The notes under the pieces were generated by a model. The model did no database searches, was not told the origin of the DNA, and was given only the letters and a program-made list of their open reading frames with translations. Below, piece after piece: positions 1-64,000 of a stretch of DNA of 64,000 nt (position 1 is its first letter; the number at the start of each line of letters is the position of its first letter). The DNA is from Formosa sp. L2A11 (lineage in GTDB: Bacteria > Bacteroidota > Bacteroidia > Flavobacteriales > Flavobacteriaceae): contig NZ_CP047028.1 in assembly GCF_009796865.1 (NCBI RefSeq), positions 1,302,001 through 1,366,000 of the forward strand, given 5' to 3'. The translations under genes and the position numbers were made by a program.

Positions 1-1
1 A

Positions 2-940
2 AAATCTTCAAAAGTTACAGTTTCAGAATTCTGGATAGAAAAGATTTCAGATTTAAATAAAGCTGGTAGAACAGGAAATGCTAGAGCCTACAAAGATGTT
101 TATAATTCGTTTTTCAAATTCCATAAAAACAAAAATTTAGTCTTTAGAGAAATCACACCTATTTTACTCGATAAATATGAAACTTATTTAAGAAGTAAAA
201 ATAATTCAGATGGAGGTATTGGGGTGAAAATGCGCGAATTAAGAGCATTGTTTAACGATGCTATAAAGAAAGGTGTTGTAGATGAAAAATATTATCCGTT
301 TAAAATATATAAAGTTTCAAAGTTAAAGGGGAAAGGGATTAAAAAAGCATTAACACGAGATGAAATGAAACTTATGGAAGCACTTAATATTGAAGAAAAC
401 CCACACTTAATACATGCAAAAAATTATATGCTATTTAGTTATTATATGGGTGGGATGAACTTTGTTGATATGATGAAACTAAAATGGGAAAACATACAAG
501 GGGATAGGGTTTTATATATCCGTTCTAAAACTAAAGGAAGATTCTCTGTAAAAATGTTGGAACCAGTAAAGCAAATTATAGCATTTTATAGAACTCAAAA
601 AAGTTCAACAAAATATGTGTTCCCAATCCTGTTGAAAGATAACCTAACTCCAATGCAGATTGAGAATAGAAAGCACAAGACCATAAGTAAATTTAATAAA
701 CAGCTTAAAGAGATTGCAGAAATTCAAGGTGTGAAACAAAACGTTACTTCTTATGTAATAAGACACAGTTTTGCAACAAATTTAAAGTTTGCTGGGATTT
801 CAACAGATTTGATTGGGGAATCTATGGGACATCATGATATTAGTGTAACCAAAGCTTATCTTAAAGAATTTGACGATGAAATAATAGATAATGCAATGAG
901 CAAATTACTTGAAGAACCTAGGTTTAAATACGTGTCTTAA
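2..940 (+). CDS. Tyrosine recombinase/integrase, 5' end cut by the window
   Basis: Site-specific integrase that presumably inserts and excises the island. The frame is open back to base 2, well upstream of the GTG at 224, so 312 residues are visible and the N-terminus is missing. The first part looks like the SAM-like core-binding domain. The catalytic domain shows 'YVIRHSFATN' (box II Arg at about 761-763), 'MGHHDISVTKAYL' (His and the nucleophilic Tyr) and 'YYMGGMNFVDMMKLKW' in place of box I. In relatives the residue before GM is normally the first catalytic Arg; here it is Gly (codon 449-451). A hairpin terminator follows directly. The identity is secure; whether it is fully active is not. 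Confidence 0.9.
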   Translation, partial: KSSKVTVSEFWIEKISDLNKAGRTGNARAYKDVYNSFFKFHKNKNLVFREITPILLDKYETYLRSKNNSDGGIGVKMRELRALFNDAIKKGVVDEKYYPFKIYKVSKLKGKGIKKALTRDEMKLMEALNIEENPHLIHAKNYMLFSYYMGGMNFVDMMKLKWENIQGDRVLYIRSKTKGRFSVKMLEPVKQIIAFYRTQKSSTKYVFPILLKDNLTPMQIENRKHKTISKFNKQLKEIAEIQGVKQNVTSYVIRHSFATNLKFAGISTDLIGESMGHHDISVTKAYLKEFDDEIIDNAMSKLLEEPRFKYVS

Positions 941-948
941 AACAATAA

Positions 949-978
949 AAAAGGCTCTCATTTTATGAGGGTCTTTTT
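949..978 (+). terminator. Rho-independent terminator of the integrase gene
   Basis: A stem of about ten pairs, including two G-U pairs, is formed by 951-960 and 966-975 around a five-base loop, followed by a T run. It lies immediately after the integrase stop codon. Confidence 0.75.
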
Positions 979-1050
979 CAATTAAAACTGAATCTAATCA
1001 GATTTAACTTAAACAATACAATTTAATATTAACCATTAAAATATAAGATT

Positions 1051-1914
1051 ATGCAATTAAGAAAATCAGAAAGAAAACAAGCAAAAATTAAAATGGCATT
1101 ACAAGGCAGTAGTGGCTGTGGCAAGAGTTTAAGCTCTCTTTTGCTAGCTAAAGGGCTAACTAATGACCACCTTGATAAAGTAGCTGTAATTGATACAGAA
1201 AATGGTTCAGCAGACCTTTATGCTCATCTAGGTAATTATAATGTGCTACAATTACAGCCACCATATACACCAGAGAAATTTATTGAAGCTATTGAGGTTT
1301 GTGAAAAAGCAGAAATGGAAGTGATAATTTTGGATTCTATCTCACAAGTTTGGGATGAACTTTTAGATTACCATTCTAAGCTACCAGGAAATTCATTTGC
1401 TAACTGGAGTAAAGTTACACCTAGGCAAAAAGCATTCATTAATAAGATTTTGCAATGTGATGCACATGTTATTGCTACAATGAGAACAAAACAAGATTAT
1501 GTCCTGCAACAAAAAGACGGGAAATATGTGCCTGAAAAAGTAGGACTTAAAGCTGTACAAAGGGATGATGTTTCTTATGAATTTACTATAGTATTTGATT
1601 TAGATATTAAACACTTTGCAATAGCGAGTAAAGATAGGACTAATCTGTTTACTGGTAGACCTGAATTTATGATAAACACCTCTACAGGAAAACGCATTTT
1701 AGAATGGTGTACATCTCCAGTCAAAGAGGTCGATATAAAACAAAAAATAGAAGATTGCTTATCAGTAAGCCAGTTAATGGAATTATATAAAGAGCATCCA
1801 AGTTTTCAACTACCATTAAAAGCTTTGTTTCAAGCTAAGAAAGATTTTTTAGAAAAATTAGTTAACCCACAAAATTTTAGTCAAAATGGAAATAATATCA
1901 GTAACAGAGCTTAA
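1051..1914 (+). CDS. RecA-like AAA ATPase, Sak4/AAA_24 type
   Basis: P-loop ATPase of 287 residues of the kind found in phages and integrative elements as a Sak4-like, Rad51-related recombination ATPase. Walker A is 'GSSGCGKS' at residues 19-26 and Walker B is 'VIILDS' at about 91-96. The acidic 'IDTENGSADLY' after strand 2 is also typical. The protein probably acts on single-stranded DNA in annealing or recombination during element replication or repair. The 3' end overlaps the next gene by 29 bases, which indicates a two-gene operon. The family call rests on motifs and context. A plain AAA_24 ATPase without recombination activity remains possible. Confidence 0.75.
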   Translation: MQLRKSERKQAKIKMALQGSSGCGKSLSSLLLAKGLTNDHLDKVAVIDTENGSADLYAHLGNYNVLQLQPPYTPEKFIEAIEVCEKAEMEVIILDSISQVWDELLDYHSKLPGNSFANWSKVTPRQKAFINKILQCDAHVIATMRTKQDYVLQQKDGKYVPEKVGLKAVQRDDVSYEFTIVFDLDIKHFAIASKDRTNLFTGRPEFMINTSTGKRILEWCTSPVKEVDIKQKIEDCLSVSQLMELYKEHPSFQLPLKALFQAKKDFLEKLVNPQNFSQNGNNISNRA

Positions 1915-2920
1915 TAAGCAACGTCAAGACGTATTTAATAATCCTGAAGGTATTCCTGAAATTGTGCATCCTTTGCAAATACCTGGAGAAAATAAAATAT
2001 ATCAGCATAACCCATTTATAGAGGCTAACACAAAAGAGGTTAGCCTTTCTGTTTTAAAGCATGATTGTATTATACCGGTATTTTCAAAAGATAATGAGAA
2101 AACTTTGGCACATCAGGAGTTTATCGAGATAGTGCAAAGCTGTGTTGGTAATGTGTTTTCCCATCATACAATTGAAGTGCCAGAGGTTAGAGTGTCTCAC
2201 CAGATTAAGGGCAGAACAGCTGATGCTATTTACAAGCCAGTAAAAGAACTTTTAGAACATGAGAAAACCCAGTATTTTGAGAGAATGGCATTTATAATTA
2301 GAATTCCATCTATTACAGAGAATATAAATGGACATGATGTGTCACTAACTGTTGGAGGGGTAAGAGCCTACAATCAAGAAAACCTGTACAACAGAAAAAC
2401 GTATGAGAAATTTAAGTTTTTTATAGGTTTTCAAAATATGGTGTGCTGTAACCTATGTATTTCTACAGATGGGTATCAAGATGAAATGCGAGTAGGGAAC
2501 TATTCTGAATTACAGTCTAAAATCATGAATTTAATAGAAAATTATAATGCAAAATCTCACTTAGAGGGTATGAAGCAACTATCTAAATATAATTTAACTG
2601 AACAGCAATTTGCTCAGCTTATAGGTAGAGCAAGACTATATAACTTTCTACCTAAAGAGGAAAAGACTCTAATTCCAGAATTAATGCTTAATGATGGACA
2701 GATTTCTACGGTAGCTAAAGATTATTATTTAGATAATAGCTTTTGTAGAAACGAAAATGGAGATATTAACGTTTGGAATGTATATAATCTCTTCACTGGA
2801 GCTAATAAGAGCTCTTATATAGACTCTTTTCTGTCAAGAAACGTCAACGCCTTTGGTTTTGCAAAAGGTCTGGCTAAGGCTATCAATGGTGATTCTAAAC
2901 ATCGTTGGTTTTTGAGTTGA
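1886..2920 (+). CDS. DUF3871 family protein
   Basis: A 344-residue protein recognised as DUF3871, a family seen mainly on Bacteroidota mobile elements and of unknown biochemical function. Characteristic stretches are 'IKGRTADAIYKPVKELLEH', 'LSLTVGGVRAYN' (here starting VSLTVGG), 'LTEQQFAQLIGRARLY' and 'YNLFTGANKSSYIDSF'. No catalytic motif is evident. The ATG at 1886 lies inside the preceding ATPase gene, so the two are probably translationally coupled. A strong terminator follows. The association with a Sak4-like ATPase suggests a role in element DNA metabolism, but that is inference. Confidence 0.85.
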   Translation: MEIISVTELNKQRQDVFNNPEGIPEIVHPLQIPGENKIYQHNPFIEANTKEVSLSVLKHDCIIPVFSKDNEKTLAHQEFIEIVQSCVGNVFSHHTIEVPEVRVSHQIKGRTADAIYKPVKELLEHEKTQYFERMAFIIRIPSITENINGHDVSLTVGGVRAYNQENLYNRKTYEKFKFFIGFQNMVCCNLCISTDGYQDEMRVGNYSELQSKIMNLIENYNAKSHLEGMKQLSKYNLTEQQFAQLIGRARLYNFLPKEEKTLIPELMLNDGQISTVAKDYYLDNSFCRNENGDINVWNVYNLFTGANKSSYIDSFLSRNVNAFGFAKGLAKAINGDSKHRWFLS

Positions 2921-2923
2921 GTA

Positions 2924-2969
2924 GGACCCAGCCTCTTTAATTAGGGGTTGGTTTTTTTTTTTTTTTTTT
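2924..2969 (+). terminator. Strong terminator with an 18-base T run
   Basis: An eight-pair stem with two G-U pairs (2928-2935 with 2944-2951) is followed by an uninterrupted T run at 2952-2969. It closes the ATPase-DUF3871 operon. The homopolymer is long enough to be prone to length variation or sequencing error. Confidence 0.85.
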
Positions 2970-3031
2970 AATGGAATAATGACATTCCAGACACTATCCA
3001 AAAAACATAATAATGTTTTTAAATATTTGTC

Positions 3032-3460
3032 TTAATAAAAATCATCTAAATCTATAATTGATGAAAACTCAATGTCATCATTCTTAAAAAAATAGATACC
3101 TTCTACATGAGATAATCCAACTTTTTGTGCTTCCCTTACATTTATACTCATCATAAAAGTTTTAATATGAGAATCTCTACCTTTTTTAGTTTTCAATGTT
3201 TTTGATAGTTCATTATATGGTATGTAATTTAATTCAGCTAAATCCTCAACTATAAAGTCTAATTCCAATGTGTCTTCATCCCAGTGAGAATCATATACTT
3301 CTTCCATATCCATGAATTGGTCATAAGTATACTTAAATTTAATATCAAATTCTCTGTCATTAGTTTCATGTATATAAATTGTAATAATAAACCAACCAAT
3401 AATAAAAATTATTATTGAAATAAATATACGGGAAGCCAATTTTTTAAGTTTATATTCCAT
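3032..3460 (-). CDS. Hypothetical membrane-anchored protein
   Basis: A 142-residue protein that I do not recognise. It has a short basic N-terminus ('MEYKLKKLASR'), one clear membrane segment at about residues 11-30 ('IFISIIIFIIGWFIITIYI') and an acidic soluble part of about 110 residues with no motif I can name. The topology suggests an inner-membrane anchor with the C-terminal domain outside the cytoplasm. It starts three bases after the stop codon of the restriction-enzyme remnant at 3464-3586, so it was probably the downstream partner of that lost gene. Confidence 0.6.
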   Translation of the reverse strand: MEYKLKKLASRIFISIIIFIIGWFIITIYIHETNDREFDIKFKYTYDQFMDMEEVYDSHWDEDTLELDFIVEDLAELNYIPYNELSKTLKTKKGRDSHIKTFMMSINVREAQKVGLSHVEGIYFFKNDDIEFSSIIDLDDFY

Positions 3461-3463
3461 AGG

Positions 3464-3586
3464 TTAACTATTTTCTATAATATTAATTTCATCTTCTGTC
3501 AAATCATAAAGCTCATAAACCATTTGGTCTATTTCCTTATCAGTTTGGTTAATTTGGATTTGTAAACCAAATGGGATTATCAGCAT
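3464..3586 (-). pseudogene. C-terminal remnant of an Eco57I/TaqI-like restriction-modification enzyme
   Basis: A 40-residue frame whose last 27 residues include 'DKEIDQMVYELYDLTEDEI' followed by NIIENS. The pattern D.EID..VY.LY.LT..EI.IIE is the usual C-terminal tail of N6-adenine methylase/specificity fusions such as type IIG and Eco57I-like enzymes. The frame stays open upstream only to about 3607 and no methylase motif precedes it. The fragment may still be translated from the ATG at 3586, but it looks like the end of a gene whose body was lost, perhaps when the neighbouring hsd operon arrived. Confidence 0.65.
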
Positions 3587-3734
3587 AATGATTAAATATA
3601 TGGCAAATTACTTTTGTTCTAAAGTTAATTTCTATCCTGTTGGTATATTTTATTAAAAGGTTTCTTAAATCGAAATCTAATTAACAAAGCTTTACTGCAT
3701 TAGAAAACAATGTATTTTTTTTAAACCATAGATG

Positions 3735-6700
3735 TTACTTTTCATTTTTTTTCAATATTTCAAATCCACCACCAATAATAAACTCTTGCAATAAATCATG
3801 AACCTTAATATTTACTCTAAAAGCAGGAATTGATTTACCCTCCAATTTCTCAAAATATATCTTCGCTAAACTTTTGTCAACAGTACTTTTTAAATCATCA
3901 AAACGTCCATACTCATTTATGTTTTTCTCTGTTATGCCTGAATCCAACATATTACGAAGTTTTGATTCATCTAAACCTAATGTTTCTGAAATTCTAAATA
4001 TCTGGTCGTTTTTAGCATTATAAAGATAATCTGTAATATATTCTCTAAAGGTTTTACCACTTTTAATACTCATAACACCACTTTGAACATCATGTATAAA
4101 AATGTTAGCGTATTTTTGTTCTTCTTGAGTTAATGTAGCAAATGACTTATGTAACTCATCTAGGGTATGTTGTAGTTGCTCATCATCAATATCACCTTTG
4201 AGTTCTTTAAGGTATTTCTCAAAGCGAGAATTCATATAGTCAGCATCAATTTTATCAGTGTCAATCTCTGTTAAATGACCTTCAATTTCAAAAGGAACCT
4301 CACTTGTTCCAGCTCCACCAACATCACCACTAAACAGCTCTTTATATCGTAAAGCTAGAATTAGGTACGTATTTTCATTAAAACTCATTTCAACTATAGC
4401 TCCACTATCAAATTCATATTTTAATTGGCTCCACTTAAAACCTTGAATTTTTGCAGCTTCTAAAAAGTCATTTAAAGTTTTATAAAGTGAAGCAAACCTT
4501 CCACGTTCTGGAATACCTTCAGGTAGTCTTTCAAAATTTAGAATACCTGCTGAACTAAACAACTGAGAAATTTCATGAAACACTAAATTTATTGTAGTCA
4601 GATTTTGTTCTAAGCGGTCAACAAATAAATCAAAAGGTCTATCTCCTGAATATAATTCTATAGCCACTTTAATATGTTGTTCCATAGTATGTGGATACCT
4701 ATAATAACGAATGGTTCCAAAAGGTTTATCTGGACCAAATAGACGATTTGTTCTTGAAAATGCTTGAATAATATTTTGATATTTAAGAACTTTATCCAAG
4801 TAAAGTGTATTTATCCATTTAGAATCAAAACCTGTTAGCATTTGGTCTACAACAATTAGTAAATCAATTTGTTTTTCTGGTGTTGTTTCAATTCTTAAAT
4901 AGGGTGCTTTGTGTGCTAGTCTTGCCGCAATATCTTTTTTAAATTTTGCGTGGGTTGCTAAAGTATAATCTTGCTCATATCTCTCATTATAATCCTCTAG
5001 TAGTTCAACTAAACCATCTTCTTTATAAGCAGCATTACCTACGTTATCAATTGTAGGATCAAATAATGCGGTTGTTTTTAACTCAGGCTTTAATCTTTTT
5101 AATAGTCTATAATATTCAATAGCTTCATTAATACTGCTTGTGGCAAAAATGGCATGAAACTTATTAAGCTTACTTAATCTAAGCCAGTTTTTTAAAATAT
5201 CGTCAACTACTGTTTCTTGATGCGTATCAATTTCATATTGTGATTTAGGTACAAAATCTTCAATGCCACGAATATAATTCCCAGAAGGTTCTGTATAACC
5301 AGCCATGGTTAAATCATTCATGTATCTATTAAATACTTCAGCTTTTTGAGGGTCAGAAAGTGCTTCAGTTTCGTCCACAGCTCTGGCTTTTTCTAGAGCT
5401 ATTACTCGTCTTAAATCTATATCTCTGTAGGTTGATATTTTGTACGGGTCAAAACCTAGTACGTTTTTATCGCTTATACCGTCACCAAGCGTATATCTAT
5501 GTAACTCACTCCCAAATACGGTTGAAGTGGTATTCATATTTATCTGATTTTCATCTTTAATTGGTGTCCCTGTAAAACCAAAAAAGATGGCAGAAGAAAA
5601 TGTATTTTTAATATCAATAAGCATATCCCCAAAAGTAGAACGGTGTGCTTCATCTACGATAAAAACCGTTCTTTTGCTATTCATTATCTCGATGTCTCTA
5701 GCGTTTAAACCACCATCTTCATCTTTAATATTACTCATCTTCTGAATAGAGGTAACAATTAAAGTATTGGTTGGGTCTGAACTTTTTAGTTTTGTAACCA
5801 AAACACCAGTATTCTCAGTTGCTTGCACATCTTCATTTTCATCTGAAAAACCTCGATACTCTTTTAAAGATTGTGTACCCAACTCTATTCTATCCATCAA
5901 AAAGATAACCTTGTCAGCATCTTTTGAGTTTGCAATCAATTGAGCAGATTTAAAACTAGTCATTGTTTTACCAGAACCTGTAGTGTGCCAAATATATCCT
6001 CCTAATGCATGTTTGCTTTTCCAATCTGTTTTAGCAACCTTATCTGATATGGCATTTGCTGCATAATACTGATAGCTACGCATGACCTTTAAAATCCCAT
6101 CATTAGTATCTGGTACCGTATAAAAACCTATTAACTGATGTGCCATAGGAATAGATAGTAGAGAGGAAGCTATATCGTTCCAATCATTTTTTGGCTCATT
6201 ATTAAAATCTGCCCAATGGAAATAAAAATCTTTATTGAATTTTCCATCTGGTCCAGGATTGGCAAAATAAACGGTTTCTTTAGGCTCCATAGCTACAAAC
6301 ACCTGAACTAAAGAAAAGATGCCTGAAAAGGTTCCTGAGCGAGCATAATTCTCTATTTGGTGATAGGCTTGACTTACAGATACACCACTTCTTTTTAACT
6401 CAATATGAATTAGTGGCATACCATTAATTAAAAGCATTAAATCACCACGTCTATCATTTAGTATTTTAGATTTTGTAGGAAACTTTGGTTGTTGTACTAT
6501 TTGATATCTACTTTGTCCTGCGGCTATTTCGTGTCTGTCGTATATTTTTAGGCTGACTTCTTTACCAAAATGCAGTTTATCTTCTGGGTTATCTCGTTTT
6601 ATTGCAACTGTTTTACCATTGATGAAACCATTTAGTTTTAATGGTGTCCTTAAAGCATTAATTTGCTCCAGTATTTGTTGCATTTCACCATTGGTTAATG

Positions 6701-6875
6701 GTGTATCGTTTAAGCGATCTATACCTCTGTTATTATCAAAAAGAATGTTTGCCCAATTGTTAAGTAAATCTTCTTCTGTTGGGTTTTTTATAACCTCATT
6801 TTCCCAACCTTTTTTACTTAGTGCCAATATTAAGGCTTCTTCGAGTTTAGATTCTTTGGTAAATGTCATTTTCAT
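3735..6875 (-). CDS. hsdR: Type I restriction enzyme R subunit (HsdR)
   Basis: Motor and nuclease subunit of a type I restriction-modification complex, 1046 residues. The N-terminal nuclease core has an Asp near residue 145 and 'IHIELKRSG' (E-x-K at 159-161) of the PD-(D/E)xK fold. The helicase part has 'TTGSGKT' (298-304), 'VDEAH' (about 407-411) and 'FGFTGTPI', with a second RecA-like domain after it ('QMLTGFDSKW', 'QAFSRTNRLF'). It is the last gene of the hsdM-hsdS-hsdR operon, 21 bases behind hsdS. Two start codons are possible (6875 or 6869). All catalytic motifs are intact, so the enzyme should be functional. Confidence 0.95.
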   Translation of the reverse strand: MKMTFTKESKLEEALILALSKKGWENEVIKNPTEEDLLNNWANILFDNNRGIDRLNDTPLTNGEMQQILEQINALRTPLKLNGFINGKTVAIKRDNPEDKLHFGKEVSLKIYDRHEIAAGQSRYQIVQQPKFPTKSKILNDRRGDLMLLINGMPLIHIELKRSGVSVSQAYHQIENYARSGTFSGIFSLVQVFVAMEPKETVYFANPGPDGKFNKDFYFHWADFNNEPKNDWNDIASSLLSIPMAHQLIGFYTVPDTNDGILKVMRSYQYYAANAISDKVAKTDWKSKHALGGYIWHTTGSGKTMTSFKSAQLIANSKDADKVIFLMDRIELGTQSLKEYRGFSDENEDVQATENTGVLVTKLKSSDPTNTLIVTSIQKMSNIKDEDGGLNARDIEIMNSKRTVFIVDEAHRSTFGDMLIDIKNTFSSAIFFGFTGTPIKDENQINMNTTSTVFGSELHRYTLGDGISDKNVLGFDPYKISTYRDIDLRRVIALEKARAVDETEALSDPQKAEVFNRYMNDLTMAGYTEPSGNYIRGIEDFVPKSQYEIDTHQETVVDDILKNWLRLSKLNKFHAIFATSSINEAIEYYRLLKRLKPELKTTALFDPTIDNVGNAAYKEDGLVELLEDYNERYEQDYTLATHAKFKKDIAARLAHKAPYLRIETTPEKQIDLLIVVDQMLTGFDSKWINTLYLDKVLKYQNIIQAFSRTNRLFGPDKPFGTIRYYRYPHTMEQHIKVAIELYSGDRPFDLFVDRLEQNLTTINLVFHEISQLFSSAGILNFERLPEGIPERGRFASLYKTLNDFLEAAKIQGFKWSQLKYEFDSGAIVEMSFNENTYLILALRYKELFSGDVGGAGTSEVPFEIEGHLTEIDTDKIDADYMNSRFEKYLKELKGDIDDEQLQHTLDELHKSFATLTQEEQKYANIFIHDVQSGVMSIKSGKTFREYITDYLYNAKNDQIFRISETLGLDESKLRNMLDSGITEKNINEYGRFDDLKSTVDKSLAKIYFEKLEGKSIPAFRVNIKVHDLLQEFIIGGGFEILKKNEK

Positions 6876-6896
6876 TTATTTTATAAAAGCAATATT

Positions 6897-8129
6897 TTAA
6901 TCTTGTGGTACAGACATTTTTGCAAAACAGGCTTTTTTAATGTTTTTTAGTTTTTCTAACTCAACCAAATGAAGATTAATAAGGGAATCTATTTGCAAAA
7001 AATATTGTCCTAATTTCTTCTGTTCTTTCATTGTTGGGACCAACACTTCCGTTTCTCGAATAGTTTTTAGCCCTAAATTTTTAATAGTAGAACCCGTCAA
7101 TTTATTTATAAAATATTTTCGAATTCTTGGCGATTGTAATAATGCATATGTATATGTCTTATCAAAACTTTCTAAAGTAATATACGCCACACTTTTTCCC
7201 AACATTACCTTCTCACCTTTGTACAATGCTAAATTCCCTATAGTTCCATTAATAGACATAAGTATAGTATTTGGACCTAACGTTTCATCATTTTTTGACA
7301 TCTCTTTTTTAGATACTTGCTTTGTTTCATTACTTATATTAATTGTTCCTAAATTCAAATTATTTCCATTAATAAAATAGACCCCACTATCTTCGACATA
7401 TTTAGGTGTGCCATGCAATCCATCACCTATTTTAGGAGCTCCATCACTTAATTTTCGAACATTCCAATTACCTAAAAATTCCTTGAATCGAATTTTGGGT
7501 ACATCTGAACCCTCTTCAGGGAACATCTGCTTGAGAAAGACTTTTTTTAATGTCATGAATTTTTCATACTTGTTCTGGTGAAGAGTGATTAGATTATCTA
7601 GTCGTTCAAAAAGTATCCCAATTTTTTTCTGCTCATCCAGTGAAGAAGATATGCCTACTTTTAATGATAGTAGATTTTCAGGACTAACAGATTGCCTCTT
7701 TACTACAGTTCCTTCTTCATACTGCAAAGCTCTTAATTTGAACTTTTCACTTTTAACAATCAATTCTATAAAAGAGGGTTCTTCTTCTGTAGTAAATGTT
7801 ACATAAATGGGAGATATTACACCCCTTCCATGCTTGTTTCTATCTATGGCTCCATATTTAAGGTTGGAAGGATTGTAAACAATATCATTAAGTTCTGTTA
7901 GTTTATAAACCTTATTTTCTTGGTCTAAAGTTAAATGGTCTCTGTTGTTAGATTTTCTTTCGCTTCTATCTATAACACCTTGTCCTGAAGCAAATGCCAA
8001 AATTGGGGCATCTTCAGATATTTTTTGCATTGATTTACGTTCTGTTAGTACTTCTCCTAATTCTAGGTGTTTCCAATCTTCAGTAAAACCCTTAAAACGA
8101 ACTTCTGGATTTTTGTTTTTCTTAGCCAT
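6897..8129 (-). CDS. hsdS: Type I restriction-modification specificity subunit (HsdS)
   Basis: DNA-recognition subunit of 410 residues with the usual two-fold layout: target recognition domain 1 at about residues 10-190, a central conserved helix, and domain 2 at about 215-400. Each half opens with a related phrase ('VRFKGFTEDWKHLELGEVL' and 'IRFKEFLGNWNVRKLSD'). It joins HsdM to form the methylase and HsdR for restriction. The start lies one base after the hsdM stop codon. I saw no second hsdS, inverted repeats or recombinase that would suggest specificity switching. The recognition sequence cannot be read from the protein by eye. Confidence 0.93.
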   Translation of the reverse strand: MAKKNKNPEVRFKGFTEDWKHLELGEVLTERKSMQKISEDAPILAFASGQGVIDRSERKSNNRDHLTLDQENKVYKLTELNDIVYNPSNLKYGAIDRNKHGRGVISPIYVTFTTEEEPSFIELIVKSEKFKLRALQYEEGTVVKRQSVSPENLLSLKVGISSSLDEQKKIGILFERLDNLITLHQNKYEKFMTLKKVFLKQMFPEEGSDVPKIRFKEFLGNWNVRKLSDGAPKIGDGLHGTPKYVEDSGVYFINGNNLNLGTINISNETKQVSKKEMSKNDETLGPNTILMSINGTIGNLALYKGEKVMLGKSVAYITLESFDKTYTYALLQSPRIRKYFINKLTGSTIKNLGLKTIRETEVLVPTMKEQKKLGQYFLQIDSLINLHLVELEKLKNIKKACFAKMSVPQD

Positions 8130-8130
8130 A

Positions 8131-10716
8131 CTAGTCTTCGCTATTTAGTAAAACCTTCAATTCGTTTAATCCCTTCATATCAAATTCATTTCCTTCAAGG
8201 TCATCAATTAATTTAGACAAAGAATTTTCTGCCCTATTAATCTCTTTAGCCACATCAGAGTAGGTTGCACTGTATTTTTCAGAAAGTCTTAAAACCTTGC
8301 TTGTTAATTCATCAATAATTGTTTTTGGTAAATTATTTAAAGATGTTACAATTGGGTGTACCCATTTTAGTTCTAGTAAATTATAAACTTGCTCATCTGA
8401 TAGTTTTTCAATAGTTTCTTTGGTTTGTAAGTGTAGTTTTGCCTGTTCTTCTTTTACCAGTTTTTTTACTTTTTTATCTTCGGTAATTAAAGAATCTACT
8501 TTAAGAACCTTAGCTTCATAACTATCTTTTTCTAACGTTCCGTTTGTCTTAATATCTACCCTAATTTGTTTGGATTCTTTTATAACCACAGCATTTACAA
8601 AACCGTCTTTAACTTCGTTTATGATTTCTTCTTCTTTTTCGTCTTCGGTAAATATCTCCAATATTTCCTCAAATTCCGAAGTAATTTCTAAAAGGCGATT
8701 TTCTTTCTTTTGTAAACTTTGCAATTCTCGCTTTAGGTATGTTTCTTGCACCAATTCAAAAGGCATAACACGACCTTTCCAACCTTCTTGCTTTTCAATC
8801 TCTTTTCCGTCTTTCTTTTTGAGCACCATATTTGGATCTACTATTTTAGTGGACTCAAAACCTTCAGTTTGTATAATTTCTAAATCAATTTTTATAGCTT
8901 CCCATTCATCATCCAACAATTGGTAAGCTTCATATTTATCAATTAAAGTTATCGTTTCAAGCCTTTTGAAAATATCATTACTTAATACCTCTTTTTCTCT
9001 TGGAACATTAACGGTTTCCATATTGGTTAGAAGTTCCTGTTTCAGGAAACCATCTAAATCTTTAAATGAATTATTAAACTTATTTTTAAAGGCTTTAACA
9101 CTGGCTTGTTCTTTAATAGCAGCGTTTACATCTTCCACTTTTAATTCGGAATTAACTTCTGACGTTTTCGAAAACAATGTTTCTCTCAAATTAGGAAAGG
9201 CTTGCCAATAGTTGTCAAGCTCATCTATTTCTTTTACAGGAATACCTCCAAACATAGAAGCGTAAATATCCCAACTTTCGGGATTTGCCGAAGAGTCTAC
9301 ATATCTTGGAATATTAAGGTTGTACTCATTCCCTCTTATGGTATCTCGTTCTACTACTTTAGAAAATTTAGGAGTTGTCTGTCTATCACGAACTACATCT
9401 ACAATTCTTTTAATATCTGAAGCTCTTAACTTGTTGTTTTTACCTTCTTTTTTAAACCCTTTAGAAGCGTCAATAACTAAAACATCTGTGTTTTTACGTT
9501 TTTGTTTTAAAACTAACACTACAGTAGGAATACCTGTGCCAAAAAAGATACTTGGAGGTAGACCAATTATAGCATCAATATGGTTGGCTTCAATTAGTTT
9601 TTTACGAATTGTACCTTCTTCACCACCTCTAAACAAAACACCATGAGGCAATACAATAGTCATAATGCCATCTGGCTTAATGTGGAATAAATCGTGTAAA
9701 AGAAAAGCGAAATCTGCTTTAGATTTTGGAGCCAATCCAAACCTTGAATACCTTGGGTCTGATTCCTTGTTAGCTGGGTCCCACTTTTGAGAATATGGAG
9801 GGTTTGAAACTACTGCATCTACATAAAGCGTGCTATAAGTCTGTACAGCATCACTTTCATCAAAGTATGGCCAGTCATCTTCTAAGGTATCACCATTACG
9901 AGTTACAATGTTGTTTGGTAAAATATCACGCATTACCAAGTTCATTCTGGTAAGGTTATACGTGTTCTTTTTTAACTCTTGGGCGTAGTATTTAATATTG
10001 TTTTTATCGTCTATATGTTTTGCTACACTATTACCAATATTAATAAGCAAAGAACCTGAACCACTACAAGAATCGTAAATTTGAATTTCTTTTCTGTCTT
10101 TTAAATGGTTTGAAACAATTTCGGATAACAATACTGAAACCTCGTGAGGTGTATAGAATTCTCCTGCTTTTTTACCTGCATTAGCAGCAAACCTTTCAAT
10201 TAAATATTCATAGATAAACCCAAGTACATCATATCCTTGCTTGCTATCCATTGGAATGTCTTTAATCAAGTGTAATAAGTCACTAATGGCTTTGGTTTGT
10301 TTTGGAGCACTTTCTCCTAATTTGCTTAGACCTGTTTGTAATGTGTCAAAAATTCCATCAAATAGTTTTGTGTGAGCTTTACTAATCAAACGACTAAATG
10401 CATTTAAGGCATCTCTAACATTACCTACTTCAAAGTCTTTCCCTTTGCTAATCCAAGTACTAAATAAATCATCATATTTTATGAAGTAACCTATATTTTT
10501 TTTGATGTAATTGACTGTTTCTACATCATCTTCTGAAAGCGCCTTAATATCATCTTCAGCAAAGTCGTTATCCTTACAGAATTGTATTTCTTTATCAGAT
10601 AGGTATTTGTAAAAAATGAAGCCTAATATGTAATCTTTATATTCATTAGCCTCAATTTTAGAACGCATTTGATTTGCTGATTCCCAAATTTTAGCTGCAA
10701 GCTGTTGTTTGTTCAT
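8131..10716 (-). CDS. hsdM: Type I N6-adenine DNA methyltransferase (HsdM), long form
   Basis: Methylase subunit of 861 residues. Residues 1-150 form the HsdM N-terminal helical domain and about 155-480 the N6-adenine methylase core, with SAM-binding motif I 'DSCSGSGSLL' at 215-224 and catalytic motif IV 'NPPY' at 305-308. The remaining 350 or so residues are lysine- and glutamate-rich and largely helical, making the protein much longer than the roughly 530-residue E. coli HsdM. The extension may help complex assembly. It is the first gene of the operon, and an inverted repeat lies 16 bases before its start. Confidence 0.94.
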   Translation of the reverse strand: MNKQQLAAKIWESANQMRSKIEANEYKDYILGFIFYKYLSDKEIQFCKDNDFAEDDIKALSEDDVETVNYIKKNIGYFIKYDDLFSTWISKGKDFEVGNVRDALNAFSRLISKAHTKLFDGIFDTLQTGLSKLGESAPKQTKAISDLLHLIKDIPMDSKQGYDVLGFIYEYLIERFAANAGKKAGEFYTPHEVSVLLSEIVSNHLKDRKEIQIYDSCSGSGSLLINIGNSVAKHIDDKNNIKYYAQELKKNTYNLTRMNLVMRDILPNNIVTRNGDTLEDDWPYFDESDAVQTYSTLYVDAVVSNPPYSQKWDPANKESDPRYSRFGLAPKSKADFAFLLHDLFHIKPDGIMTIVLPHGVLFRGGEEGTIRKKLIEANHIDAIIGLPPSIFFGTGIPTVVLVLKQKRKNTDVLVIDASKGFKKEGKNNKLRASDIKRIVDVVRDRQTTPKFSKVVERDTIRGNEYNLNIPRYVDSSANPESWDIYASMFGGIPVKEIDELDNYWQAFPNLRETLFSKTSEVNSELKVEDVNAAIKEQASVKAFKNKFNNSFKDLDGFLKQELLTNMETVNVPREKEVLSNDIFKRLETITLIDKYEAYQLLDDEWEAIKIDLEIIQTEGFESTKIVDPNMVLKKKDGKEIEKQEGWKGRVMPFELVQETYLKRELQSLQKKENRLLEITSEFEEILEIFTEDEKEEEIINEVKDGFVNAVVIKESKQIRVDIKTNGTLEKDSYEAKVLKVDSLITEDKKVKKLVKEEQAKLHLQTKETIEKLSDEQVYNLLELKWVHPIVTSLNNLPKTIIDELTSKVLRLSEKYSATYSDVAKEINRAENSLSKLIDDLEGNEFDMKGLNELKVLLNSED

Positions 10717-10731
10717 GTTTATTTTATTTAA

Positions 10732-10764
10732 GGCTATAATTCTTTATGAATTTATTTTATAGCC
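10732..10764 (-). promoter_or_regulatory. Perfect inverted repeat in the hsdM leader
   Basis: GGCTATAA (10732-10739) and TTATAGCC (10757-10764) are perfect 8-base inverted copies separated by 17 bases, ending 16 bases before the hsdM start codon. It could be an operator or an RNA hairpin limiting hsdM translation. No regulator gene is adjacent. Confidence 0.35.
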
Positions 10765-10984
10765 ATAATGGTATGTTTAGTTATTTAGAAAGTTACTTGT
10801 CTGTTTATGTGTTGTTGAAAGTTATACTTATTATTATAAAAAAATGAGTTCCATAAATATATAAAACCTTGTGAGGTTTAAATAACTTCAAAGGTCTTGA
10901 ATAATGGATATGCCCTATTATTTTTAGATAATATGATGAAAAATTTATTACTAAAACATGTAAATACAAAAGTAATTAATAAAA

Positions 10985-11002
10985 GTAAGAATTTTATCTT
11001 AC
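10985..11002 (-). terminator. Weak terminator behind the antitoxin pseudogene
   Basis: GTAAGA and TCTTAC form a six-pair hairpin with a six-base loop. On the minus strand it is followed by TTTT and begins one base after the ancestral stop codon of the pseudogene. Confidence 0.4.
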
Positions 11003-11003
11003 A

Positions 11004-11718
11004 TCAATGGTTGCGAAAATCAATAGGTTGTAAAAATTCATTTCCAGTTATAGAATTAATAATCTCAATATGTTGTAATCTACCAATTATAAAAGCATGT
11101 TACGTTCCAAATTTTTTCAGCGTAAAACACAATTTCGTTAGTAGTTAGTGCTTTATTTTTATGTATTTCATTTTCTTCTTTTTCAGATAAAACAATGTTA
11201 GAAGCAAAAGTACCAGCTTCCTTTTTATATATTTCATTTTCACCTCCTGTATAAATATTTTCAATAGAAATATACTTTTTACCATGTATAAGTATTTGAC
11301 CTAATTTCATGAAAAAAGTTGAGCCAAAAAATATTATTTCGCTTATATCTACTACTTAATTGTATTAATGGTACTCCATTAATACAGCTTGTAGCCATGA
11401 ATGGTTGTTCTAGGTAAACAAGGTGTGTATATAACTTTTACAGCAATGATTTTAAGTTGATAGTTGATACTAGCTTGATATTAATTATAGTTGAGCTTAT
11501 AACTAAAAATGAGCAGGGATTTCAATGCTTGTTTAAATAGCACAGTCATATCTTGTGTTATTGAACTTTCTCCTTTAATACAGATGTAATTGTTTTTTTT
11601 CTAATTTTGTTGTTTACAGCGAATTTTTTGACCCTAAACTTTTTTCTTCTAATGCTTCTTATAAGATCCCGCCTGGGTGTGTAACACTCTCAGGATAATA
11701 CTGATTAATAGTTGCCAT
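11004..11718 (-). pseudogene. Decayed HigA-type HTH antitoxin fused to ImmA/IrrE peptidase
   Basis: Minus-strand reading from the ATG at 11718 gives 'MATINQYYPESVTHPGGIL', then a TAA at 11659-11661 where relatives have Lys, then 'EALEEKSLGSK'. After a frameshift near 11625 come 'KKTITSVLK', 'GESSITQDMTVLFKQAL' and 'IPAHF' in alternating frames, which is the HigA-like helix-turn-helix region. After an apparent internal deletion the ImmA/IrrE part follows: 'NGVPLIQLSSRYKRNNIFW', 'FFHE', one inserted base, then 'LGQILIHGKKYISIE', so the HELGH zinc motif is both shifted and changed to LGQ. A last frameshift leads to 'IIGRLQHIEIINS' and a stop at 11004. At least five lesions make it clearly dead. 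Confidence 0.85.
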
Positions 11719-12004
11719 AGCTGTTGTTTGTATTTTTTAAATCTTATGGAGCCAGACTTTTTTTGTCAAACTTTATCAGTGTTGGCAAATTTTTCAAGTT
11801 TACTATTTTAAATGTTATATCCATAGCAGATTTAAAAAACAGTTATTGTTTTAAAGATTAAGCTTATTAATTTTTTTCTAATTAATAGCTAATACTTTCA
11901 TACATCAAGAAGAATAAAACTAAGCCTAAATGGTTTGTTGTAAAAAAAAAATTGAAAATTTTTTTTTTATAGTTCATGAAAGCGTTAAGTACCTTACTCG
12001 TAGA

Positions 12005-12053
12005 CCCCCACTCATTTCTGGGGATAAAGATGCCCCCTCCACTTTATATAGTG
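12005..12053 (+). other. GC-rich cluster of overlapping hairpins
   Basis: In the otherwise very AT-rich gene-free stretch 11719-12164, bases 12006-12010 pair with 12019-12023 (CCCCA/TGGGG). The same GGGG can instead pair with CCCC at 12033-12036. A third small stem joins 12040-12043 and 12050-12053 (CACT/AGTG). The first two stems exclude each other, as in attenuators. The cluster lies about 110 bases before the gene at 12165. I see nothing else in 11719-12164 apart from the likely dead promoter region of the antitoxin pseudogene. Confidence 0.3.
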
Positions 12054-12164
12054 AAGAAAATTTCTAGGCAGAGTTAATAAATCCAAGTTGATAGCTGTGA
12101 TTTATACGCTGTAGGTTATTGATTTTCTGTGTGTGGTGTACTACAACTCAAAAATTTTAGAAAA

Positions 12165-12560
12165 ATGGTTAGAATCGTAAATTACAAAGAAAGAAAAAAG
12201 GATGATGGCACTTCATTCTTCGTTTTGGAACTGCAAGGTGGAATTGAAATGGTATTAAGCAAGGTTACGGGTAACTTCTACGCTACTGCGAAGAAAGCTT
12301 ATATACCTTCAACATTTGATGAGCAAGTATGTACTGGGCTTATTGGTACAGAAATGCCAGGAAGCATCATTAAAGAGGATTGTGAGCCTTTTGAATATGT
12401 TGTAAAGGAAACAGGGGAAGAAATTACATTATCTCACAGATGGGTATATGTTACAGAAGATGCTGTAAAGCCAAAACAGGAAAATTATAGAGCTGAACGA
12501 AATGTATTAGCAAACTCTGATGTGTTTTCCAAAAATGGAATATTGGAGTCTGTTGAATAA
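12165..12560 (+). CDS. Conserved hypothetical protein of Bacteroidota mobile elements
   Basis: A 131-residue protein starting 'MVRIVNYKERKKDDGTSFF'. I chose the ATG at 12165 over the in-frame ATG at 12129 because the family pattern begins at this Met and the upstream 12 residues look non-coding. The protein appears mostly beta-stranded with the segment 'YATAKKAYIPSTFDEQVC'. It has no membrane segment or signal. I recall similar proteins next to integrases and mobilisation genes in Flavobacteriia, without a known function. A perfect bidirectional terminator follows. Confidence 0.7.
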   Translation: MVRIVNYKERKKDDGTSFFVLELQGGIEMVLSKVTGNFYATAKKAYIPSTFDEQVCTGLIGTEMPGSIIKEDCEPFEYVVKETGEEITLSHRWVYVTEDAVKPKQENYRAERNVLANSDVFSKNGILESVE

Positions 12561-12604
12561 AAAAATCAGTTCAATCTAAGTTTAGATTGAACTGATTTTT
12601 TTTG
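12560..12604. terminator. Perfect 20-pair bidirectional terminator
   Basis: The arms 12560-12579 and 12582-12601 are perfect inverted copies with a two-base centre, flanked by A and T runs. It can stop transcription from both sides and closes the gene at 12165. Confidence 0.85.
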
Positions 12605-12944
12605 TAATTAACAAAGAGTTAAAAAAATCTTTTATAAAACGTGTAATACCTGGATAATAATAATAGTGTGTGTTACTGTCACTTAGAGAAATCAAGTGTT
12701 TATAATGTGTTATTTAAGATATTTAATTCTTCCAGGTAAACATAATCGGAAAATAAAATGTCTCAAAGAAAGAAAAGAACCAAAAGAAAGAAACTTTACT
12801 GGAGCTTTCCCTTTATAAAGTTTGTAATTGTGTAGAATGTTTTTTGAGAGTGTCTCGAAAGAAACTTCGTGCAAGTTACAGGTTCTGAAATTAAGATGCA
12901 AGCAAAATCGCAGTTATATTCCTAGGAAACTAAATTTTAAAATT
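12605..12944. other. Intergenic stretch without a convincing gene
   Basis: These 340 bases hold only a 25-codon basic frame at 12758-12835 (starting MSQRKKRTKRKK) and a spurious upstream extension of the next gene. I see no promoter element matching TAnnTTTG and no clear hairpin. Confidence 0.4.
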
Positions 12945-13379
12945 ATGAAAATTTCAGAAATAAGTGTCTCGTATTCAAATAGTAATAAAGAGAAGTTAAA
13001 AGCAAATAATAGCAAAGATAGCTTTGAAATCCTTTTAAAATCATGGAGTAAAAATACTATTGAATTACAGGAGGAATTCAAAGTTTTACTTTTAAACAAG
13101 GGTAATGTTGTTTTAGGGGTGTATGATTTATCAAAAGGAGGTGTGTCTTCAACGGTAGTTGACTCTAAATTGGTGTTTGCAGTAGCCTTAAAATGCAATG
13201 CAAGTAATATAATAATAGCACATAACCATCCAAGTGGAAATGTAAAACCAAGTGATGCAGATAAGAATATTACGCAAAAAATCAAAAAAGCAAGTCAATA
13301 TTTAGATATAGTATTGTTAGACCATATAATTATTTCTAAAAATGACTTCTATAGTTTTTCAGATAATGGTATATTGTAA
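12945..13379 (+). CDS. RadC-like JAB domain protein
   Basis: A 144-residue protein of the RadC/JAB metallo-isopeptidase fold, common on mobile elements. It shows the zinc signature 'HNHPSGNVKPSDAD' (H-x-H-P...S-D-x-x-D pattern) and the late 'LLDHIIISKNDFYSFSD'. The helix-hairpin-helix region of full-length RadC is absent, so it is the short mobile-element form. The start at 12945 ('MKISEIS') was chosen over the frame opening at 12828, whose first 39 residues do not resemble the family. RadC-like proteins are not proven repair enzymes, and the element-borne role is unknown. Confidence 0.85.
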   Translation: MKISEISVSYSNSNKEKLKANNSKDSFEILLKSWSKNTIELQEEFKVLLLNKGNVVLGVYDLSKGGVSSTVVDSKLVFAVALKCNASNIIIAHNHPSGNVKPSDADKNITQKIKKASQYLDIVLLDHIIISKNDFYSFSDNGIL

Positions 13380-13509
13380 CACTCCTGATATTTATATTAT
13401 TAATTTGTAAGATAGCGTGATTGCCCATAATAAAGGCTAAAATGTATCGCCTAGAAATAATGTAAATTAGTATTAATAGCGAATTTTTAAAAATCAATTG
13501 ATTTATTAG

Positions 13510-13860
13510 ATGAAAAAATTACTTTATTTTTTACTGCTTATTGGTGTGTTTTCCTGTAAATCCCAAGATTGTGAAACAATACCTACCACATTTAGAAGTT
13601 ATTCTGAAGCTTTAACAACTATACAAAACGCTAAATTTAACATTGCAAATTCTGTAGATACTTCAAAAAGTTCTTGGATTGAAGATGCTAATTATTATAG
13701 TTGTGATGGTGTAAATGGGTTTTTAATTATAGAAACTTCAAAGAAGGACTATATTTTTAAAAATGTACCAATTAAAATATGGAATAGCTTTAAAAATGCG
13801 AGTTCTTTTGGTTCCTACTATAGTGAAAAAATAAGAGGAAATTATCAGTTAGTTCTTTAA
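13510..13860 (+). CDS. Lipoprotein with a KTSC domain
   Basis: A 116-residue predicted lipoprotein. The N-terminus 'MKKLLYFLLLIGVFSC' is a lipoprotein signal with the acylated Cys at residue 16. Residues about 53-115 match the KTSC domain pattern: 'SSWIEDANYY', 'KKDYIFKNVPIKIW', 'SSFGSYYSEKIRGNY'. KTSC domains are small, of uncertain function and usually cytoplasmic or phage-borne, so a version exported on a lipid anchor is unusual. It is the first of four plus-strand genes before the right island end, although a 44-base gap separates it from the next. Confidence 0.8.
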   Translation: MKKLLYFLLLIGVFSCKSQDCETIPTTFRSYSEALTTIQNAKFNIANSVDTSKSSWIEDANYYSCDGVNGFLIIETSKKDYIFKNVPIKIWNSFKNASSFGSYYSEKIRGNYQLVL

Positions 13861-13904
13861 GTATGGATAACTTAAAAATTTGTAAAACAAAATCTAATTA
13901 AAAT

Positions 13905-14630
13905 ATGAGTTTAGAAGAAGAAGAAGAAGAAGATTCGTTTCTAAAATTAGTTGAATTAATGAAAGTAAGGGTTTCTCGTATGGAGAAAAGAAACGGAGTT
14001 AAGCCAACTTTTAATGACTATGTAGGAGAGATGCTTGTTGAAGGTGTTATTTCTTCGGATAATATATACAATCAGATTGAAGGCCATGCCATGGTATGGA
14101 GGGGTGCAAGACTAGGGGAAACTCATCATAAAAGACTCATTTCTGAATTAGATCGTGCTGCGGTATTTGCATTGAGGAATAAATCAAAAGTCAAAGAATC
14201 CGGTGATAATGTTGAAGAATGTAAAACTGAAGAAAAGCAAGTAAAAATATCTGAAGATGATGTTGTTATAAAGGGTGGTAATAAATTTTTTGACTTTATC
14301 CAATCTCTGTTTAAAAAAATCGATGATGATATTGTTGAGCTTTTTCAACGTGTAGGACTTTTGTACATAGCTGGAATTGCATTGATGCTATTCGTAATAT
14401 TGTTTTTAGCTGACCTATTTGGTGAAGAAATTAATTATTATGTTTTATTGATATTTATATCAATAGGAGTTGTTTTTTATATTTTATTAAAAATTCAATC
14501 TGTTGCTCCAGAGAGTAAATTAAGTCTCGTTATTTCTTATGTGTTTACATTCTTAATTGGGGTGATTCTTATCAGTACTACTGTTTTAGGTCGGGATTTA
14601 ATAATATTTTTTATAAATGTGTTTGATTAA
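13905..14630 (+). CDS. Hypothetical protein with C-terminal membrane segments
   Basis: A 241-residue protein I do not recognise. It begins with a run of six Glu codons written as (GAA)6. Residues 10-95 form a charged helical domain ('VELMKVRVSRMEKRNG', 'GHAMVWRGARLGETHH'), 96-125 a polar linker, and at least three membrane segments follow at about 150-170, 178-197 and 207-227, with a possible fourth at 231-240. The layout is soluble sensor or adaptor first, membrane anchor second. The gene at 14642 starts 11 bases after the stop codon, so they are probably co-transcribed. Confidence 0.65.
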   Translation: MSLEEEEEEDSFLKLVELMKVRVSRMEKRNGVKPTFNDYVGEMLVEGVISSDNIYNQIEGHAMVWRGARLGETHHKRLISELDRAAVFALRNKSKVKESGDNVEECKTEEKQVKISEDDVVIKGGNKFFDFIQSLFKKIDDDIVELFQRVGLLYIAGIALMLFVILFLADLFGEEINYYVLLIFISIGVVFYILLKIQSVAPESKLSLVISYVFTFLIGVILISTTVLGRDLIIFFINVFD

Positions 14631-14641
14631 ATTTTAGAATA

Positions 14642-15412
14642 ATGAATGAAGTTTTTCACATGCTAGAATCTTTATCTTCTGATAAAGGGTTGTATTCTAA
14701 AGAAAAAGTTGCTTGGTGGTTGTTAAAATATGAAAAAGAATATTATTCCCAATTGAGGTTTTTTGAAACCTTATCTATAAATTATAAAAGCCCAAGAAAC
14801 TTAACAAAATACACGAAAGAATCCCAATTTCTTGAATTATACGAAATTTTAAACAAGGTTATGGGCTTTTGTAATGAAGAGGCTTATTACAAAGACCAAT
14901 TAGATGTTTATGACTCAGTGAAAAATAATGTAGAACAGTCAAAAAAATGGTTTGAAATTCATAAAACAGATAGGAAGCATAAGTATTCAGAATTCGAGTG
15001 TTTATTTCAGGATACTAGTACTCCCTGTGGATTTAATTTTGAAGTAGGCTTTCCGCTGTCTGTTAAATTTAAAAAATCAGAATTTCAATACACACTTAAG
15101 TTTTTAGAAATAATAGAAATGTCTAGTAAAGTAGAAATTATTGGTGTTGTTGAAATAATAAATGTTTTGGAATTTATAAAATTGAATGAACATCATGTTT
15201 ATAATAGAAAAACTATTGTAGTGTATGTAGATGATTTTAATGACAGTAAATTACTTGTTAGGTTTGTAAAAGGTAAAATAGGATTACTTGATAACGTTAA
15301 AGTGGGGCAAAAGATAAAAGTTTATGCAGACCTAACAGGAGGGGAAAATGAATTTGATAAATTGGGATATTCATTAAGTCTCCTAGGTTGGAAAATCGAA
15401 ATTTTAAACTAA
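14642..15412 (+). CDS. Unknown N-terminal domain fused to a DUF3127-like OB-fold
   Basis: A 256-residue protein. Residues 1-160 are helical at first, then beta-rich, with no motif I know. Residues about 164-256 align with the DUF3127 protein encoded next: 'VEIIGVVEIIN' against 'MELIGKIKLIN', 'LLVRFVKGKIGLLDNVKVGQ' against 'ILVEFVQDKCDLLNNFIVGQ', and 'LSLLGWKIEILN' against 'NAIQGWRIEIVN'. The basic insert with 'GFRKREVV' of its neighbour is not conserved. It looks like a diverged duplicate of the OB-fold gene with a new N-terminal domain. It ends eight bases before the next start codon. Confidence 0.7.
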   Translation: MNEVFHMLESLSSDKGLYSKEKVAWWLLKYEKEYYSQLRFFETLSINYKSPRNLTKYTKESQFLELYEILNKVMGFCNEEAYYKDQLDVYDSVKNNVEQSKKWFEIHKTDRKHKYSEFECLFQDTSTPCGFNFEVGFPLSVKFKKSEFQYTLKFLEIIEMSSKVEIIGVVEIINVLEFIKLNEHHVYNRKTIVVYVDDFNDSKLLVRFVKGKIGLLDNVKVGQKIKVYADLTGGENEFDKLGYSLSLLGWKIEILN

Positions 15413-15420
15413 AAAAAATT

Positions 15421-15780
15421 ATGGAATTAATAGGTAAAATAAAGTTAATAAATAAGACCCAAACAATAGGTAACAATGGTTTTAGAAAACGTGAAGTTGT
15501 TATTACAACAGAAGAGCAATATCCACAGCACATTTTAGTAGAATTTGTTCAAGATAAATGTGATTTACTAAATAATTTTATTGTTGGTCAGGAAGTTAAA
15601 ATAGGCCTTAATTTAAGGGGGAGAGAGTGGATAAATCCACAAGGTGTAATAAAATACTTTAATGCTATTCAGGGGTGGAGAATCGAGATTGTAAATGTAG
15701 AAGAATCTATGTCTACAAAAGCAATTGAACAAGAACCTGTAAGCTTTTTGGATGAGTCAGATAATGATTTGCCTTTTTAG
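15421..15780 (+). CDS. DUF3127 OB-fold protein with SSB-like C-terminal tail
   Basis: A 119-residue DUF3127 protein with the family phrases 'NNGFRKREVVITTEEQYPQH', 'FVQDKCDLLNNF' and 'GREWINPQGVIKYFNAIQGW'. The ATG at 15421 fits the family start; the frame further upstream overlaps the previous gene. The C-terminus is 'DESDNDLPF', very close to the acidic DDDIPF tip by which SSB proteins recruit partners. I infer a single-stranded-DNA-binding, SSB-like protein of the element. Experimental knowledge of the family is thin. It is the last gene before the attachment site. Confidence 0.85.
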   Translation: MELIGKIKLINKTQTIGNNGFRKREVVITTEEQYPQHILVEFVQDKCDLLNNFIVGQEVKIGLNLRGREWINPQGVIKYFNAIQGWRIEIVNVEESMSTKAIEQEPVSFLDESDNDLPF

Positions 15781-15805
15781 TTTTAAATGAGATGTTGTAG
15801 CATTC

Positions 15806-15827
15806 AGGTTAAACATAGGTTAAACAT
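15806..15827 (+). repeat. Tandem 11-base direct repeat near the attachment site
   Basis: AGGTTAAACAT occurs twice in direct succession (15806-15816 and 15817-15827), about 110 bases inside the tRNA fragment. Short direct repeats beside an attachment core are typical of integrase arm-binding or excisionase sites. Confidence 0.5.
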
Positions 15828-15936
15828 TTTAGATAAGAAGTGATACAAATAGCAACTAAGTGCAATTATATAAATCAATAAGTGATTGTTTTTTAAGTAT
15901 ATGCAAATATTAGAAAGAATTTGAAATATATCTTTA

Positions 15937-15983
15937 ACTGACTGTTAATCAGAGGGTCCTTGGTTCGAGCCCAAGAGAGGGAG
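15937..15983 (+). other. Right attachment site: 3' half of tRNA-Asn
   Basis: The sequence reads as tRNA from the anticodon stem to the discriminator base: stem CTGA/TCAG around loop CTGTTAA (anticodon GTT, Asn), T-stem CTTGG/CCAAG around loop TTCGAGC, then the 3' acceptor strand AGAGGGA and G. No 5' half (acceptor TCCCTCT, D-arm) exists upstream, so this is not a working tRNA gene. It is the expected target duplication of the integrase. Confidence 0.85.
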
Positions 15984-15994
15984 CAAAGCTAGCT

Positions 15995-16025
15995 AAAAGC
16001 CTTACAGAAATGTAGGGCTTTTTTT
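15995..16025 (+). terminator. Terminator originally serving tRNA-Asn
   Basis: A ten- to twelve-pair stem (15995-16006 with 16011-16022) closes a GAAA tetraloop and is followed by a T run. It follows the tRNA 3' end by 11 bases, as expected for the native terminator of the interrupted locus. Confidence 0.85.
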
Positions 16026-16310
16026 ATGCGTTATGGTTTCGTTGTTAGGATTGTACTTGATTTTTTAAATGTTGTTTTGAGATTTAGATTTCTACATTTT
16101 GAACTGTTTTTATTAAATAAGGGGTATTATTCGGGTACCAATTTAAATCTTAGCTTTTTTTGAGTTGTAAAATAGATTGATTGCTCGCAAGGAAATAAGA
16201 CTTATTTAGTAAAAATTATAAAACGATATTGTTTTTCATCTAAATCAAAAGAAATCAATAAAATATTTCATAACCTGACAAACATCATATAATAAACGAG
16301 TTTTAGGTTA

Positions 16311-16318
16311 TATTTTTG
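16311..16318 (+). promoter_or_regulatory. -7 promoter element of the small-RNA candidate
   Basis: TATTTTTG matches the Bacteroidota -7 consensus TAnnTTTG exactly. No convincing -33 TTG is seen. It stands about seven bases before the proposed RNA start. Confidence 0.45.
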
Positions 16319-16323
16319 AAATG

Positions 16324-16427
16324 TGTTTTTTAGGAGACAATTAACCTAAAAAATTAACTGGCAAATTTTTTGATTATTATTTCTTTTAACCTTCAGCTCA
16401 ATGACATTTAGCTGAAGGTTTTTTTTG
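16324..16427 (+). ncRNA. Candidate small noncoding RNA of about 100 nt
   Basis: Between the tRNA terminator and the TonB-receptor gene lie 620 bases with no supportable protein frame. Within them a promoter-like TATTTTTG is followed by a perfect nine-pair hairpin (16326-16334 with 16345-16353, ten-base loop), a U-rich linker and a perfect 11-pair terminator with a T run (16388-16427). No start codon with a reasonable frame occurs between promoter and terminator, so an independent small RNA is the simplest reading. I do not recognise the family. Elsewhere in 16028-16646 I see only the receptor gene's terminator. Confidence 0.45.
16388..16427. terminator. Terminator of the small-RNA candidate
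   Basis: AACCTTCAGCT (16388-16398) and AGCTGAAGGTT (16410-16420) form a perfect 11-pair stem, followed by T's on the plus strand. Confidence 0.85.
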
Positions 16428-16594
16428 TGCCTAATGTTATTTAATTAAGTCGTCTTGTCTTAGCTGCTTTTAATGGTTTTAGGTCTTCTGTGTTTTGTTT
16501 GTGTAAAAAGAAGGAGGAATAAGCTTTTAAATGATCTTTTGCTTTGTTAGTCTTGAATGTTTTAAATTTAGAAGATTAATAGTTGTTAAAACAA

Positions 16595-16623
16595 ACAAAG
16601 GCCATCTGTTAAATAGCCTTTGT
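16595..16623 (-). terminator. Terminator of the TonB-receptor gene
   Basis: ACAAAGGC (16595-16602) pairs with GCCTTTGT (16616-16623). On the minus strand it follows the receptor stop codon by 23 bases and leads into a T-rich segment. Confidence 0.7.
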
Positions 16624-16646
16624 GTTAAAAGTAAAATGTAAGCAGA

Positions 16647-18875
16647 TTAAAAAGTTAATGCAATTTTTCCGCGAATGTAAAATGGAGTTCCTGGTGTAAA
16701 GTGAATTTCTTCTACAGATGTTGGTTCGTTAAACAGTCTGCTTTCTGTTGCAAATTGTGTTTCGTTCCATTCTGTATCAAATAGGTTTTCTATAATAACA
16801 CTGTAAGTCCAATTTTTCCATGAATAATTAATGTTGAAATCTGTTACAAAATAGACTTCTGCAACAATAGAGTTGTCTTCGTTTGCAGGTCTGTCATCTA
16901 CATATCTGTAGTTTATTCCTCCAGAAAAACCAGAAAGATCTTCAAAAGAAATACCTCCTACAGTTGTTAAATCTGGAGCTAATGGAATATAGTTTTCACC
17001 ATCAGGATCGTCAATGCTTCTACCGTGAGAATAATTTACATCAGCAAAAAGATATAACCAATCTAAAGCTTGGTAACGTGCTCCAAAATCTGCTCCAAAA
17101 CGTTGTGTTTTTCCGCTAGGTTCAACAATTGCAGCATCTCCTACGTATACAAATTCTTGTTCTAAAAATAAATACCAAAGGCTTGCGTTTAATGCTAGGC
17201 GATCTGTAGGTTTTAAAATGGTTCCTAAATCTGCGCCGTAAGCTGCTGGTAAAATAGATTTTCCGTTATTAGCAACCACTACTCGTGTGTCGTTAGAGTG
17301 AAATCCCATTCCTGCTTTTAAGAAAAACTGAGTGTTTTTGTTTAAAGAATAAATGGTGTTTAATTTCGGGCTCACTCGCATTTTTGTTTCTGCTTCGTCG
17401 CTATAGGTTTCAGATAATTTGTCTTCGTATTGAAATTTAAAATAATCTATTCTTGCAGAAGGATTAAAAGTCCATTTTCCTGTTTTAAATTCCGTATTTA
17501 AAAAGGCGTAGGTGTTTACTTCGTCAATATCTCCAAGGGATTTGTATTCTAAAACTGTTTTTCTGTTAACGGTGTGCGATAATTCTACATCGTCTACATT
17601 GTCGTATCTAAATCCTATTCCTGCTTGGTATTTAAACGTTGTGTTTTCGCTTAACTCTATATTTCTATGTTCGTAAACGGTACTTGCTCCTGTTGTTACT
17701 CGGTTTTCAAATTGTTTAATCTGATCGCCATTTACAGGATCGTCTAAGAAAAAGGTAAAGTTAGAATACAATTCAAAATTATATTGAGATACAAAAGCTG
17801 TGGTTTTAAAAGACTGATTATCGTCTATCACTTTTTTATGATTTATCAATAGGTTTGTTCTGCTAGTTTCACCACCTTCTGTGTCGTCTATAGATCCAAA
17901 TCTATCAATACTACCATTATCTACAGAGCGCTGCGGAATTTGTCCTGAAGCATCCCATTTACTTTGAAAATGAGAGGCTGTAAAGTTTAATTCCTGGTCT
18001 CCTGCTAGTTTATAATTATAACGTGCTAAGACATTAAAACGGTTAAAGTTTTGTGGCGACTCGAAAGGGCCATCTGTTAAAGATAGTTCTGAAGCGATAT
18101 AAGCGCTGCTCTTGTCGTTGTTTAAAACATTAAACATTCCCATAATACGGTTTGTATTAAACTGTCCTGCTTCTAGGGATAAATAATTTTTATCTATAGT
18201 TTTTTTAAGGCCTAGGTTAATATAGCCAGCAGTTGCAAAGTTTCCTTTATCTGCATTGTAAGGTCCTTTTCCAAAGTTAATATTGTCTATGGTTTCTGGA
18301 ATAACAAAATGCAAATCAGAATATCCTTGTCCGTGTGCGTGAGAGACCATGTTTACTGGTAGGCCGTCTACTGTTATGTTAATATCTGTACCGTGATCTA
18401 TATCGAAACCTCTTAAGAAAATCTGTTCTGCTTTTCCGCCACCTGCATGTTGTCCTATAATTAGTCCAGGCACTTTTCTTAAAATCTCTTGAGACGATTT
18501 TACAGGATCTTTTTGTACATCTATGTTTACAAATTTACTTAGTGCATCTATTTCTGCGACTAGCATAACTTGATCTAGAGAGATGTTTGCAGTGCTTAAA
18601 GTAAAGGTTGCAGGTTGGTCTATATTGGCTTGTGTAATACGAACAATTTTAGGTTCGTACCCTAAGCGTGACAGGTATAACGTGTCGTTTACTTGTGTTT
18701 TATTTAAAGTAAATGCTCCTGTTGCAGAGGTGTGTGTATGTATTTCTGTTGTTTTGTTAAATACGCTAACTTCTTCTATGGGTTTATTTTCGCTATTCAC
18801 TATTTTTCCCGAAATCTGTTGTGCGTTAATTAAGCTAGTAAGCAACAAAGTACATGCTGTTAAAAAATGTTTCAT
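16647..18875 (-). CDS. TonB-dependent outer-membrane receptor, probable metal uptake
   Basis: Outer-membrane receptor of 742 residues that imports a scarce ligand using TonB energy. Order: signal peptide (about 1-18), carboxypeptidase-regulatory-like beta domain (20-100), plug (about 115-240, with 'QEILRKVPGLIIG' and 'VDGLPVNMVSHAHGQGYSDL'), then a 22-strand-type barrel ending in aromatic-rich 'TPFYIRGKIALTF'. The His-rich plug phrase and the histidine-rich gene immediately upstream on the same strand point to a metal, perhaps zinc, rather than a sugar. No SusD partner is present, which also argues against glycan uptake. Substrate assignment is inference. Confidence 0.88.
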   Translation of the reverse strand: MKHFLTACTLLLTSLINAQQISGKIVNSENKPIEEVSVFNKTTEIHTHTSATGAFTLNKTQVNDTLYLSRLGYEPKIVRITQANIDQPATFTLSTANISLDQVMLVAEIDALSKFVNIDVQKDPVKSSQEILRKVPGLIIGQHAGGGKAEQIFLRGFDIDHGTDINITVDGLPVNMVSHAHGQGYSDLHFVIPETIDNINFGKGPYNADKGNFATAGYINLGLKKTIDKNYLSLEAGQFNTNRIMGMFNVLNNDKSSAYIASELSLTDGPFESPQNFNRFNVLARYNYKLAGDQELNFTASHFQSKWDASGQIPQRSVDNGSIDRFGSIDDTEGGETSRTNLLINHKKVIDDNQSFKTTAFVSQYNFELYSNFTFFLDDPVNGDQIKQFENRVTTGASTVYEHRNIELSENTTFKYQAGIGFRYDNVDDVELSHTVNRKTVLEYKSLGDIDEVNTYAFLNTEFKTGKWTFNPSARIDYFKFQYEDKLSETYSDEAETKMRVSPKLNTIYSLNKNTQFFLKAGMGFHSNDTRVVVANNGKSILPAAYGADLGTILKPTDRLALNASLWYLFLEQEFVYVGDAAIVEPSGKTQRFGADFGARYQALDWLYLFADVNYSHGRSIDDPDGENYIPLAPDLTTVGGISFEDLSGFSGGINYRYVDDRPANEDNSIVAEVYFVTDFNINYSWKNWTYSVIIENLFDTEWNETQFATESRLFNEPTSVEEIHFTPGTPFYIRGKIALTF

Positions 18876-18965
18876 TTCATGATTAGGTTGTCCTCTGTTA
18901 AGAGGAGTTAATATTTGCTTCTTTCCCTTTTAGGTGCTTTTTAGACATTATAAAGCAGCCTGAGT

Positions 18966-19001
18966 TTGGATGGTTTACGTGTACTTACGACAAACATCCA
19001 A
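18966..19001 (-). promoter_or_regulatory. Inverted repeat between the His-rich gene and the receptor
   Basis: TTGGATG (18966-18972) and CATCCAA (18995-19001) pair, and the stem extends inward through GTTT/AAAC with a bulge. It lies in the 153-base leader of the receptor gene. It could be a regulator site or an RNA structure. No known riboswitch pattern was recognised. Confidence 0.35.
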
Positions 19002-19028
19002 CTAGGGTTTTAAATTGATTTAAATATG

Positions 19029-19541
19029 TTATGAAATAAACTGAGGAGGCGGAGAAAGTGTAGGTAAATTAAAGTTATATACCGGTAAATAGGTATGCCA
19101 TTTTTGTTTTAAAGCTGAATTGAATATGATGCTTTTAAAACGGAATTCAGACGTTAAGACGTGTTTGTCTATTTCTGTTTTAAAGATAGATTTCTGATGT
19201 TCTTTTTGTTTGTCTGAAGAAGATAATATACTGTTTAAAAAAGTAAGTAATTGGTGTGTGTGGTTTGTAGTTACTCTTTTTTCGTGGGTATGCGAATGAG
19301 TATGTTTTGCTAAATGAGAGGTTTCTGCATTTACATGATGGCCAAAAGCATCGTGTGTGTGATGTTTTGTTGTGGCCGATGTTGTTTTGTTGTGTGCTTG
19401 TATACGATCTTCAATATAATGTGACATGGAATGTAGCATGTCGAACATAGAATTTGTTAAAGGAGAAACCATGTAACAAATTGCCATAATAACAATGCAA
19501 CATCTAAAAACTATCGGCTTTATATTTAACAGTGGCTTCAC
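19029..19541 (-). CDS. Histidine-rich membrane-associated protein
   Basis: A 170-residue protein with a GTG start, an N-terminal hydrophobic segment at about residues 9-28 ('IVFRCCIVIMAICYMVSP') and then a dense histidine region at about 59-98 ('TKHHTHDAFGHH', 'AKHTHSHTHEKR', 'NHTHQ'). The C-terminal third is hydrophobic-basic and ends 'LPTLSPPPQFIS'. Such proteins often bind zinc, copper or nickel. It lies directly upstream of the TonB receptor on the same strand, with a 153-base gap, so a shared metal-acquisition role is likely. The specific metal is unknown. A later ATG at residue 19 would delete half the anchor and is less likely. Confidence 0.7.
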   Translation of the reverse strand: MKPLLNIKPIVFRCCIVIMAICYMVSPLTNSMFDMLHSMSHYIEDRIQAHNKTTSATTKHHTHDAFGHHVNAETSHLAKHTHSHTHEKRVTTNHTHQLLTFLNSILSSSDKQKEHQKSIFKTEIDKHVLTSEFRFKSIIFNSALKQKWHTYLPVYNFNLPTLSPPPQFIS

Positions 19542-19664
19542 AAAACTACAATATAGTAAAACGCGAAAATACAGATATTTTCTAACCTAGCATCTTGTTT
19601 CTTTATGAACAAAATATTATTGTTTTAAAGAAAAGATAAACCATCTAGTAGTGGGCTATTTGTG

Positions 19665-20594
19665 TTATTTAAAAAAATATAAAATATAGCATAGCGATAT
19701 TGAAGATACAAATATCCAAAGCGTAGAAGCGAAAATCATAGGTTTCCAGCCTGTGGTTTTTAAGTCTGAAATAGATATTGTTGTTCCTACTAAAAATAAA
19801 GTAACTACTAATAAGTGTTTAGATATAGTAACTATAGTTGTTGTTATAACTACAGGTAAAATGTCTGCGCTATTTATTAAAATAGCCACTAAAAAGAAAA
19901 GTATAAAAAGAGGAAATTTAATTTTTTGCCCGCTGTTTTTAAATAAAAACATAGAGAATATAGACATGGGTATAATCCATAATGTTCTTGAAAGTTTTAC
20001 GGTTGTTGCAATTTTTAAAGCTTCTTCTCCGAAGGTAAGTGCGGCTCCAACTACAGAACTGGTGTCGTGAATGGCAACGGCGCACCATAATCCAAATTGA
20101 TGCTGGCTTAAGCCTATAAAGTGCCCCAAATAAGGAAATATAATTAAGGCTACTGCATTTAAAAAGAAAACCACACCTAATGCCATACTAATGGTTTTTG
20201 TATTTGCTTTAATTATAGGAGATATTGCTGCGATTGCACTACCACCACAAATAGATGTTCCGGAAGTAATAAGGTGGCCGAGTGATTTGTCTAGTTTTAA
20301 ATAACGAGATAATATTACACCTAAACTGACTGTAGAAAAGATGCAAAAAGAGGTAAGTCCAAAACTAGAAATACTTGTTTGGATGGTTTCTACAAGTGCC
20401 ATCCCGAATCCTAAACCTACAACAGATATTTTTAAAAGTAAATGAATGCTTTTCTGATTCTTTTCTAAAAAAGGATGCTCGAAAAATAATGTAAATATAA
20501 AACCTAGTCCAAGTGCTATGGCGCTAGAAATAAATCCTGATAAAGCGAGAGCAATAACAGCGAAAAAATATATTTTGGATAACTGTGTTTTCAT
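19665..20594 (-). CDS. YeiH/UPF0324 family putative sulfate (anion) exporter
   Basis: Integral membrane protein of 309 residues with about nine to ten hydrophobic segments and the family phrases 'GTSICGGSAIAAISPIIKA' and 'VAIHDTSSVVGAALTFG'. The family is annotated as a putative sulfate exporter, but transport has not been firmly shown. It is transcribed behind a LysR regulator gene on the same strand. A TATATTTG -7 element at 20612-20619 and a LysR-type dyad at 20649-20671 give it its own regulated promoter. Confidence 0.88.
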   Translation of the reverse strand: MKTQLSKIYFFAVIALALSGFISSAIALGLGFIFTLFFEHPFLEKNQKSIHLLLKISVVGLGFGMALVETIQTSISSFGLTSFCIFSTVSLGVILSRYLKLDKSLGHLITSGTSICGGSAIAAISPIIKANTKTISMALGVVFFLNAVALIIFPYLGHFIGLSQHQFGLWCAVAIHDTSSVVGAALTFGEEALKIATTVKLSRTLWIIPMSIFSMFLFKNSGQKIKFPLFILFFLVAILINSADILPVVITTTIVTISKHLLVVTLFLVGTTISISDLKTTGWKPMIFASTLWIFVSSISLCYILYFFK

Positions 20595-20611
20595 TGTTTT
20601 TAATTTTGAAG

Positions 20612-20619
20612 CAAATATA
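20612..20619 (-). promoter_or_regulatory. -7 promoter element of the yeiH-like gene
   Basis: TATATTTG on the minus strand matches TAnnTTTG exactly and lies 17 bases before the start codon, giving a very short leader. Confidence 0.6.
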
Positions 20620-20648
20620 CAATGCGACTATAATTAAAACGAGATGAA

Positions 20649-20671
20649 AAAAGTTATACGTAATAACTTTT
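20649..20671 (-). promoter_or_regulatory. LysR-type operator (T-N11-A dyad)
   Basis: AAAAGTTAT and ATAACTTTT are perfect nine-base inverted arms around ACGTA. The core GTTAT-N5-ATAAC contains T-N11-A, the classical LysR box. It lies about 30 bases upstream of the -7 element of the transporter gene and touches the stop codon of the LysR gene itself, so the regulator very probably controls the transporter. Confidence 0.65.
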
Positions 20672-21551
20672 AGTTATGATTAAGTTTAACGAGTTTCTCA
20701 AAAAAGTCTTTGGTTTTAGATTGATAGCCTTGTCGGGAAACAAAATAGAACCAGCGTTCGAAATTAAAATTCTGAATATCTATAACCTTTAGTTTGTTGT
20801 TTATTAAATCCTCGCTAACAGAATGTATAGAAAGCAGTGCGTAGCTTTTAGAATAGTATAAGTAGTTTTTTATAGCAATAGTGCTATTTAGCGTTACAGT
20901 AGATTTTAAGTGTTTAATGCCGTATTCGTGTAGTTTTTTGTAAATAATTTCGCGTGTTCCAGAGCCGTATTCGCGTTCTACTATGGGCAAATTTTCTAAA
21001 TCGTTTAATTGTAAAACACCAGTTTTAAATTTTGGATTATTGGTGCTTGTAACCAAAACAATTTCATCTTTTATAAATTTTTCGTAATGCAATTGTTTGT
21101 TGTGGCTGCTTCCTTCTATAATACCAAAATCTAATTGTAAGCTGGTAATTAAATGTTCTATATGTTCGGTATTCCCACTAATTAACTGAATGGTCGTGTT
21201 GGGAGTGTTTTTTTTCGACTTTGCCAAAATTTGTGGAAGAATAAAATCGGCTAAAGTTGTGCTTGCTCCAAATTTAATATGTTTTTCTTCATCTTGATTT
21301 AAGGTTAGAAAATGATTGTCTAAATCGGCATGAAGTGCAAGAATTTTATCAATATATTCTAAAAGTTCAAGTCCGTCGGAAGTCAGTTCAATATTATTTC
21401 CTAAACGGGTGAAAAAGGTCTTTTTGTAAGTGTCTTCTAAAGTGCGAATGGTTTTAGAAACAGCAGGCTGAGATAGGTTTAAAATTTCGGCAGCTTTGGT
21501 AAAGCTTAAGTGAGATGCAACTTCCTTGAATATTTTAAATTTAACTTTCAT
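20670..21551 (-). CDS. LysR family transcriptional regulator (CysB/YeiE-like)
   Basis: DNA-binding activator of 293 residues. The N-terminal winged helix-turn-helix spans about residues 2-60 ('HLSFTKAAEILNLSQPAVSK'), and the periplasmic-binding-like effector domain follows ('KHIKFGASTTLADFILPQIL'). Its neighbour downstream is a YeiH-type transporter, the same partnership as yeiE/yeiH in enterobacteria, although here the genes are in tandem rather than divergent. The effector is unknown; sulfur anions are a plausible guess from that parallel. Confidence 0.9.
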   Translation of the reverse strand: MKVKFKIFKEVASHLSFTKAAEILNLSQPAVSKTIRTLEDTYKKTFFTRLGNNIELTSDGLELLEYIDKILALHADLDNHFLTLNQDEEKHIKFGASTTLADFILPQILAKSKKNTPNTTIQLISGNTEHIEHLITSLQLDFGIIEGSSHNKQLHYEKFIKDEIVLVTSTNNPKFKTGVLQLNDLENLPIVEREYGSGTREIIYKKLHEYGIKHLKSTVTLNSTIAIKNYLYYSKSYALLSIHSVSEDLINNKLKVIDIQNFNFERWFYFVSRQGYQSKTKDFFEKLVKLNHN

Positions 21552-21607
21552 AAGACATAGTATGGGCAGAACAATTTACTAATTCTAATGCGGTTTTTGC
21601 TAAAAAA

Positions 21608-21642
21608 CAAAATCGGTTTGAATTGAATCCAAACCGATTTTG
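21608..21642 (-). terminator. Strong terminator of the collagen-like lipoprotein gene
   Basis: The 13-base arms 21608-21620 and 21630-21642 are perfect inverted copies. On the minus strand they are followed by TTTTTT. They stand 37 bases behind the stop codon at 21679. Confidence 0.85.
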
Positions 21643-21678
21643 AGAATATATTGTAATAAAAAGTTTGAATTGTTTTAT

Positions 21679-22176
21679 TTAAAACGTTTCAAAACTTTCT
21701 ACATCTGTAGCTTTAATAATATCGTCATAATTTTCTACATCAACACCATTAATGTAATCTGCGGGAACAACAACAACTCTAAAGTATTGATTTTGGGTCC
21801 ATTCGTCTCCAAGTGTGTCTAAATCAAAAGTTGCATCTAAGAAAATTCTAAAATCTTCATCGGTGAAATCATAATTATAAGTTAGTACGCCACCATCGTC
21901 AAAAAATTGGGTTTGTGGTACTAGTCTCCAGATTTCTGTTCCATCTACAGTTTCCCAAGACATGTATACTAAAACAACATCTGAAGGCACAATAGTAAAG
22001 CCGTAAGTTTGAGTAATTTCGTAGTTATTTGAAGCGTTAAAATCTACTTCAATTTCAAAAGCAGGAGCAACCTCTCCATCTATTCCGTCTAATCCATCTT
22101 CACCAGGAACACCTTGGTCTCCTTCGCATGAAGTGAATGCTAATGCTAAGCATAATACTGCTATAATATGTTTCAT
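21679..22176 (-). CDS. Lipoprotein with a short collagen-like segment
   Basis: Secreted lipoprotein of 165 residues. The signal 'MKHIIAVLCLALAFTSC' ends at a lipobox Cys (residue 17), followed by a short Gly-x-y run ('GDQGVPGEDGLDGIDGE') and a beta-rich domain of about 130 residues. Related flavobacterial proteins are surface lipoproteins of unknown role. It is a single-gene unit with its own terminator. The collagen-like run is too short to form a long fibre and may only be a spacer from the membrane. Confidence 0.75.
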   Translation of the reverse strand: MKHIIAVLCLALAFTSCEGDQGVPGEDGLDGIDGEVAPAFEIEVDFNASNNYEITQTYGFTIVPSDVVLVYMSWETVDGTEIWRLVPQTQFFDDGGVLTYNYDFTDEDFRIFLDATFDLDTLGDEWTQNQYFRVVVVPADYINGVDVENYDDIIKATDVESFETF

Positions 22177-22544
22177 AGTTTTAATTTTAGACCGATAAAG
22201 GTCGTTTTTTTTATTTTAAAAATAAGATTATTTAACAGATTCGACAACTTTTGTTATTAAAGTAGTGTTATAATTTAGCTAAACTCTGTTTGTTTTAAAT
22301 AGAAATTAATCTGTTTTTAGGTATTCATTTTGTGTTCTGTATTGGGAATTTTGCAAACGCTAAAAATTGGTGTTTTCTATTATTATAATAAATAACGTTA
22401 GTAATACTGTAGGCATCACCATATATTTGTTTTAAGAAGGGAAATAATTGTAATTAGTAATTTAGAGGTTATCTTATAATAATGTACTTTTTATAAATTG
22501 AATACTACTTTATATATTTACAAGAGAATTAGACGTATTTAAAA
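22177..22544. other. Divergent intergenic region between two lipoprotein genes
   Basis: A 368-base AT-rich spacer. It must hold the promoters of both flanking genes. The best plus-strand candidate is TATATTTA at about 22513-22520, one base off TAnnTTTG. A short GACC/GGTC hairpin occurs near 22190. No gene is seen. Confidence 0.35.
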
Positions 22545-23054
22545 ATGAAAAAAATAGGTATTATACTTATGTGTTTGTGTCTTTGGACATGCGATACTGA
22601 AGATAAAAAAGTTAAAAAAATAGAAGAAGTACCAGTTTCTGGTTTAGTGTTTCAAGACGATATTATAAAACTTAAATATGTAGAATATGGTTTAGATGCT
22701 AAAGCTAAAACGGATATTTTAATATGGGAAAAATTTGTTGAATTAGAAATTGTTATGTCTCAGTTAAAAACGGGAGATCTGTCTTATTTTCAGGACGAGT
22801 CTAAAGATATTGTTTTGTTAATGAAAGATTTAATAAACAGTATTCCGGATGTTGTTAATACGCCTTCTATACAAGCGCGCTTAGTTTCTTTAGAAACAAA
22901 AATGCTTAAATTACAAGGGACTTTAATTTTGAAAAACATCCCAAAAGAAGAGCATCTAGAAAATGTTAAAGAAGTTTTAGTAGCGTATTCTAACTTGAAC
23001 CTTCAAATTAATAAAAAATACGAAAAAGATTCTCAGAAAATTGAAAAGCCATGA
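22545..23054 (+). CDS. Hypothetical lipoprotein
   Basis: A 169-residue predicted lipoprotein: signal 'MKKIGIILMCLCLWTC' with acylated Cys at residue 16, then a lysine-rich, helical body without recognisable motif ('DILIWEKFVELEIVMSQLK'). Its last bases overlap the start of the next gene by four (ATGA type), so the two are translationally coupled and probably act together in the envelope. I cannot assign a function. Confidence 0.65.
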   Translation: MKKIGIILMCLCLWTCDTEDKKVKKIEEVPVSGLVFQDDIIKLKYVEYGLDAKAKTDILIWEKFVELEIVMSQLKTGDLSYFQDESKDIVLLMKDLINSIPDVVNTPSIQARLVSLETKMLKLQGTLILKNIPKEEHLENVKEVLVAYSNLNLQINKKYEKDSQKIEKP

Positions 23055-23557
23055 TGCATTTAAAACAATTAGTAGTTGCAATAGTCCTATGTTTAGTTAG
23101 TGTTAGTCATATACAAGCACAAAACGAAGATGCTATAAAAAGTATAAATACAAATTTAGATGCTTGGCATAAAGCTGCTGCAGAAGCTAATTTTAATGCT
23201 TATTTTAATTTAATGACTAAAGCAACTGTGTTTGTTGGTACAGATGCTTCAGAGCATTGGGAGCGTGATGCATTTAAAGCTTATTGTAAACCTCATTTTG
23301 ATGCAGGTAAAGCGTGGAGCTTCTCTACTTTAGAACGACATGTTTATATGGTTAGCGATTCTATAGCATCGTTCGACGAGCTGTTAGATACACATATGGG
23401 TGTAAGCAGAGGTTCTGGAGTTATGAAGTTTGAAGATGGTTCTTGGAAAGTTGCACATTATGTGTTGTCTGCAGCGATTCCTAATAGTAAAATGAGTGCT
23501 GTAAAGACGTTAAAAGCTGAAGACGATACTACTATTATTTCTTCTTTTGCCCAATAA
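23051..23557 (+). CDS. Exported SnoaL-like (NTF2 superfamily) protein
   Basis: A 168-residue protein with a signal peptide ending near 'SHIQAQ' (about residue 24) and an NTF2/SnoaL-like fold: 'INTNLDAWHKAAAEANFNAY', 'DASEHWERDAFKAYCKPHF', 'VMKFEDGSWKVAHYVLS'. Proteins of this SnoaL_3 type are small cone-shaped domains, often ligand-binding or of unknown role. The start overlaps the stop codon of the upstream lipoprotein gene. The two adjacent Met codons at 23051 and 23054 are equally possible starts. Confidence 0.8.
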   Translation: MMHLKQLVVAIVLCLVSVSHIQAQNEDAIKSINTNLDAWHKAAAEANFNAYFNLMTKATVFVGTDASEHWERDAFKAYCKPHFDAGKAWSFSTLERHVYMVSDSIASFDELLDTHMGVSRGSGVMKFEDGSWKVAHYVLSAAIPNSKMSAVKTLKAEDDTTIISSFAQ

Positions 23558-23700
23558 AGTTTTAATTATATTGTTGCTTATATCTGTAATTTTGATTAAT
23601 TAATAATATTTTAGCTACTAATTTAGTTAATTCGTAAAAATGCATTAGGTTAATTCACTATAATTCAGTAGTTTTAATTTTAAACTTAAAACAACATATT

Positions 23701-24168
23701 ATGGGAATTAAAAGTTTTACAGGAGCCAGGAAGCAACAACTTAAAGAAGTAGATCAGGTATCTGTACTAGTTAGTGATTACATGAGTCGAGATCTTATTA
23801 CATTTAAACCAGAACAAATGGTAGAAGATGTTATCGATAAATTAATTAACAATAAGATTTCTGGAGGTCCCGTAGTCAATGATAATTTTGAACTTGTTGG
23901 AATAATTTCTGAAGGCGATTGTTTAAAGCAAATTAGCGACAGCAGATATTATAATATGCCCATTGAACAAGACAAAGTGGAAACACGAATGATGAAAAAT
24001 GTCGAAACTATAGATGGTAATATGAATATTTTTGACGCTGCAAATAAATTTTTAGAATCTAAAAGGCGTCGTTTTCCTATAGTTATGGACGGTAAATTGG
24101 TTGGGCAAATAAGCCAGAAAGATATTTTAAAAGCGGCACTTACTTTAAAAGGACATAACTGGAAATAA
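23701..24168 (+). CDS. CBS-domain pair protein
   Basis: A 155-residue cytoplasmic protein made of two CBS motifs, at about residues 28-85 ('VSDYMSRDLITFKPEQMV') and 98-155 ('VETRMMKNVETIDGNM', 'RRFPIVMDGKLVGQISQKD'). CBS pairs bind adenine nucleotides and usually regulate a partner. Here no catalytic domain is attached and no obvious partner is adjacent, so it may act as a stand-alone energy or stress sensor. The gene converges on the zinc-ribbon gene with only ten bases between stop codons. Confidence 0.88.
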   Translation: MGIKSFTGARKQQLKEVDQVSVLVSDYMSRDLITFKPEQMVEDVIDKLINNKISGGPVVNDNFELVGIISEGDCLKQISDSRYYNMPIEQDKVETRMMKNVETIDGNMNIFDAANKFLESKRRRFPIVMDGKLVGQISQKDILKAALTLKGHNWK

Positions 24169-24178
24169 TACCTTGTTT

Positions 24179-24529
24179 TTAAGCATCCCGTTTAACCAAA
24201 GCATAATAATCGCCTTCTAGCGGTAAATAGCCTTGGTTGTACACAAAATAATATGTTGTTCCTGCTTTTGTAATATATATACTAGTAAATAAACTAAAAT
24301 CGAACCCTAAATTAAGTAGTTTTAATTTAGTGGTTTTTGTTTTTTTATCAGGATTAAGCGTTTCTAAAATGCGCCAATTCTTACGTAATTTATTATTTGT
24401 ATTCCTAATTAAGTTTTTACTATCCTTGTTTATCTGGTTGTTATAGGCATTTCTGCAATAATCGTTACAAAACTTTTTGTCCGATCTCCCTATAATTTTT
24501 TCACCACATTCTAAACAAGCTTTATTCAT
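24179..24529 (-). CDS. Zinc-ribbon protein (DUF2116-like)
   Basis: A 116-residue cytoplasmic protein starting 'MNKACLECGEKIIGRSDKKFC'. It has a four-Cys zinc ribbon (C-x2-C ... C-x3-C within residues 4-28), then a basic helical stretch ('KNLIRNTNNKLRKNWRILE') and a small beta domain near the end. The ATG at 24529 directly follows the stop codon of the upstream gene, so I prefer it to the start eight codons earlier inside that gene. The function is unknown; the zinc ribbon and basic linker would suit nucleic-acid or ribosome binding. Confidence 0.72.
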   Translation of the reverse strand: MNKACLECGEKIIGRSDKKFCNDYCRNAYNNQINKDSKNLIRNTNNKLRKNWRILETLNPDKKTKTTKLKLLNLGFDFSLFTSIYITKAGTTYYFVYNQGYLPLEGDYYALVKRDA

Positions 24530-24530
24530 A

Positions 24531-25091
24531 TTAAAATAATTTAGAGACTCCAATAGCTAATACCCATGAGTCGTATTCATCAAATCTTAAATCGTAACCT
24601 ATAGCTGCGCCAAGTTCAAAAGCTTTAGGAAGCTCTAAACTATATTCAACTTCACCTCGTATTAAAAATAAATCTTCTTCTTTTGCAAATTCTTCTCCAG
24701 CTCCAAGCATAAAAGTAAAGTGTTCTCCAGGTTTGTAGGCTGCCATAAGTGCTGGTGCAATAGGTAATTCACGTTCTAAAATTTCACTTTCTCCTTCGTT
24801 GGTTTCTTTCTGGATTTCATAAGTTTCTAGAATAAAATCTGTGTGTAATCCTACGGCCCAGTTTTTATTAAACCAATAGTTATAATTTAAACTTACCATA
24901 GGCACAACCAACCATCTATTATCTCCAACATCATGACCTTCGTCTATATGAGCATGACCAATCATAACTCCAATTTGGTGATGTTCAAAACCTTCTTCAT
25001 TTTCTGCTTCGTATTCATTATCAGATTCTTGAGCATAAATTGTATAGGCTCCTAATTGAAGTAATATAAGTAAAAGTAATGTTTTTTTCAT
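24531..25091 (-). CDS. Outer-membrane beta-barrel protein
   Basis: A 186-residue exported protein with a signal peptide ending at 'YTIYAQ' (about residue 20), an acidic-His segment ('ENEEGFEHHQIGVMIGHAHI') and alternating amphipathic strands of a small eight-strand-type barrel ending in 'WVLAIGVSKLF' with a terminal Phe. Its role is unknown. It heads a two-gene minus-strand unit with the zinc-ribbon gene and is divergent from ssb. The shared spacer contains a four-copy direct repeat. An imperfect -7 (TAACTTTA) lies at 25110-25117. Confidence 0.75.
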   Translation of the reverse strand: MKKTLLLLILLQLGAYTIYAQESDNEYEAENEEGFEHHQIGVMIGHAHIDEGHDVGDNRWLVVPMVSLNYNYWFNKNWAVGLHTDFILETYEIQKETNEGESEILERELPIAPALMAAYKPGEHFTFMLGAGEEFAKEEDLFLIRGEVEYSLELPKAFELGAAIGYDLRFDEYDSWVLAIGVSKLF

Positions 25092-25174
25092 TGGTTGTTA
25101 ATTTTTAGTTAAAGTTAAATAATAAATAGAGTTGAGGTCTGAAATGGAGTGTGTTTTTTATAATCATTTGTTTT

Positions 25175-25244
25175 TAAACGAATAATAAGCCGTTTGTAAA
25201 CGACTACAATCGGATGTAAACGAATTCAATTAGTTTTAAACCGA
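25175..25244. promoter_or_regulatory. Four direct repeats TAAACGA at 20-22 bp spacing
   Basis: TAAACGA occurs at 25175-25181, 25197-25203 and 25217-25223, and TAAACCGA at 25237-25244, giving starts 22, 20 and 20 bases apart, close to two helical turns. The flanks are partly conserved. The spacing places all copies on the same DNA face, as in LytTR-type or other oligomeric regulator sites. The array lies in the 233-base divergent region between the outer-membrane gene and ssb. Confidence 0.55.
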
Positions 25245-25324
25245 CTAAAATTTAGTTGCCGTTGCACCTTTGTAACGTCTTAATTAACTAAGATATAAAC
25301 GGTTTAACATTTAAAAATATAATT

Positions 25325-25660
25325 ATGAGCACACTTAAAAACAAAGTACAGTTAATTGGTAATTTAGGAAACGATCCAGAAATTATTAATTTAGAATCAG
25401 GAAGTATGTTGGCTAAATTTTCTATAGCGACTAATGAAAGTTATAAGAATAAATCGGGAGAAAAAGTTACCGATACACAATGGCATAACATTGTGGCTTG
25501 GGGTGCAACCGCAAAAGTGGTAGAGAATTATTTAACCAAAGGAAAAGAGGTTGCCATAGAAGGTAAATTAACATCTAGAAGTTACGATACTAAAGAAGGT
25601 GAAAAACGATTTATAACCGAAGTGGTTTGCAATGAAATTATTATGCTGGGAAAGCAATAA
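25325..25660 (+). CDS. ssb: Short single-stranded DNA-binding protein without acidic tail
   Basis: A 111-residue SSB with a complete OB-fold: 'LKNKVQLIGNLGNDPEI', 'AKFSIATNESYKNKSGEK', 'TQWHNIVAWGATAKVVENYL', 'GKEVAIEGKLTSRSYDTKEG'. Cellular SSB is usually 150-180 residues with a disordered linker and an acidic DDDIPF-like tip; here the protein stops at 'EIIMLGKQ', just after the fold. It is therefore probably a secondary paralogue, binding DNA without recruiting partners. An array of direct repeats upstream suggests regulated expression. Confidence 0.9.
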   Translation: MSTLKNKVQLIGNLGNDPEIINLESGSMLAKFSIATNESYKNKSGEKVTDTQWHNIVAWGATAKVVENYLTKGKEVAIEGKLTSRSYDTKEGEKRFITEVVCNEIIMLGKQ

Positions 25661-25667
25661 ATAGCCT

Positions 25668-25702
25668 AAAGCGGGTAGTAATTTAAAATAACCCGCTTTG
25701 TT
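25668..25702 (+). terminator. Terminator of ssb
   Basis: AAAGCGGGT (25668-25676) pairs perfectly with ACCCGCTTT (25691-25699), followed after one G by a T run. The 3' arm overlaps the last codons of the convergent small membrane gene. Confidence 0.75.
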
Positions 25703-25901
25703 TTTTCTTTTTTTGTTTATTGCGATAAATCTGAAATAGCATATATATGGTAAAAAGAATAAGTATAGGAAGAATAATAACTAAATCAATTCTTATTATA
25801 ACCTCTTCCTGATTGTTAGCCCAATTCATGACTAAAATTTCCCAAACTATAAAGGCTAACCAACATAGTCCAAGTATTATTTTTGATCTTTTTTTGCGCA
25901 T
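25683..25901 (-). CDS. Small two-helix membrane protein
   Basis: A 72-residue protein with two hydrophobic segments ('IILGLCWLAFIVWEILVM' and 'IDLVIILPILILFTIYMLF'), a basic N-terminus and a lysine-rich C-terminus ('YRNKQKKKKQSGLF'). Both ends should be cytoplasmic. I do not recognise a family. The coding sequence runs into the ssb terminator. Confidence 0.55.
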   Translation of the reverse strand: MRKKRSKIILGLCWLAFIVWEILVMNWANNQEEVIIRIDLVIILPILILFTIYMLFQIYRNKQKKKKQSGLF

Positions 25902-26040
25902 AATATATCTTGTTTATATTCAATTAATTTTTGTGAGTGCTGTAAAACGAGCTAATTAGCTTATTGTTTTGCTGCTTCTTATTCTAAATTAATGCGTATT
26001 AATAAAAGTATAGCTTTAAATCTGTGCCATATTCATAATA

Positions 26041-26055
26041 ATCAGATTATCTGAT
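26041..26055. promoter_or_regulatory. 15-base palindrome upstream of ppc
   Basis: ATCAGAT and ATCTGAT are perfect seven-base inverted arms around one T, 92 bases before the ppc start. The size suits a dimeric regulator. No cognate regulator is adjacent. Confidence 0.35.
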
Positions 26056-26146
26056 GGTATAACTTAAATTTACGTAAAATTTGTAAAACTATGATAGTCT
26101 ATTGGCTAACCTTTAGTATTTTTATAGAAAATATAGAAGTTCGAAA

Positions 26147-28732
26147 ATGTCAGTACAACCGAAATTAACCAGATTTAATCAAAATGTATTATCTAAATAC
26201 CAGATATACAATAGTATTTTCATGACGTTACCGTTCGACTCGATTACTAAAACGGGTGTATTATTACCGCTTTTTCATGAAACCTGCGAGAAAGGGTTTC
26301 AAAATGGTGATAATCCTACTACGATTGTTGAGTCGTTTTTTGAAAAATATCAAGCGAGGCGTTCAGACGAAAGTCAAATTAATTTATTATTCAGATTTAT
26401 TCAATATATAGAAAGACAAGTTGTGTTATTTGATGCTATTGAAGATGCTGCTTTTCCCGTAGTAAACAATATGGATGGGATTGGTACACTTCGTAGTTTA
26501 AAAGAAACAGCAAGTTCTGAAAACAGAACAGAGCTTTTAAAACAATATCTTGAAGAATTTAAAGTGCGTATAGTATTAACGGCGCACCCAACACAATTCT
26601 ATCCTGGTTCTGTATTAGGTATTATTACCGATTTAACAGCTGCGATTCAAGAAAATAACTTGTTATTAATTAACGATTTGTTGGCTCAGTTGGGAAAAAC
26701 ACCATTTTATAAGCATGCTAAACCAACACCTTACGATGAGGCTATTAGCTTGATTTGGTATTTAGAAAATGTGTTTTATTATTCTTTTGGATCTATATAC
26801 GATTACATTCAACAAAATATTTTTGATAATAAAGAGATTGATAACGATATTTTAAACATCGGATTTTGGCCTGGAGGAGACCGTGACGGTAACCCTTTTG
26901 TAACGCCAGAAATAACGCTTAAAGTGTCTGAGCGTTTAAAACAAGCCATTTTAAAGAGTTACTATCGTGATGCACGTAAATTAAAACGTAAATTAACTTT
27001 TAAAGGTGTTGAAGAACGTATTTCTTCAATCGAACAGAAGTTATATAATCACATGATTAATGTAGCCGATAATACAATCATTACTTTAGAAGAACTTAAT
27101 TCAGAGTTAACTGCAATTATTTCAACTTTAGTAGAAAAACATCAATCATTGTATGTTACTGAAGTTAAAAGCTTCATTAATAAAATAAAATTATTCGGAT
27201 TTCATTTTGCAGCGTTAGATGTAAGACAAGATAGTCGTGCACACGACCAAGTATTTACAGATATGGTTGAAGCTGTAATAGCTTCAGGAAGTGATATCTT
27301 TCCAGCAAACTATAATCAGTTATCGGCAGAAGAACAGGTTGCTATTTTAACTAAGGTTGAAGGCGCTGTAGATATGTCTATTTTTAAAGGAGAAGATGTT
27401 TTAAAAACATTAAACTCTATGGTTGCTATTAAGTACATTCAAGACCATAACGGAGAGAAAGCAGCGAATAGATATATTATTAGTAACAATCAAACAACTT
27501 TAAATGTTATGCAACTGTTTGCTATGTTAAAGCTTGTTGCTTTTCATGATAAACTAACAGTAGATATTGGACCGTTGTTTGAAACGATTACCGATTTAGA
27601 AAATGCCCATTTAGTAATGGAGGAATTATATACAAATCCTGCTTACAGTGCGCATTTAAAATCTAGAGGAAATAGACAAACTATTATGTTAGGTTTCTCT
27701 GATGGGACAAAAGATGGTGGATACTTAATGGCAAACTGGGCTATTTTCCAAGCTAAAGAGCGATTAACAGAAATATCTAGAAAATATGATGTTACCGTAT
27801 TGTTCTTTGATGGACGTGGTGGACCTCCTGCTCGTGGTGGTGGAAAAACACATCAATTTTATGCCTCTCTAGGACCAACTATAGAAGATAAAGAAGTACA
27901 ACTTACTATACAAGGACAAACTATTAGTTCTAATTTCGGAACTTTAGATTCGTCTCAATATAATCTTGAACAATTAATTAGTTCTGGTATATATAACCGT
28001 TTAAACGATACCAATGCAGCGATGTCTGCAGACAGTACTGTAGTAATGAGCGACTTGGCAGAAATTAGTTTAAAAACATACGTAGATTTTAAAAACCACC
28101 CAATGTTTGTGCCGTATTTAGAGCGTATGAGTACGTTAAAATACTATGCAAAAACTAATATTGGTAGTAGACCATCTAAACGTGGTAAATCTGAAGGTTT
28201 AGTCTTCGAAGATTTAAGAGCCATTCCTTTTGTAGGATCTTGGAGTCAATTAAAACAAAACGTACCCGGATTCTTTGGTGTTGGTACAGCTTTAAAGAAA
28301 TATGAAGATGCAGGTGAGTTTGATAAAGTGGTAGCGCTTTACAAATCGTCTAGTTTCTTTAAAACATTAATAGAAAACAGTATGATGTCGTTGTCTAAAT
28401 CGTTCTTCGATTTAACTAAATATATGGCAGACGATGCTGAATTTGGAGAATTCTGGGAAATTATTCATACAGAATACGAGGTTACGAAAAGTTTACTATT
28501 AAAACTTACAGGATATAAAGTATTAATGGAAGATGAGCCTGCAGGTAAGGCTTCTATCGATATTAGAGAATCTATGGTGTTACCTTTATTAACAATCCAG
28601 CAATTTGCTCTAAGAAAAATTCAGGAGTTAGAAAAAGCTGAGGTTAGAGATGAAGATAAAATTAAAATCTATGAAAATTTAGTTACCCGATCTCTATTCG
28701 GAAATATTAATGCAAGTAGAAATTCAGCTTAA
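26147..28732 (+). CDS. ppc: Phosphoenolpyruvate carboxylase
   Basis: Cytoplasmic enzyme of 861 residues that carboxylates phosphoenolpyruvate to oxaloacetate, replenishing the citric-acid cycle. Catalytic His is in 'VLTAHPTQFYPGSV' (His147). Further signatures are 'FWPGGDRDGNPFV', 'FFDGRGGPPARGGGKTH' and 'SRPSKRGKSEGLVFEDLRAI'. The usual C-terminal NTG is replaced by 'NINASRNSA', a variant I associate with Bacteroidota enzymes. Monocistronic, with a palindrome upstream and a clear terminator downstream. Confidence 0.96.
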   Translation: MSVQPKLTRFNQNVLSKYQIYNSIFMTLPFDSITKTGVLLPLFHETCEKGFQNGDNPTTIVESFFEKYQARRSDESQINLLFRFIQYIERQVVLFDAIEDAAFPVVNNMDGIGTLRSLKETASSENRTELLKQYLEEFKVRIVLTAHPTQFYPGSVLGIITDLTAAIQENNLLLINDLLAQLGKTPFYKHAKPTPYDEAISLIWYLENVFYYSFGSIYDYIQQNIFDNKEIDNDILNIGFWPGGDRDGNPFVTPEITLKVSERLKQAILKSYYRDARKLKRKLTFKGVEERISSIEQKLYNHMINVADNTIITLEELNSELTAIISTLVEKHQSLYVTEVKSFINKIKLFGFHFAALDVRQDSRAHDQVFTDMVEAVIASGSDIFPANYNQLSAEEQVAILTKVEGAVDMSIFKGEDVLKTLNSMVAIKYIQDHNGEKAANRYIISNNQTTLNVMQLFAMLKLVAFHDKLTVDIGPLFETITDLENAHLVMEELYTNPAYSAHLKSRGNRQTIMLGFSDGTKDGGYLMANWAIFQAKERLTEISRKYDVTVLFFDGRGGPPARGGGKTHQFYASLGPTIEDKEVQLTIQGQTISSNFGTLDSSQYNLEQLISSGIYNRLNDTNAAMSADSTVVMSDLAEISLKTYVDFKNHPMFVPYLERMSTLKYYAKTNIGSRPSKRGKSEGLVFEDLRAIPFVGSWSQLKQNVPGFFGVGTALKKYEDAGEFDKVVALYKSSSFFKTLIENSMMSLSKSFFDLTKYMADDAEFGEFWEIIHTEYEVTKSLLLKLTGYKVLMEDEPAGKASIDIRESMVLPLLTIQQFALRKIQELEKAEVRDEDKIKIYENLVTRSLFGNINASRNSA

Positions 28733-28753
28733 AAAGCAAAGCTTATAAAAACA

Positions 28754-28783
28754 AAAAAGCCTCTAGAAATAGAGGCTTTTTTT
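28754..28783 (+). terminator. Terminator of ppc
   Basis: AAAAAGCCTCT and AGAGGCTTTTT form a perfect 11-pair stem around a six-base loop, followed by T's. The right end overlaps the stop codon of the convergent small gene. Confidence 0.85.
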
Positions 28784-28967
28784 ATGCAACATTTTGAAGT
28801 AAATCGAAACATGGACATTTGCCACAACGCTTCTTTTCAGACTTCGTATATTTTTCACAACATTTGGTTTTACATTTGTTGGAAACTTTAACGCCGGCCA
28901 TTAATAAAACGGCTTTTGCTTTTTTTAGTTCTTTCTTTTTAACTTTTTTGTCTTTCTTCTTGCCCAA
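28782..28967 (-). CDS. Small lysine- and cysteine-rich protein, TTG start
   Basis: A 61-residue protein with a very basic first half ('GKKKDKKVKKKELKKAK') and six Cys residues in the second half ('CKTKCCEKYTKSEKKRCGKC', then PCF). There is no upstream ATG before an in-frame stop, so the start is TTG at 28967. The Cys pattern suggests a metal-binding knuckle; the basic part would suit nucleic-acid binding. I believe similar small proteins occur in other Flavobacteriaceae, but I cannot name a family. Confidence 0.6.
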   Translation of the reverse strand: MGKKKDKKVKKKELKKAKAVLLMAGVKVSNKCKTKCCEKYTKSEKKRCGKCPCFDLLQNVA

Positions 28968-29043
28968 AACTAATCTTAATTAGTGGTTTAGACTTCAAAC
29001 ATAGTTATTTTTACTTAATCTAAATAAGATTAAATGTTAAAAA

Positions 29044-29562
29044 TTACATAGGGTTTTCAGAAGAGGCAGTACTTACTGTAAGTTGGTTTATATCTCTATC
29101 AAATAAATACAATCCACCTTTATCGTCTCCAATTAAATTAATTTTATCTAAAATGGTTCTAGCCATTGCTTCTTCTTCAATTTGTTCAGAAACATACCAT
29201 TGTAAGAAATTATGTGTAGCGTAATCACGTTCTTGAAGAGAAATATGAACTAAATCGTTAATACTTTGACTTACAAAAACCTCATGTTTAAACAACATTT
29301 CAAACATGTCTTTAAATGTTTTAAATGATACTTCAGGAGCGTTTAGTTCCGAGATAAAAGCATGTCCGCCACGTTCATTAACAAACTTGATTAATTTTAG
29401 CATGTGCTCACGTTCTTCGTCAGATTGTTTGAACATAAAATTAGCGATACCTTCTAGTCCTTTTACTTCAGCCCAACAAGCCATGGCTAAATATATTTGT
29501 GAAGACTCCGCTTCAATTCTTATTTGCTTGTTTAATGCGTCTACTATAATATTTGATAACAT
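29044..29562 (-). CDS. ftnA: Ferritin (non-haem iron storage)
   Basis: Iron-storage ferritin of 172 residues forming a four-helix bundle that oxidises Fe(II) and stores Fe(III) in a 24-subunit shell. Ferroxidase ligands are in 'QIRIEAESSQIYLAM', 'SDEEREHMLKLIKFVNERGG' and 'EQIEEEAMARTI'. The ATG at 29562 was chosen: the frame extends six codons to a TTG, but a TAACTTTG promoter element at 29578-29585 overlaps that extension. Monocistronic. Confidence 0.95.
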   Translation of the reverse strand: MLSNIIVDALNKQIRIEAESSQIYLAMACWAEVKGLEGIANFMFKQSDEEREHMLKLIKFVNERGGHAFISELNAPEVSFKTFKDMFEMLFKHEVFVSQSINDLVHISLQERDYATHNFLQWYVSEQIEEEAMARTILDKINLIGDDKGGLYLFDRDINQLTVSTASSENPM

Positions 29563-29577
29563 ATCCTTTCTTTTAAA

Positions 29578-29585
29578 CAAAGTTA
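29578..29585 (-). promoter_or_regulatory. -7 promoter element of the ferritin gene
   Basis: TAACTTTG on the minus strand matches TAnnTTTG exactly, 16 bases before the ATG at 29562. It overlaps the TTG at 29580 and so argues against that start. Confidence 0.6.
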
Positions 29586-29618
29586 GATATAAAAAGGCTT
29601 GATTTTTAATAAATACTC

Positions 29619-30506
29619 TTAAAAGCTTCCTTTTTTAAGTATTCTAAATAGTATAATGTCTTTTGTGTAAAAAGTAATCCGGATACCAAAAAGTAGTATA
29701 ATACCACCAAATATCATTTGTAATGTAATGGTTTCATTTAAAAATATCCAAGCTAATATAGATGCTAAAATACCTTGTCCTAATAAGCTTACAGAAACTC
29801 TTGTGGCTCTCATGTGTTTTGTGGCATAACTAATAAGTAGCCAAGCTAAAAGCTGACAAACAATACCCTGAATAACTAGAACAAACCAAGCAGTGTTTGA
29901 AAAACCAGAAAACGGTTGTCCCATAACAAAACTAATACAGCCTAAAGCTATTGCAGAAGAGACTACGCTAATAGTCATAAATGTTAATACATCTGTTTCT
30001 TCTAATACGCGTTTGCTCGTTAGCATATATACGGCATATAACATGCCTGATAGAATGGCAAAAAAGAAAGCAAGGTCGAAATCTAATTTGATAAAAAATT
30101 GAAATCCAACTAAGGTAATCATACCTATAATGGCAACGATAGTGCCAATCCAAAAGTTACGAGACGGTTTGTTTTTTAAAAATAAAAAAGCTCCAATACC
30201 AACCCAAACAGGAGATAAATTGGTTAAAAGAGAGGTTTGTGTTGCCGAAGATTCTTGTATGGCAATATTCCATACACCAACGTCTAAACCAAATACAACA
30301 CCACAAAGTGATGCTAATAGTAATATTTTAGTTGAAGGGATTTTTAGCTGTTTTGTAATTAAAACATAAGGCAAAATAATAGCAGAAGCAATGGCCATTC
30401 TGTAAAATGCAGAAATTAATCCTGGCGTTAAACTTAATCGTACCAATACGGGGAATATAGAAATACAAATAATTCCAATTATAAGTGCTATTCTTGGTTT
30501 TGTCAT
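29619..30506 (-). CDS. EamA/DMT family transporter
   Basis: Inner-membrane permease of 295 residues with ten predicted helices in two EamA repeats (about residues 5-135 and 145-285). Typical phrases are 'PGLISAFYRMAIASAIILPY' and, in the second half, 'MRATRVSVSLLGQGILASIL'. The family exports amino acids, nucleosides or other metabolites; nothing here reveals the substrate. It has its own promoter element and stands alone. Confidence 0.9.
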   Translation of the reverse strand: MTKPRIALIIGIICISIFPVLVRLSLTPGLISAFYRMAIASAIILPYVLITKQLKIPSTKILLLASLCGVVFGLDVGVWNIAIQESSATQTSLLTNLSPVWVGIGAFLFLKNKPSRNFWIGTIVAIIGMITLVGFQFFIKLDFDLAFFFAILSGMLYAVYMLTSKRVLEETDVLTFMTISVVSSAIALGCISFVMGQPFSGFSNTAWFVLVIQGIVCQLLAWLLISYATKHMRATRVSVSLLGQGILASILAWIFLNETITLQMIFGGIILLFGIRITFYTKDIILFRILKKGSF

Positions 30507-30531
30507 AACAGTTTTATTATAAAAAAGCGAG

Positions 30532-30539
30532 CAAAAATA
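30532..30539 (-). promoter_or_regulatory. -7 promoter element of the EamA gene
   Basis: TATTTTTG on the minus strand matches TAnnTTTG, 26 bases before the start codon at 30506. Confidence 0.5.
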
Positions 30540-30742
30540 TGCCGTAAATTTTTATAAAATTGATACTAAATATACTTAATGTAATGATATGTTATCCTAA
30601 TTAATAAATATATCATTTTGATGAAAAAAATAATATTTGATTGGCATTCTGAATTTATTTCAAAATCACATATGTTTAATAAATAGTTGTTTAGAGTATT
30701 AAGATTAAAGACGGCTAGATTTTATTTTCGACTCTCAGATTT

Positions 30743-31648
30743 TTAAAAATAAAGTTCTTGTGCGAGTCTAAATGTATTGGTATGTGCTTCTAATATAGTT
30801 TTAATTTCTGGAGAATAGCCGCCACCCATACTGCACATAACGGGAATGGCGTGTTGTTTACAGGTTTCTAAAACAAAGCGGTCTCTTGCTTTAGAACCTG
30901 CTATAGAGAGCGCTAATTTTCCTAATTTATCTGAAGCAATAATATCTACACCACATTGGTAGAATATAAAGTCAGGTTGTTGATTTGCGATTAATTTAGG
31001 TAAGGTGTTCTTTAATATGTTTAGATAGGTTTCGTCGTTTGTATTATCATCAAATTCAATGTCTAAATCACTCTGTTCTTTTTCAAACGGATAGTTATTT
31101 TTTCCATGCATAGAAAAAGTAAACACACGCGGTTCGTCTTGAAATATTTCTGCTGTTCCGTTACCTTGGTGCACGTCTAAATCTACTATTAAAATACGGT
31201 TTGCTTTTCCCGAGTTTAATAAACTCGTAGCTGCAATAGCTTGGTCGTTTAACATGCAAAATCCTTCGCCATGATTTGAGTAGGCGTGATGCGTCCCTCC
31301 AGCAATATTCATGGAAATACCATGTTTTAAAGCATATTCAGAAGCTTGTAATGTGCCAGAAGCAATTGTTATTTCGCGAGCTATTAAGCGTTCACTTAAT
31401 AAAAATCCAATTTTTAAAGCGGCACGATGATTTAGAGTTAGGTTTAATAAATCGTAAAAATACTCGGCGTCATGAACGTCTAAAATAGGTTTGTGATTTA
31501 TTAAAATTTCGGGTTCAAAGAAATTTTCTGCTGTACACGTTCCTTCATATATTAATTGTAATTGAAGCAATTCATATTTTTCCATAGGAAACCGATGCCC
31601 TTTAGGAATAGGGTGATTATATGTGGGGTGGTACGCAATTTTTAGCAT
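30743..31648 (-). CDS. Histone-deacetylase-family (AcuC-like) amidohydrolase
   Basis: Zinc-dependent deacetylase of the arginase/HDAC fold, 301 residues from the ATG at 31648. Active-site elements are 'AGGTHHAYSNHGEGFC' (tandem His), 'VDLDVHQGNGTA' (zinc Asp and His) and 'CGVDIIASDKLGKL'. Bacterial members deacetylate small molecules or proteins such as acetyl-CoA synthetase; the target here is unknown. The frame also opens at a TTG overlapping tex, but the ATG just after the tex stop codon gives the natural family start 'MLKIAYHPTY'. Probably co-transcribed with tex. Confidence 0.9.
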   Translation of the reverse strand: MLKIAYHPTYNHPIPKGHRFPMEKYELLQLQLIYEGTCTAENFFEPEILINHKPILDVHDAEYFYDLLNLTLNHRAALKIGFLLSERLIAREITIASGTLQASEYALKHGISMNIAGGTHHAYSNHGEGFCMLNDQAIAATSLLNSGKANRILIVDLDVHQGNGTAEIFQDEPRVFTFSMHGKNNYPFEKEQSDLDIEFDDNTNDETYLNILKNTLPKLIANQQPDFIFYQCGVDIIASDKLGKLALSIAGSKARDRFVLETCKQHAIPVMCSMGGGYSPEIKTILEAHTNTFRLAQELYF

Positions 31649-31649
31649 A

Positions 31650-33773
31650 TTATTTTTCAAGTTTAAGCTGAATACGCTTTCTAGCTACATCAACCTCTAA
31701 CACTTTTACAATTATTTGTTGTTGTAAACTCACATGTTCACTCACGTCGCTAACAAAAGTGTCTGCTAAATTAGAAACATGTATTAAACCACTTTCTTTA
31801 ATTCCTATATCTACAAAACATCCAAAATTGGTAATATTATTTACAATTCCAGGAAGTAATTGCCCTTCGGTAACGTCTGCAATGGTTTTTATATCTTGGT
31901 TAAAGGCAAAGACTTGTGCTTGTTCTCTAATATCTAAGCCTGGTTTTTCTAATTCCTTAATTATATCTTTAAGCGTTGGTAGTCCAACAGTGTCTGAGCA
32001 GTATGTTTTAAGATCTATTTTTTCTAATACAGCCGAATTTCCTATTAATTCTGAAATACTTTTCCCTGAATCTTTTACCATTTTCTGAACAATAGCATAT
32101 TGTTCTGGATGTACAGCCGAATCGTCTAACGGATTCTTTGCGTCTTTAATTCTTAGAAATCCAGCACCTTGTTCGAATGCTTTATCTCCTAAACGAGGTA
32201 CTTTTTTTATGGCTGTTCGTGTAGAAAATGCTCCGTGTTCTGTTCTGTAATTCACAATGTTTTCGGCTAATTTTGGTCCGATTCCTGACACGTAACTTAA
32301 TAACGATGTACTTGCGGTATTTACATTTACACCAACAGCGTTTACACAGTTTTCTACAACCAAATCTAAACTGCCTTTAAGTTTAGATTGATCTATATCG
32401 TGCTGATATTGACCAACTCCTATAGATTTTGCATCAATTTTAACCAGTTCTGCTAAGGGGTCTTGTAAACGTCTTCCTATAGATACAGAACCTCTTACAG
32501 TAACATCGTAATTGGGGAATTCGTCTCGTGCAATTTTAGATGCCGAATAAATAGAGGCGCCAGCTTCACTAACCACAAACACTTGAACATCTGTTTTAAA
32601 CTGAATACGGCGAATTAAAGTTTCTGTTTCTCTAGAAGCTGTTCCGTTACCAATGGCAATGGCTTCAATGTTATAAGCTTCAACCATAGAGCTAATTTTA
32701 TTAATTGCTCCTATATCATCATTTTTTGGTGGATGCGGATAAATAGTATCATTATGTTTTAAATCGCCTTGTGCATCTAAACATACAATTTTACAACCTG
32801 TTCTAAATCCAGGGTCAATGGCAAGTACACGTTTTTGTCCTAAAGGCGATCCTAAAAGTAGTTGCTTTAAGTTTTTTGCGAAAACATTTATAGCAGAATC
32901 ATCTGCTTTGTCTTTTGCTTTTTGAAGCGCTTCATTCGTTAACGCAGGTAATAATAAACGTTTGTAGGCGTCTTTAATCGCTATAGAAATTTCATTTGCA
33001 CAGGCATTGTTAGAACGTATAATTCGGTCTTCTGTTTTTGCTAAAACAGCATCGTCATCAATCGCAATTTTTATACGAATAAAACCTTCTTTTTCTGCTC
33101 TTAAAATGGCTAATAATCTATGCGATGGAATGCGACTTAAGGCTTCTGTCCAATTAAAATAATCTCTAAATTTTTGAGCTTTTTCATCGTCTGCTTTCGT
33201 TTTTATAACCTTGGTAGTAATGGTTGCTCTGCGTTCTAATTGAAAACGAATATTGTTTCTAATATCTGTGCGTTCGTTAATCCATTCAGAAATAATATGG
33301 CGCGCACCTTCTAACGCATCATCTGTAGATGCAACATCTCCTTTTACATATTTAAAAGCAATAGACTCTAGGTCGTTCGCATTCTGACTCATTATAATTT
33401 TTGCCAAAGGCTCTAATCCTAATTGTCGTGCTTTTTCTGCCTTGGTTTTTCTACTTTTTTTGAAGGGAAGATATAAGTCTTCAAGTGTAATTAAATCTGT
33501 TGTAGATTTTATTTTTTTCTGTAGTTCATCTGTTAAAGCCTCCTGTTCTGTAAGCGCTTTTAAAATAGTAGCTTTTCTTTTTTCTAAGGTTTCAAAAGCA
33601 TCTTTATGTTTTACAATATCTGCAATCTGCACTTCGTCTAAATTTCCGGTTAATTCTTTTCTGTAACGGGATATAAACGGAATGGTACAATCTTCTTCTA
33701 GTAGTTTTAAGGTGTTTTTTACGCCTGTTTCAGGAAGATTGGTTTGGGAGATGATGTATTGTAAAATAGACAT
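31650..33773 (-). CDS. tex: Tex/YhgF RNA-binding transcription accessory protein
   Basis: Cytoplasmic RNA- and DNA-binding protein of 707 residues, related to eukaryotic Spt6. In order: N-terminal helical region, YqgF/RuvC-like domain ('VLAIDPGFRTGCKIVCLD'), helix-hairpin-helix pair ('YVSGIGPKLAENIVNYR'), and a C-terminal S1 domain ('LPGIVNNITNFGCFVDIGIK', 'ESGLIHVSNLAD'). Tex affects transcription and fitness under stress in several bacteria. It is upstream of the deacetylase gene with one base between stop and start. Confidence 0.96.
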   Translation of the reverse strand: MSILQYIISQTNLPETGVKNTLKLLEEDCTIPFISRYRKELTGNLDEVQIADIVKHKDAFETLEKRKATILKALTEQEALTDELQKKIKSTTDLITLEDLYLPFKKSRKTKAEKARQLGLEPLAKIIMSQNANDLESIAFKYVKGDVASTDDALEGARHIISEWINERTDIRNNIRFQLERRATITTKVIKTKADDEKAQKFRDYFNWTEALSRIPSHRLLAILRAEKEGFIRIKIAIDDDAVLAKTEDRIIRSNNACANEISIAIKDAYKRLLLPALTNEALQKAKDKADDSAINVFAKNLKQLLLGSPLGQKRVLAIDPGFRTGCKIVCLDAQGDLKHNDTIYPHPPKNDDIGAINKISSMVEAYNIEAIAIGNGTASRETETLIRRIQFKTDVQVFVVSEAGASIYSASKIARDEFPNYDVTVRGSVSIGRRLQDPLAELVKIDAKSIGVGQYQHDIDQSKLKGSLDLVVENCVNAVGVNVNTASTSLLSYVSGIGPKLAENIVNYRTEHGAFSTRTAIKKVPRLGDKAFEQGAGFLRIKDAKNPLDDSAVHPEQYAIVQKMVKDSGKSISELIGNSAVLEKIDLKTYCSDTVGLPTLKDIIKELEKPGLDIREQAQVFAFNQDIKTIADVTEGQLLPGIVNNITNFGCFVDIGIKESGLIHVSNLADTFVSDVSEHVSLQQQIIVKVLEVDVARKRIQLKLEK

Positions 33774-33891
33774 GTTTTAATTTTGAAAATGGTTTGTAAA
33801 GATAAGGTGTTAGACTGAAATTGATTTTACTTTTTCGAGATAAAATTTAGAAAGACGAATTTCTGTTTTAGGACATAATAGTGTTTGTTTT

Positions 33892-33930
33892 ACCGTTATA
33901 CTGAACTTGTTTCAGTATCTCATTATTTCT
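33892..33930. repeat. Interspersed hairpin repeat, copy 1
   Basis: The core ATACTGAA-CTTG-TTTCAGTAT is an inverted repeat followed by CTCATTATT. A diverged copy lies at 38063-38099 in another intergenic gap. Both sit near gene ends. I believe related TGCTGAACTTGTTTCAGCA elements are widespread in flavobacterial genomes. The rest of the 303-base gap 33774-34076 holds only the lipoprotein gene's terminator. Confidence 0.7.
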
Positions 33931-34013
33931 GAATATGATAAATGTTAAAGTGATTTTTTGTGACTCAATTCTAAAGTTGATTTCAGAAAAAATTCTAATG
34001 TAAAAACAGAAAC

Positions 34014-34052
34014 AAAAAAAGACCTCTAGAATCGAAATTCAAGAGGCCTTTT
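34014..34052 (-). terminator. Terminator of the META-domain lipoprotein gene
   Basis: GACCTCTAGAAT and ATTCAAGAGGCC form a 12-base stem with two mismatches around CGAA. On the minus strand seven T's follow. Confidence 0.65.
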
Positions 34053-34076
34053 AGTAATCTTATTTAGTGCAAAAAT

Positions 34077-34835
34077 TTAGTTTACAAAATAGTCAACTTT
34101 AAATTTTGCCATAGTAGCCATGCGGCCTTTATTTAAATTTAAAACACCATTTACAAGTGTGTAATTATCTGCTACTTCTAACACTTTCATAAATTCAGAT
34201 TCTACAGTCATGTTTGGACACGCCATCATGGTGTGCATCATTTTAGAGAATGTTATACGGTTACCTTCCTGTAATTCGTATTCGCCACCAAAACCGTTAC
34301 AACTTGTGTTTCCGCTAACACGATTGTCGTCTGTGTTTAATATTAAAAATGGTTGTTTACTTACGTTTTCAATAGGTTTGCCGTAAAACTCAACTAATTT
34401 CCAAGGTTTATCTTTTAGGTCTTCAGCATTTTGTTTTTTTAGCATATATGAGTTTGCTAAATCTCCAGTAATTTTATCTCTAGAAGTATCTAAAAGTGCT
34501 ATGCTTGTTTCTTCAACAAAATAGGTTTGAATTTGATTTTTAGTTTTTAAAATGACATTAGAACCTGTTTTGTCCCATGAAAACGCGCCGTTTTCAGTAA
34601 TTACATCCATCGATTCTCCTAAATATTGCGTTTTTTTAGTGAATGTTAAATCGTCATTTAACTCAATTACAGTTTTAATACCTTCACAATCTGCACACGG
34701 AATAATACCTACATAAGTCGCATTCCAATCTAAATTAGACATGCTATTATCTGCATTAAGCGCCGCGTCTTTGTTTGTTTTGCAACTTGCAACTACAATG
34801 GCCATTATTAAAAAAGGTAATGCTTTCTTTATCAT
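34077..34835 (-). CDS. NlpE-like and META-domain lipoprotein
   Basis: Envelope lipoprotein of 252 residues: signal with lipobox Cys at residue 18 ('LIMAIVVASC'), an NlpE N-terminal domain with the CxxC phrase 'YVGIIPCADCEGIKT' (about 41-130), and a C-terminal META/HslJ domain ('VSGNTSCNGFGGEYEL', 'MMHTMMACPNMTVESEF'). In enterobacteria NlpE senses envelope stress and HslJ-type domains relate to heat and novobiocin resistance; here the pair is fused, as is common in Bacteroidota. It follows metG by 27 bases and may be partly co-transcribed. Confidence 0.88.
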   Translation of the reverse strand: MIKKALPFLIMAIVVASCKTNKDAALNADNSMSNLDWNATYVGIIPCADCEGIKTVIELNDDLTFTKKTQYLGESMDVITENGAFSWDKTGSNVILKTKNQIQTYFVEETSIALLDTSRDKITGDLANSYMLKKQNAEDLKDKPWKLVEFYGKPIENVSKQPFLILNTDDNRVSGNTSCNGFGGEYELQEGNRITFSKMMHTMMACPNMTVESEFMKVLEVADNYTLVNGVLNLNKGRMATMAKFKVDYFVN

Positions 34836-34862
34836 AATAATCTAATTTAAGAGATTAAAAAT

Positions 34863-36914
34863 CTAGCTAATTTGTAATCCGTTAGTTACTTCTTTTTCAT
34901 CTGGATTAACAAATACTAATTTACCTTCGGCTGTTTCGGTCATTAAAATCATACCTTCACTATCTACACCACGTAAAGCTCTTGGCGCTAAGTTTACAAG
35001 TACAGTAACGCGTTTTCCAACAATATCTTCTGGTTTAAAACTTTCTGCAATTCCAGAAACAATTGTTCTAACGTCTAAGCCCGTGTCTACTTTTAAAACC
35101 AATAGTTTTTTAGCTTTCGGCATTTTCTCTGCTTCTAAAATCGTACCAACTCTAAGATCTAATTTTGAGAAATCGTCGAATGTAATGGTATCTTTTTGGG
35201 GTTCAGTAACTTTATTTGCTGCCTCGTTTGCTTTTTTACTTGCAATTAATTTATCTAATTGTTTCTGAATCGTATCGTCTTCAATTTTAGAAAATAATAA
35301 TTCAGCCTTTCCTATTTGGTGTGCTGCAGGAAGTAAAACATCTTTAGTTGAAATACTTTCCCAAGAATTTTCGTCTGAAATATTTAAAATTCCTTTTAAT
35401 TTAGTTGACGTAAAAGGTAAAAAAGGTTCGCAAAGTGTGGCTAATCCTGAAGCAATTTGAAGTGCAACAAACATAATGGTTTGCGTACGCGCTTCGTCTA
35501 CTTTAATCATTTTCCAAGGCTCTTCGTCGGCTAAATATTTATTACCAAGACGTGCTAAACTCATTAATTCTTGACTTCCTTCACGGAATCTGTAACGTTC
35601 TATAGAGCTTGAAATTACAGACGGATAGGCTTTTAAAGCCGCTAAAGTTTCTTCATCTATTTTAGAGAATTCACTTGGTGTTGGTACACTTCCGTTGTAA
35701 TATTTATTAGTTAAAACGACAACACGATTAATAAAGTTTCCGAAGATAGCAACCAATTCGTTGTTGTTTCTCGCTTGGAAATCTTTCCATGTAAAGTCGT
35801 TATCTTTAGTTTCTGGCGCATTTGCTGTTAAGGCATAACGCAACACATCTTGCTGTCCTGGGAAATCTTCTAAATATTCTGGTAACCAAACGGCCCAGTT
35901 TTTAGAAGTAGATAATTTATTTCCTTCTAAATTTAAAAATTCGTTAGCAGGTACATTTTCTGGTAGAATGTAAGAGCCTTCTGCCTTTAACATGGCAGGG
36001 AAAATAATACAGTGAAACACAATATTATCTTTACCAATAAAATGCACTAAAGTGGTGTCTTTATCTTTCCAGTATGGTTCCCAATCTTTTCCTTCGCGAG
36101 CGGCCCATTCTTTTGTAGAAGAAATGTATCCAATAGGAGCATCGAACCACACATAAAGTACTTTTCCATCTGCACCTTCTAATGGTACGGGAATTCCCCA
36201 GTCTAAATCTCTGGTTACCGCACGAGGTCTTAAGCCGTCGTCTATCCAAGATTTTACTTGTCCGTAAACGTTAGGTTTCCAGTCTTTTTTATGTCCTTTT
36301 AAAATCCATTCTCTTAAGAAATCTTCGTGTTTGTCTAAAGGTAAAAACCAGTGTTTCGTTTCTTTTAAGGTAGGAACATTTCCAGTAATAGCCGATTTAG
36401 GATTAATTAAATCTGTAGCATTTAAACTGCTTCCACATTTTTCACATTGATCTCCGTAAGCTTCTTCATTCCCACATTTAGGGCAAGTTCCGGTAACAAA
36501 ACGGTCTGCTAAAAACTGATTTGCTTCTTCGTCGTATAATTGCTCAGTCGTTTCTTCAGTAAATTCACCCTTATTATATAAAGTTGTAAAGAATTCTGAT
36601 GCAGTATCGTGATGAATTTTAGCAGAAGTTCTCGAGTAATTATCAAAAGAGACACCAAAATCTTCAAACGATGTTTTAATAATCGCATGGTATTTATCTA
36701 CAATATCTTGAGGTGTTACACCTTCTTTTTTCGCTTTAATAGTAATAGGTACGCCGTGTTCGTCACTTCCGCAAATAAAAAGAACATCGTTTCCTGTTAA
36801 GCGTAAATATCGTGCATAAATATCTGCAGGTACGTAAACACCGGCTAAGTGGCCAATGTGTATTGGGCCGTTGGTGTAAGGTAGCGCTGCTGTAATGGTA
36901 TATCTTTTAGACAT
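34863..36914 (-). CDS. metG: Methionyl-tRNA synthetase
   Basis: Charges tRNA-Met; 683 residues from the ATG at 36914. Class I motifs: '[15 protein letters not shown]' (HIGH) and '[12 protein letters not shown]' (KMSKS variant). A zinc knuckle '[20 protein letters not shown]' lies in the connective peptide, and the C-terminal EMAP/OB tRNA-binding domain is at about 580-683 ('[20 protein letters not shown]'). The frame extends 16 codons to 36962, but a TACTTTTG promoter element at 36938-36945 lies inside that extension, so the shorter start '[13 protein letters not shown]' is right. Confidence 0.96.
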
Positions 36915-36937
36915 GTCTCGTTTCTGTTTTAAAGGCA

Positions 36938-36945
36938 CAAAAGTA
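36938..36945 (-). promoter_or_regulatory. -7 promoter element of metG
   Basis: TACTTTTG on the minus strand matches TAnnTTTG exactly, 24 bases before the ATG at 36914. It decides the metG start. Confidence 0.6.
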
Positions 36946-36999
36946 CGCATTTCATTAACCATTTAGAAAAAAAATGTATTTTTACCAAAAGCACTTTTT

Positions 37000-38028
37000 A
37001 TGTTACTTAATAGAATTTTTTTACCCCTATTTTTTATTGTTTTTAGTTTAAATATTAGTCCGATCATGGCACAGCAATCTACAAGTCAGTCTTTAGTGAA
37101 TACTTCAAAAACGTATATTAAACCACCATATTTAAAAGTGGGTGATACTGTCGCTATTGTAGCGCCGTCTGGAGTGTTGAAAAATAAGTTTGATGATATA
37201 GAACGCGCCAGAGCCTTGCTCAAAACGTGGGGTTTAAATACGGTAGTTAGTGATAATCTTTATGCACAAAACGGACATTTTGCAGGTACAGATGAACAAC
37301 GTGCTTCAGATTTCCAAACAGCATTAGACGATCCTAAGATAAAAGCCATTTGGTGTGCACGTGGCGGATACGGAACGGTTAGAATGATGGATATGTTAGA
37401 TTATTCTAAATTTAAATTGAATCCGAAATGGGTTATTGGGTATTCAGATATTACAGCACTTCATAATCAAATTCACGATTTAGGATATCAATCTTTACAC
37501 GCTATGATGTGTATTAGTTTAACTAAAAACATTGCAGATATTCCTTATACAGTTTCAACATTTAAAGATGCTATTTTTGGAAAACCATTGTCTTATACTT
37601 TAAAAGGTTCTAAATACAATAAAACAGGAGTGGTTACTGCGCCATTAACAGGAGGAAACTTAACATTATTACATACTATGTTAGGATCTGTGAGTACTAT
37701 TGATACATCTGGAGAGATTCTTTTTATTGAAGAAGTTGGTGAATATGCTTACCATATAGACCGTATGTTACAAAGTTTAAAACGTGCTGGTTATTTTGAA
37801 AACTGTAAAGGTATTTTGGTTGGAGATATGAGTAGAGTTAGAAAAAATCCAACGCCTTTTGGAGAAAGCATAGAAGAAATTATTCTTAATATCGCTGCCG
37901 ATTATGATTTTCCAGTAGCTTTTAATATGCCTGCAGGACATGAGAAAGATAATCGTGCCATGTTTTTTGGAAGAACTATTGAGATGAAGGTTACTAAAGA
38001 TGATACAAAGATTGTTTTTAAAGACTAA
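37000..38028 (+). CDS. LD-carboxypeptidase (peptidase S66)
   Basis: Exported murein LD-carboxypeptidase of 342 residues that trims the terminal D-Ala from tetrapeptide stems during wall recycling. A signal peptide ends near 'SPIMAQQ' (about residue 25). Family features: 'GDTVAIVAPSGVLKN', nucleophile Ser in 'WVIGYSDITALHNQ', Glu in 'LFIEEVGEYAYHIDRML' and His in 'MPAGHEKDNRAMFFG'. Classical LdcA is cytoplasmic; the signal peptide puts this one in the periplasm. Divergent from metG and followed by a strong terminator. Confidence 0.92.
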   Translation: MLLNRIFLPLFFIVFSLNISPIMAQQSTSQSLVNTSKTYIKPPYLKVGDTVAIVAPSGVLKNKFDDIERARALLKTWGLNTVVSDNLYAQNGHFAGTDEQRASDFQTALDDPKIKAIWCARGGYGTVRMMDMLDYSKFKLNPKWVIGYSDITALHNQIHDLGYQSLHAMMCISLTKNIADIPYTVSTFKDAIFGKPLSYTLKGSKYNKTGVVTAPLTGGNLTLLHTMLGSVSTIDTSGEILFIEEVGEYAYHIDRMLQSLKRAGYFENCKGILVGDMSRVRKNPTPFGESIEEIILNIAADYDFPVAFNMPAGHEKDNRAMFFGRTIEMKVTKDDTKIVFKD

Positions 38029-38062
38029 GACGTTTGTTTGATAACTAATTTTACGGTTGTCG

Positions 38063-38099
38063 TACGTTATGCTGAGTTTATTTCAGTATCTCATCATTT
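38063..38099. repeat. Interspersed hairpin repeat, copy 2
   Basis: GTTATGCTGAGTTTATTTCAGTATCTCATCATTT resembles 33896-33930 over about 34 bases with a few changes. It lies just before the terminator at 38110. Confidence 0.65.
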
Positions 38100-38109
38100 A
38101 TATATAATA

Positions 38110-38151
38110 AAAAAGGGTTTTACAATCTATTAAATTGTAAAACCCTTTTTT
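38110..38151. terminator. Bidirectional terminator
   Basis: AAAAAGGGTTTTACAAT and its perfect inverse ATTGTAAAACCCTTTTT flank a short loop. The stem serves both the convergent LD-carboxypeptidase and S9 peptidase genes. Confidence 0.88.
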
Positions 38152-38167
38152 GTATTTCTGTTTTAAA

Positions 38168-40075
38168 TTACAATGTTTCTTTTAGCCAACCAAAGAATTC
38201 GTGTTGCCAAACCAAAGCATTTTGAGGTTGTAATACCCAGTGATTTTCATCTGGTAAATACAATAATTTACTTTTAATACCTCGCAATTGTGCTGCTTGA
38301 AAAGCACTTAAACCTTGCTCTATTGGTACACGATAATCTTTTCCACCTTGAATAATTAAAATAGGAGTGTCCCATTTATTTACAAGAGTAATTGGATTAA
38401 ACTCGTTAAACGCTTTTTGTGCAACAGTATTTGATTTGTCCCAGTAGTGACCACCAAAATCATGATTTACAAAGAATAATTCTTCTGTAGTTCCAGCCAT
38501 TGTTCTTGTATCGAAAACACCATCGTGAGCGATTAATGTTTTAAAACGTTTGTTGTGAATTCCTGCTAAATAGAATATAGAATAGCCACCGTAACTTGCG
38601 CCAATTGCACCAAGTCTGTCCTTATCTACGTAAGATTCTTTAGCAACATCGTCTATTGCAGAAAGATAATCTCTCATAGATTGTCCGCCCCAATCTTTAC
38701 TAATTGCTTCGTTCCATTCTACACCATGTCCAGGCATTCCTCTACGATTAGGTGCTACAATAATATAACCTTGAGACGCCATAAGTTGAAAATTCCAACG
38801 GTAAGAATAAAATTGTGAAAGTGGAGATTGTGGTCCACCTTGTGCGTATAATAACGTTGGATATTTTTTATTCGGATCGAAGTTAGGAGGTAAAATTACC
38901 CAAACTAACATTTGTTTATTATCTGTTGTGGTCACGTAACGTTTTTCAACTTTAGGTAAATCTAATTTGCTGTAAAAGTCGTCGTTAACCGTAGATAATT
39001 TTTTGAATGTTTCTTTCTTTAAATTGTAAGCATAAATCTCACTTGCGTGATTCATATCACCACGAGTTAGAATAAGTGTTTTACCAACTTCTGCAACAAT
39101 ACCTCTAACATCAAATTGGCCTTCAGTTAATTGTTCAACTACGGGAGCAATTCGTTTTTTTCCAGGATAGTTCACAGAAAATAATTGAATAGTTCCATCT
39201 ACAGCAGCTGTAAAATAAAATTTAGAACCGTCTTTACTCCAAGTAAAACTATTTACTGTTCCATCCCATTGTTGGGTTAAGTTTTGTTTTATTCCGTTTT
39301 CTAAAACAATAATATCATTCTTATCGCTTTCGTAACCTGGCGTTTTCATTTGTAACCAAGCTAAAGCGCCTTTAGAAGAAAATGCAGGATTGGTATCGTA
39401 TCCTTTATTATCTTCAGTAATATTGGTTGTTGTTTTAGTCTCTAAATCGTATTTATATATGTCTGTATTTGTACTTGTAGCATAAGCTTTTCCTTTTAAC
39501 TTCTTGCTTACATAATAAATACTTTTACTGTCTGGAGACCAAATATAATCTTCGTCACCTCCAAATGGGCGTTGTGGCGAGTAATAAGGTTCGTTAGGCA
39601 TAACATCTGTTGCAGACTCATCTTCAGCATTTACTTTTTTATAAAATACATGATCGTAAGATCCGTCGTTCCATGTGTCCCAATGGCGATTATCTAAATC
39701 TGTAAATACATAAGCATCTGCTTTGTCAAGATTTTTGTAAATATCTTTAGCTTTAATATCTTCTATATGTACAGCTTTGTTAAATACTTTATATGCACCA
39801 TCTGGCGATATGTTTTTGTCTGAAACAGTGACATCTTCTTTTTTAATTTCTACAGCTTCACCACCATCAATTGGAATTTTAAAGTATGACGTATCATAAC
39901 TATTGTCTTCAATATTTGGAATTTTTACACTATAAAAAATTTCTGAGCCATCTTGAGATACGCCCATAACGCCAATACGTTTTACGCTCCAGAGCAGTTC
40001 TGGATTCATAACATTTTGCGCCGATAATAAGTTGCTAGTAATCACAGCAGTTAGAATTAGGATTAATTTCTTCAT
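38168..40075 (-). CDS. Exported S9 family peptidase (acylaminoacyl/dipeptidyl peptidase type)
   Basis: Periplasmic serine peptidase of 635 residues: signal peptide ('MKKLILILTAVITSNLLSAQ'), a beta-propeller built of Tol/WD-like repeats (about 30-370) and a C-terminal alpha/beta hydrolase with Ser in 'GAIGASYGGYSIF', Asp in 'IQGGKDYRVP' and His in 'DENHWVL'. It would cleave short peptides from the N-terminal side. I chose the ATG at 40075 because the frame's TTG at 40099 overlaps a TATATTTG promoter element and lacks a proper signal start. Confidence 0.93.
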   Translation of the reverse strand: MKKLILILTAVITSNLLSAQNVMNPELLWSVKRIGVMGVSQDGSEIFYSVKIPNIEDNSYDTSYFKIPIDGGEAVEIKKEDVTVSDKNISPDGAYKVFNKAVHIEDIKAKDIYKNLDKADAYVFTDLDNRHWDTWNDGSYDHVFYKKVNAEDESATDVMPNEPYYSPQRPFGGDEDYIWSPDSKSIYYVSKKLKGKAYATSTNTDIYKYDLETKTTTNITEDNKGYDTNPAFSSKGALAWLQMKTPGYESDKNDIIVLENGIKQNLTQQWDGTVNSFTWSKDGSKFYFTAAVDGTIQLFSVNYPGKKRIAPVVEQLTEGQFDVRGIVAEVGKTLILTRGDMNHASEIYAYNLKKETFKKLSTVNDDFYSKLDLPKVEKRYVTTTDNKQMLVWVILPPNFDPNKKYPTLLYAQGGPQSPLSQFYSYRWNFQLMASQGYIIVAPNRRGMPGHGVEWNEAISKDWGGQSMRDYLSAIDDVAKESYVDKDRLGAIGASYGGYSIFYLAGIHNKRFKTLIAHDGVFDTRTMAGTTEELFFVNHDFGGHYWDKSNTVAQKAFNEFNPITLVNKWDTPILIIQGGKDYRVPIEQGLSAFQAAQLRGIKSKLLYLPDENHWVLQPQNALVWQHEFFGWLKETL

Positions 40076-40096
40076 TTTTATGTTAATTATACAACT

Positions 40097-40104
40097 CAAA
40101 TATA
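40097..40104 (-). promoter_or_regulatory. -7 promoter element of the S9 peptidase gene
   Basis: TATATTTG on the minus strand matches TAnnTTTG exactly, 22 bases before the ATG at 40075, and covers the alternative TTG start. Confidence 0.6.
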
Positions 40105-40298
40105 CGGATTTGAGGTTGTTTCATTTATTAAAATTATAATAAAGTCTAGTTCTGTTTTGTTGATTTAGGGTTGATACGATTAATATTTAAGATTACATTT
40201 TAATAAAACTTAAAACTTAGATTGCTTACGGTAACTTAAATTTTGAAACAGATTATTGATTAACTTGTAGGTGTAAAATTAATTTAGAATCTAACGGT

Positions 40299-40658
40299 AT
40301 GGCAGAACACAACGAACTTGGTGAATTAGGTGAAGATATGGCTGTCGATTTCCTACAAAAAAAAGGTTATGAAATTCTAGAACGTAATTACCGTTACAGA
40401 AAAGCAGAAGTAGATATTTTGGCAAAAACAGATGATGTTCTTGCTGTTATAGAAGTTAAAACACGCTCGTCTGCATTTTTCGGTGATCCGCAAGATTTTG
40501 TAAAACCAAAACAAATTCAAAGATTAGTAACCGCTGTAGATGCTTATGTTGCCAATAATAATTTAGACTTAGAAGTCCGTTTTGATATTATTGCCATTGT
40601 AAAAACAAATAAGAAATTTGAGTTAGAACATTTAGAAAATGCGTTTTATCATTTTTAA
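40299..40658 (+). CDS. yraN: YraN family (UPF0102) endonuclease-like protein
   Basis: A 119-residue protein with a PD-(D/E)xK nuclease-like fold: 'GELGEDMAVDFLQKKGYEIL', 'ERNYRYRKAEVDILAK' and 'VLAVIEVKTRSS' (catalytic Asp, Glu-x-Lys). It is widespread and conserved, with no settled function; Holliday-junction-resolvase-like activity has been proposed from the fold. It stands 64 bases before the dehydrogenase gene and may share its transcript. Confidence 0.93.
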   Translation: MAEHNELGELGEDMAVDFLQKKGYEILERNYRYRKAEVDILAKTDDVLAVIEVKTRSSAFFGDPQDFVKPKQIQRLVTAVDAYVANNNLDLEVRFDIIAIVKTNKKFELEHLENAFYHF

Positions 40659-40721
40659 AAACCAACTTGTAATTGCGATTGAATTAATAGAAAGATAAAT
40701 TATATAAAATTTTAAAATAAA

Positions 40722-41684
40722 ATGAAACTAGTTGTATTAGATGGTTATACTTTAAATCCAGGAGATTTAAGTTGGGACGCTTTAAACACGTTAACAGATG
40801 TAACAATTCACGACCGTATTGCTTTAGATCAAGCTTCAATTCTCTCGGCAATAGGAAATGCAGAAGCTGTTATTACTAGTAAAGTACCATTTACAAAAGA
40901 GTTGTTGGAGCAGTTGCCAAATTTAAAATATATAGGTGTTACGGCCACAGGTTTTAATATTATAGATATTAATGCTTCTAAAAAGCAAGGTATTGTTGTT
41001 ACCAATGTTCCTGCATATAGTACGGCTTCGGTAGCACAGTTTACTATGGCGTTAGTCTTGGAACTTTGCCACCATGTTGGCGATCATAATTCTGCAGTGC
41101 AATCTGGCCAATGGGAGACATCTTTAGACTTTAGTTTTTGGAATAGCCCGCTTATAGAGTTGGAAGGGAAAACGATGGGAATTATAGGTTTCGGACAAAT
41201 AGGAAGGGCTACAGCGGTTCTAGCACAAGCTTTTGGCATGCAAGTTTTGGTTTATAATAGAACTATTTATGCAGAATATGAAACCGAAACGTGTCATTTT
41301 GTTTCTTTAGACGAATTATTAGAAACTTCAGACGTGATTAGCTTACATTGCCCGATGACGGAAGATACAGCAGGGATTATTAATGCTAAAAACCTAGAAA
41401 AAATGAAATCTAGTGCGTTTTTAATAAATACATCTCGTGGCGGATTGGTTGTCGAAGCCGATTTAGCGAACGCTTTAAATAATGAAAAAATTGCAGGTGC
41501 AGCCGTAGATGTCGTTTCCGAAGAACCTATTATAAAAGAGAATCCGCTTTTAGGAGCTAAAAACTGTATTATTACGCCGCATATTGCTTGGGCGCCTTTA
41601 GAAGCTAGAAGTCGTTGTTTGCAAATTACTATAGCAAATTTTAGTGCATTTTTAAAAGGTGAAGCTCAAAATGTGGTGTCTTAA
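40722..41684 (+). CDS. D-2-hydroxyacid dehydrogenase (glycerate/hydroxypyruvate type)
   Basis: NAD(P)-dependent dehydrogenase of 320 residues that interconverts 2-oxo acids and D-2-hydroxy acids. Nucleotide-binding 'MGIIGFGQIGRATAV' lies near residue 150. Catalytic Arg is in 'LINTSRGGLV', Glu in 'VVSEEP' and His in 'ITPHIAWAP'. The Trp after the catalytic His resembles hydroxypyruvate or glycerate dehydrogenases. The exact substrate cannot be fixed by eye. A second family member is at 60434-61372. Confidence 0.92.
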   Translation: MKLVVLDGYTLNPGDLSWDALNTLTDVTIHDRIALDQASILSAIGNAEAVITSKVPFTKELLEQLPNLKYIGVTATGFNIIDINASKKQGIVVTNVPAYSTASVAQFTMALVLELCHHVGDHNSAVQSGQWETSLDFSFWNSPLIELEGKTMGIIGFGQIGRATAVLAQAFGMQVLVYNRTIYAEYETETCHFVSLDELLETSDVISLHCPMTEDTAGIINAKNLEKMKSSAFLINTSRGGLVVEADLANALNNEKIAGAAVDVVSEEPIIKENPLLGAKNCIITPHIAWAPLEARSRCLQITIANFSAFLKGEAQNVVS

Positions 41685-41887
41685 GCCTGTTTTTTTTTAA
41701 AATTTAATTTATATGAGTTTATTAATTTTAGATGCTTCAGAGTTTTAATTTATTAATAGGTTTTTATAAAATAGAGATATCAATAATTTAAAATCGTTTT
41801 TAGCTAAAATCACATATTTACAGAATGTTAATTGAGTGAGCTAAAACTCTTTTTTTTGAGGCTGTATGTAGGCTGTAAGCTGCTATG

Positions 41888-41909
41888 TTAAGATATAGTT
41901 GTATCTTAA
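41888..41909 (+). promoter_or_regulatory. Inverted repeat before the secreted hydrolase gene
   Basis: TTAAGATA (41888-41895) and TATCTTAA (41902-41909) are perfect inverted arms around six bases, 15 bases before the start codon. It could be an operator or a translation-limiting hairpin. Confidence 0.35.
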
Positions 41910-41924
41910 AATCAAAAAAGTAAG

Positions 41925-42812
41925 ATGAAAAAAACTATTTTGTTGATTGCCATTGTATTGGTTTATGGCTATTCTTTTGCTCAATCTACGTTTAAATTTC
42001 CGGAATCATATACGGTTTTAGAAGTAGAACCTTCAAAAACAGATTCAAGAATAGAAACCGCAAATACGCCGCATCTTGTAGTTTATAATAAAACCATAAA
42101 GCAAGGGAAGTTGCTGTTGTTTATGCCAGGAACAGGTGGAATTGCTTTGCGAGGGCCAAAGAATCTTTTTGAAACGGCTGTTAAACAAGGTTATCATGTT
42201 ATTAATTTATCTTATATAAATACACCAGCTATTGCAAGAATATGTAAAGGAGAAACATTAGCTAGTAATTCTAACTGTGCTTCAGACTTTAGAGTAAACC
42301 GTATTTATGGAACTAATGTGTTTTCTTTTACTAATGATGCGTCTTATGATGCAATTGTAAATAGGTTTACAAAATTATTAATCTATCTTTCAGAACACGA
42401 TAAAGACGGAAATTGGGATGCTTACCTAGATAATGGAAGTCCTAAATGGAGTGAAATTGCTGTTTCTGGTCAGTCTCAAGGCGGAGGAATGGCTGCTTTT
42501 ATTGCAAAAGATTATCTTGTAGCTAGAGTGATAGATTTCTCTGGCGGATGGGATTATTCTGTGAAAAAAGAAATTGCTAAATGGTATTTCAAGGACAGTA
42601 AAACTCCTGCAAATTTATGGTATGGAACTTATCATGTTACCGAACCTATGGCAAGCGTTATTAAAGAATCTTATATCGCAATGCGTATTCCAGAAGATCA
42701 TATTTATCCGTTTAACCTTCCTGTTCCGGAAGGAAAAAAAGGACATTCTAACGGTGTTAGAAATATAGGATACACGCCACAATGGATAGAATTATTAGGA
42801 AAGGGAAATTAG
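41925..42812 (+). CDS. Exported alpha/beta hydrolase
   Basis: A 295-residue secreted hydrolase. Signal peptide 'MKKTILLIAIVLVYGYSFAQ'. The nucleophile elbow is 'VSGQSQGGGMAAF' (G-x-S-x-G); 'LLFMPGTGGIAL' resembles the oxyanion region; a likely catalytic His is 'KKGHSNGV' near the C-terminus. Two Cys in 'RICKGETLASNSNCASDF' may form a disulfide, consistent with export. The family is related to poorly studied lipase or esterase-like proteins. The next gene, about 100 bases downstream, also has a signal-like N-terminus. Confidence 0.8.
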   Translation: MKKTILLIAIVLVYGYSFAQSTFKFPESYTVLEVEPSKTDSRIETANTPHLVVYNKTIKQGKLLLFMPGTGGIALRGPKNLFETAVKQGYHVINLSYINTPAIARICKGETLASNSNCASDFRVNRIYGTNVFSFTNDASYDAIVNRFTKLLIYLSEHDKDGNWDAYLDNGSPKWSEIAVSGQSQGGGMAAFIAKDYLVARVIDFSGGWDYSVKKEIAKWYFKDSKTPANLWYGTYHVTEPMASVIKESYIAMRIPEDHIYPFNLPVPEGKKGHSNGVRNIGYTPQWIELLGKGN

Positions 42813-42913
42813 AGTAATAAATATGTCTATAAAAGCATGATTTTTGTCTTAAAGATATAAGACTAGAGCTGCGTTTTAGGATAGATTCACAACATTATAA
42901 GTTAATAAACATT

Positions 42914-43717
42914 ATGAAAAAGTATATTTATGGGTTACTATTTTTAGGATTGACGTCTTATATCATTCCAAGTGAAAATACAGAAACAGATCCAGTAAAA
43001 TTAGAAGTAAAAACACAAAAAATGAATACATTAGGATTGATAGGAGGAACATCTTGGCATTCTACATTAGATTATTACAGTACAATTAATCAAGCTGTAA
43101 ACGATCATTTCGGAAATAATACAAATCCACCTTTGTTAGTTTATACACTTAATCAGGCTGAGGTGCATCGTTTTCAAAGAGAAGATAAATGGGATTCTAT
43201 TGCAGGAATGTTAATACATGCGGGAAAGAGTCTTAATAAAGCAGGAGCAGAATCTGTAATGTTTTGTGCAAACACACCTCATAAAGTATATAAATCTGTT
43301 CAGGATCAATTAGATTTTCCTGTGATACATATTGCAGATGCCACCTCTAAGGCTATTCATAAAAAAGGCTTAAAAAAAGTATGTTTTATTGGTACTAAAT
43401 ATAGCATGACCGAAGATTTTATTACGGGAAGAATAGAAGATAACGGTTTAGAAGTTCTTGTGCCTAAAGAAGACAAGGTGATTAATGAATTACATAGAAT
43501 TATTATTGAAGAACTTACTTACGGAGAGGTTAAACCAGAGTCTAAAAAATATGTGTTAAGCGTTATTAATAAAATGATAGCAGAAGGTGCAGAAGGTGTT
43601 ATTTTAGGCTGTACAGAGTTTCCTTTAATGATTTTTGAAGACGATCTTAATGTTTCTATTTTCGATACAACTAAAATTCACTCTCAATCTGGAGTCGATT
43701 ATATTTTAAACGAATAG
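42914..43717 (+). CDS. Aspartate/glutamate racemase family protein with N-terminal signal-like extension
   Basis: A 267-residue protein. From residue 37 it is a normal Asp/Glu racemase ('MNTLGLIGGTSWHSTLDYY') with both catalytic cysteines, in 'VMFCANTPHK' and 'GVILGCTEFPLM'. The first 36 residues are 'MKKYIYGLLFLGLTSYIIPS' plus a polar linker, which reads like a signal peptide or membrane anchor; cytoplasmic relatives lack it. Alternatively translation starts at the ATG at 43022. If exported, it could act on D-amino acids in the periplasm. Terminator follows. Confidence 0.85.
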   Translation: MKKYIYGLLFLGLTSYIIPSENTETDPVKLEVKTQKMNTLGLIGGTSWHSTLDYYSTINQAVNDHFGNNTNPPLLVYTLNQAEVHRFQREDKWDSIAGMLIHAGKSLNKAGAESVMFCANTPHKVYKSVQDQLDFPVIHIADATSKAIHKKGLKKVCFIGTKYSMTEDFITGRIEDNGLEVLVPKEDKVINELHRIIIEELTYGEVKPESKKYVLSVINKMIAEGAEGVILGCTEFPLMIFEDDLNVSIFDTTKIHSQSGVDYILNE

Positions 43718-43746
43718 ATTTGTTTATTGTTAAGATAAACAGATTT

Positions 43747-43783
43747 AAAGCTGAACAATGCCTATGTTGTTCAGCTTTTTTTT
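43747..43783 (+). terminator. Terminator of the racemase gene
   Basis: AAAGCTGAACAA (43747-43758) and TTGTTCAGCTTT (43767-43778) form a perfect 12-pair stem, followed by T's. Confidence 0.88.
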
Positions 43784-43952
43784 GTTTTAATAAGGCGTTT
43801 TATGCGTGGTAAAAGCCTGATAATGGTTTAAGTTGTTATATAAGATCTCTAGTATTGATTTTTGAATTGATATTACTTTAAGTTTTTTAAATTTGATGTT
43901 TTAAATAAGTTAAGAATATTCAGCTTATTGAACCTTTAATATATTTATTATA

Positions 43953-44639
43953 ATGATAGATTTAGAACAGCAATTAAAAAATCCGGTTTGGTATTCCTTA
44001 GAAGAAACACACAAAAAATTTGCTATTGAATTTAATGGAGTGCACTTTTATAACCCAGAAGTCTGTACGTTTGGTGCTTTTTTTGATGAAGTAAAAACGG
44101 CAAAAGCAGCAAGTGAATATTCTAAGAAATCTGATAAATTCTTCTTTGTTTCAGAAGATCAGACACCTGTAATAGATAATATGAATGTTCTTCTAGAGAA
44201 AAAAATTGATGGGTGCCAAATGGTTTTAAATAAGTTAACAGATGTTCTAATTACAGAAAACATTGTGCTGTTAGATGAAACATACATCGATGAAATTTAT
44301 GATCTAATTTGGAAGGTTATGCCCGGTTTTTATCAGAAAAGGACCTTTGAAATGGGTAAATACTTTGGGATTTTTAAGGATGGTAAATTGGTTTCAATAG
44401 CTGGACAACGTATGCAAACTAATCATTTTATAGAAGTTAGTGCTGTTGTTACTCATCCCGATTATACTAGAAAAGGTTTATCTAAACAATTAATTTCTCA
44501 TGTTACAAAAGAGATTTTAAAAGAAAATAAGACACCTATTTTACATACAAATAAAGGCAACTTTGCTATTTCTATTTATAAAAAATTAGGTTACGAATTA
44601 ACTAGAGATATGAATTGGTGGTTATATTCTAAAAAATAA
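43953..44639 (+). CDS. GNAT family N-acetyltransferase
   Basis: A 228-residue acetyl-CoA-dependent acetyltransferase. The C-terminal half is the GNAT fold of FR47-like type: 'FIEVSAVVTHPDYTRKGLSK' followed by the acetyl-CoA loop and 'NFAISIYKKLGYELTRDM'. The N-terminal 110 residues form a second, degenerate half with no cofactor signature. The substrate is unknown. Single-gene unit with its own terminator. Confidence 0.85.
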   Translation: MIDLEQQLKNPVWYSLEETHKKFAIEFNGVHFYNPEVCTFGAFFDEVKTAKAASEYSKKSDKFFFVSEDQTPVIDNMNVLLEKKIDGCQMVLNKLTDVLITENIVLLDETYIDEIYDLIWKVMPGFYQKRTFEMGKYFGIFKDGKLVSIAGQRMQTNHFIEVSAVVTHPDYTRKGLSKQLISHVTKEILKENKTPILHTNKGNFAISIYKKLGYELTRDMNWWLYSKK

Positions 44640-44687
44640 GATTGTATCTCGTAATACAATTATAAATCCTTAAGGGGGTTTAATAAA

Positions 44688-44723
44688 AAAGGCTGAACAA
44701 TTTAATTATTGTTCAGCCTTTAG
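44688..44723. terminator. Bidirectional terminator
   Basis: AAAGGCTGAACAAT (44688-44701) and ATTGTTCAGCCTTT (44708-44721) form a perfect 14-pair stem. It lies between the convergent GNAT and TlpA-like genes and shares the GCTGAACAA arm with the terminator at 43747. Confidence 0.88.
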
Positions 44724-44747
44724 CTTTTAATACTATGTGGTAAATCT

Positions 44748-46049
44748 TTATTTATGCGTGTCTAAAAACGTCATTAATGCTTGTACATCATTTGGTTTAG
44801 AAATAATTTTTTTGTCTTTATCTAATACAAAAAACGAAGGTGTACCAGTAATTCCATACGCTACAGGAATTGGGTTATCCCATTTTCCTTGTGCATATAT
44901 TTGTGTAAAATCTGGATAACTTGTAATTGTTTTTTCCCAATTAGGACGTTCGTCTTCTAGTCCTATAGCAAGTACTTGAATGTTTGTTTTGTCGCTTATA
45001 TATTTTTTTAATACCGGCAATTCGGCAAGACAGTGAGAGCATGTGCTGCTCCAGAACGTTACAATGTAAAAATCTTTTCCGGTAAGTTTACTAAGCTTAT
45101 CACTTCCTTGTTTAGAAGGCCAAGAAAAATCTGGAGCAACTACGCCAATGGCTGTATTTCTAAAGGCTTTCATATCAGATAAAAGTAATTCGTCTTTTAC
45201 AGGGTCTAATAATTTTTCTAAATATTTTGAAGCAATGTAATTGGTTATTTCTTCGTTGTTGCGTTCTTTAAATTGATTCCATAACGATTCTAAAATTGAT
45301 TTCTGAATCACTTTCTCTTTGATTGTTACGCGAACAACATCGTCTATATTATTTTTGTACGATACATTTTTATTTTGTTTATCTACAAATATGAAAGTGT
45401 ATTTTAATGCAGAATCAAATAAGAAACTAGAATTTTGTAATATAGGATTATTAAAATCTATAGGTTTAAAATAATTGGCTTTGTAATTATTAAAGTAGGT
45501 TATAGCATCCTCGTAAGTTGTTGGAATGTATGGTTTTTCAGCTTTAATAAATTCATGAACTAACATGCCTTTAGATGCTTCTTCTGCATTATCCTGAATT
45601 GCTTTTAATTCTGAAATACAATCTGTGTATTCTGTTTCGTTTTGAGAATCGTTACCATAAAATGTATTGATTTTACCTTTAATGGTAAACATCTCACTAC
45701 GGTAATTGTTTAATAATTTATTTTCTTTAGACGCTTGAAAAGCAATCCCTTGTTCTTTATTAAAGTCAAAGACAATATCTTCGTTATTATAAATAAAATC
45801 GAAATTGTATTGGTCTTGAGGTAAAGCGTAAACAATACGATACATTCCTGGTTTTTGAGAGGCGTCTAAATCCATTTCAAAATGACCATTTATAATTTTT
45901 GTGTTGGCTATGTAAATGTTTTTAGAAGGCTCTAATTTGTATAAAATAGCGGCTTTAAATTGATCTGCAGGAGAAAATGTTCCAGAAATTTTATGCTGAG
46001 CCAATAAAATTGTTGGAAGGAATAATAAAGCAAAAAGTATTTTTTTCAT
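44748..46049 (-). CDS. TlpA-like thiol-disulfide oxidoreductase with DUF4369 domain
   Basis: Exported protein of 433 residues: signal peptide ('MKKILFALLFLPTILLAQ'), a DUF4369-type beta domain (about 20-120), a helical middle, and a C-terminal thioredoxin fold (about 300-433) with the redox motif 'FWSSTCSHCLAEL' (C-x-x-C) and cis-Pro in 'ITGTPSFFVLDKD'. It would reduce or isomerise disulfides in the periplasm, for example during cytochrome or surface-protein maturation. The start lies five bases after the mfd stop codon, so it is in an operon with an unrelated repair gene. Confidence 0.9.
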   Translation of the reverse strand: MKKILFALLFLPTILLAQHKISGTFSPADQFKAAILYKLEPSKNIYIANTKIINGHFEMDLDASQKPGMYRIVYALPQDQYNFDFIYNNEDIVFDFNKEQGIAFQASKENKLLNNYRSEMFTIKGKINTFYGNDSQNETEYTDCISELKAIQDNAEEASKGMLVHEFIKAEKPYIPTTYEDAITYFNNYKANYFKPIDFNNPILQNSSFLFDSALKYTFIFVDKQNKNVSYKNNIDDVVRVTIKEKVIQKSILESLWNQFKERNNEEITNYIASKYLEKLLDPVKDELLLSDMKAFRNTAIGVVAPDFSWPSKQGSDKLSKLTGKDFYIVTFWSSTCSHCLAELPVLKKYISDKTNIQVLAIGLEDERPNWEKTITSYPDFTQIYAQGKWDNPIPVAYGITGTPSFFVLDKDKKIISKPNDVQALMTFLDTHK

Positions 46050-46054
46050 GAGTT

Positions 46055-49000
46055 TTATTTTAAAATAGGTTGTAAAGCAAGTAATGCTTGTTTTACAGTT
46101 TTAATATGTTCGAATGTTAATAATAGTCGTAAACCAGCACGTGTTTGTTTTTCTTTCATTTTACATGCTCTTGGGTGTGATTGTACAAATTTTAAAACGT
46201 TTGTAAAATTAGCACTTTGGTAGAACGAACTTTGCTGGTCGCTAACAAAATAACCAACCATTTTACCTTGTTTCATAACTAGTTTTTCTAATCCAATATG
46301 CGTAGCTAACCATTTTACACGTACACTATTTAGTAAGTCTACAACTTGTACAGGTAGCTCACCAAAGCGGTCTACTAATTCATTTTCGTAAGCAACTAAT
46401 TCCTCTTCGGTTTTTAGTTTATTTAGTTGTGTGTATAAGTTTAAACGTTCTGTAATGTTGTTTACATAATCGTCTGGAAACAGTAATTCAAAATCGGTGT
46501 CTATGGTAATATCTTTAACGTATTCTTTAGGTTTACCTTCTTCTTCAGGATATAAATCTTTAAACTCGTTTTCTTTTAATTCGTCTATCGCTTCATTTAA
46601 AATTTTCTGATAGGTATCAAATCCAATATCATTTATAAATCCACTTTGTTCGCCTCCTAATAAATCTCCTGCGCCGCGAATTTCTAAATCTTTCATGGCA
46701 ATATTAAAACCACTTCCTAATTCTGTAAATTGTTCTAAAGCGGTAATACGTTTTCTAGCATCTGCAGTCATAGAAGAATACTCTGGCGTAATAAAATAAC
46801 AGAATGCTTTTTTGTTACTTCTACCCACACGACCACGCATTTGGTGTAGGTCGCTTAGTCCAAAATTATTGGCATTATTTATAAAAATAGTATTTGCATT
46901 TGGTACATCTAAACCACTTTCTACAATGGTTGTGCTCACTAAAACATCAAAATCACCATTCATAAAAGCAAGCATTAGTGCTTCTAGTTTTTTTCCTTCC
47001 ATTTGTCCGTGACCAATACCTACTTTGGCATCTGGAACCAAACGTTGAATTAAGCCAGCAACTTCCTTAATGTTTTCAATACGGTTATGAATGAAATAAA
47101 TCTGACCACCACGCTGTATTTCGTAACTCACAGCATCTCGAATGGTTTCTTCTTCAAAACGAATCACATTACTTTCTATAGGATAACGGTTTGGCGGTGG
47201 TGTTGTAATTACAGACAAATCTCGCGCTGCCATTAAGCTAAATTGAAGTGTTCTTGGAATGGGCGTAGCCGTAAGTGTTAAAACGTCTACATTATCTTTA
47301 AGCGTCTTTAGTTTTTCTTTTACAGCGACACCAAATTTTTGTTCTTCATCTACAATAAGAAGCCCTAAATCTTTAAATACAACACTTTTATTTACAAGTT
47401 GGTGTGTTCCTATAATAATATCTACATGTCCTTTTTCAAGACGTTCTAGTGTTTCTCTCTTTTCTTTGGCAGATCTAAAACGGTTAACATAATCTACAGT
47501 TACCGGGAAGTCTTTTAATCGCTCTCTAAACGTTTTGTTGTGTTGGTATGCTAATATGGTTGTTGGTACCAAAACAGCGACTTGTTTGCCATTATCTACA
47601 GCTTTAAAGGCTGCACGAATGGCAACTTCGGTTTTTCCAAATCCAACATCTCCACATACTAAACGGTCCATCGGGCGTTCGCTTTCCATATCGTTTTTAA
47701 TATCGGATGTAGATGTGCTTTGGTCTGGTGTGTCTTCGTAAATAAAAGACGCTTCCAATTCGTGTTGCAAATGGCTGTCTGGATTGTATTGATACCCTTT
47801 TTCTAACTTACGTTTTGCATAAAGTTTAATTAGGTTAAAAGCAATTTCCTTAACGCGTGTTTTTGTTTTTTGTTTTAAAACTTTCCAGGCGTTACTTCCT
47901 AGTTTGTGTATTTTAGGTGGTTTGCCATCTTTACCGTTAAACTTGGTTATTTTATGAAGTGCGTGAATGCTTAAATATAAAATATCGCGTTCGCCATAAA
48001 TAAGTTTTATAGCTTCCTGTTTTTTGCCTTCAACATCTATTTTTTGAAGCCCGCCAAAACGTCCCACACCATGATCTATATGGGTTACGTAATCGCCAAT
48101 TTCTAAATTAGTAAGTTCTTTAAGTGTTATAGATTGCTTTTTAGCATATCCGTTTTTAAGACTGAATTTGTGATAACGTTCAAAGATCTGATGATCTGTA
48201 TAGCATAACACTTTATTGATGTGGTCTATAAAACCTTGATGTAACGATAAAACTATAGTTTGGTACGAAACACCTTGCTCGATATCATTAAAAATATCGT
48301 GAAATCGTTTTGCTTGTTGTTCGCTAACGCAAGCAATATAATTGGTAAATCCTTTATTGTGATTGCTATTTAAATCTTCTATTAAAAGATCGAATTGTTT
48401 ATTAAATGAAGGTTGAGGTGTGGTATTATAAACAATACCAGTGTCTATACTTTTAGTGAAATAATAACCGCTTCCAAATTCAACTACAGTGAATTCTAAT
48501 AGTTGTTTTTTTAGTAATTCAGAATTACAAAATAGCTCGTTTGGCGTATTGTGTTTTATGTCTGAATTTAAGTTTTTGAAAGCGTCTTCTGCCTTACCAA
48601 AAAGGACATCGCTTCCTGAAAATAATAACTGACTGTTTTTAGAGAAAATAACCGTTTTAGACGACATGTATTTTATGAAACTCTCGCGGTTTTCGTCTAA
48701 TAATTTGTTTTCAACATTAGGAATAATGCTAATTTTCTTAATTTGTTCTGTAGAGAGTTGGGTTTCTACATCAAAGGTTCTAATGCTATCTACATCGTCT
48801 CCAAAAAATTCTATACGATAAGGCTCGTCGTGCGAGAAAGAAAAGACATCTACAATTCCACCACGAACAGAAAACTCTCCGGGTTCTGTTACAAAATCTA
48901 CACGTTTAAATTTATATTCAAATAAAATTTCGTTTACAAAATCTATAGATAAATTATCGTTTACTGCAATTTTTAAGGTGTTACGTTCTAGTTCTTTTTT

Positions 49001-49402
49001 TGTAACTACTTTTTCAAATAATGCATCTGTATACGTAACTATTATTGCTGGTTTTTTACGCGAGTTTATACGGTTTAAAACTTCGGCACGTAGTAATACG
49101 TTGGCATTATCTGTTTCTTCAATTTGGTAAGGTCTGCGGTAACTTCCTGGGTAAAAGAGTACATCTTTAGTATTTAAAAGCTGTTCTAAATCGTTTAAAT
49201 AATACGCAGCTTCTTCTTTATCATTAAATATTAATAGAAAAGGTTTTTCTGCTTTTTTAAAAACTTCGGCAATAACTAAAGAAAAAGAAGATCCGATTAA
49301 GCCCTTTAAAACAGTTTTGTTTTCGTTTTTGGAAATAGCAAGTTGCAAATTTTGCGTTTGCAAAGTTTGTGCAAATGTTTGCAAGAGGTTATTTTTACTC
49401 AA
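46055..49402 (-). CDS. mfd: Transcription-repair coupling factor
   Basis: DNA translocase of 1115 residues that removes RNA polymerase stalled at lesions and recruits UvrA. Order: UvrB-like N-terminal modules ('FSVRGGIVDVFSFSHDEPYR'), CarD-like polymerase-binding domain ('EIGDYVTHIDHGVGRFGGL'), RecA-like motor with 'GDVGFGKTEVAIRAAF' and 'IVDEEQKFGV', TRG motif region ('HQMRGRVGRSNKKAF') and the C-terminal TRCF domain. The start codon is TTG at 49402; the upstream frame closes three codons earlier and a TATATTTG element lies at 49419-49426. Confidence 0.96.
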   Translation of the reverse strand: MSKNNLLQTFAQTLQTQNLQLAISKNENKTVLKGLIGSSFSLVIAEVFKKAEKPFLLIFNDKEEAAYYLNDLEQLLNTKDVLFYPGSYRRPYQIEETDNANVLLRAEVLNRINSRKKPAIIVTYTDALFEKVVTKKELERNTLKIAVNDNLSIDFVNEILFEYKFKRVDFVTEPGEFSVRGGIVDVFSFSHDEPYRIEFFGDDVDSIRTFDVETQLSTEQIKKISIIPNVENKLLDENRESFIKYMSSKTVIFSKNSQLLFSGSDVLFGKAEDAFKNLNSDIKHNTPNELFCNSELLKKQLLEFTVVEFGSGYYFTKSIDTGIVYNTTPQPSFNKQFDLLIEDLNSNHNKGFTNYIACVSEQQAKRFHDIFNDIEQGVSYQTIVLSLHQGFIDHINKVLCYTDHQIFERYHKFSLKNGYAKKQSITLKELTNLEIGDYVTHIDHGVGRFGGLQKIDVEGKKQEAIKLIYGERDILYLSIHALHKITKFNGKDGKPPKIHKLGSNAWKVLKQKTKTRVKEIAFNLIKLYAKRKLEKGYQYNPDSHLQHELEASFIYEDTPDQSTSTSDIKNDMESERPMDRLVCGDVGFGKTEVAIRAAFKAVDNGKQVAVLVPTTILAYQHNKTFRERLKDFPVTVDYVNRFRSAKEKRETLERLEKGHVDIIIGTHQLVNKSVVFKDLGLLIVDEEQKFGVAVKEKLKTLKDNVDVLTLTATPIPRTLQFSLMAARDLSVITTPPPNRYPIESNVIRFEEETIRDAVSYEIQRGGQIYFIHNRIENIKEVAGLIQRLVPDAKVGIGHGQMEGKKLEALMLAFMNGDFDVLVSTTIVESGLDVPNANTIFINNANNFGLSDLHQMRGRVGRSNKKAFCYFITPEYSSMTADARKRITALEQFTELGSGFNIAMKDLEIRGAGDLLGGEQSGFINDIGFDTYQKILNEAIDELKENEFKDLYPEEEGKPKEYVKDITIDTDFELLFPDDYVNNITERLNLYTQLNKLKTEEELVAYENELVDRFGELPVQVVDLLNSVRVKWLATHIGLEKLVMKQGKMVGYFVSDQQSSFYQSANFTNVLKFVQSHPRACKMKEKQTRAGLRLLLTFEHIKTVKQALLALQPILK

Positions 49403-49418
49403 GTCAATTTATTTTCTG

Positions 49419-49426
49419 CAAATATA
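49419..49426 (-). promoter_or_regulatory. -7 promoter element of mfd
   Basis: TATATTTG on the minus strand matches TAnnTTTG exactly, 17 bases before the TTG start, and supports that start. Confidence 0.6.
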
Positions 49427-49578
49427 AGACATGCATTTATAAATTATGTTAACGATTTATGAAATTAAAAGTTGACAATAATTTAATTTTCCTTAAATTA
49501 AAGATGAAAATTTAAGAAAAATTAAATATATTAACAATTAAACTTTATTTATATTAGTCGCCTTAAAAAAGAAAAGAT

Positions 49579-50010
49579 ATGTCTTATTCAAAATTATTTG
49601 GTAGCGGGTTTACAGAACGCAATAAAGATCATTTTGCAGCTATTGTTCGTGTAGCTATGGATGATGGTATAATCTCTGACGAAGAGAAAGCGTTTTTAGA
49701 CAGAGTAGCTAGAAGCTTACACATAAACGAGGAAGAATACGCGCAGATATTAATAGATTATAATACGCATCCTATAAATCCTCCAGTGGAATATTCAGTA
49801 CGTTTAGAGCGTTTGTACGATTTAGCTAGAATGGTAAATTTAGACCATATAAATGGTGATAGTGAAATATCCTTACTTCGTAAAATGGGACTTGGTTTAG
49901 GTTTTTCTTCACGTAACGTAAAATATATTGTAGATAAAGCTTTAGTGTTGGTTGAAGAAAAAGTAGATTTAGATACCTTTATTGTAGAAATGAAGAAAAT
50001 GAATCAATAG
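49579..50010 (+). CDS. TerB-like (tellurite resistance family) protein
   Basis: A 143-residue helical cytoplasmic protein of the TerB/DjlA-N type: 'IVRVAMDDGIISDEEKAFLD' is the acidic metal-binding helix pair and 'DHINGDSEISLLRKMGLGLG' its second half. Isolated TerB domains bind divalent metals and are thought to link to stress or membrane responses; there is no ter operon here. It converges on fbp through a shared terminator. Confidence 0.82.
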   Translation: MSYSKLFGSGFTERNKDHFAAIVRVAMDDGIISDEEKAFLDRVARSLHINEEEYAQILIDYNTHPINPPVEYSVRLERLYDLARMVNLDHINGDSEISLLRKMGLGLGFSSRNVKYIVDKALVLVEEKVDLDTFIVEMKKMNQ

Positions 50011-50040
50011 TAATTTATTCTTTTACTAAAAATAATAAAA

Positions 50041-50068
50041 GCGACCATTTTAAAATGGTCGCTTTTTT
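50041..50068. terminator. Bidirectional terminator between terB-like gene and fbp
   Basis: Bases 50041-50062 are a perfect palindrome (GCGACCATTTT and its inverse) flanked by A's and T's. Confidence 0.88.
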
Positions 50069-50076
50069 ATTTAAAA

Positions 50077-51090
50077 TTATTTTTTTAATGCATTGCGTTC
50101 AAATTCTTCGGCTTTTTCAACCATATTTTTACTTCCACACATAAAAGGTACACGTTCGTGTAATGCTGTTGGTTTTATGTCCATAATACGAGTAAAACCA
50201 TCACTAGCTTTTCCGTTGGCTTGTTCTGCTAAGAATGCCATAGGATTACATTCGTATAGTAAACGTAGTTTTCCTTTTGGATTTTTAGAACTTTTAGGAT
50301 ATAAATAAATTCCACCTTTAATCATGTTTCTATGAAAATCTGAAACTAAAGACCCAATATATCTAGACGTATAAGGTCTGTCGTCTTCTTCCATTTGGCA
50401 ATATTTAATATAATCTTTTATGCCTTGTGGGAAATGAATATAGTTTCCTTCGTTACAAGAATAAATGTTCCCGTCTACAGGGAAAGACATATCTGGGTGC
50501 GATAAGTAAAACGTTCCAATAGCTGGGTTTAAAGTAAACCCATTTACACCCGCACCAGTAGTATATACTAACATGGTAGATGTTCCGTAAACAATATATC
50601 CAGCAGCCACTTGTTGGTGACCTTCTTGTAAGAAATCTTCAATTGTAACAGGTGTTCCTACAGGAGTAACACGTCTGTAAATAGAGAAAATAGTCCCTAC
50701 AGATACGTTTACATCAATATTAGAAGATCCATCTAAAGGATCTATTAATACAATGTATTTGTTCTGGTTTTTAGAATCTTGACTGTTAATTGAAACAAAA
50801 TCGTCTTCTTCTTCACTCGCAATACCACAAACAATATTTCGCTTAATAAGTGTCTGGATAAACACATCGTTAGCGTAAACATCTAGTTTTTGTTGGTCTT
50901 CACCCTGAATATTCACATCGCCAGCAGCACCAATGATGTCTACTAATCCAGCTTTGTTCACTTCGTGGTTTACAACTTTAGCAGCTAAACGAATAGAATT
51001 CAGTAATCTTGTTAACTCTCCTGTGGTGTATTTAAAAGCGGTTTGATTTTCGATTATAAATTCACCTAATGTTTTGTTTTGTTTTGACAT
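50077..51090 (-). CDS. fbp: Fructose-1,6-bisphosphatase class I
   Basis: Gluconeogenic enzyme of 337 residues that hydrolyses fructose 1,6-bisphosphate to fructose 6-phosphate in the cytoplasm. The metal and phosphate site is '[20 protein letters not shown]', with Glu's in '[13 protein letters not shown]'. The substrate region '[20 protein letters not shown]' and '[20 protein letters not shown]' are also intact. Together with ppc in this window it supports a capacity for gluconeogenesis and anaplerosis. Monocistronic. Confidence 0.96.
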
Positions 51091-51176
51091 TTATTGGTAA
51101 CGTTTGTTTATGCAAATATCGTGTTTTTTGTCAAACTACAACGATTGAGTGAGAATTATAATCCATTCATTTTGCA

Positions 51177-51184
51177 TATATTTG
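51177..51184 (+). promoter_or_regulatory. -7 promoter element of the GNAT-aspartokinase-acyltransferase cluster
   Basis: TATATTTG matches TAnnTTTG exactly and lies 18 bases before the start codon at 51203. Confidence 0.6.
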
Positions 51185-51202
51185 AAGACTTAAATAATAA
51201 TT

Positions 51203-51682
51203 ATGAATATTAAAATTAGACCAGCCAAAATTGAAGATATGGCAGGCGTGCTTGAGCTAATTTACGAATTAGCCATTTACGAAAAAGAGCCAGAAGCAGT
51301 AGAGGTTACCGTTAGTGACTTAGAGCGCGATGGTTTTGGAACAACACCTTTGTTTAAATGTTTTGTTGCAGAAATAGAAGAACAAATTAAAGGTATTGCC
51401 TTGGTTTATAATCGCTATTCTACTTGGAAAGGCCCTATTATTCATCTTGAAGATTTAATTGTAAATAAAGATTACAGAGGTACAGGTGTTGGTACTGCTT
51501 TACTTAATGAGGTTGTAAAATACGGGTATAGTAAAGGGGCAAAGCGTATTAATTGGGAAGTTATAGACTGGAATGAGCCTGCAATTGCCTTTTATGAAAG
51601 TAAAGGAGCAACAGTTTTGCGCGACTGGGATGTGGTGCAATTAAACGAATCTGCAATTAAAAATTATATCGATAATATTTAA
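51203..51682 (+). CDS. GNAT family N-acetyltransferase (diamine acetyltransferase-like)
   Basis: A 159-residue acetyltransferase with a full GNAT fold: 'IHLEDLIVNKDYRGTGVGTA' (acetyl-CoA loop R-G-T-G-V-G) and 'NWEVIDWNEPAIAFYESKGA'. The pattern resembles spermidine/spermine or thialysine acetyltransferases. The stop codon is followed immediately by the aspartate kinase ATG, so the two are in one operon. The substrate is inferred only from family resemblance. Confidence 0.88.
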   Translation: MNIKIRPAKIEDMAGVLELIYELAIYEKEPEAVEVTVSDLERDGFGTTPLFKCFVAEIEEQIKGIALVYNRYSTWKGPIIHLEDLIVNKDYRGTGVGTALLNEVVKYGYSKGAKRINWEVIDWNEPAIAFYESKGATVLRDWDVVQLNESAIKNYIDNI

Positions 51683-52930
51683 ATGAAAGTATTTAAATTC
51701 GGCGGTGCCTCTGTAAAAGATGCTGAAGGGGTTAGAAATTTATCAACAATTTTAAAGCAATATTCAAACGAATATCCTGTGGTTATTGTTTCTGCTATGG
51801 GGAAAACCACGAACGCATTAGAAGTTATTGCTCATAATGTACTGTATAATAAAACAGAATTAGAAGCTTCTATACAAGTTGTAGAAACATATCATAATAC
51901 TATTGTTTCTGAGTTGTTTTTAAATGTAAATCATCCTGTTTTTAGTATTGTAAATGACCTTTTAGCAGATTTAAGAACCATTTTACAAACAAATGTTTCA
52001 ACCAATTATAATTTTGTTTACGATCAAATAATAGGTTTTGGAGAATTGCTTTCTACTACAATTGTAAGTGAGTACCTAAACCAATTTGGTGTAGAAAATA
52101 TTTGGTTAGATGTTAGAAATCATATAAAAACAGATGTTAATTACAGACGTGCAAATGTAGATTGGGAAATTACAGAGCAGCTTATTAAACCGCTTAAACA
52201 CAACCATTCTATAGTGGTTACTCAAGGTTTTTTAGGTAGCGATACAAAAAATACCACCACACTTGGTCGGGAAGGTAGCGATTATACCGCTGCTATTTTT
52301 GCTTACTGTTTAGATGCAGAAAGTGTAACCATCTGGAAAGATGTTCCTGGTGTGCTAAATGCAGATCCAAGATATTTTAAAGAGGCCCAATTGTTGGAGC
52401 AGTTGTCGTATACAGAGGCTATAGAGTTAGCCTTTTACGGTGCAAGTGTTATACATCCTAAAACGTTACAGCCACTTCAAAAAAAGGGAATTACGTTGTA
52501 TGTTAAGTCTTTTTTAAACCCGAAAGCAAAAGGGACTAAGGTTAACGCAGATCTTGGTATTACGCCTAAAGTTCCCTGTTATATTGTTAAAAAACAGGAA
52601 ATTTTAATATGCATTTCTTCTTTAGATTTTTCTTACATTGTAGAAGAAAATATTAGCGATATTTTTAGTGTTTTGCATCGTTTTAAAATGAAAGTAAATC
52701 TTATTCAGAATTCTGCTATTAGTTTTTCTATTTGTGTTGAAGATATTTTTAACAATTTAGAACACGTTTTAGAATATTTTCGCGTTAGTTATAAAGTTTC
52801 ATATGTTTCTAATGTGTCTTTATATACCGTAAGACATTATAACACTGATGCTACAAATTCAATAACAAAAAACAAAGACATACTATTACAGCAGCGTACA
52901 CAAGATACGTTACAAATAGTAACTAAATAA
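51683..52930 (+). CDS. Aspartate kinase (monofunctional)
   Basis: Phosphorylates aspartate in the first step to lysine, threonine and methionine; 415 residues. The kinase domain is clear: 'MKVFKFGGASVKDAEGV', 'VVIVSAMGKTTNALE', 'TTTLGREGSDYTAA', 'IWKDVPGVLNADPRYF'. The C-terminal regulatory part (about 300-390) is a weak ACT-like region. No homoserine dehydrogenase is fused. It abuts the GNAT gene, and the acyltransferase gene begins 22 bases after the stop. The isozyme cannot be told by eye. Confidence 0.93.
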   Translation: MKVFKFGGASVKDAEGVRNLSTILKQYSNEYPVVIVSAMGKTTNALEVIAHNVLYNKTELEASIQVVETYHNTIVSELFLNVNHPVFSIVNDLLADLRTILQTNVSTNYNFVYDQIIGFGELLSTTIVSEYLNQFGVENIWLDVRNHIKTDVNYRRANVDWEITEQLIKPLKHNHSIVVTQGFLGSDTKNTTTLGREGSDYTAAIFAYCLDAESVTIWKDVPGVLNADPRYFKEAQLLEQLSYTEAIELAFYGASVIHPKTLQPLQKKGITLYVKSFLNPKAKGTKVNADLGITPKVPCYIVKKQEILICISSLDFSYIVEENISDIFSVLHRFKMKVNLIQNSAISFSICVEDIFNNLEHVLEYFRVSYKVSYVSNVSLYTVRHYNTDATNSITKNKDILLQQRTQDTLQIVTK

Positions 52931-52939
52931 ACAAATCAC

Positions 52940-52947
52940 TACATTTG
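52940..52947 (+). promoter_or_regulatory. Possible internal -7 element before the acyltransferase gene
   Basis: TACATTTG matches TAnnTTTG but lies only five bases before the ATG at 52953, so it would give a leaderless or nearly leaderless message. It may be chance. Confidence 0.35.
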
Positions 52948-52952
52948 CGACC

Positions 52953-54803
52953 ATGGCGAAAAATGATGAAAAGGGATTAGTAACTGCAAGTGAAGTAGCA
53001 AGTGCGATCCATTTAGAGAAGTTAGGCTTTTTAGGCACATTTGTGGGCTGGAGTTTAATGAAGATTCTAAAAATTTCTACAATAAATAAATTTTACCTCG
53101 AAAATAAGCATCTCGAAAACACAGCGTTTTTAGATCGTATTTTAGAGGAATTTGATATTAAATTTGAGATTCCTGAAGAAGATTTAAAACGTTTACCAAA
53201 AACAGGAGCGTTTATTACAGTGTCTAACCATCCTTTAGGTGGTATTGATGGTATTTTGTTGCTTAAATTATTGCTAGAACAGCGCGATGATTTTAAGATT
53301 ATGGCCAATTTTTTATTAAATAGAATAGAGCCATTAAAGCCATATATTATGCCTGTAAATCCTTTTGAGAACAGAAAGGACGTAAAATCTAGTGTTATAG
53401 GGTTTAAAAATGCACTTTTACATTTAAAAGATGGGCATCCTTTAGGTGTGTTTCCTGCAGGAGAAGTATCTACGTATAGAGAAGGGAAATTGGTTGTAGA
53501 TAAGCCTTGGGAAGCTACGGCTTTAAAGTTGGTACAACGTGCAGAGGTTCCTGTTGTTCCTATTTATTTTCATGCTAAAAACAGTAAATTGTTTTATAAG
53601 ATTTCGAAGATAAATGATACACTAAGAACAGCCAAATTACCATCTGAAGTGCTTTCTCAGAAAAGGCGTGTTATTAAAGTACGTATAGGAAAACCAATAC
53701 CTGTAAAAGACCAAAAGGAGCATGCAACATTACCCGAGTATTCAGAGTTTTTAAGACGTAAAACATATATGCTAGCTAATGCTTTCGAAGAAAAATCTAC
53801 CATTCTAAGAAGTTTAGCATCTACCATAAATTTAAAGTCTACTAAAGTACCTAAACGTATTGTTACTCCTGGAGATGCCATTTTGGTAGAAGAAGAAGTT
53901 GAAAATTTACGCGCTTTAGATTGCAGATTATTACAAAGTAAAAATTATGAAGTGTTTTTGGCGCCATCAAGCGATATGCCAAATATTCTTCGTGAAATTG
54001 GGAGATTAAGAGAAATAACATTCCGTGAAATTGGTGAAGGAACCAATGAATCTATAGATTTAGATAAGTTTGATAGTTATTACCACCATATGTTTCTTTG
54101 GGACGACGAGCAAAAAGTAATTGCGGGTGCGTATAGAATGGGGCTAGGTTCAGAAATATTTAAAAAGTATGGGATTGATGGGTTTTATCTTCAAGATTTA
54201 TTCCGTTTCGAGCCTGAATTGCATAAAATGATGAGCGAATCCATAGAAATGGGACGCGCTTTTATTATAAAAGAATTTCAACAAAAACCCATGCCTTTGT
54301 TTCTGCTTTGGAGAGGCATTGTGCATACTACATTACGTTATCCAGAACATAAATATTTAATTGGAGGCGTAAGTATAAGTAATCAGTTTTCTAATTTCTC
54401 AAAATCGTTAATGATTGAGTTTATGAAATCTCATTATTACGATCCGTATGTAGCACAATATGTACATCCTAAAAAAGAATTTAAAGTTAAACTTACTGAT
54501 GCCGATAAAGATTTTGTTTTTGATGCTACAGAAGCCGATTTAAACAAATTTGATAAGATTATTGATGAGGTAGAGCCTGGGAATTTAAGATTACCAGTAT
54601 TGCTTAAAAAGTATATTAAGCAAAATGCTAGATTGGTCGCTTTTAATGTCGATCCGTTATTTAATAACGCAGTAGATGGTTTAATGTATATTAAGATTGC
54701 CGACCTGCCAGAAAGCACCGTGCGTCCTGTTATGGAAGAATTTCAGGAAGAGTTAGAACGTAAGTTTTCAAATGGAAACGGAGAGCAACCGCCAACACCT
54801 TAA
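52953..54803 (+). CDS. Bifunctional PlsC-GNAT acyltransferase (OlsF/GlsF-like aminolipid synthesis)
   Basis: A 616-residue fusion. Residues about 60-285 form a PlsC/LPLAT O-acyltransferase with the H-x4-D motif in 'VSNHPLGGIDGILLLK' and 'GVFPAGEVSTYREGKL'. Residues about 310-600 form an OlsB/hemolysin-like N-acyltransferase ('YHHMFLWDDEQKVIAGAYRM', 'SIEMGRAFIIKEFQQKPMPL'). Known fusions of this kind make acylated amino-acid lipids such as ornithine or glycine lipids from acyl-ACP. I infer an aminolipid, membrane-associated role; which amino acid is used cannot be read here. A hairpin terminator follows. Confidence 0.85.
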   Translation: MAKNDEKGLVTASEVASAIHLEKLGFLGTFVGWSLMKILKISTINKFYLENKHLENTAFLDRILEEFDIKFEIPEEDLKRLPKTGAFITVSNHPLGGIDGILLLKLLLEQRDDFKIMANFLLNRIEPLKPYIMPVNPFENRKDVKSSVIGFKNALLHLKDGHPLGVFPAGEVSTYREGKLVVDKPWEATALKLVQRAEVPVVPIYFHAKNSKLFYKISKINDTLRTAKLPSEVLSQKRRVIKVRIGKPIPVKDQKEHATLPEYSEFLRRKTYMLANAFEEKSTILRSLASTINLKSTKVPKRIVTPGDAILVEEEVENLRALDCRLLQSKNYEVFLAPSSDMPNILREIGRLREITFREIGEGTNESIDLDKFDSYYHHMFLWDDEQKVIAGAYRMGLGSEIFKKYGIDGFYLQDLFRFEPELHKMMSESIEMGRAFIIKEFQQKPMPLFLLWRGIVHTTLRYPEHKYLIGGVSISNQFSNFSKSLMIEFMKSHYYDPYVAQYVHPKKEFKVKLTDADKDFVFDATEADLNKFDKIIDEVEPGNLRLPVLLKKYIKQNARLVAFNVDPLFNNAVDGLMYIKIADLPESTVRPVMEEFQEELERKFSNGNGEQPPTP

Positions 54804-54854
54804 TCAGGATTTAAAATATAAGTTTCAATAAATTTGAAAATACATAATAACTAA

Positions 54855-54885
54855 AAAGACTGTCTGAAAAGATGGTCTTTTTTTT
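54855..54885 (+). terminator. Terminator of the acyltransferase gene
   Basis: An 11-pair stem with two G-U pairs (54855-54865 with 54870-54880) closes a GAAA tetraloop, followed by T's. The remaining bases to 55115 are AT-rich spacer with a seven-base CTCTAAT/ATTAGAG inverted repeat near 54913 and no gene. Confidence 0.82.
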
Positions 54886-55115
54886 ATTGCGTTAATAATA
54901 GAACTATAAACGCTCTAATGTTCGTATTTATTAGAGTTCCTTTGTATGGTTTTAATTCGTAAATAAGATGAATAAAATTTGAATTTCATACCAAGTATGC
55001 TCAATTTTGCATGAAACATATAAACTTATATTGAAGTATCGCGAGAAGTGTGAAAAACGCCTCATTTTTGTGGTGTAATTCTGTGTTATAAAAGTAATTA
55101 GTAAATAATATTAAT

Positions 55116-57800
55116 ATGAAAAAAGCGCTTAAAATAGTAGGTGTTGTAATTGGACTACTTATAGTTTTCTTAGTTGCTGCTCCTTTTTTATTCGAAGGAA
55201 AAATACTAGAAATTGTAAAAAGTACAGTAAATGAAAATATAGAGGGTGAGTTCGATTTTGCAGATGCAGATATCAGTTTTGTTAGAAACTTTCCAGAAGT
55301 TTCTGTTTCTGTAAACGATATGAGTATTGTAAATACGGGAGCATTTTCTGGAGAAACTTTAGTGTCTGCTAAAAGTGCGAATATAAGTGTCCCTTTTATG
55401 CAAATTTTTAATGGTGCAGGAGAATCTTATACTGTAAATTCGTTTAGTATAGATGGTGCTGTAGTTAATATTCTTATAGACGAAGGTGGTAATGTAAATT
55501 ACGATATCGCTAAAAAAGATGCTACAGAAACGTCTGTTTCAACGACAGAAGAGCCTGCGAGTACCGTGTCTTTATCTGTTCAGAATTACGAGATAACCAA
55601 TTCTCAAATTAAATATTACGACGAGCAAGGAAAGATGTTTTTTGAATTAGACGATTTTAATCATTCTGGAACAGGAGATCTTTCTGCTGTAAAATCGGAG
55701 TTAGATACAAAAACAAGTGGTTTAGTCTCTTTCGATATGGACGGTACAAATTACCTTAAAGAGACACCTGTGCAGCTAGATGCTAAATTGGGTATAGATT
55801 TAGATCAAAATATATATACGTTTTTAGAAAACAAAGCCACAATTAATCAATTAGAACTGATTTTTGATGGTTCTGTAAAACTTAACGACGCTAGTCAAGA
55901 TGTAAATATTACATTTAAAACACCATCGTCAGATTTTAAAAACTTCTTAGCATTAATTCCAAAAGCATATTCTAAAGAAATAGATAATGTGCAAACCACG
56001 GGAGATTTTATTGTTCAAGGGGCTTTAAATGGCACTGTAGACGATACGCATATTCTTGCATTTAATATTGCAATTACGTCTAACAACGCATCGTTTAAAT
56101 ATCCAGATTTACCACAAGCGGTGTCTAATATTACTATAGATACGCAAATTGCTAACGAAACAGGATTATTAGAAAACACCTATGTAAATATAAATGCATT
56201 AACGTTTAAGATTGCACAAGATGTATTTAGTGCCAATGCTAATATTAAAGATTTAATGGGAAATCCGTTAGTGAAAGCGAATTTAAAAGGGCGTATTAAT
56301 TTGGGTAACCTATCTCAGGCTTATCCGTTTTCTGTAGAAGAGCAATTAAAAGGAATTTTAGATGCTAATATAACAACGGCATTCGATATGAAAGCTATAG
56401 AAGATGGTAGATATCAGGATACAAAAAATAGCGGTTCGTTGGGATTAAGTGGTTTTGAGTTTAATTCTGAAGACATGAAAAATCCAATTCAAATCTCTAA
56501 AGCAGGACTTACATTTAATACGCAAAATGTGATTTTAAATACTTTTGAAGCCAAAACAGGAAGCACAGACCTTTCTGCTAAAGGGGCTATAGATAATTTA
56601 TTAGGTTATATGTTTAACGACGAATTGTTAAAAGGAAACTTTACATTAAACTCTAATACGTTTGCTCTTAACGATTTTATGACGGAAAGTGAAACTCCCG
56701 AAGTTGCAGATAAAACAGAGTCTTCAGATTTAGAAAAACCAGAAACAGAAGCTGCTGTAAGTACAGAAGAGATTAAAATTCCATCCTTTTTAGATGCTAC
56801 AATTGTCGCTAAAGCAAATACAGTACTTTACGATAACTTGACGTTAAAAGAAGCTTCAGGAACGTTACTTGTTAAAGACGAAACGGTAACTCTAAAAGAT
56901 TTTAGTTCTAATTTATTTGGAGGGAAAATAGCTTTAAATGGTGAAGTGTCTACTAAAGCAGCAACACCAACTTTTAATGTAAAATTAGGCATGCAAAGTT
57001 TTGATATGGCACAGTCTTTTAAAGGCTTAGATATGTTAAAAGCTTTAGCGCCAATAGCACAGGCGTTTAAAGGGACGTTGAATTCTAATTTTGAAATTAA
57101 AGGAGATTTAAGTACCGATTTTACACCAAATCTTAGTACTATTTCAGGTAATGCATTAGCAGAAATGCTTGTAAGTGATGTAGATTCTAAAGATAATAAA
57201 GTGCTAAGTACGTTGGTAGATCGTTTAACGTTTTTAAATTTTAACGAAGATGAAACCAAAACCATAAATACAAACTTAACCTTTAAAGATGGTCAGGTTA
57301 CTGTAAAACCATTTAATCTTAAATTTAAAGATATTGATGTTGAGGTTGCTGGTAGTCATGGTTTTGATCAAACAGTAAATTATACAGCTTCGTTCGATGT
57401 TCCTGCGAAATATCTTGGTAACGATGTAAAAAAATTATTAGCACAACTTAACGATTCGGATGCCGAAAATATTTCTGTTCCTGTTAAGGCTTTAATTGGC
57501 GGAAGTGTTAATAATCCATCTATTACTACAGATTTAAGTGCAACGGCAACAGCGTTAACGACTAAGCTTGTAGAGATGCAAAAAGCTAAACTTATAAGTG
57601 AAGGAAGCGATAAAGTAAAAGGTGCTTTAAATGATTTCTTAAACGGAAATACTAGTGCTACAAAAGATTCTACAAGTGTTAAAACGGAAGCAACAAAAAC
57701 AAAAGATTCTGTGCAAACAGATAATATTAAAAAGGCTGCCGATAATTTATTAAACGGATTGTTTAGCAAGAAAAAAGACAGTACTAAAACAGGAAATTAA
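55116..57800 (+). CDS. AsmA family envelope protein
   Basis: A large envelope protein of 894 residues, anchored by one N-terminal membrane segment (about 5-27, 'IVGVVIGLLIVFLVAAPFLF'). The AsmA signature follows ('FDFADADISFVRNFPEVSVS'), then long repetitive beta structure, a Glu/Thr-rich linker around 520-550 and the AsmA_2-like C-terminal module ('LSTISGNALAEMLVSDVDSK', 'FDVPAKYLGNDVKKLLAQL'). AsmA-like proteins are bridge-type beta-groove proteins thought to move lipids between membranes. The tail is lysine- and threonine-rich. Monocistronic with a clear terminator. Confidence 0.9.
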   Translation: MKKALKIVGVVIGLLIVFLVAAPFLFEGKILEIVKSTVNENIEGEFDFADADISFVRNFPEVSVSVNDMSIVNTGAFSGETLVSAKSANISVPFMQIFNGAGESYTVNSFSIDGAVVNILIDEGGNVNYDIAKKDATETSVSTTEEPASTVSLSVQNYEITNSQIKYYDEQGKMFFELDDFNHSGTGDLSAVKSELDTKTSGLVSFDMDGTNYLKETPVQLDAKLGIDLDQNIYTFLENKATINQLELIFDGSVKLNDASQDVNITFKTPSSDFKNFLALIPKAYSKEIDNVQTTGDFIVQGALNGTVDDTHILAFNIAITSNNASFKYPDLPQAVSNITIDTQIANETGLLENTYVNINALTFKIAQDVFSANANIKDLMGNPLVKANLKGRINLGNLSQAYPFSVEEQLKGILDANITTAFDMKAIEDGRYQDTKNSGSLGLSGFEFNSEDMKNPIQISKAGLTFNTQNVILNTFEAKTGSTDLSAKGAIDNLLGYMFNDELLKGNFTLNSNTFALNDFMTESETPEVADKTESSDLEKPETEAAVSTEEIKIPSFLDATIVAKANTVLYDNLTLKEASGTLLVKDETVTLKDFSSNLFGGKIALNGEVSTKAATPTFNVKLGMQSFDMAQSFKGLDMLKALAPIAQAFKGTLNSNFEIKGDLSTDFTPNLSTISGNALAEMLVSDVDSKDNKVLSTLVDRLTFLNFNEDETKTINTNLTFKDGQVTVKPFNLKFKDIDVEVAGSHGFDQTVNYTASFDVPAKYLGNDVKKLLAQLNDSDAENISVPVKALIGGSVNNPSITTDLSATATALTTKLVEMQKAKLISEGSDKVKGALNDFLNGNTSATKDSTSVKTEATKTKDSVQTDNIKKAADNLLNGLFSKKKDSTKTGN

Positions 57801-57836
57801 ATTCTTGTAACATACTGCTATAGATTATAGTGTAAT

Positions 57837-57870
57837 AAAAAAGCTGAAGGTTTAAAGCTTCAGCTTTTTT
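57837..57870 (+). terminator. Terminator of the AsmA-like gene
   Basis: AAAAAAGCTGAAG and CTTCAGCTTTTTT form a perfect stem around a short loop, with T's following. Confidence 0.87.
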
Positions 57871-57970
57871 GTTATTATGTTCTTTTAATACTTGTATAAT
57901 TATTCACTATTTGCAATGTTTTTTTAAATAAAGCTAGTGAAAACACGGGTGTAATGCGCGCTAATATTAA

Positions 57971-60184
57971 TTAGTTCTTAATTAATTTCTTAGTAATAAA
58001 TTGATTGCCTGAATTAATCTTTACAAGATATATTCCTTTAGATAATTTAGATACATCAATGTTGTTTTTACTTTTTGTAATTACTGTTGTTTGTATTAAT
58101 TTACCTAGAATATTGTATATGTTAATTGTAGCATCTTCTGTAATACTAAAGAAAACCTGATCTTTATTTACAGGATTCGGAAACATTTTAAAAGATTCAA
58201 AAATTACATCTTCTGTACTTAAAGTAGCAGAGTGGCTACCAATACCATCAAATGTATTAGCTTCAAAAATGTCCCATTCGCTGGTTGTGTAAGTTGTATT
58301 TGGTACGGTAATAGTACTTTTTCTTCTGTAAGTTGCATTTTGTATATGGTTGCTAGAATTACCTTCTTCACCTATAATATCAATTAAAACACCATTTTTG
58401 AATAATCCTATTGGATCGTTACCATTAAAATTCATTGGAGAAGCATAAAGATAAGGTTCAGTTGTATTGCTTGGTACAACTAAATCTGCATTGTTTATTA
58501 AGTCAGAGTCAGAAGTTCCTCCGTTAATAATTACAAAAACATCATTTGGTACAATGCTCGTAACATTATTCACTAAGTATTCAGATTTGTCTAAAGGTAA
58601 ATCGTCTACCCAAGTCCCTCCATTAGATTGTTTTTGTATGCTATAACCTGCTAAACTAATTGTAGTGCTCGATAAGTTTACAATTTCAATTACTTTATTG
58701 TTTCCTCCATCTGGTTCTACATATTCAGAAATAAATAATTCTGAAATTCCGTTAGAAGCACCATTTGTTGTTGTCGCGTTTATTTCTGTACTTTTTTCAG
58801 AAACATTGTTGTCTGCATCTCTCGATAAAATTTGTACTGTATATGTTGTAGAAGCATCTAAGTTTATTACTGAGTAAAAAAGGTCTGTTGTTGTTACAAT
58901 AAAAGTATTATTCACATAAACATCGTAACTAGCAACGGCATTATTATCTGTGGCAGCAGACCAACTAACTTTAAAAGATGAATCTGATGCATTACTAATA
59001 ACAACATCTGTTGGTATAGAAGGCGTTTCGGTATCTTGTAAAGTCGTACCATTTATAGCAGTACTTGCTGTAGAAAGGTTGTTTATAATATCTCTTGCAA
59101 TAATGGTAAAACTGTAACTTGTGTTTGTGTCTAGACCCGTAATTACGGCAGTTGTAATTGTATTAGACGTTTGTGCTGTTAAAACACCATCTACATAAAT
59201 ATTATAACCAGTAACTTCTACGTTATCTGTAGAGGCTGTCCAAGAAATATCTATTGTTGTTAGTGTAATATTGCTTAAAGTTACATTGGTTGGAGTAGAA
59301 GGCGCTTCTGTATCGCTACTTGTGTATATTCCCCATCTGTCTTCTGCAGATTGTCCTCCCCAGATTCTTGTTGCAAGATATGGGTTGTCTATAAATGGAT
59401 TTCTATTTCCTTGTGCAGCATAGTTGTCTGTATTTTCATGATATGCATTTCTAGCAATTTCTATTGCAGATACAGGATCTTCTGCATTCCATTCTAAAAA
59501 TAAATCTATCATATCATCTGGTGTAAACTCATTACTACCAACTCCAACAGCTGTAGGTAAGCAAACATCGCCATAACTTAAATACATATACATTATCATT
59601 CTTGCAGCATCTCCTTTCCATTCGTCTCCTGGGTACCAAGCAGGAGTATCTGCACCGCTTAATCCGTTATAGGTGTCTGTAGAAAAATCAGAATTACCAG
59701 AACCTTTTCCGTATTTTCTATTATTTCTAGTAGAATTACGTGTTCTGTCTGCTGCTCTTAAATGATGTGCATCTGTAGAAGGTCCAGGAACGTCCGTGTC
59801 TAAAGCAATAGTTGCTAAAGATTTAGAAAAAACGTGTTCTCTATTCCAAACATCATCACTTCCTGTTCCTGCATCTTGAGCATTAATATCTCGATACAAA
59901 TCGTTAGAAATGTCGTTATCAGATCCGTTTTCCCATCCATAATATAAAATTATCTCATTGCTGTTATCTGGGTTCACATCTGTAGCCATACAAGCATCCC
60001 AAACATCAGGGCCACTACTTGTGTACTCTAATAATCGGGTGTGCGTAGCTGTCATTTTTTTAGCTAAAGCTTCCTTTAAAGGAACTCCAGTTAGTGTTAA
60101 ATCTACATCGCTGTAATATTGTTCTTGTGAAAAACAAAACGAGGTTGATGTAATAAAAATTAAAAAGAGTAGTTTTATTACCAT
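57971..60184 (-). CDS. Secreted endonuclease I with FN3, lamin-tail and T9SS sorting domains
   Basis: Multidomain secreted nuclease of 737 residues: signal peptide (1-19), EndA/endonuclease I domain (about 25-285) with the metal-finger phrase 'WNREHVFSKS' at 113-122 and 'DAHHLRAADRTRNSTRNN', two fibronectin type III modules (about 295-385 and 390-475), a lamin-tail domain (about 485-610) and a type IX secretion C-terminal domain ('FKMFPNPVNKDQVFFS' to 'LVKINSGNQFITKKLIKN'). It is probably released or surface-attached and degrades extracellular DNA for nutrients. Promoter element at 60274-60281. Confidence 0.93.
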   Translation of the reverse strand: MVIKLLFLIFITSTSFCFSQEQYYSDVDLTLTGVPLKEALAKKMTATHTRLLEYTSSGPDVWDACMATDVNPDNSNEIILYYGWENGSDNDISNDLYRDINAQDAGTGSDDVWNREHVFSKSLATIALDTDVPGPSTDAHHLRAADRTRNSTRNNRKYGKGSGNSDFSTDTYNGLSGADTPAWYPGDEWKGDAARMIMYMYLSYGDVCLPTAVGVGSNEFTPDDMIDLFLEWNAEDPVSAIEIARNAYHENTDNYAAQGNRNPFIDNPYLATRIWGGQSAEDRWGIYTSSDTEAPSTPTNVTLSNITLTTIDISWTASTDNVEVTGYNIYVDGVLTAQTSNTITTAVITGLDTNTSYSFTIIARDIINNLSTASTAINGTTLQDTETPSIPTDVVISNASDSSFKVSWSAATDNNAVASYDVYVNNTFIVTTTDLFYSVINLDASTTYTVQILSRDADNNVSEKSTEINATTTNGASNGISELFISEYVEPDGGNNKVIEIVNLSSTTISLAGYSIQKQSNGGTWVDDLPLDKSEYLVNNVTSIVPNDVFVIINGGTSDSDLINNADLVVPSNTTEPYLYASPMNFNGNDPIGLFKNGVLIDIIGEEGNSSNHIQNATYRRKSTITVPNTTYTTSEWDIFEANTFDGIGSHSATLSTEDVIFESFKMFPNPVNKDQVFFSITEDATINIYNILGKLIQTTVITKSKNNIDVSKLSKGIYLVKINSGNQFITKKLIKN

Positions 60185-60273
60185 TTATACAGTTTAAATT
60201 AAAAAATATTTTTATAAAAGAGTGATTTGAAGTTTCTAAAGATTAGAAATATGCACTATTTTTTTGTCGGACA

Positions 60274-60281
60274 CAAATGTA
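60274..60281 (-). promoter_or_regulatory. -7 promoter element of the endonuclease gene
   Basis: TACATTTG on the minus strand matches TAnnTTTG, 90 bases before the start codon, leaving an AT-rich leader of about 80 bases. Confidence 0.5.
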
Positions 60282-60377
60282 AGCGCTTTACCTACTTAAG
60301 ATGTTAAGTAATTATTAACTTGTTCTTGATTTTCTGAAGGTGTGACAGAATAAGTGATAAGAAATTAAAAGGAAGAA

Positions 60378-60400
60378 AGCACGAGTAGGACACTCGTGCT
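60378..60400 (-). terminator. Terminator of the 2-hydroxyacid dehydrogenase gene
   Basis: AGCACGAGT and ACTCGTGCT form a perfect nine-pair stem with a five-base loop, 34 bases beyond the stop codon, followed on the minus strand by TTCTTCC and then T-rich sequence. Confidence 0.75.
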
Positions 60401-60433
60401 AGTATACTATTGTTTTGGTGTTAATACCAGAAA

Positions 60434-61372
60434 TTATGCAAATTTTGCTTGTATTTTATCTACTATAGTTTGGGCTAGTTTTTCTTTACTTTCAATGGTC
60501 CATCCGGCAACGTGAGGTGTTAGTAATACGTTTTCTGATTGAATTAAATATTGAAAAGCTTCGGGCATATTATTTTCTGTAAATAAATTTTCGAAAGATG
60601 CTTTTTCGTATTCTAAAACGTCTAAACCTGCACCTAGAATTTGTCCCGATTTTAATGCTGAAACCAAATTGGTAGTAATCACACTTTTTCCTCTAGCGGT
60701 ATTTAAGAACCAGAACGGTTTTTTGAATCCGTTGATGAATTCTGCATCAATCATGTTTTGCGTAAGTGGTGTTTGCGGCACGTGTAAACTCACAACGTCG
60801 ACTTCTTCTTGAAACGTTTCTAGGTCTACTTGTTTTGCGTTCGCGTTACCAACACCGTCTTTAATATCGTAGCATAATACGTTAACATCAAAACCACGAA
60901 GCTTTTTAGAGAATGCATTTCCCATGTTTCCGTACCCAATAATTCCTACTGTTTTTCCGTCTAGTTCTAGTCCGCGATTATCTTCGCGCAACCATTTACC
61001 TTCTCGTACTTCGCGATCTGCTTTATTTAGTTTGTTAAATAGAGATAGGAGCATACCCAATGTATGTTCGCCCACAGCATTTCTGTTACCTTCTGGAGCA
61101 GAAATTAGATGTATACCTTTGGTTTTTGCATAATCGCAATCTATGTTTTCTAAACCAGCACCTACACGACCTATAAATTTTAGGTGCGTTGCTGCGTCTA
61201 GAAATTGTTTATCGATAGTAAATCTGCTTCTAATTATAATACCATCGTATTGATGAATTTTTGCTTCTACTTCTGATTTTGTTGATGTAAAATCGTCGTG
61301 ATTCGTAAATCCTAAATCTGTTAATTGTTGTTTTAAAAGCGGATGATTACTATCCAAATGAAGAATGGTCAT
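60434..61372 (-). CDS. D-2-hydroxyacid dehydrogenase (phosphoglycerate dehydrogenase-like)
   Basis: NAD-dependent dehydrogenase of 312 residues. Cofactor motif 'VGIIGYGNMGNAFSKKL' near residue 143; catalytic Arg in 'FLNTARGKSVI', Glu in 'GLDVLEYEKAS' and His in 'LLTPHVAGWTIESKEK'. It resembles SerA but lacks the C-terminal ACT domain, so it may be a short phosphoglycerate dehydrogenase or a related 2-hydroxyacid dehydrogenase. No serC is adjacent. It has its own promoter and terminator. Confidence 0.9.
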   Translation of the reverse strand: MTILHLDSNHPLLKQQLTDLGFTNHDDFTSTKSEVEAKIHQYDGIIIRSRFTIDKQFLDAATHLKFIGRVGAGLENIDCDYAKTKGIHLISAPEGNRNAVGEHTLGMLLSLFNKLNKADREVREGKWLREDNRGLELDGKTVGIIGYGNMGNAFSKKLRGFDVNVLCYDIKDGVGNANAKQVDLETFQEEVDVVSLHVPQTPLTQNMIDAEFINGFKKPFWFLNTARGKSVITTNLVSALKSGQILGAGLDVLEYEKASFENLFTENNMPEAFQYLIQSENVLLTPHVAGWTIESKEKLAQTIVDKIQAKFA

Positions 61373-61392
61373 AAATTTGAAAATTAGACTTC

Positions 61393-61400
61393 AAATTTAC
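61393..61400 (-). promoter_or_regulatory. -7 promoter element of the dehydrogenase gene
   Basis: TAAATTTG on the minus strand matches TAnnTTTG, 21 bases before the start codon at 61372. Confidence 0.55.
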
Positions 61401-61409
61401 AAACTTTTG

Positions 61410-61500
61410 CGTTAAGGATTGAGCGATTTGTTTAAGCTCTTTTTAGGTTTTTTTAGACCTAAAAAAGCGAGTCGCGAAAGCCTGACCCTTGGGTAACGCC
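61410..61500. repeat. Structured intergenic element of about 91 bp
   Basis: The ends GCGTTAAGG (61410-61418) and CCTTGGGTAACGC (61487-61499) are inverted copies interrupted by four bases. The centre holds TTTTTAGGT and ACCTAAAAA around a T-rich loop. On the minus strand it begins four bases after mgtE and could also work as its terminator. I believe near-identical elements with GGGTCAGGCTTTCGC recur in Flavobacteriaceae genomes, but could not check. Confidence 0.6.
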
Positions 61501-61504
61501 TAAA

Positions 61505-62878
61505 TTAAAACCCTAACATTGCTTTTGCTATTAAGAAATATATTAAGATTCCGAAAACGTCGTTACTGGTGGTTATAAAAGGTCCTGTTGCTACAGCTGG
61601 ATCTACGCCGCGTTTTTCTAAAAGGATGGGTATAAATGTGCCTATAATTGCTGCCATTACAATTACTGCAATAAGTGCCATAGCTATGGTTATAGATACT
61701 TTATAGGGTGTGTGAAAAGCAAAATGTGTAACGCACAAGGCTATTAATGCAATGGCGACACCGTTTACAAGACCGAGTGTAAATTCTTTAAATAATTGTC
61801 TTAAAAGATTGCTGTCCATAGTGTTGTTTGCCAATCCTTGCACTACAATTGCAGACGATTGTACGCCTACGTTTCCTGCTGTTGCTTGAATAAGTGGTAC
61901 AAAACTTAATAAGATAATGTATTGTCCCATGGCACCGCTAAATGTATTAATAATACTCGCTGCGCCTAAACCGCCAAACATACCAATTAATAACCATGGA
62001 AGACGTGCTTTTGTAAGTTTCCAGATGCTATCATCTGCTTCTACATCTCGGGTAATACCTGCGGCTAGTTGGTAATCTTTTTCGGCTACTTCTCGAATAA
62101 CATCTACAATATCATCAATAGTAATGCGGCCTAAAAGAATCTGGTTTTTATCGACTACGGGAATGGCTTCCAGGTCGTATTTTTGCATAATATTCGCAAC
62201 TTCCTCTACATCTTCGTTCACATAAACGTAGTCTACTTTAGGGATATATACATTAGAAATGTGTGTTCTTGGAGATGCAATTAATAAGTCTTTAAGAGAT
62301 AGGCGACCTATAAGTTTGTCGTTATCGTCTACAACATAAATAGAGTGTACACGTGTAACTTCTTCTGCCTGTAAGCGCATTTCTTTTACACATTGGGTAA
62401 TGGTCCAGTTTTCGTTAACTTTTACAAGTTCCTTGGCCATTAATCCTCCGGCTACGTTATCGGCATAACGTAATAAATCTTTAATATCTTGAGCATGCTC
62501 GCGATCTTCTATATGATTTATAACGTGTTGTTGGCGTTCTTCTGGTAATTCAGAAATCATATCCGCCGCATCATCGGTATCGAGTTCCTCGATTTCTTCG
62601 GCAATTTCTTTTGAAGATAGTGTTGCTAGAATTTTTTCACGAGTATCCTCGTCTAATTCCATTAAAACTTCTGCAGTCTTAACGCTATCTAACAGTTTAA
62701 TGACATAGGTGGCGTGTTCTATGTCTATATCTTCTAGGATTTCGGCAATATCGGCATGGTGAATGTCATCTAATATGTCTAAGATCCTTATATTGTCTCT
62801 AGATTCTACTAGTTGTTCCACTTGTTCAATAAGTTCGTCACTTATTTTAAACTGAATATTGTCGTCGTTTTCCTCCAC
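61505..62878 (-). CDS. mgtE: Magnesium transporter MgtE
   Basis: Mg2+-gated Mg2+ channel of 457 residues: N-terminal superhelical MgtE_N domain (about 25-130), a CBS pair (about 140-260, 'KLIGRLSLKDLLIASPRTH', 'AIPVVDKNQILLGRITID') and five membrane helices (about 290-457, 'QATAGNVGVQSSAIVVQGLA'). The cytoplasmic domains close the pore when Mg2+ is plentiful. It starts with GTG at 62878, whose G is shared with the TAG stop codon of rsmA, so translation is coupled. Confidence 0.96.
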   Translation of the reverse strand: MEENDDNIQFKISDELIEQVEQLVESRDNIRILDILDDIHHADIAEILEDIDIEHATYVIKLLDSVKTAEVLMELDEDTREKILATLSSKEIAEEIEELDTDDAADMISELPEERQQHVINHIEDREHAQDIKDLLRYADNVAGGLMAKELVKVNENWTITQCVKEMRLQAEEVTRVHSIYVVDDNDKLIGRLSLKDLLIASPRTHISNVYIPKVDYVYVNEDVEEVANIMQKYDLEAIPVVDKNQILLGRITIDDIVDVIREVAEKDYQLAAGITRDVEADDSIWKLTKARLPWLLIGMFGGLGAASIINTFSGAMGQYIILLSFVPLIQATAGNVGVQSSAIVVQGLANNTMDSNLLRQLFKEFTLGLVNGVAIALIALCVTHFAFHTPYKVSITIAMALIAVIVMAAIIGTFIPILLEKRGVDPAVATGPFITTSNDVFGILIYFLIAKAMLGF

Positions 62879-63663
62879 TATTCTTGTGATTTAAGATCGT
62901 TTTCTATGCGTTCTGTGAGCGAAATAAATTGTGCTACCGAAAGTTGTTCCGGACGCTGGCCAAAGATACTATCTTCTCTTAGATTATCGGACAGATTAAA
63001 TGTTTTTAAACTGTTACGAAGTGTTTTTCTGCGTTGTTGAAAAGATGCTTTTACAACTTTAAAAAGCATGGCTTCGTTACAAGCTAATGTAAAGTTCTCT
63101 TTTCGTGTTAATCGCAACACTCCCGAGTCTACTTTTGGTGGCGGATTAAATACATGTGGTGGTACGGTAAATAAATATTCTGCATCGTAAAAGGCTTGTG
63201 TTAAGACCGATAAAATACCATAGGCTTTACTGCCTTCTTTTTCGCAAATACGTTGTGCAACTTCTTTTTGAAACATGCCCGAGAATTCAGGAATTTGATC
63301 CCGCATTTCTAAGGTTTTAAAAAGAATTTGTGTAGAAATATTATAAGGGTAATTTCCAATAATAGCAAAAGGTTCTCCTTTAAATATTTCGTTAATGTCG
63401 TATTTTAAGAAATCTTTTTCGATAACACGATCTGCTAAATTTAAATAGTTTGCCTTTAGGTAATCTACAGATTCAGAATCTATTTCTACAACGTATGTTT
63501 TTGTAGGCTTGTCAAGCAAATATTTAGTTAAAACACCCATCCCTGGACCAATTTCTAAGACATTCTTATAGCCTTGAAAAGATAAAGTGTTTGCTATTTT
63601 TTCTGCAATAGATTCGTCGTTAAGAAAGTGTTGTCCTAAGTGTTTTTTTGCTTTTACCGTCAT
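62878..63663 (-). CDS. rsmA: 16S rRNA dimethyladenosine transferase
   Basis: KsgA/RsmA methylates the two adjacent adenines near the 3' end of 16S rRNA during small-subunit assembly; 261 residues. Start '[19 protein letters not shown]', SAM motif '[16 protein letters not shown]', catalytic '[12 protein letters not shown]' (N-Y-P-Y variant of N-L-P-Y) and '[14 protein letters not shown]'. First of a pair overlapping mgtE by one base and 11 bases behind the DUF4286 gene. Confidence 0.97.
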
Positions 63664-63674
63664 ATAAATTAGTG

Positions 63675-63998
63675 TTATTTTGTTACGCTGTATTCGTCTA
63701 TAACTTCTAGTTCTGTTCTAAAAGCCAATACGTTTTCTCCAAACTTTTTAAAAGCTTCTGTGCGTAGTGATTCTGCAAATTCTGAATAATATGTGTCTAA
63801 CGCTTCTCTTGTTTTTGCACGATATTGTACAGAATAGGTTTGTCCTCCCATTTCTTCTTCAATAAGAACGCGTGTTAGTTTTGCTTCGTAAAATGTGCCA
63901 ATAGATAAGACCTGCGGAATATGCTCTTGTTTCATCCAAGCAATCCAGGTCTCGTGCACGGCATCGCTAACATTTGAGGTAACATTATAGATATACAT
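63675..63998 (-). CDS. DUF4286 family protein
   Basis: A 107-residue cytoplasmic protein of the DUF4286 family, a ferredoxin-like (dimeric alpha-beta barrel type) fold confined mostly to Bacteroidota: '[20 protein letters not shown]', '[20 protein letters not shown]', '[20 protein letters not shown]'. The function is unknown. It precedes rsmA by 11 bases, an arrangement I believe is conserved in the group. The ATG at 63998 is complete within the window. Confidence 0.9.
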
Positions 63999-64000
63999 GT

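Follow-up and report, generated by a model that had tools for sequence, protein, structure and literature searches.

An uncharacterised slot-2 cargo module with a DUF3127 gene in integrative elements of Flavobacteriales

The block of three genes studied here is best read as one version of a slot-2 cargo module in integrative elements of Flavobacteriales, whose slot 1 carries mostly known anti-phage systems. Across the loci read, an orfB-family protein is constant. One set of elements has orfC 3' of it, and the upstream gene is exchanged, with products that are mostly membrane or exported proteins. Elements of this kind are known already; the module in slot 2 is a variant of mobile conflict cargo that is uncharacterised. 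No published description of the module was found in the literature searched, which mostly excludes subscription papers, and the literature on RadC, flavobacteria and defence islands yielded nothing concerning this element.

The element and its two cargo slots

The window (the whole stretch of 64,000 nucleotides that was analysed, G000:C1:1302001-1366000 of the 3.78-Mb Formosa sp. L2A11 genome) contains in its first 15.9 kb the larger part of an integrative element of 18.7 kb, which is inserted in a tRNA-Asn gene (L004:11247-11321, beyond the window's limits) and carries the block at its right end. Two exact att repeats of 60 bp lie 18,663 bp apart; the left copy starts inside the tRNA-Asn gene, and the right copy (attR, 15938..15997, plus strand), which repeats the 3' part of tRNA-Asn together with the bases that follow, forms the element's right end. 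In both congeners searched (G014 and G245) the tRNA-Asn site is unoccupied, with the two flanks joined without the 18-kb insert. With its tyrosine integrase, its att repeats and the empty site in relatives, this is a tRNA-inserting integrative element. The original prediction had placed the block in a cargo position beside an attachment site, and both the exact repeat and the two empty sites bear this out; that the block is cargo also agrees with the type I restriction-modification system carried by the same element. Three element relatives have tRNA-Met 3' of the cargo (L053, L062 and L086; 14 loci scanned), compared with tRNA-Asn here.

The element encodes an excisionase-type HTH protein, a tyrosine integrase, an AAA_24 ATPase, a DUF3871 protein, type I restriction-modification, p143, RadC and a KTSC protein, then the block. 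The part of its backbone within the window (1..2920, plus strand) comprises the integrase, whose start lies in L004, the ATPase and the DUF3871 protein, and is followed on the minus strand by HsdR, HsdS and HsdM (3735..10716). The anchor genes of the element family are p143 (12129..12560, plus strand), a conserved uncharacterised protein, and RadC (JAB domain, 12828..13379, plus strand). A lipoprotein-like protein with a KTSC domain (13510..13860, plus strand) lies directly 5' of orfA as a neighbour whose membership of the module is only possible; a similar KTSC-type lipoprotein-like protein is also found 3' of RadC in L086. Between HsdM and p143 there is about 1.4 kb without a long ORF (window 10717-12128); a possible gene remnant in it is a minus-strand ORF of 76 aa at 11080-11310. 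Pfam scans of seven further element proteins, p143, RadC, the KTSC protein and the block revealed no relaxase or transfer gene, although the 302-aa first ORF and the 297-aa third ORF of the element gave no meaningful Pfam match and could hold a divergent relaxase. The Bacteroidetes-type promoter TTTG-N16-22-TAnnTTTG is absent from window positions 12501-16000.

Slot 1 lies before p143 on the opposite strand and slot 2 after RadC. With one to three slot-1 genes tested in each, seven of the eight elements checked, the window included, gave a PADLOC match in slot 1: type I restriction-modification in the window, a type III restriction enzyme with its methylase in L051, a type III methylase in L052 and L058, a type IIG enzyme in L053, a DrmD-like helicase in L050 (its neighbour being without a match) and a complete Hachiman pair, HamA and HamB, in L045 (G157, 2995-6461, minus strand). 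The single gene tested in L054 had no PADLOC match. Outside this element, restriction or nuclease-helicase-type neighbours were seen, among the neighbours tested, at no fewer than 4 of 14 loci with the orfB N-domain (orfB-N); they are HsdM-like proteins in L055, MutH and a C-5 methylase in L056, ResIII/PLD/DUF3427 in L059, and HNH and a DUF559-helicase in L065. PADLOC searches with ten homologues and slot-2 or upstream neighbours returned one weak match (Csm4, 0.009, to a neighbour in L065).

In slot 2, a reading of the proteins shows a small minus-strand HTH gene before the upstream gene (hereafter X, of which orfA is the window's version) in 16 of the 18 elements with orfB, and nine of these genes were confirmed as HTH. 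This XRE-type gene (for example L051:7954-8208, minus strand) faces X-orfB-(orfC); it is absent from L120 and from the window, where the KTSC protein takes its place. Lipoprotein and 'IGEQYE' genes often join X-orfB-(orfC) in slot 2. They form a second recurrent pair, a CSSDDD-type lipoprotein-like protein and, after it, a protein of 114-159 aa with an 'IGEQYE' motif, observed at L050:10101-10901, in L118, and after RadC in L087 and L089, and occurring also without orfB; the members tested had no credible Pfam or PADLOC match.

Proteins of the block

The three closely spaced plus-strand genes predicted at 13905 to 15780 are present as orfA, orfB and orfC, separated by gaps of 11 and 8 bp. Conserved homologues exist for each of them, which rules out a chance origin of the reading frames, and the DNA of the block had no match among plasmids. 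PADLOC 2.0 gave no credible match to the three proteins (the best being a chance-level AbiEi match to orfC, E 0.033). The block has the look of a defence-type cargo module not described before.

orfA (13905..14630, plus strand, 241 aa) has a helical soluble N-domain, a charged linker and a hydrophobic C-terminal half, much as originally proposed (a soluble N-terminus and a membrane-spanning C-terminus). A cruder hydropathy count gives four hydrophobic segments in the window copy, and the homologue in an Aequorivita MAG (L051:8290-8970, 36% identity) has three, all in the C-terminal half. A low-confidence model built from two rows (mean pLDDT 56.5) likewise places long C-terminal helices after the helical N-domain and linker. 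Nothing above chance was obtained for orfA from Pfam, PHROGs, PADLOC or NCBIfam (best E 0.077, NCBIfam), no effector domain was recognised in it, and no relatives were found in viral contigs or plasmids; its fold search gave no match, which is uninformative for a model from two rows. Two weak matches in other genomes were rejected. The one in G173 (4.7e-4, single-sequence search, 199 family genomes) has eight internal stops, and the one in G296 (5.2e-4, two-row profile, 397 genomes) covers the membrane part only.

orfB (14642..15412, plus strand, 256 aa) has a helical N-domain, at about residues 1-165, and fused behind it, at about 166-256, a diverged domain of the DUF3127 OB type. Its last ~85 residues match DUF3127 at 3.5e-5 with 24.4 bits, below the 27-bit cut-off, and the corresponding scores are 26.1 bits in the Formosa relative (L050) and 39.3 bits, above the cut-off, in Aequorivita. 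Direct alignment of this domain with orfC (34% identity, 4.6e-9) supports the earlier view that the C-terminal 90 residues are a diverged copy of the orfC OB-fold. The OB core is alignable to DUF3127; the acidic C-terminal tip and several conserved residues of the family (the QYPQ and KYFN stretches) are missing. In a model from 17 rows, block means were 62-96 pLDDT over residues 1-160 and the OB part was poor; in the N-domain, helices lie between residues 2 and 121, followed by a beta stretch and one more helix reaching residue 163.

The N-domain, which had been called unplaceable, could not be assigned to any family in PADLOC, Pfam, NCBIfam or PHROGs, with nothing above chance. The whole model found no match in the PDB at E 0.001 or better by Foldseek, an absence that does not amount to a new fold, and searches of the orfB alignment or orfC against sequences of solved structures gave nothing credible. 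A VIA fold match of orfB to an S-layer protein (Z 6.5, 5.8 A, 136 residues) was discarded as being at the level of unrelated helical models. The LRR_adjacent match in Aequorivita orfB (4.6e-5, above its cut-off) occurs in 1 of 17 members and was taken as chance, as were DEK_C, VMAP-M1 and DUF3867, each likewise in one of the 17. No relatives of orfB were found in viral contigs or phages.

orfC (119 aa, plus strand) is a predicted SSB-like protein of the ssDNA-binding type. Its conserved ATG is at 15421 (15421..15780; the mechanical ORF opens at TTG 15388), and over the whole domain it matches DUF3127 (PF11325, 5.1e-29) and phrog_4932, 'single strand DNA binding protein' (4e-42), in agreement with its original description as an SSB-like DUF3127 protein. 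It ends in DNDLPF, and all nine island orfC copies end in DLPF after acidic residues; an acidic C-terminal tip is a mark of SSB proteins. The family is one of DNA metabolism, with DUF3127 matches in 296 of 299 family genomes and more than one match in 6 of 299. A second copy, 66% identical to orfC, is present in the Formosa sp. L2A11 chromosome (G000:C1:1570966-1571340; L005:6967-7344); it is apparently an alternative SSB, little covered in the literature searched.

In a tree with 27 rows named core, the nine island orfC copies share a single supported fork (98/99) with the core row L020, a duplicate of the island copy of L062. When six phage rows were added, the island clade was neither recovered nor rejected (p-AU 0.43). 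A single origin of the island copies is likely on these trees. DUF3127 matches were found in 121 of 50,697 phage records, many of them redundant; the names of 110 of the 121 refer to Flavobacterium, Polaribacter, Cellulophaga, Nonlabens or Tenacibaculum. In phi18:3 the DUF3127 gene lies less than 1.5 kb from RecT.

Constant and exchanged genes in slot 2

The orfB N-domain alignment led to 17 loci in the named genome collection (through one peptide pattern, which misses divergent members), belonging to Formosa, Aequorivita, Algibacter, Lacinutrix, Tamlana, Pareuzebyella, Brumimicrobium, Algicola, Winogradskyella, Mesonia, Christiangramia and one Flavobacteriaceae MAG. Brumimicrobium is of a different family within Flavobacteriales and Christiangramia is of Flavobacteriaceae; the remaining genera are presumably also of Flavobacteriales. 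As judged from its sequence relatives, the orfB N-domain is a Flavobacteriales family. It matched 18 of 397 family genomes, and 32 orfB-N loci were read, four duplicates having been removed. p143 was found at 18 of these 32, RadC accompanying it at all 18, which marks them as the same element family; at the other 14, two of them short contigs, p143-RadC was missing from the stretch read.

Among the family genomes searched for orfA and the loci fetched by orfB-N, the exact trio was seen in the window and in the Aequorivita MAG (L051). Co-occurrence beyond this genome, which the original prediction had left to be checked, thus holds: the trio recurs in Aequorivita, although it is rare, with orfA accepted in two genomes only. 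The orfB-orfC pair is present in nine elements (window, L050, L051, L053, L058, L062, L086, L118 and L120), with island orfC directly 3' of orfB-N in constant order in all nine fetched cases, and orfC is missing from 23 of the 32 orfB-N loci. Of these nine elements, the window, L050, L051 and L086 have an orfB fused to the OB domain, and in the other five orfB is short, at 101-119 aa. The stable unit is therefore orfB-N with, in one set of elements, orfC, and the upstream gene is variable.

A sample drawn by p143 (299 genomes, 32 places; the L088 contig ends before RadC, and one G182 place was left out) contained 11 places with RadC close downstream. orfB-N occurred at 7 of these 11 and orfC at 3, all three together with orfB-N, and the four RadC elements without orfB-N all lacked orfC. 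Both p143 places of G200, where RadC is more distant, had neither orfB-N nor orfC, and the remaining fetched p143 places had no RadC and neither of the two genes. Because orfC was met only with orfB-N in the p143 sample and the fetched loci, orfC depends on orfB-N there, and the reverse does not hold; island orfC was sought in loci fetched by orfB-N or p143, and extra DUF3127 copies in G020, G023 and G229 are possible exceptions.

The genes of the module also differ in their rate of change. In the nine orfC-bearing elements (36 pairs for each gene), the median pairwise identity is 78.5% for p143, 72% for RadC, 71% for orfC and 39% for orfB. One gene changing fast among slow neighbours is typical of conflict genes.

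A same-strand upstream neighbour lies within 150 bp of 29 of the 32 orfB-N genes, several of them overlapping. At E<1e-3 these 29 X genes fall into 23 groups, and the 17 located in p143-RadC elements into 13. In the elements, a hydrophobic or export segment was detected in 14 of 17 X proteins versus 16 of 43 other same-strand slot-2 ORFs (Fisher p 0.0017, an optimistic value because the hydropathy-window test also counts signal peptides and lipoprotein signals and because some X are homologous and hence non-independent). Over all orfB loci the proportions are 16 of 29 for X and 120 of 457 for ORFs including X (p 6e-4 once X is removed). The membrane partner that had been predicted for the DNA-binding protein accordingly finds support in related elements, where X is mostly membrane or exported, and fails outside them, where just 2 of 12 X have a hydrophobic segment. 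Since orfC is absent from most orfB-N loci and X is seldom hydrophobic outside the elements, the pairing of an SSB with membrane partners is not general to the orfB-N family. L120 has orfB-N and orfC without X, and the Formosa X (L050:8103-8972) has a weak TerB match (1.9e-4, below cut-off) and no membrane segment.

Possible functions of the module

The original prediction had compared the block with abortive-infection systems, and this stays a hypothesis, as neither an activity nor a target nor an effector domain came to light. Our tentative interpretation, possible rather than probable, is that the block is a conflict module in which the SSB-type pair senses and the exchangeable membrane protein acts. 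For such a module we infer three steps: orfB and orfC would come together through their OB domains, ssDNA or a phage SSB would be the signal, and X would act at the membrane. As copies of one fold, orfC and the orfB OB domain may co-assemble on ssDNA, either mutually or with the DUF3127 protein of a phage; the tip-less OB domain would mark the assembly with the fast-evolving helical domain, which would trigger X when phage or other foreign ssDNA accumulates, and X would harm the membrane or block the invader. The module would then be a sensor pair with swappable membrane effectors. That there is a class of conflict systems of this design, in which an SSB-like protein and a tip-less OB partner of the same family on ssDNA (possibly with phage DUF3127) signal to an exchangeable membrane effector, we consider fairly unlikely. 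We counted in favour of SSB-based sensing the slot-1 defence genes, the restriction and nuclease-helicase neighbours of orfB-N outside the element, the close same-strand neighbour upstream of most orfB-N genes, the hydrophobicity and many groups of X in the elements, the linkage of orfC to orfB-N, the rate of orfB, the phage DUF3127 genes and the precedents of AbpAB and Retron-Eco8. Against it we counted the lack of an effector domain in orfA and of fold matches for orfA and orfB, the orfB-N loci without orfC, the scarcity of hydrophobic X outside the elements, L120 without X, the Formosa X without a membrane segment, the absence of orfB relatives from phages, and the SSB-type tip of orfC, which is expected for plain DNA maintenance too.

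Slot 2 might instead hold immunity genes against toxins of competing bacteria, which we regard as somewhat unlikely; orfB-N would be an immunity protein, the membrane proteins and lipoproteins would guard the envelope, and orfC would protect or replace a host SSB attacked by a DNA-targeting toxin. Small, fast-diverging soluble and lipoprotein-like proteins in mobile slots fit this explanation, as do the X of L084 (the same as that of L121), with its sub-threshold RHS_repeat match (E 0.29), and a lone orfB-N gene in L119 (G257, 7728-9796), which adjoins an ADP-ribosylglycohydrolase and a small unnamed protein and could be part of an immunity cluster. Orphan immunity genes are reported in acquired interbacterial-defence systems of Bacteroidales (PMC10470768) and offer a precedent. 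However, none of 17 orfB members matched a Pfam immunity family at E 0.01, and most elements differ from a simple immunity array in having a divergent HTH gene opposite the operon. Inspection by eye of the neighbours listed showed no large polymorphic toxin, which counts little because orphan immunity genes need no toxin nearby. Compared with those Bacteroidales clusters, the block is alike in its small fast-evolving cargo genes on mobile DNA and differs in the missing immunity match, the HTH gene of most relatives and the SSB-like protein.

Element maintenance, with orfC as the element's own SSB, orfB as a replication or recombination partner acting with the AAA_24 ATPase and orfA as an unrelated passenger, is an unlikely explanation. 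The DUF3127 assignment and acidic tip of orfC, its rate of change about as slow as that of RadC, and the ATPase and RadC encoded by the element would all suit it; of the block proteins, orfC thus belongs to a maintenance-type family, and orfA and the orfB N-domain match none. Yet L054 has the same integrase, AAA, DUF3871, p143 and RadC without orfC, and the low frequency of orfC at p143-RadC places, the many orfB-N loci read without p143-RadC, and the fast divergence of orfB also speak against a maintenance role. An exclusion module, in which a membrane protein and a cytosolic ssDNA-binding partner block the incoming ssDNA of related mobile elements, would account for the variety of membrane proteins found next to a protein of the ssDNA-binding type on mobile DNA; we consider it very improbable, given that no relaxase or transfer gene was recognised in the element proteins scanned and that X falls into more groups than one exclusion family would give.

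Among known proteins, the core and phage SSB-like proteins of DUF3127/phrog_4932 are the closest: orfC is a full-length member with the tip and the orfB C-domain is a diverged member. The differences are the absent tip of orfB, the unplaced helical domain to which its DUF3127 part is joined, and the operon setting of orfC next to exchangeable genes whose products are mostly membrane or exported. Published accounts describe activation of AbpAB by phage SSB on ssDNA and of Retron-Eco8 by SSB proteins. The block resembles these two systems only in its proposed logic, with SSB on ssDNA as the signal, and differs in encoding its own SSB-like protein; no nuclease, helicase, reverse transcriptase or retron parts of their type were found above chance in orfA, orfB or orfC. 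Defence-carrying integrative elements in tRNA genes share the integrase, the att repeats and the exchangeable restriction-modification or Hachiman cargo, and differ from the present element in its second slot after RadC with uncharacterised cargo.

If the module does act through SSB-based sensing, it would be a compact sensor with modular membrane effectors, in bacteria whose phages in part encode the same SSB family, and a readout of phage ssDNA or SSB without a nuclease would become testable. Even if this interpretation fails, the analysis delimits a two-slot element of Flavobacteriales that recurs and carries defence genes, and the orfB N-domain is an uncharacterised, fast-evolving protein family that can be searched by profile.
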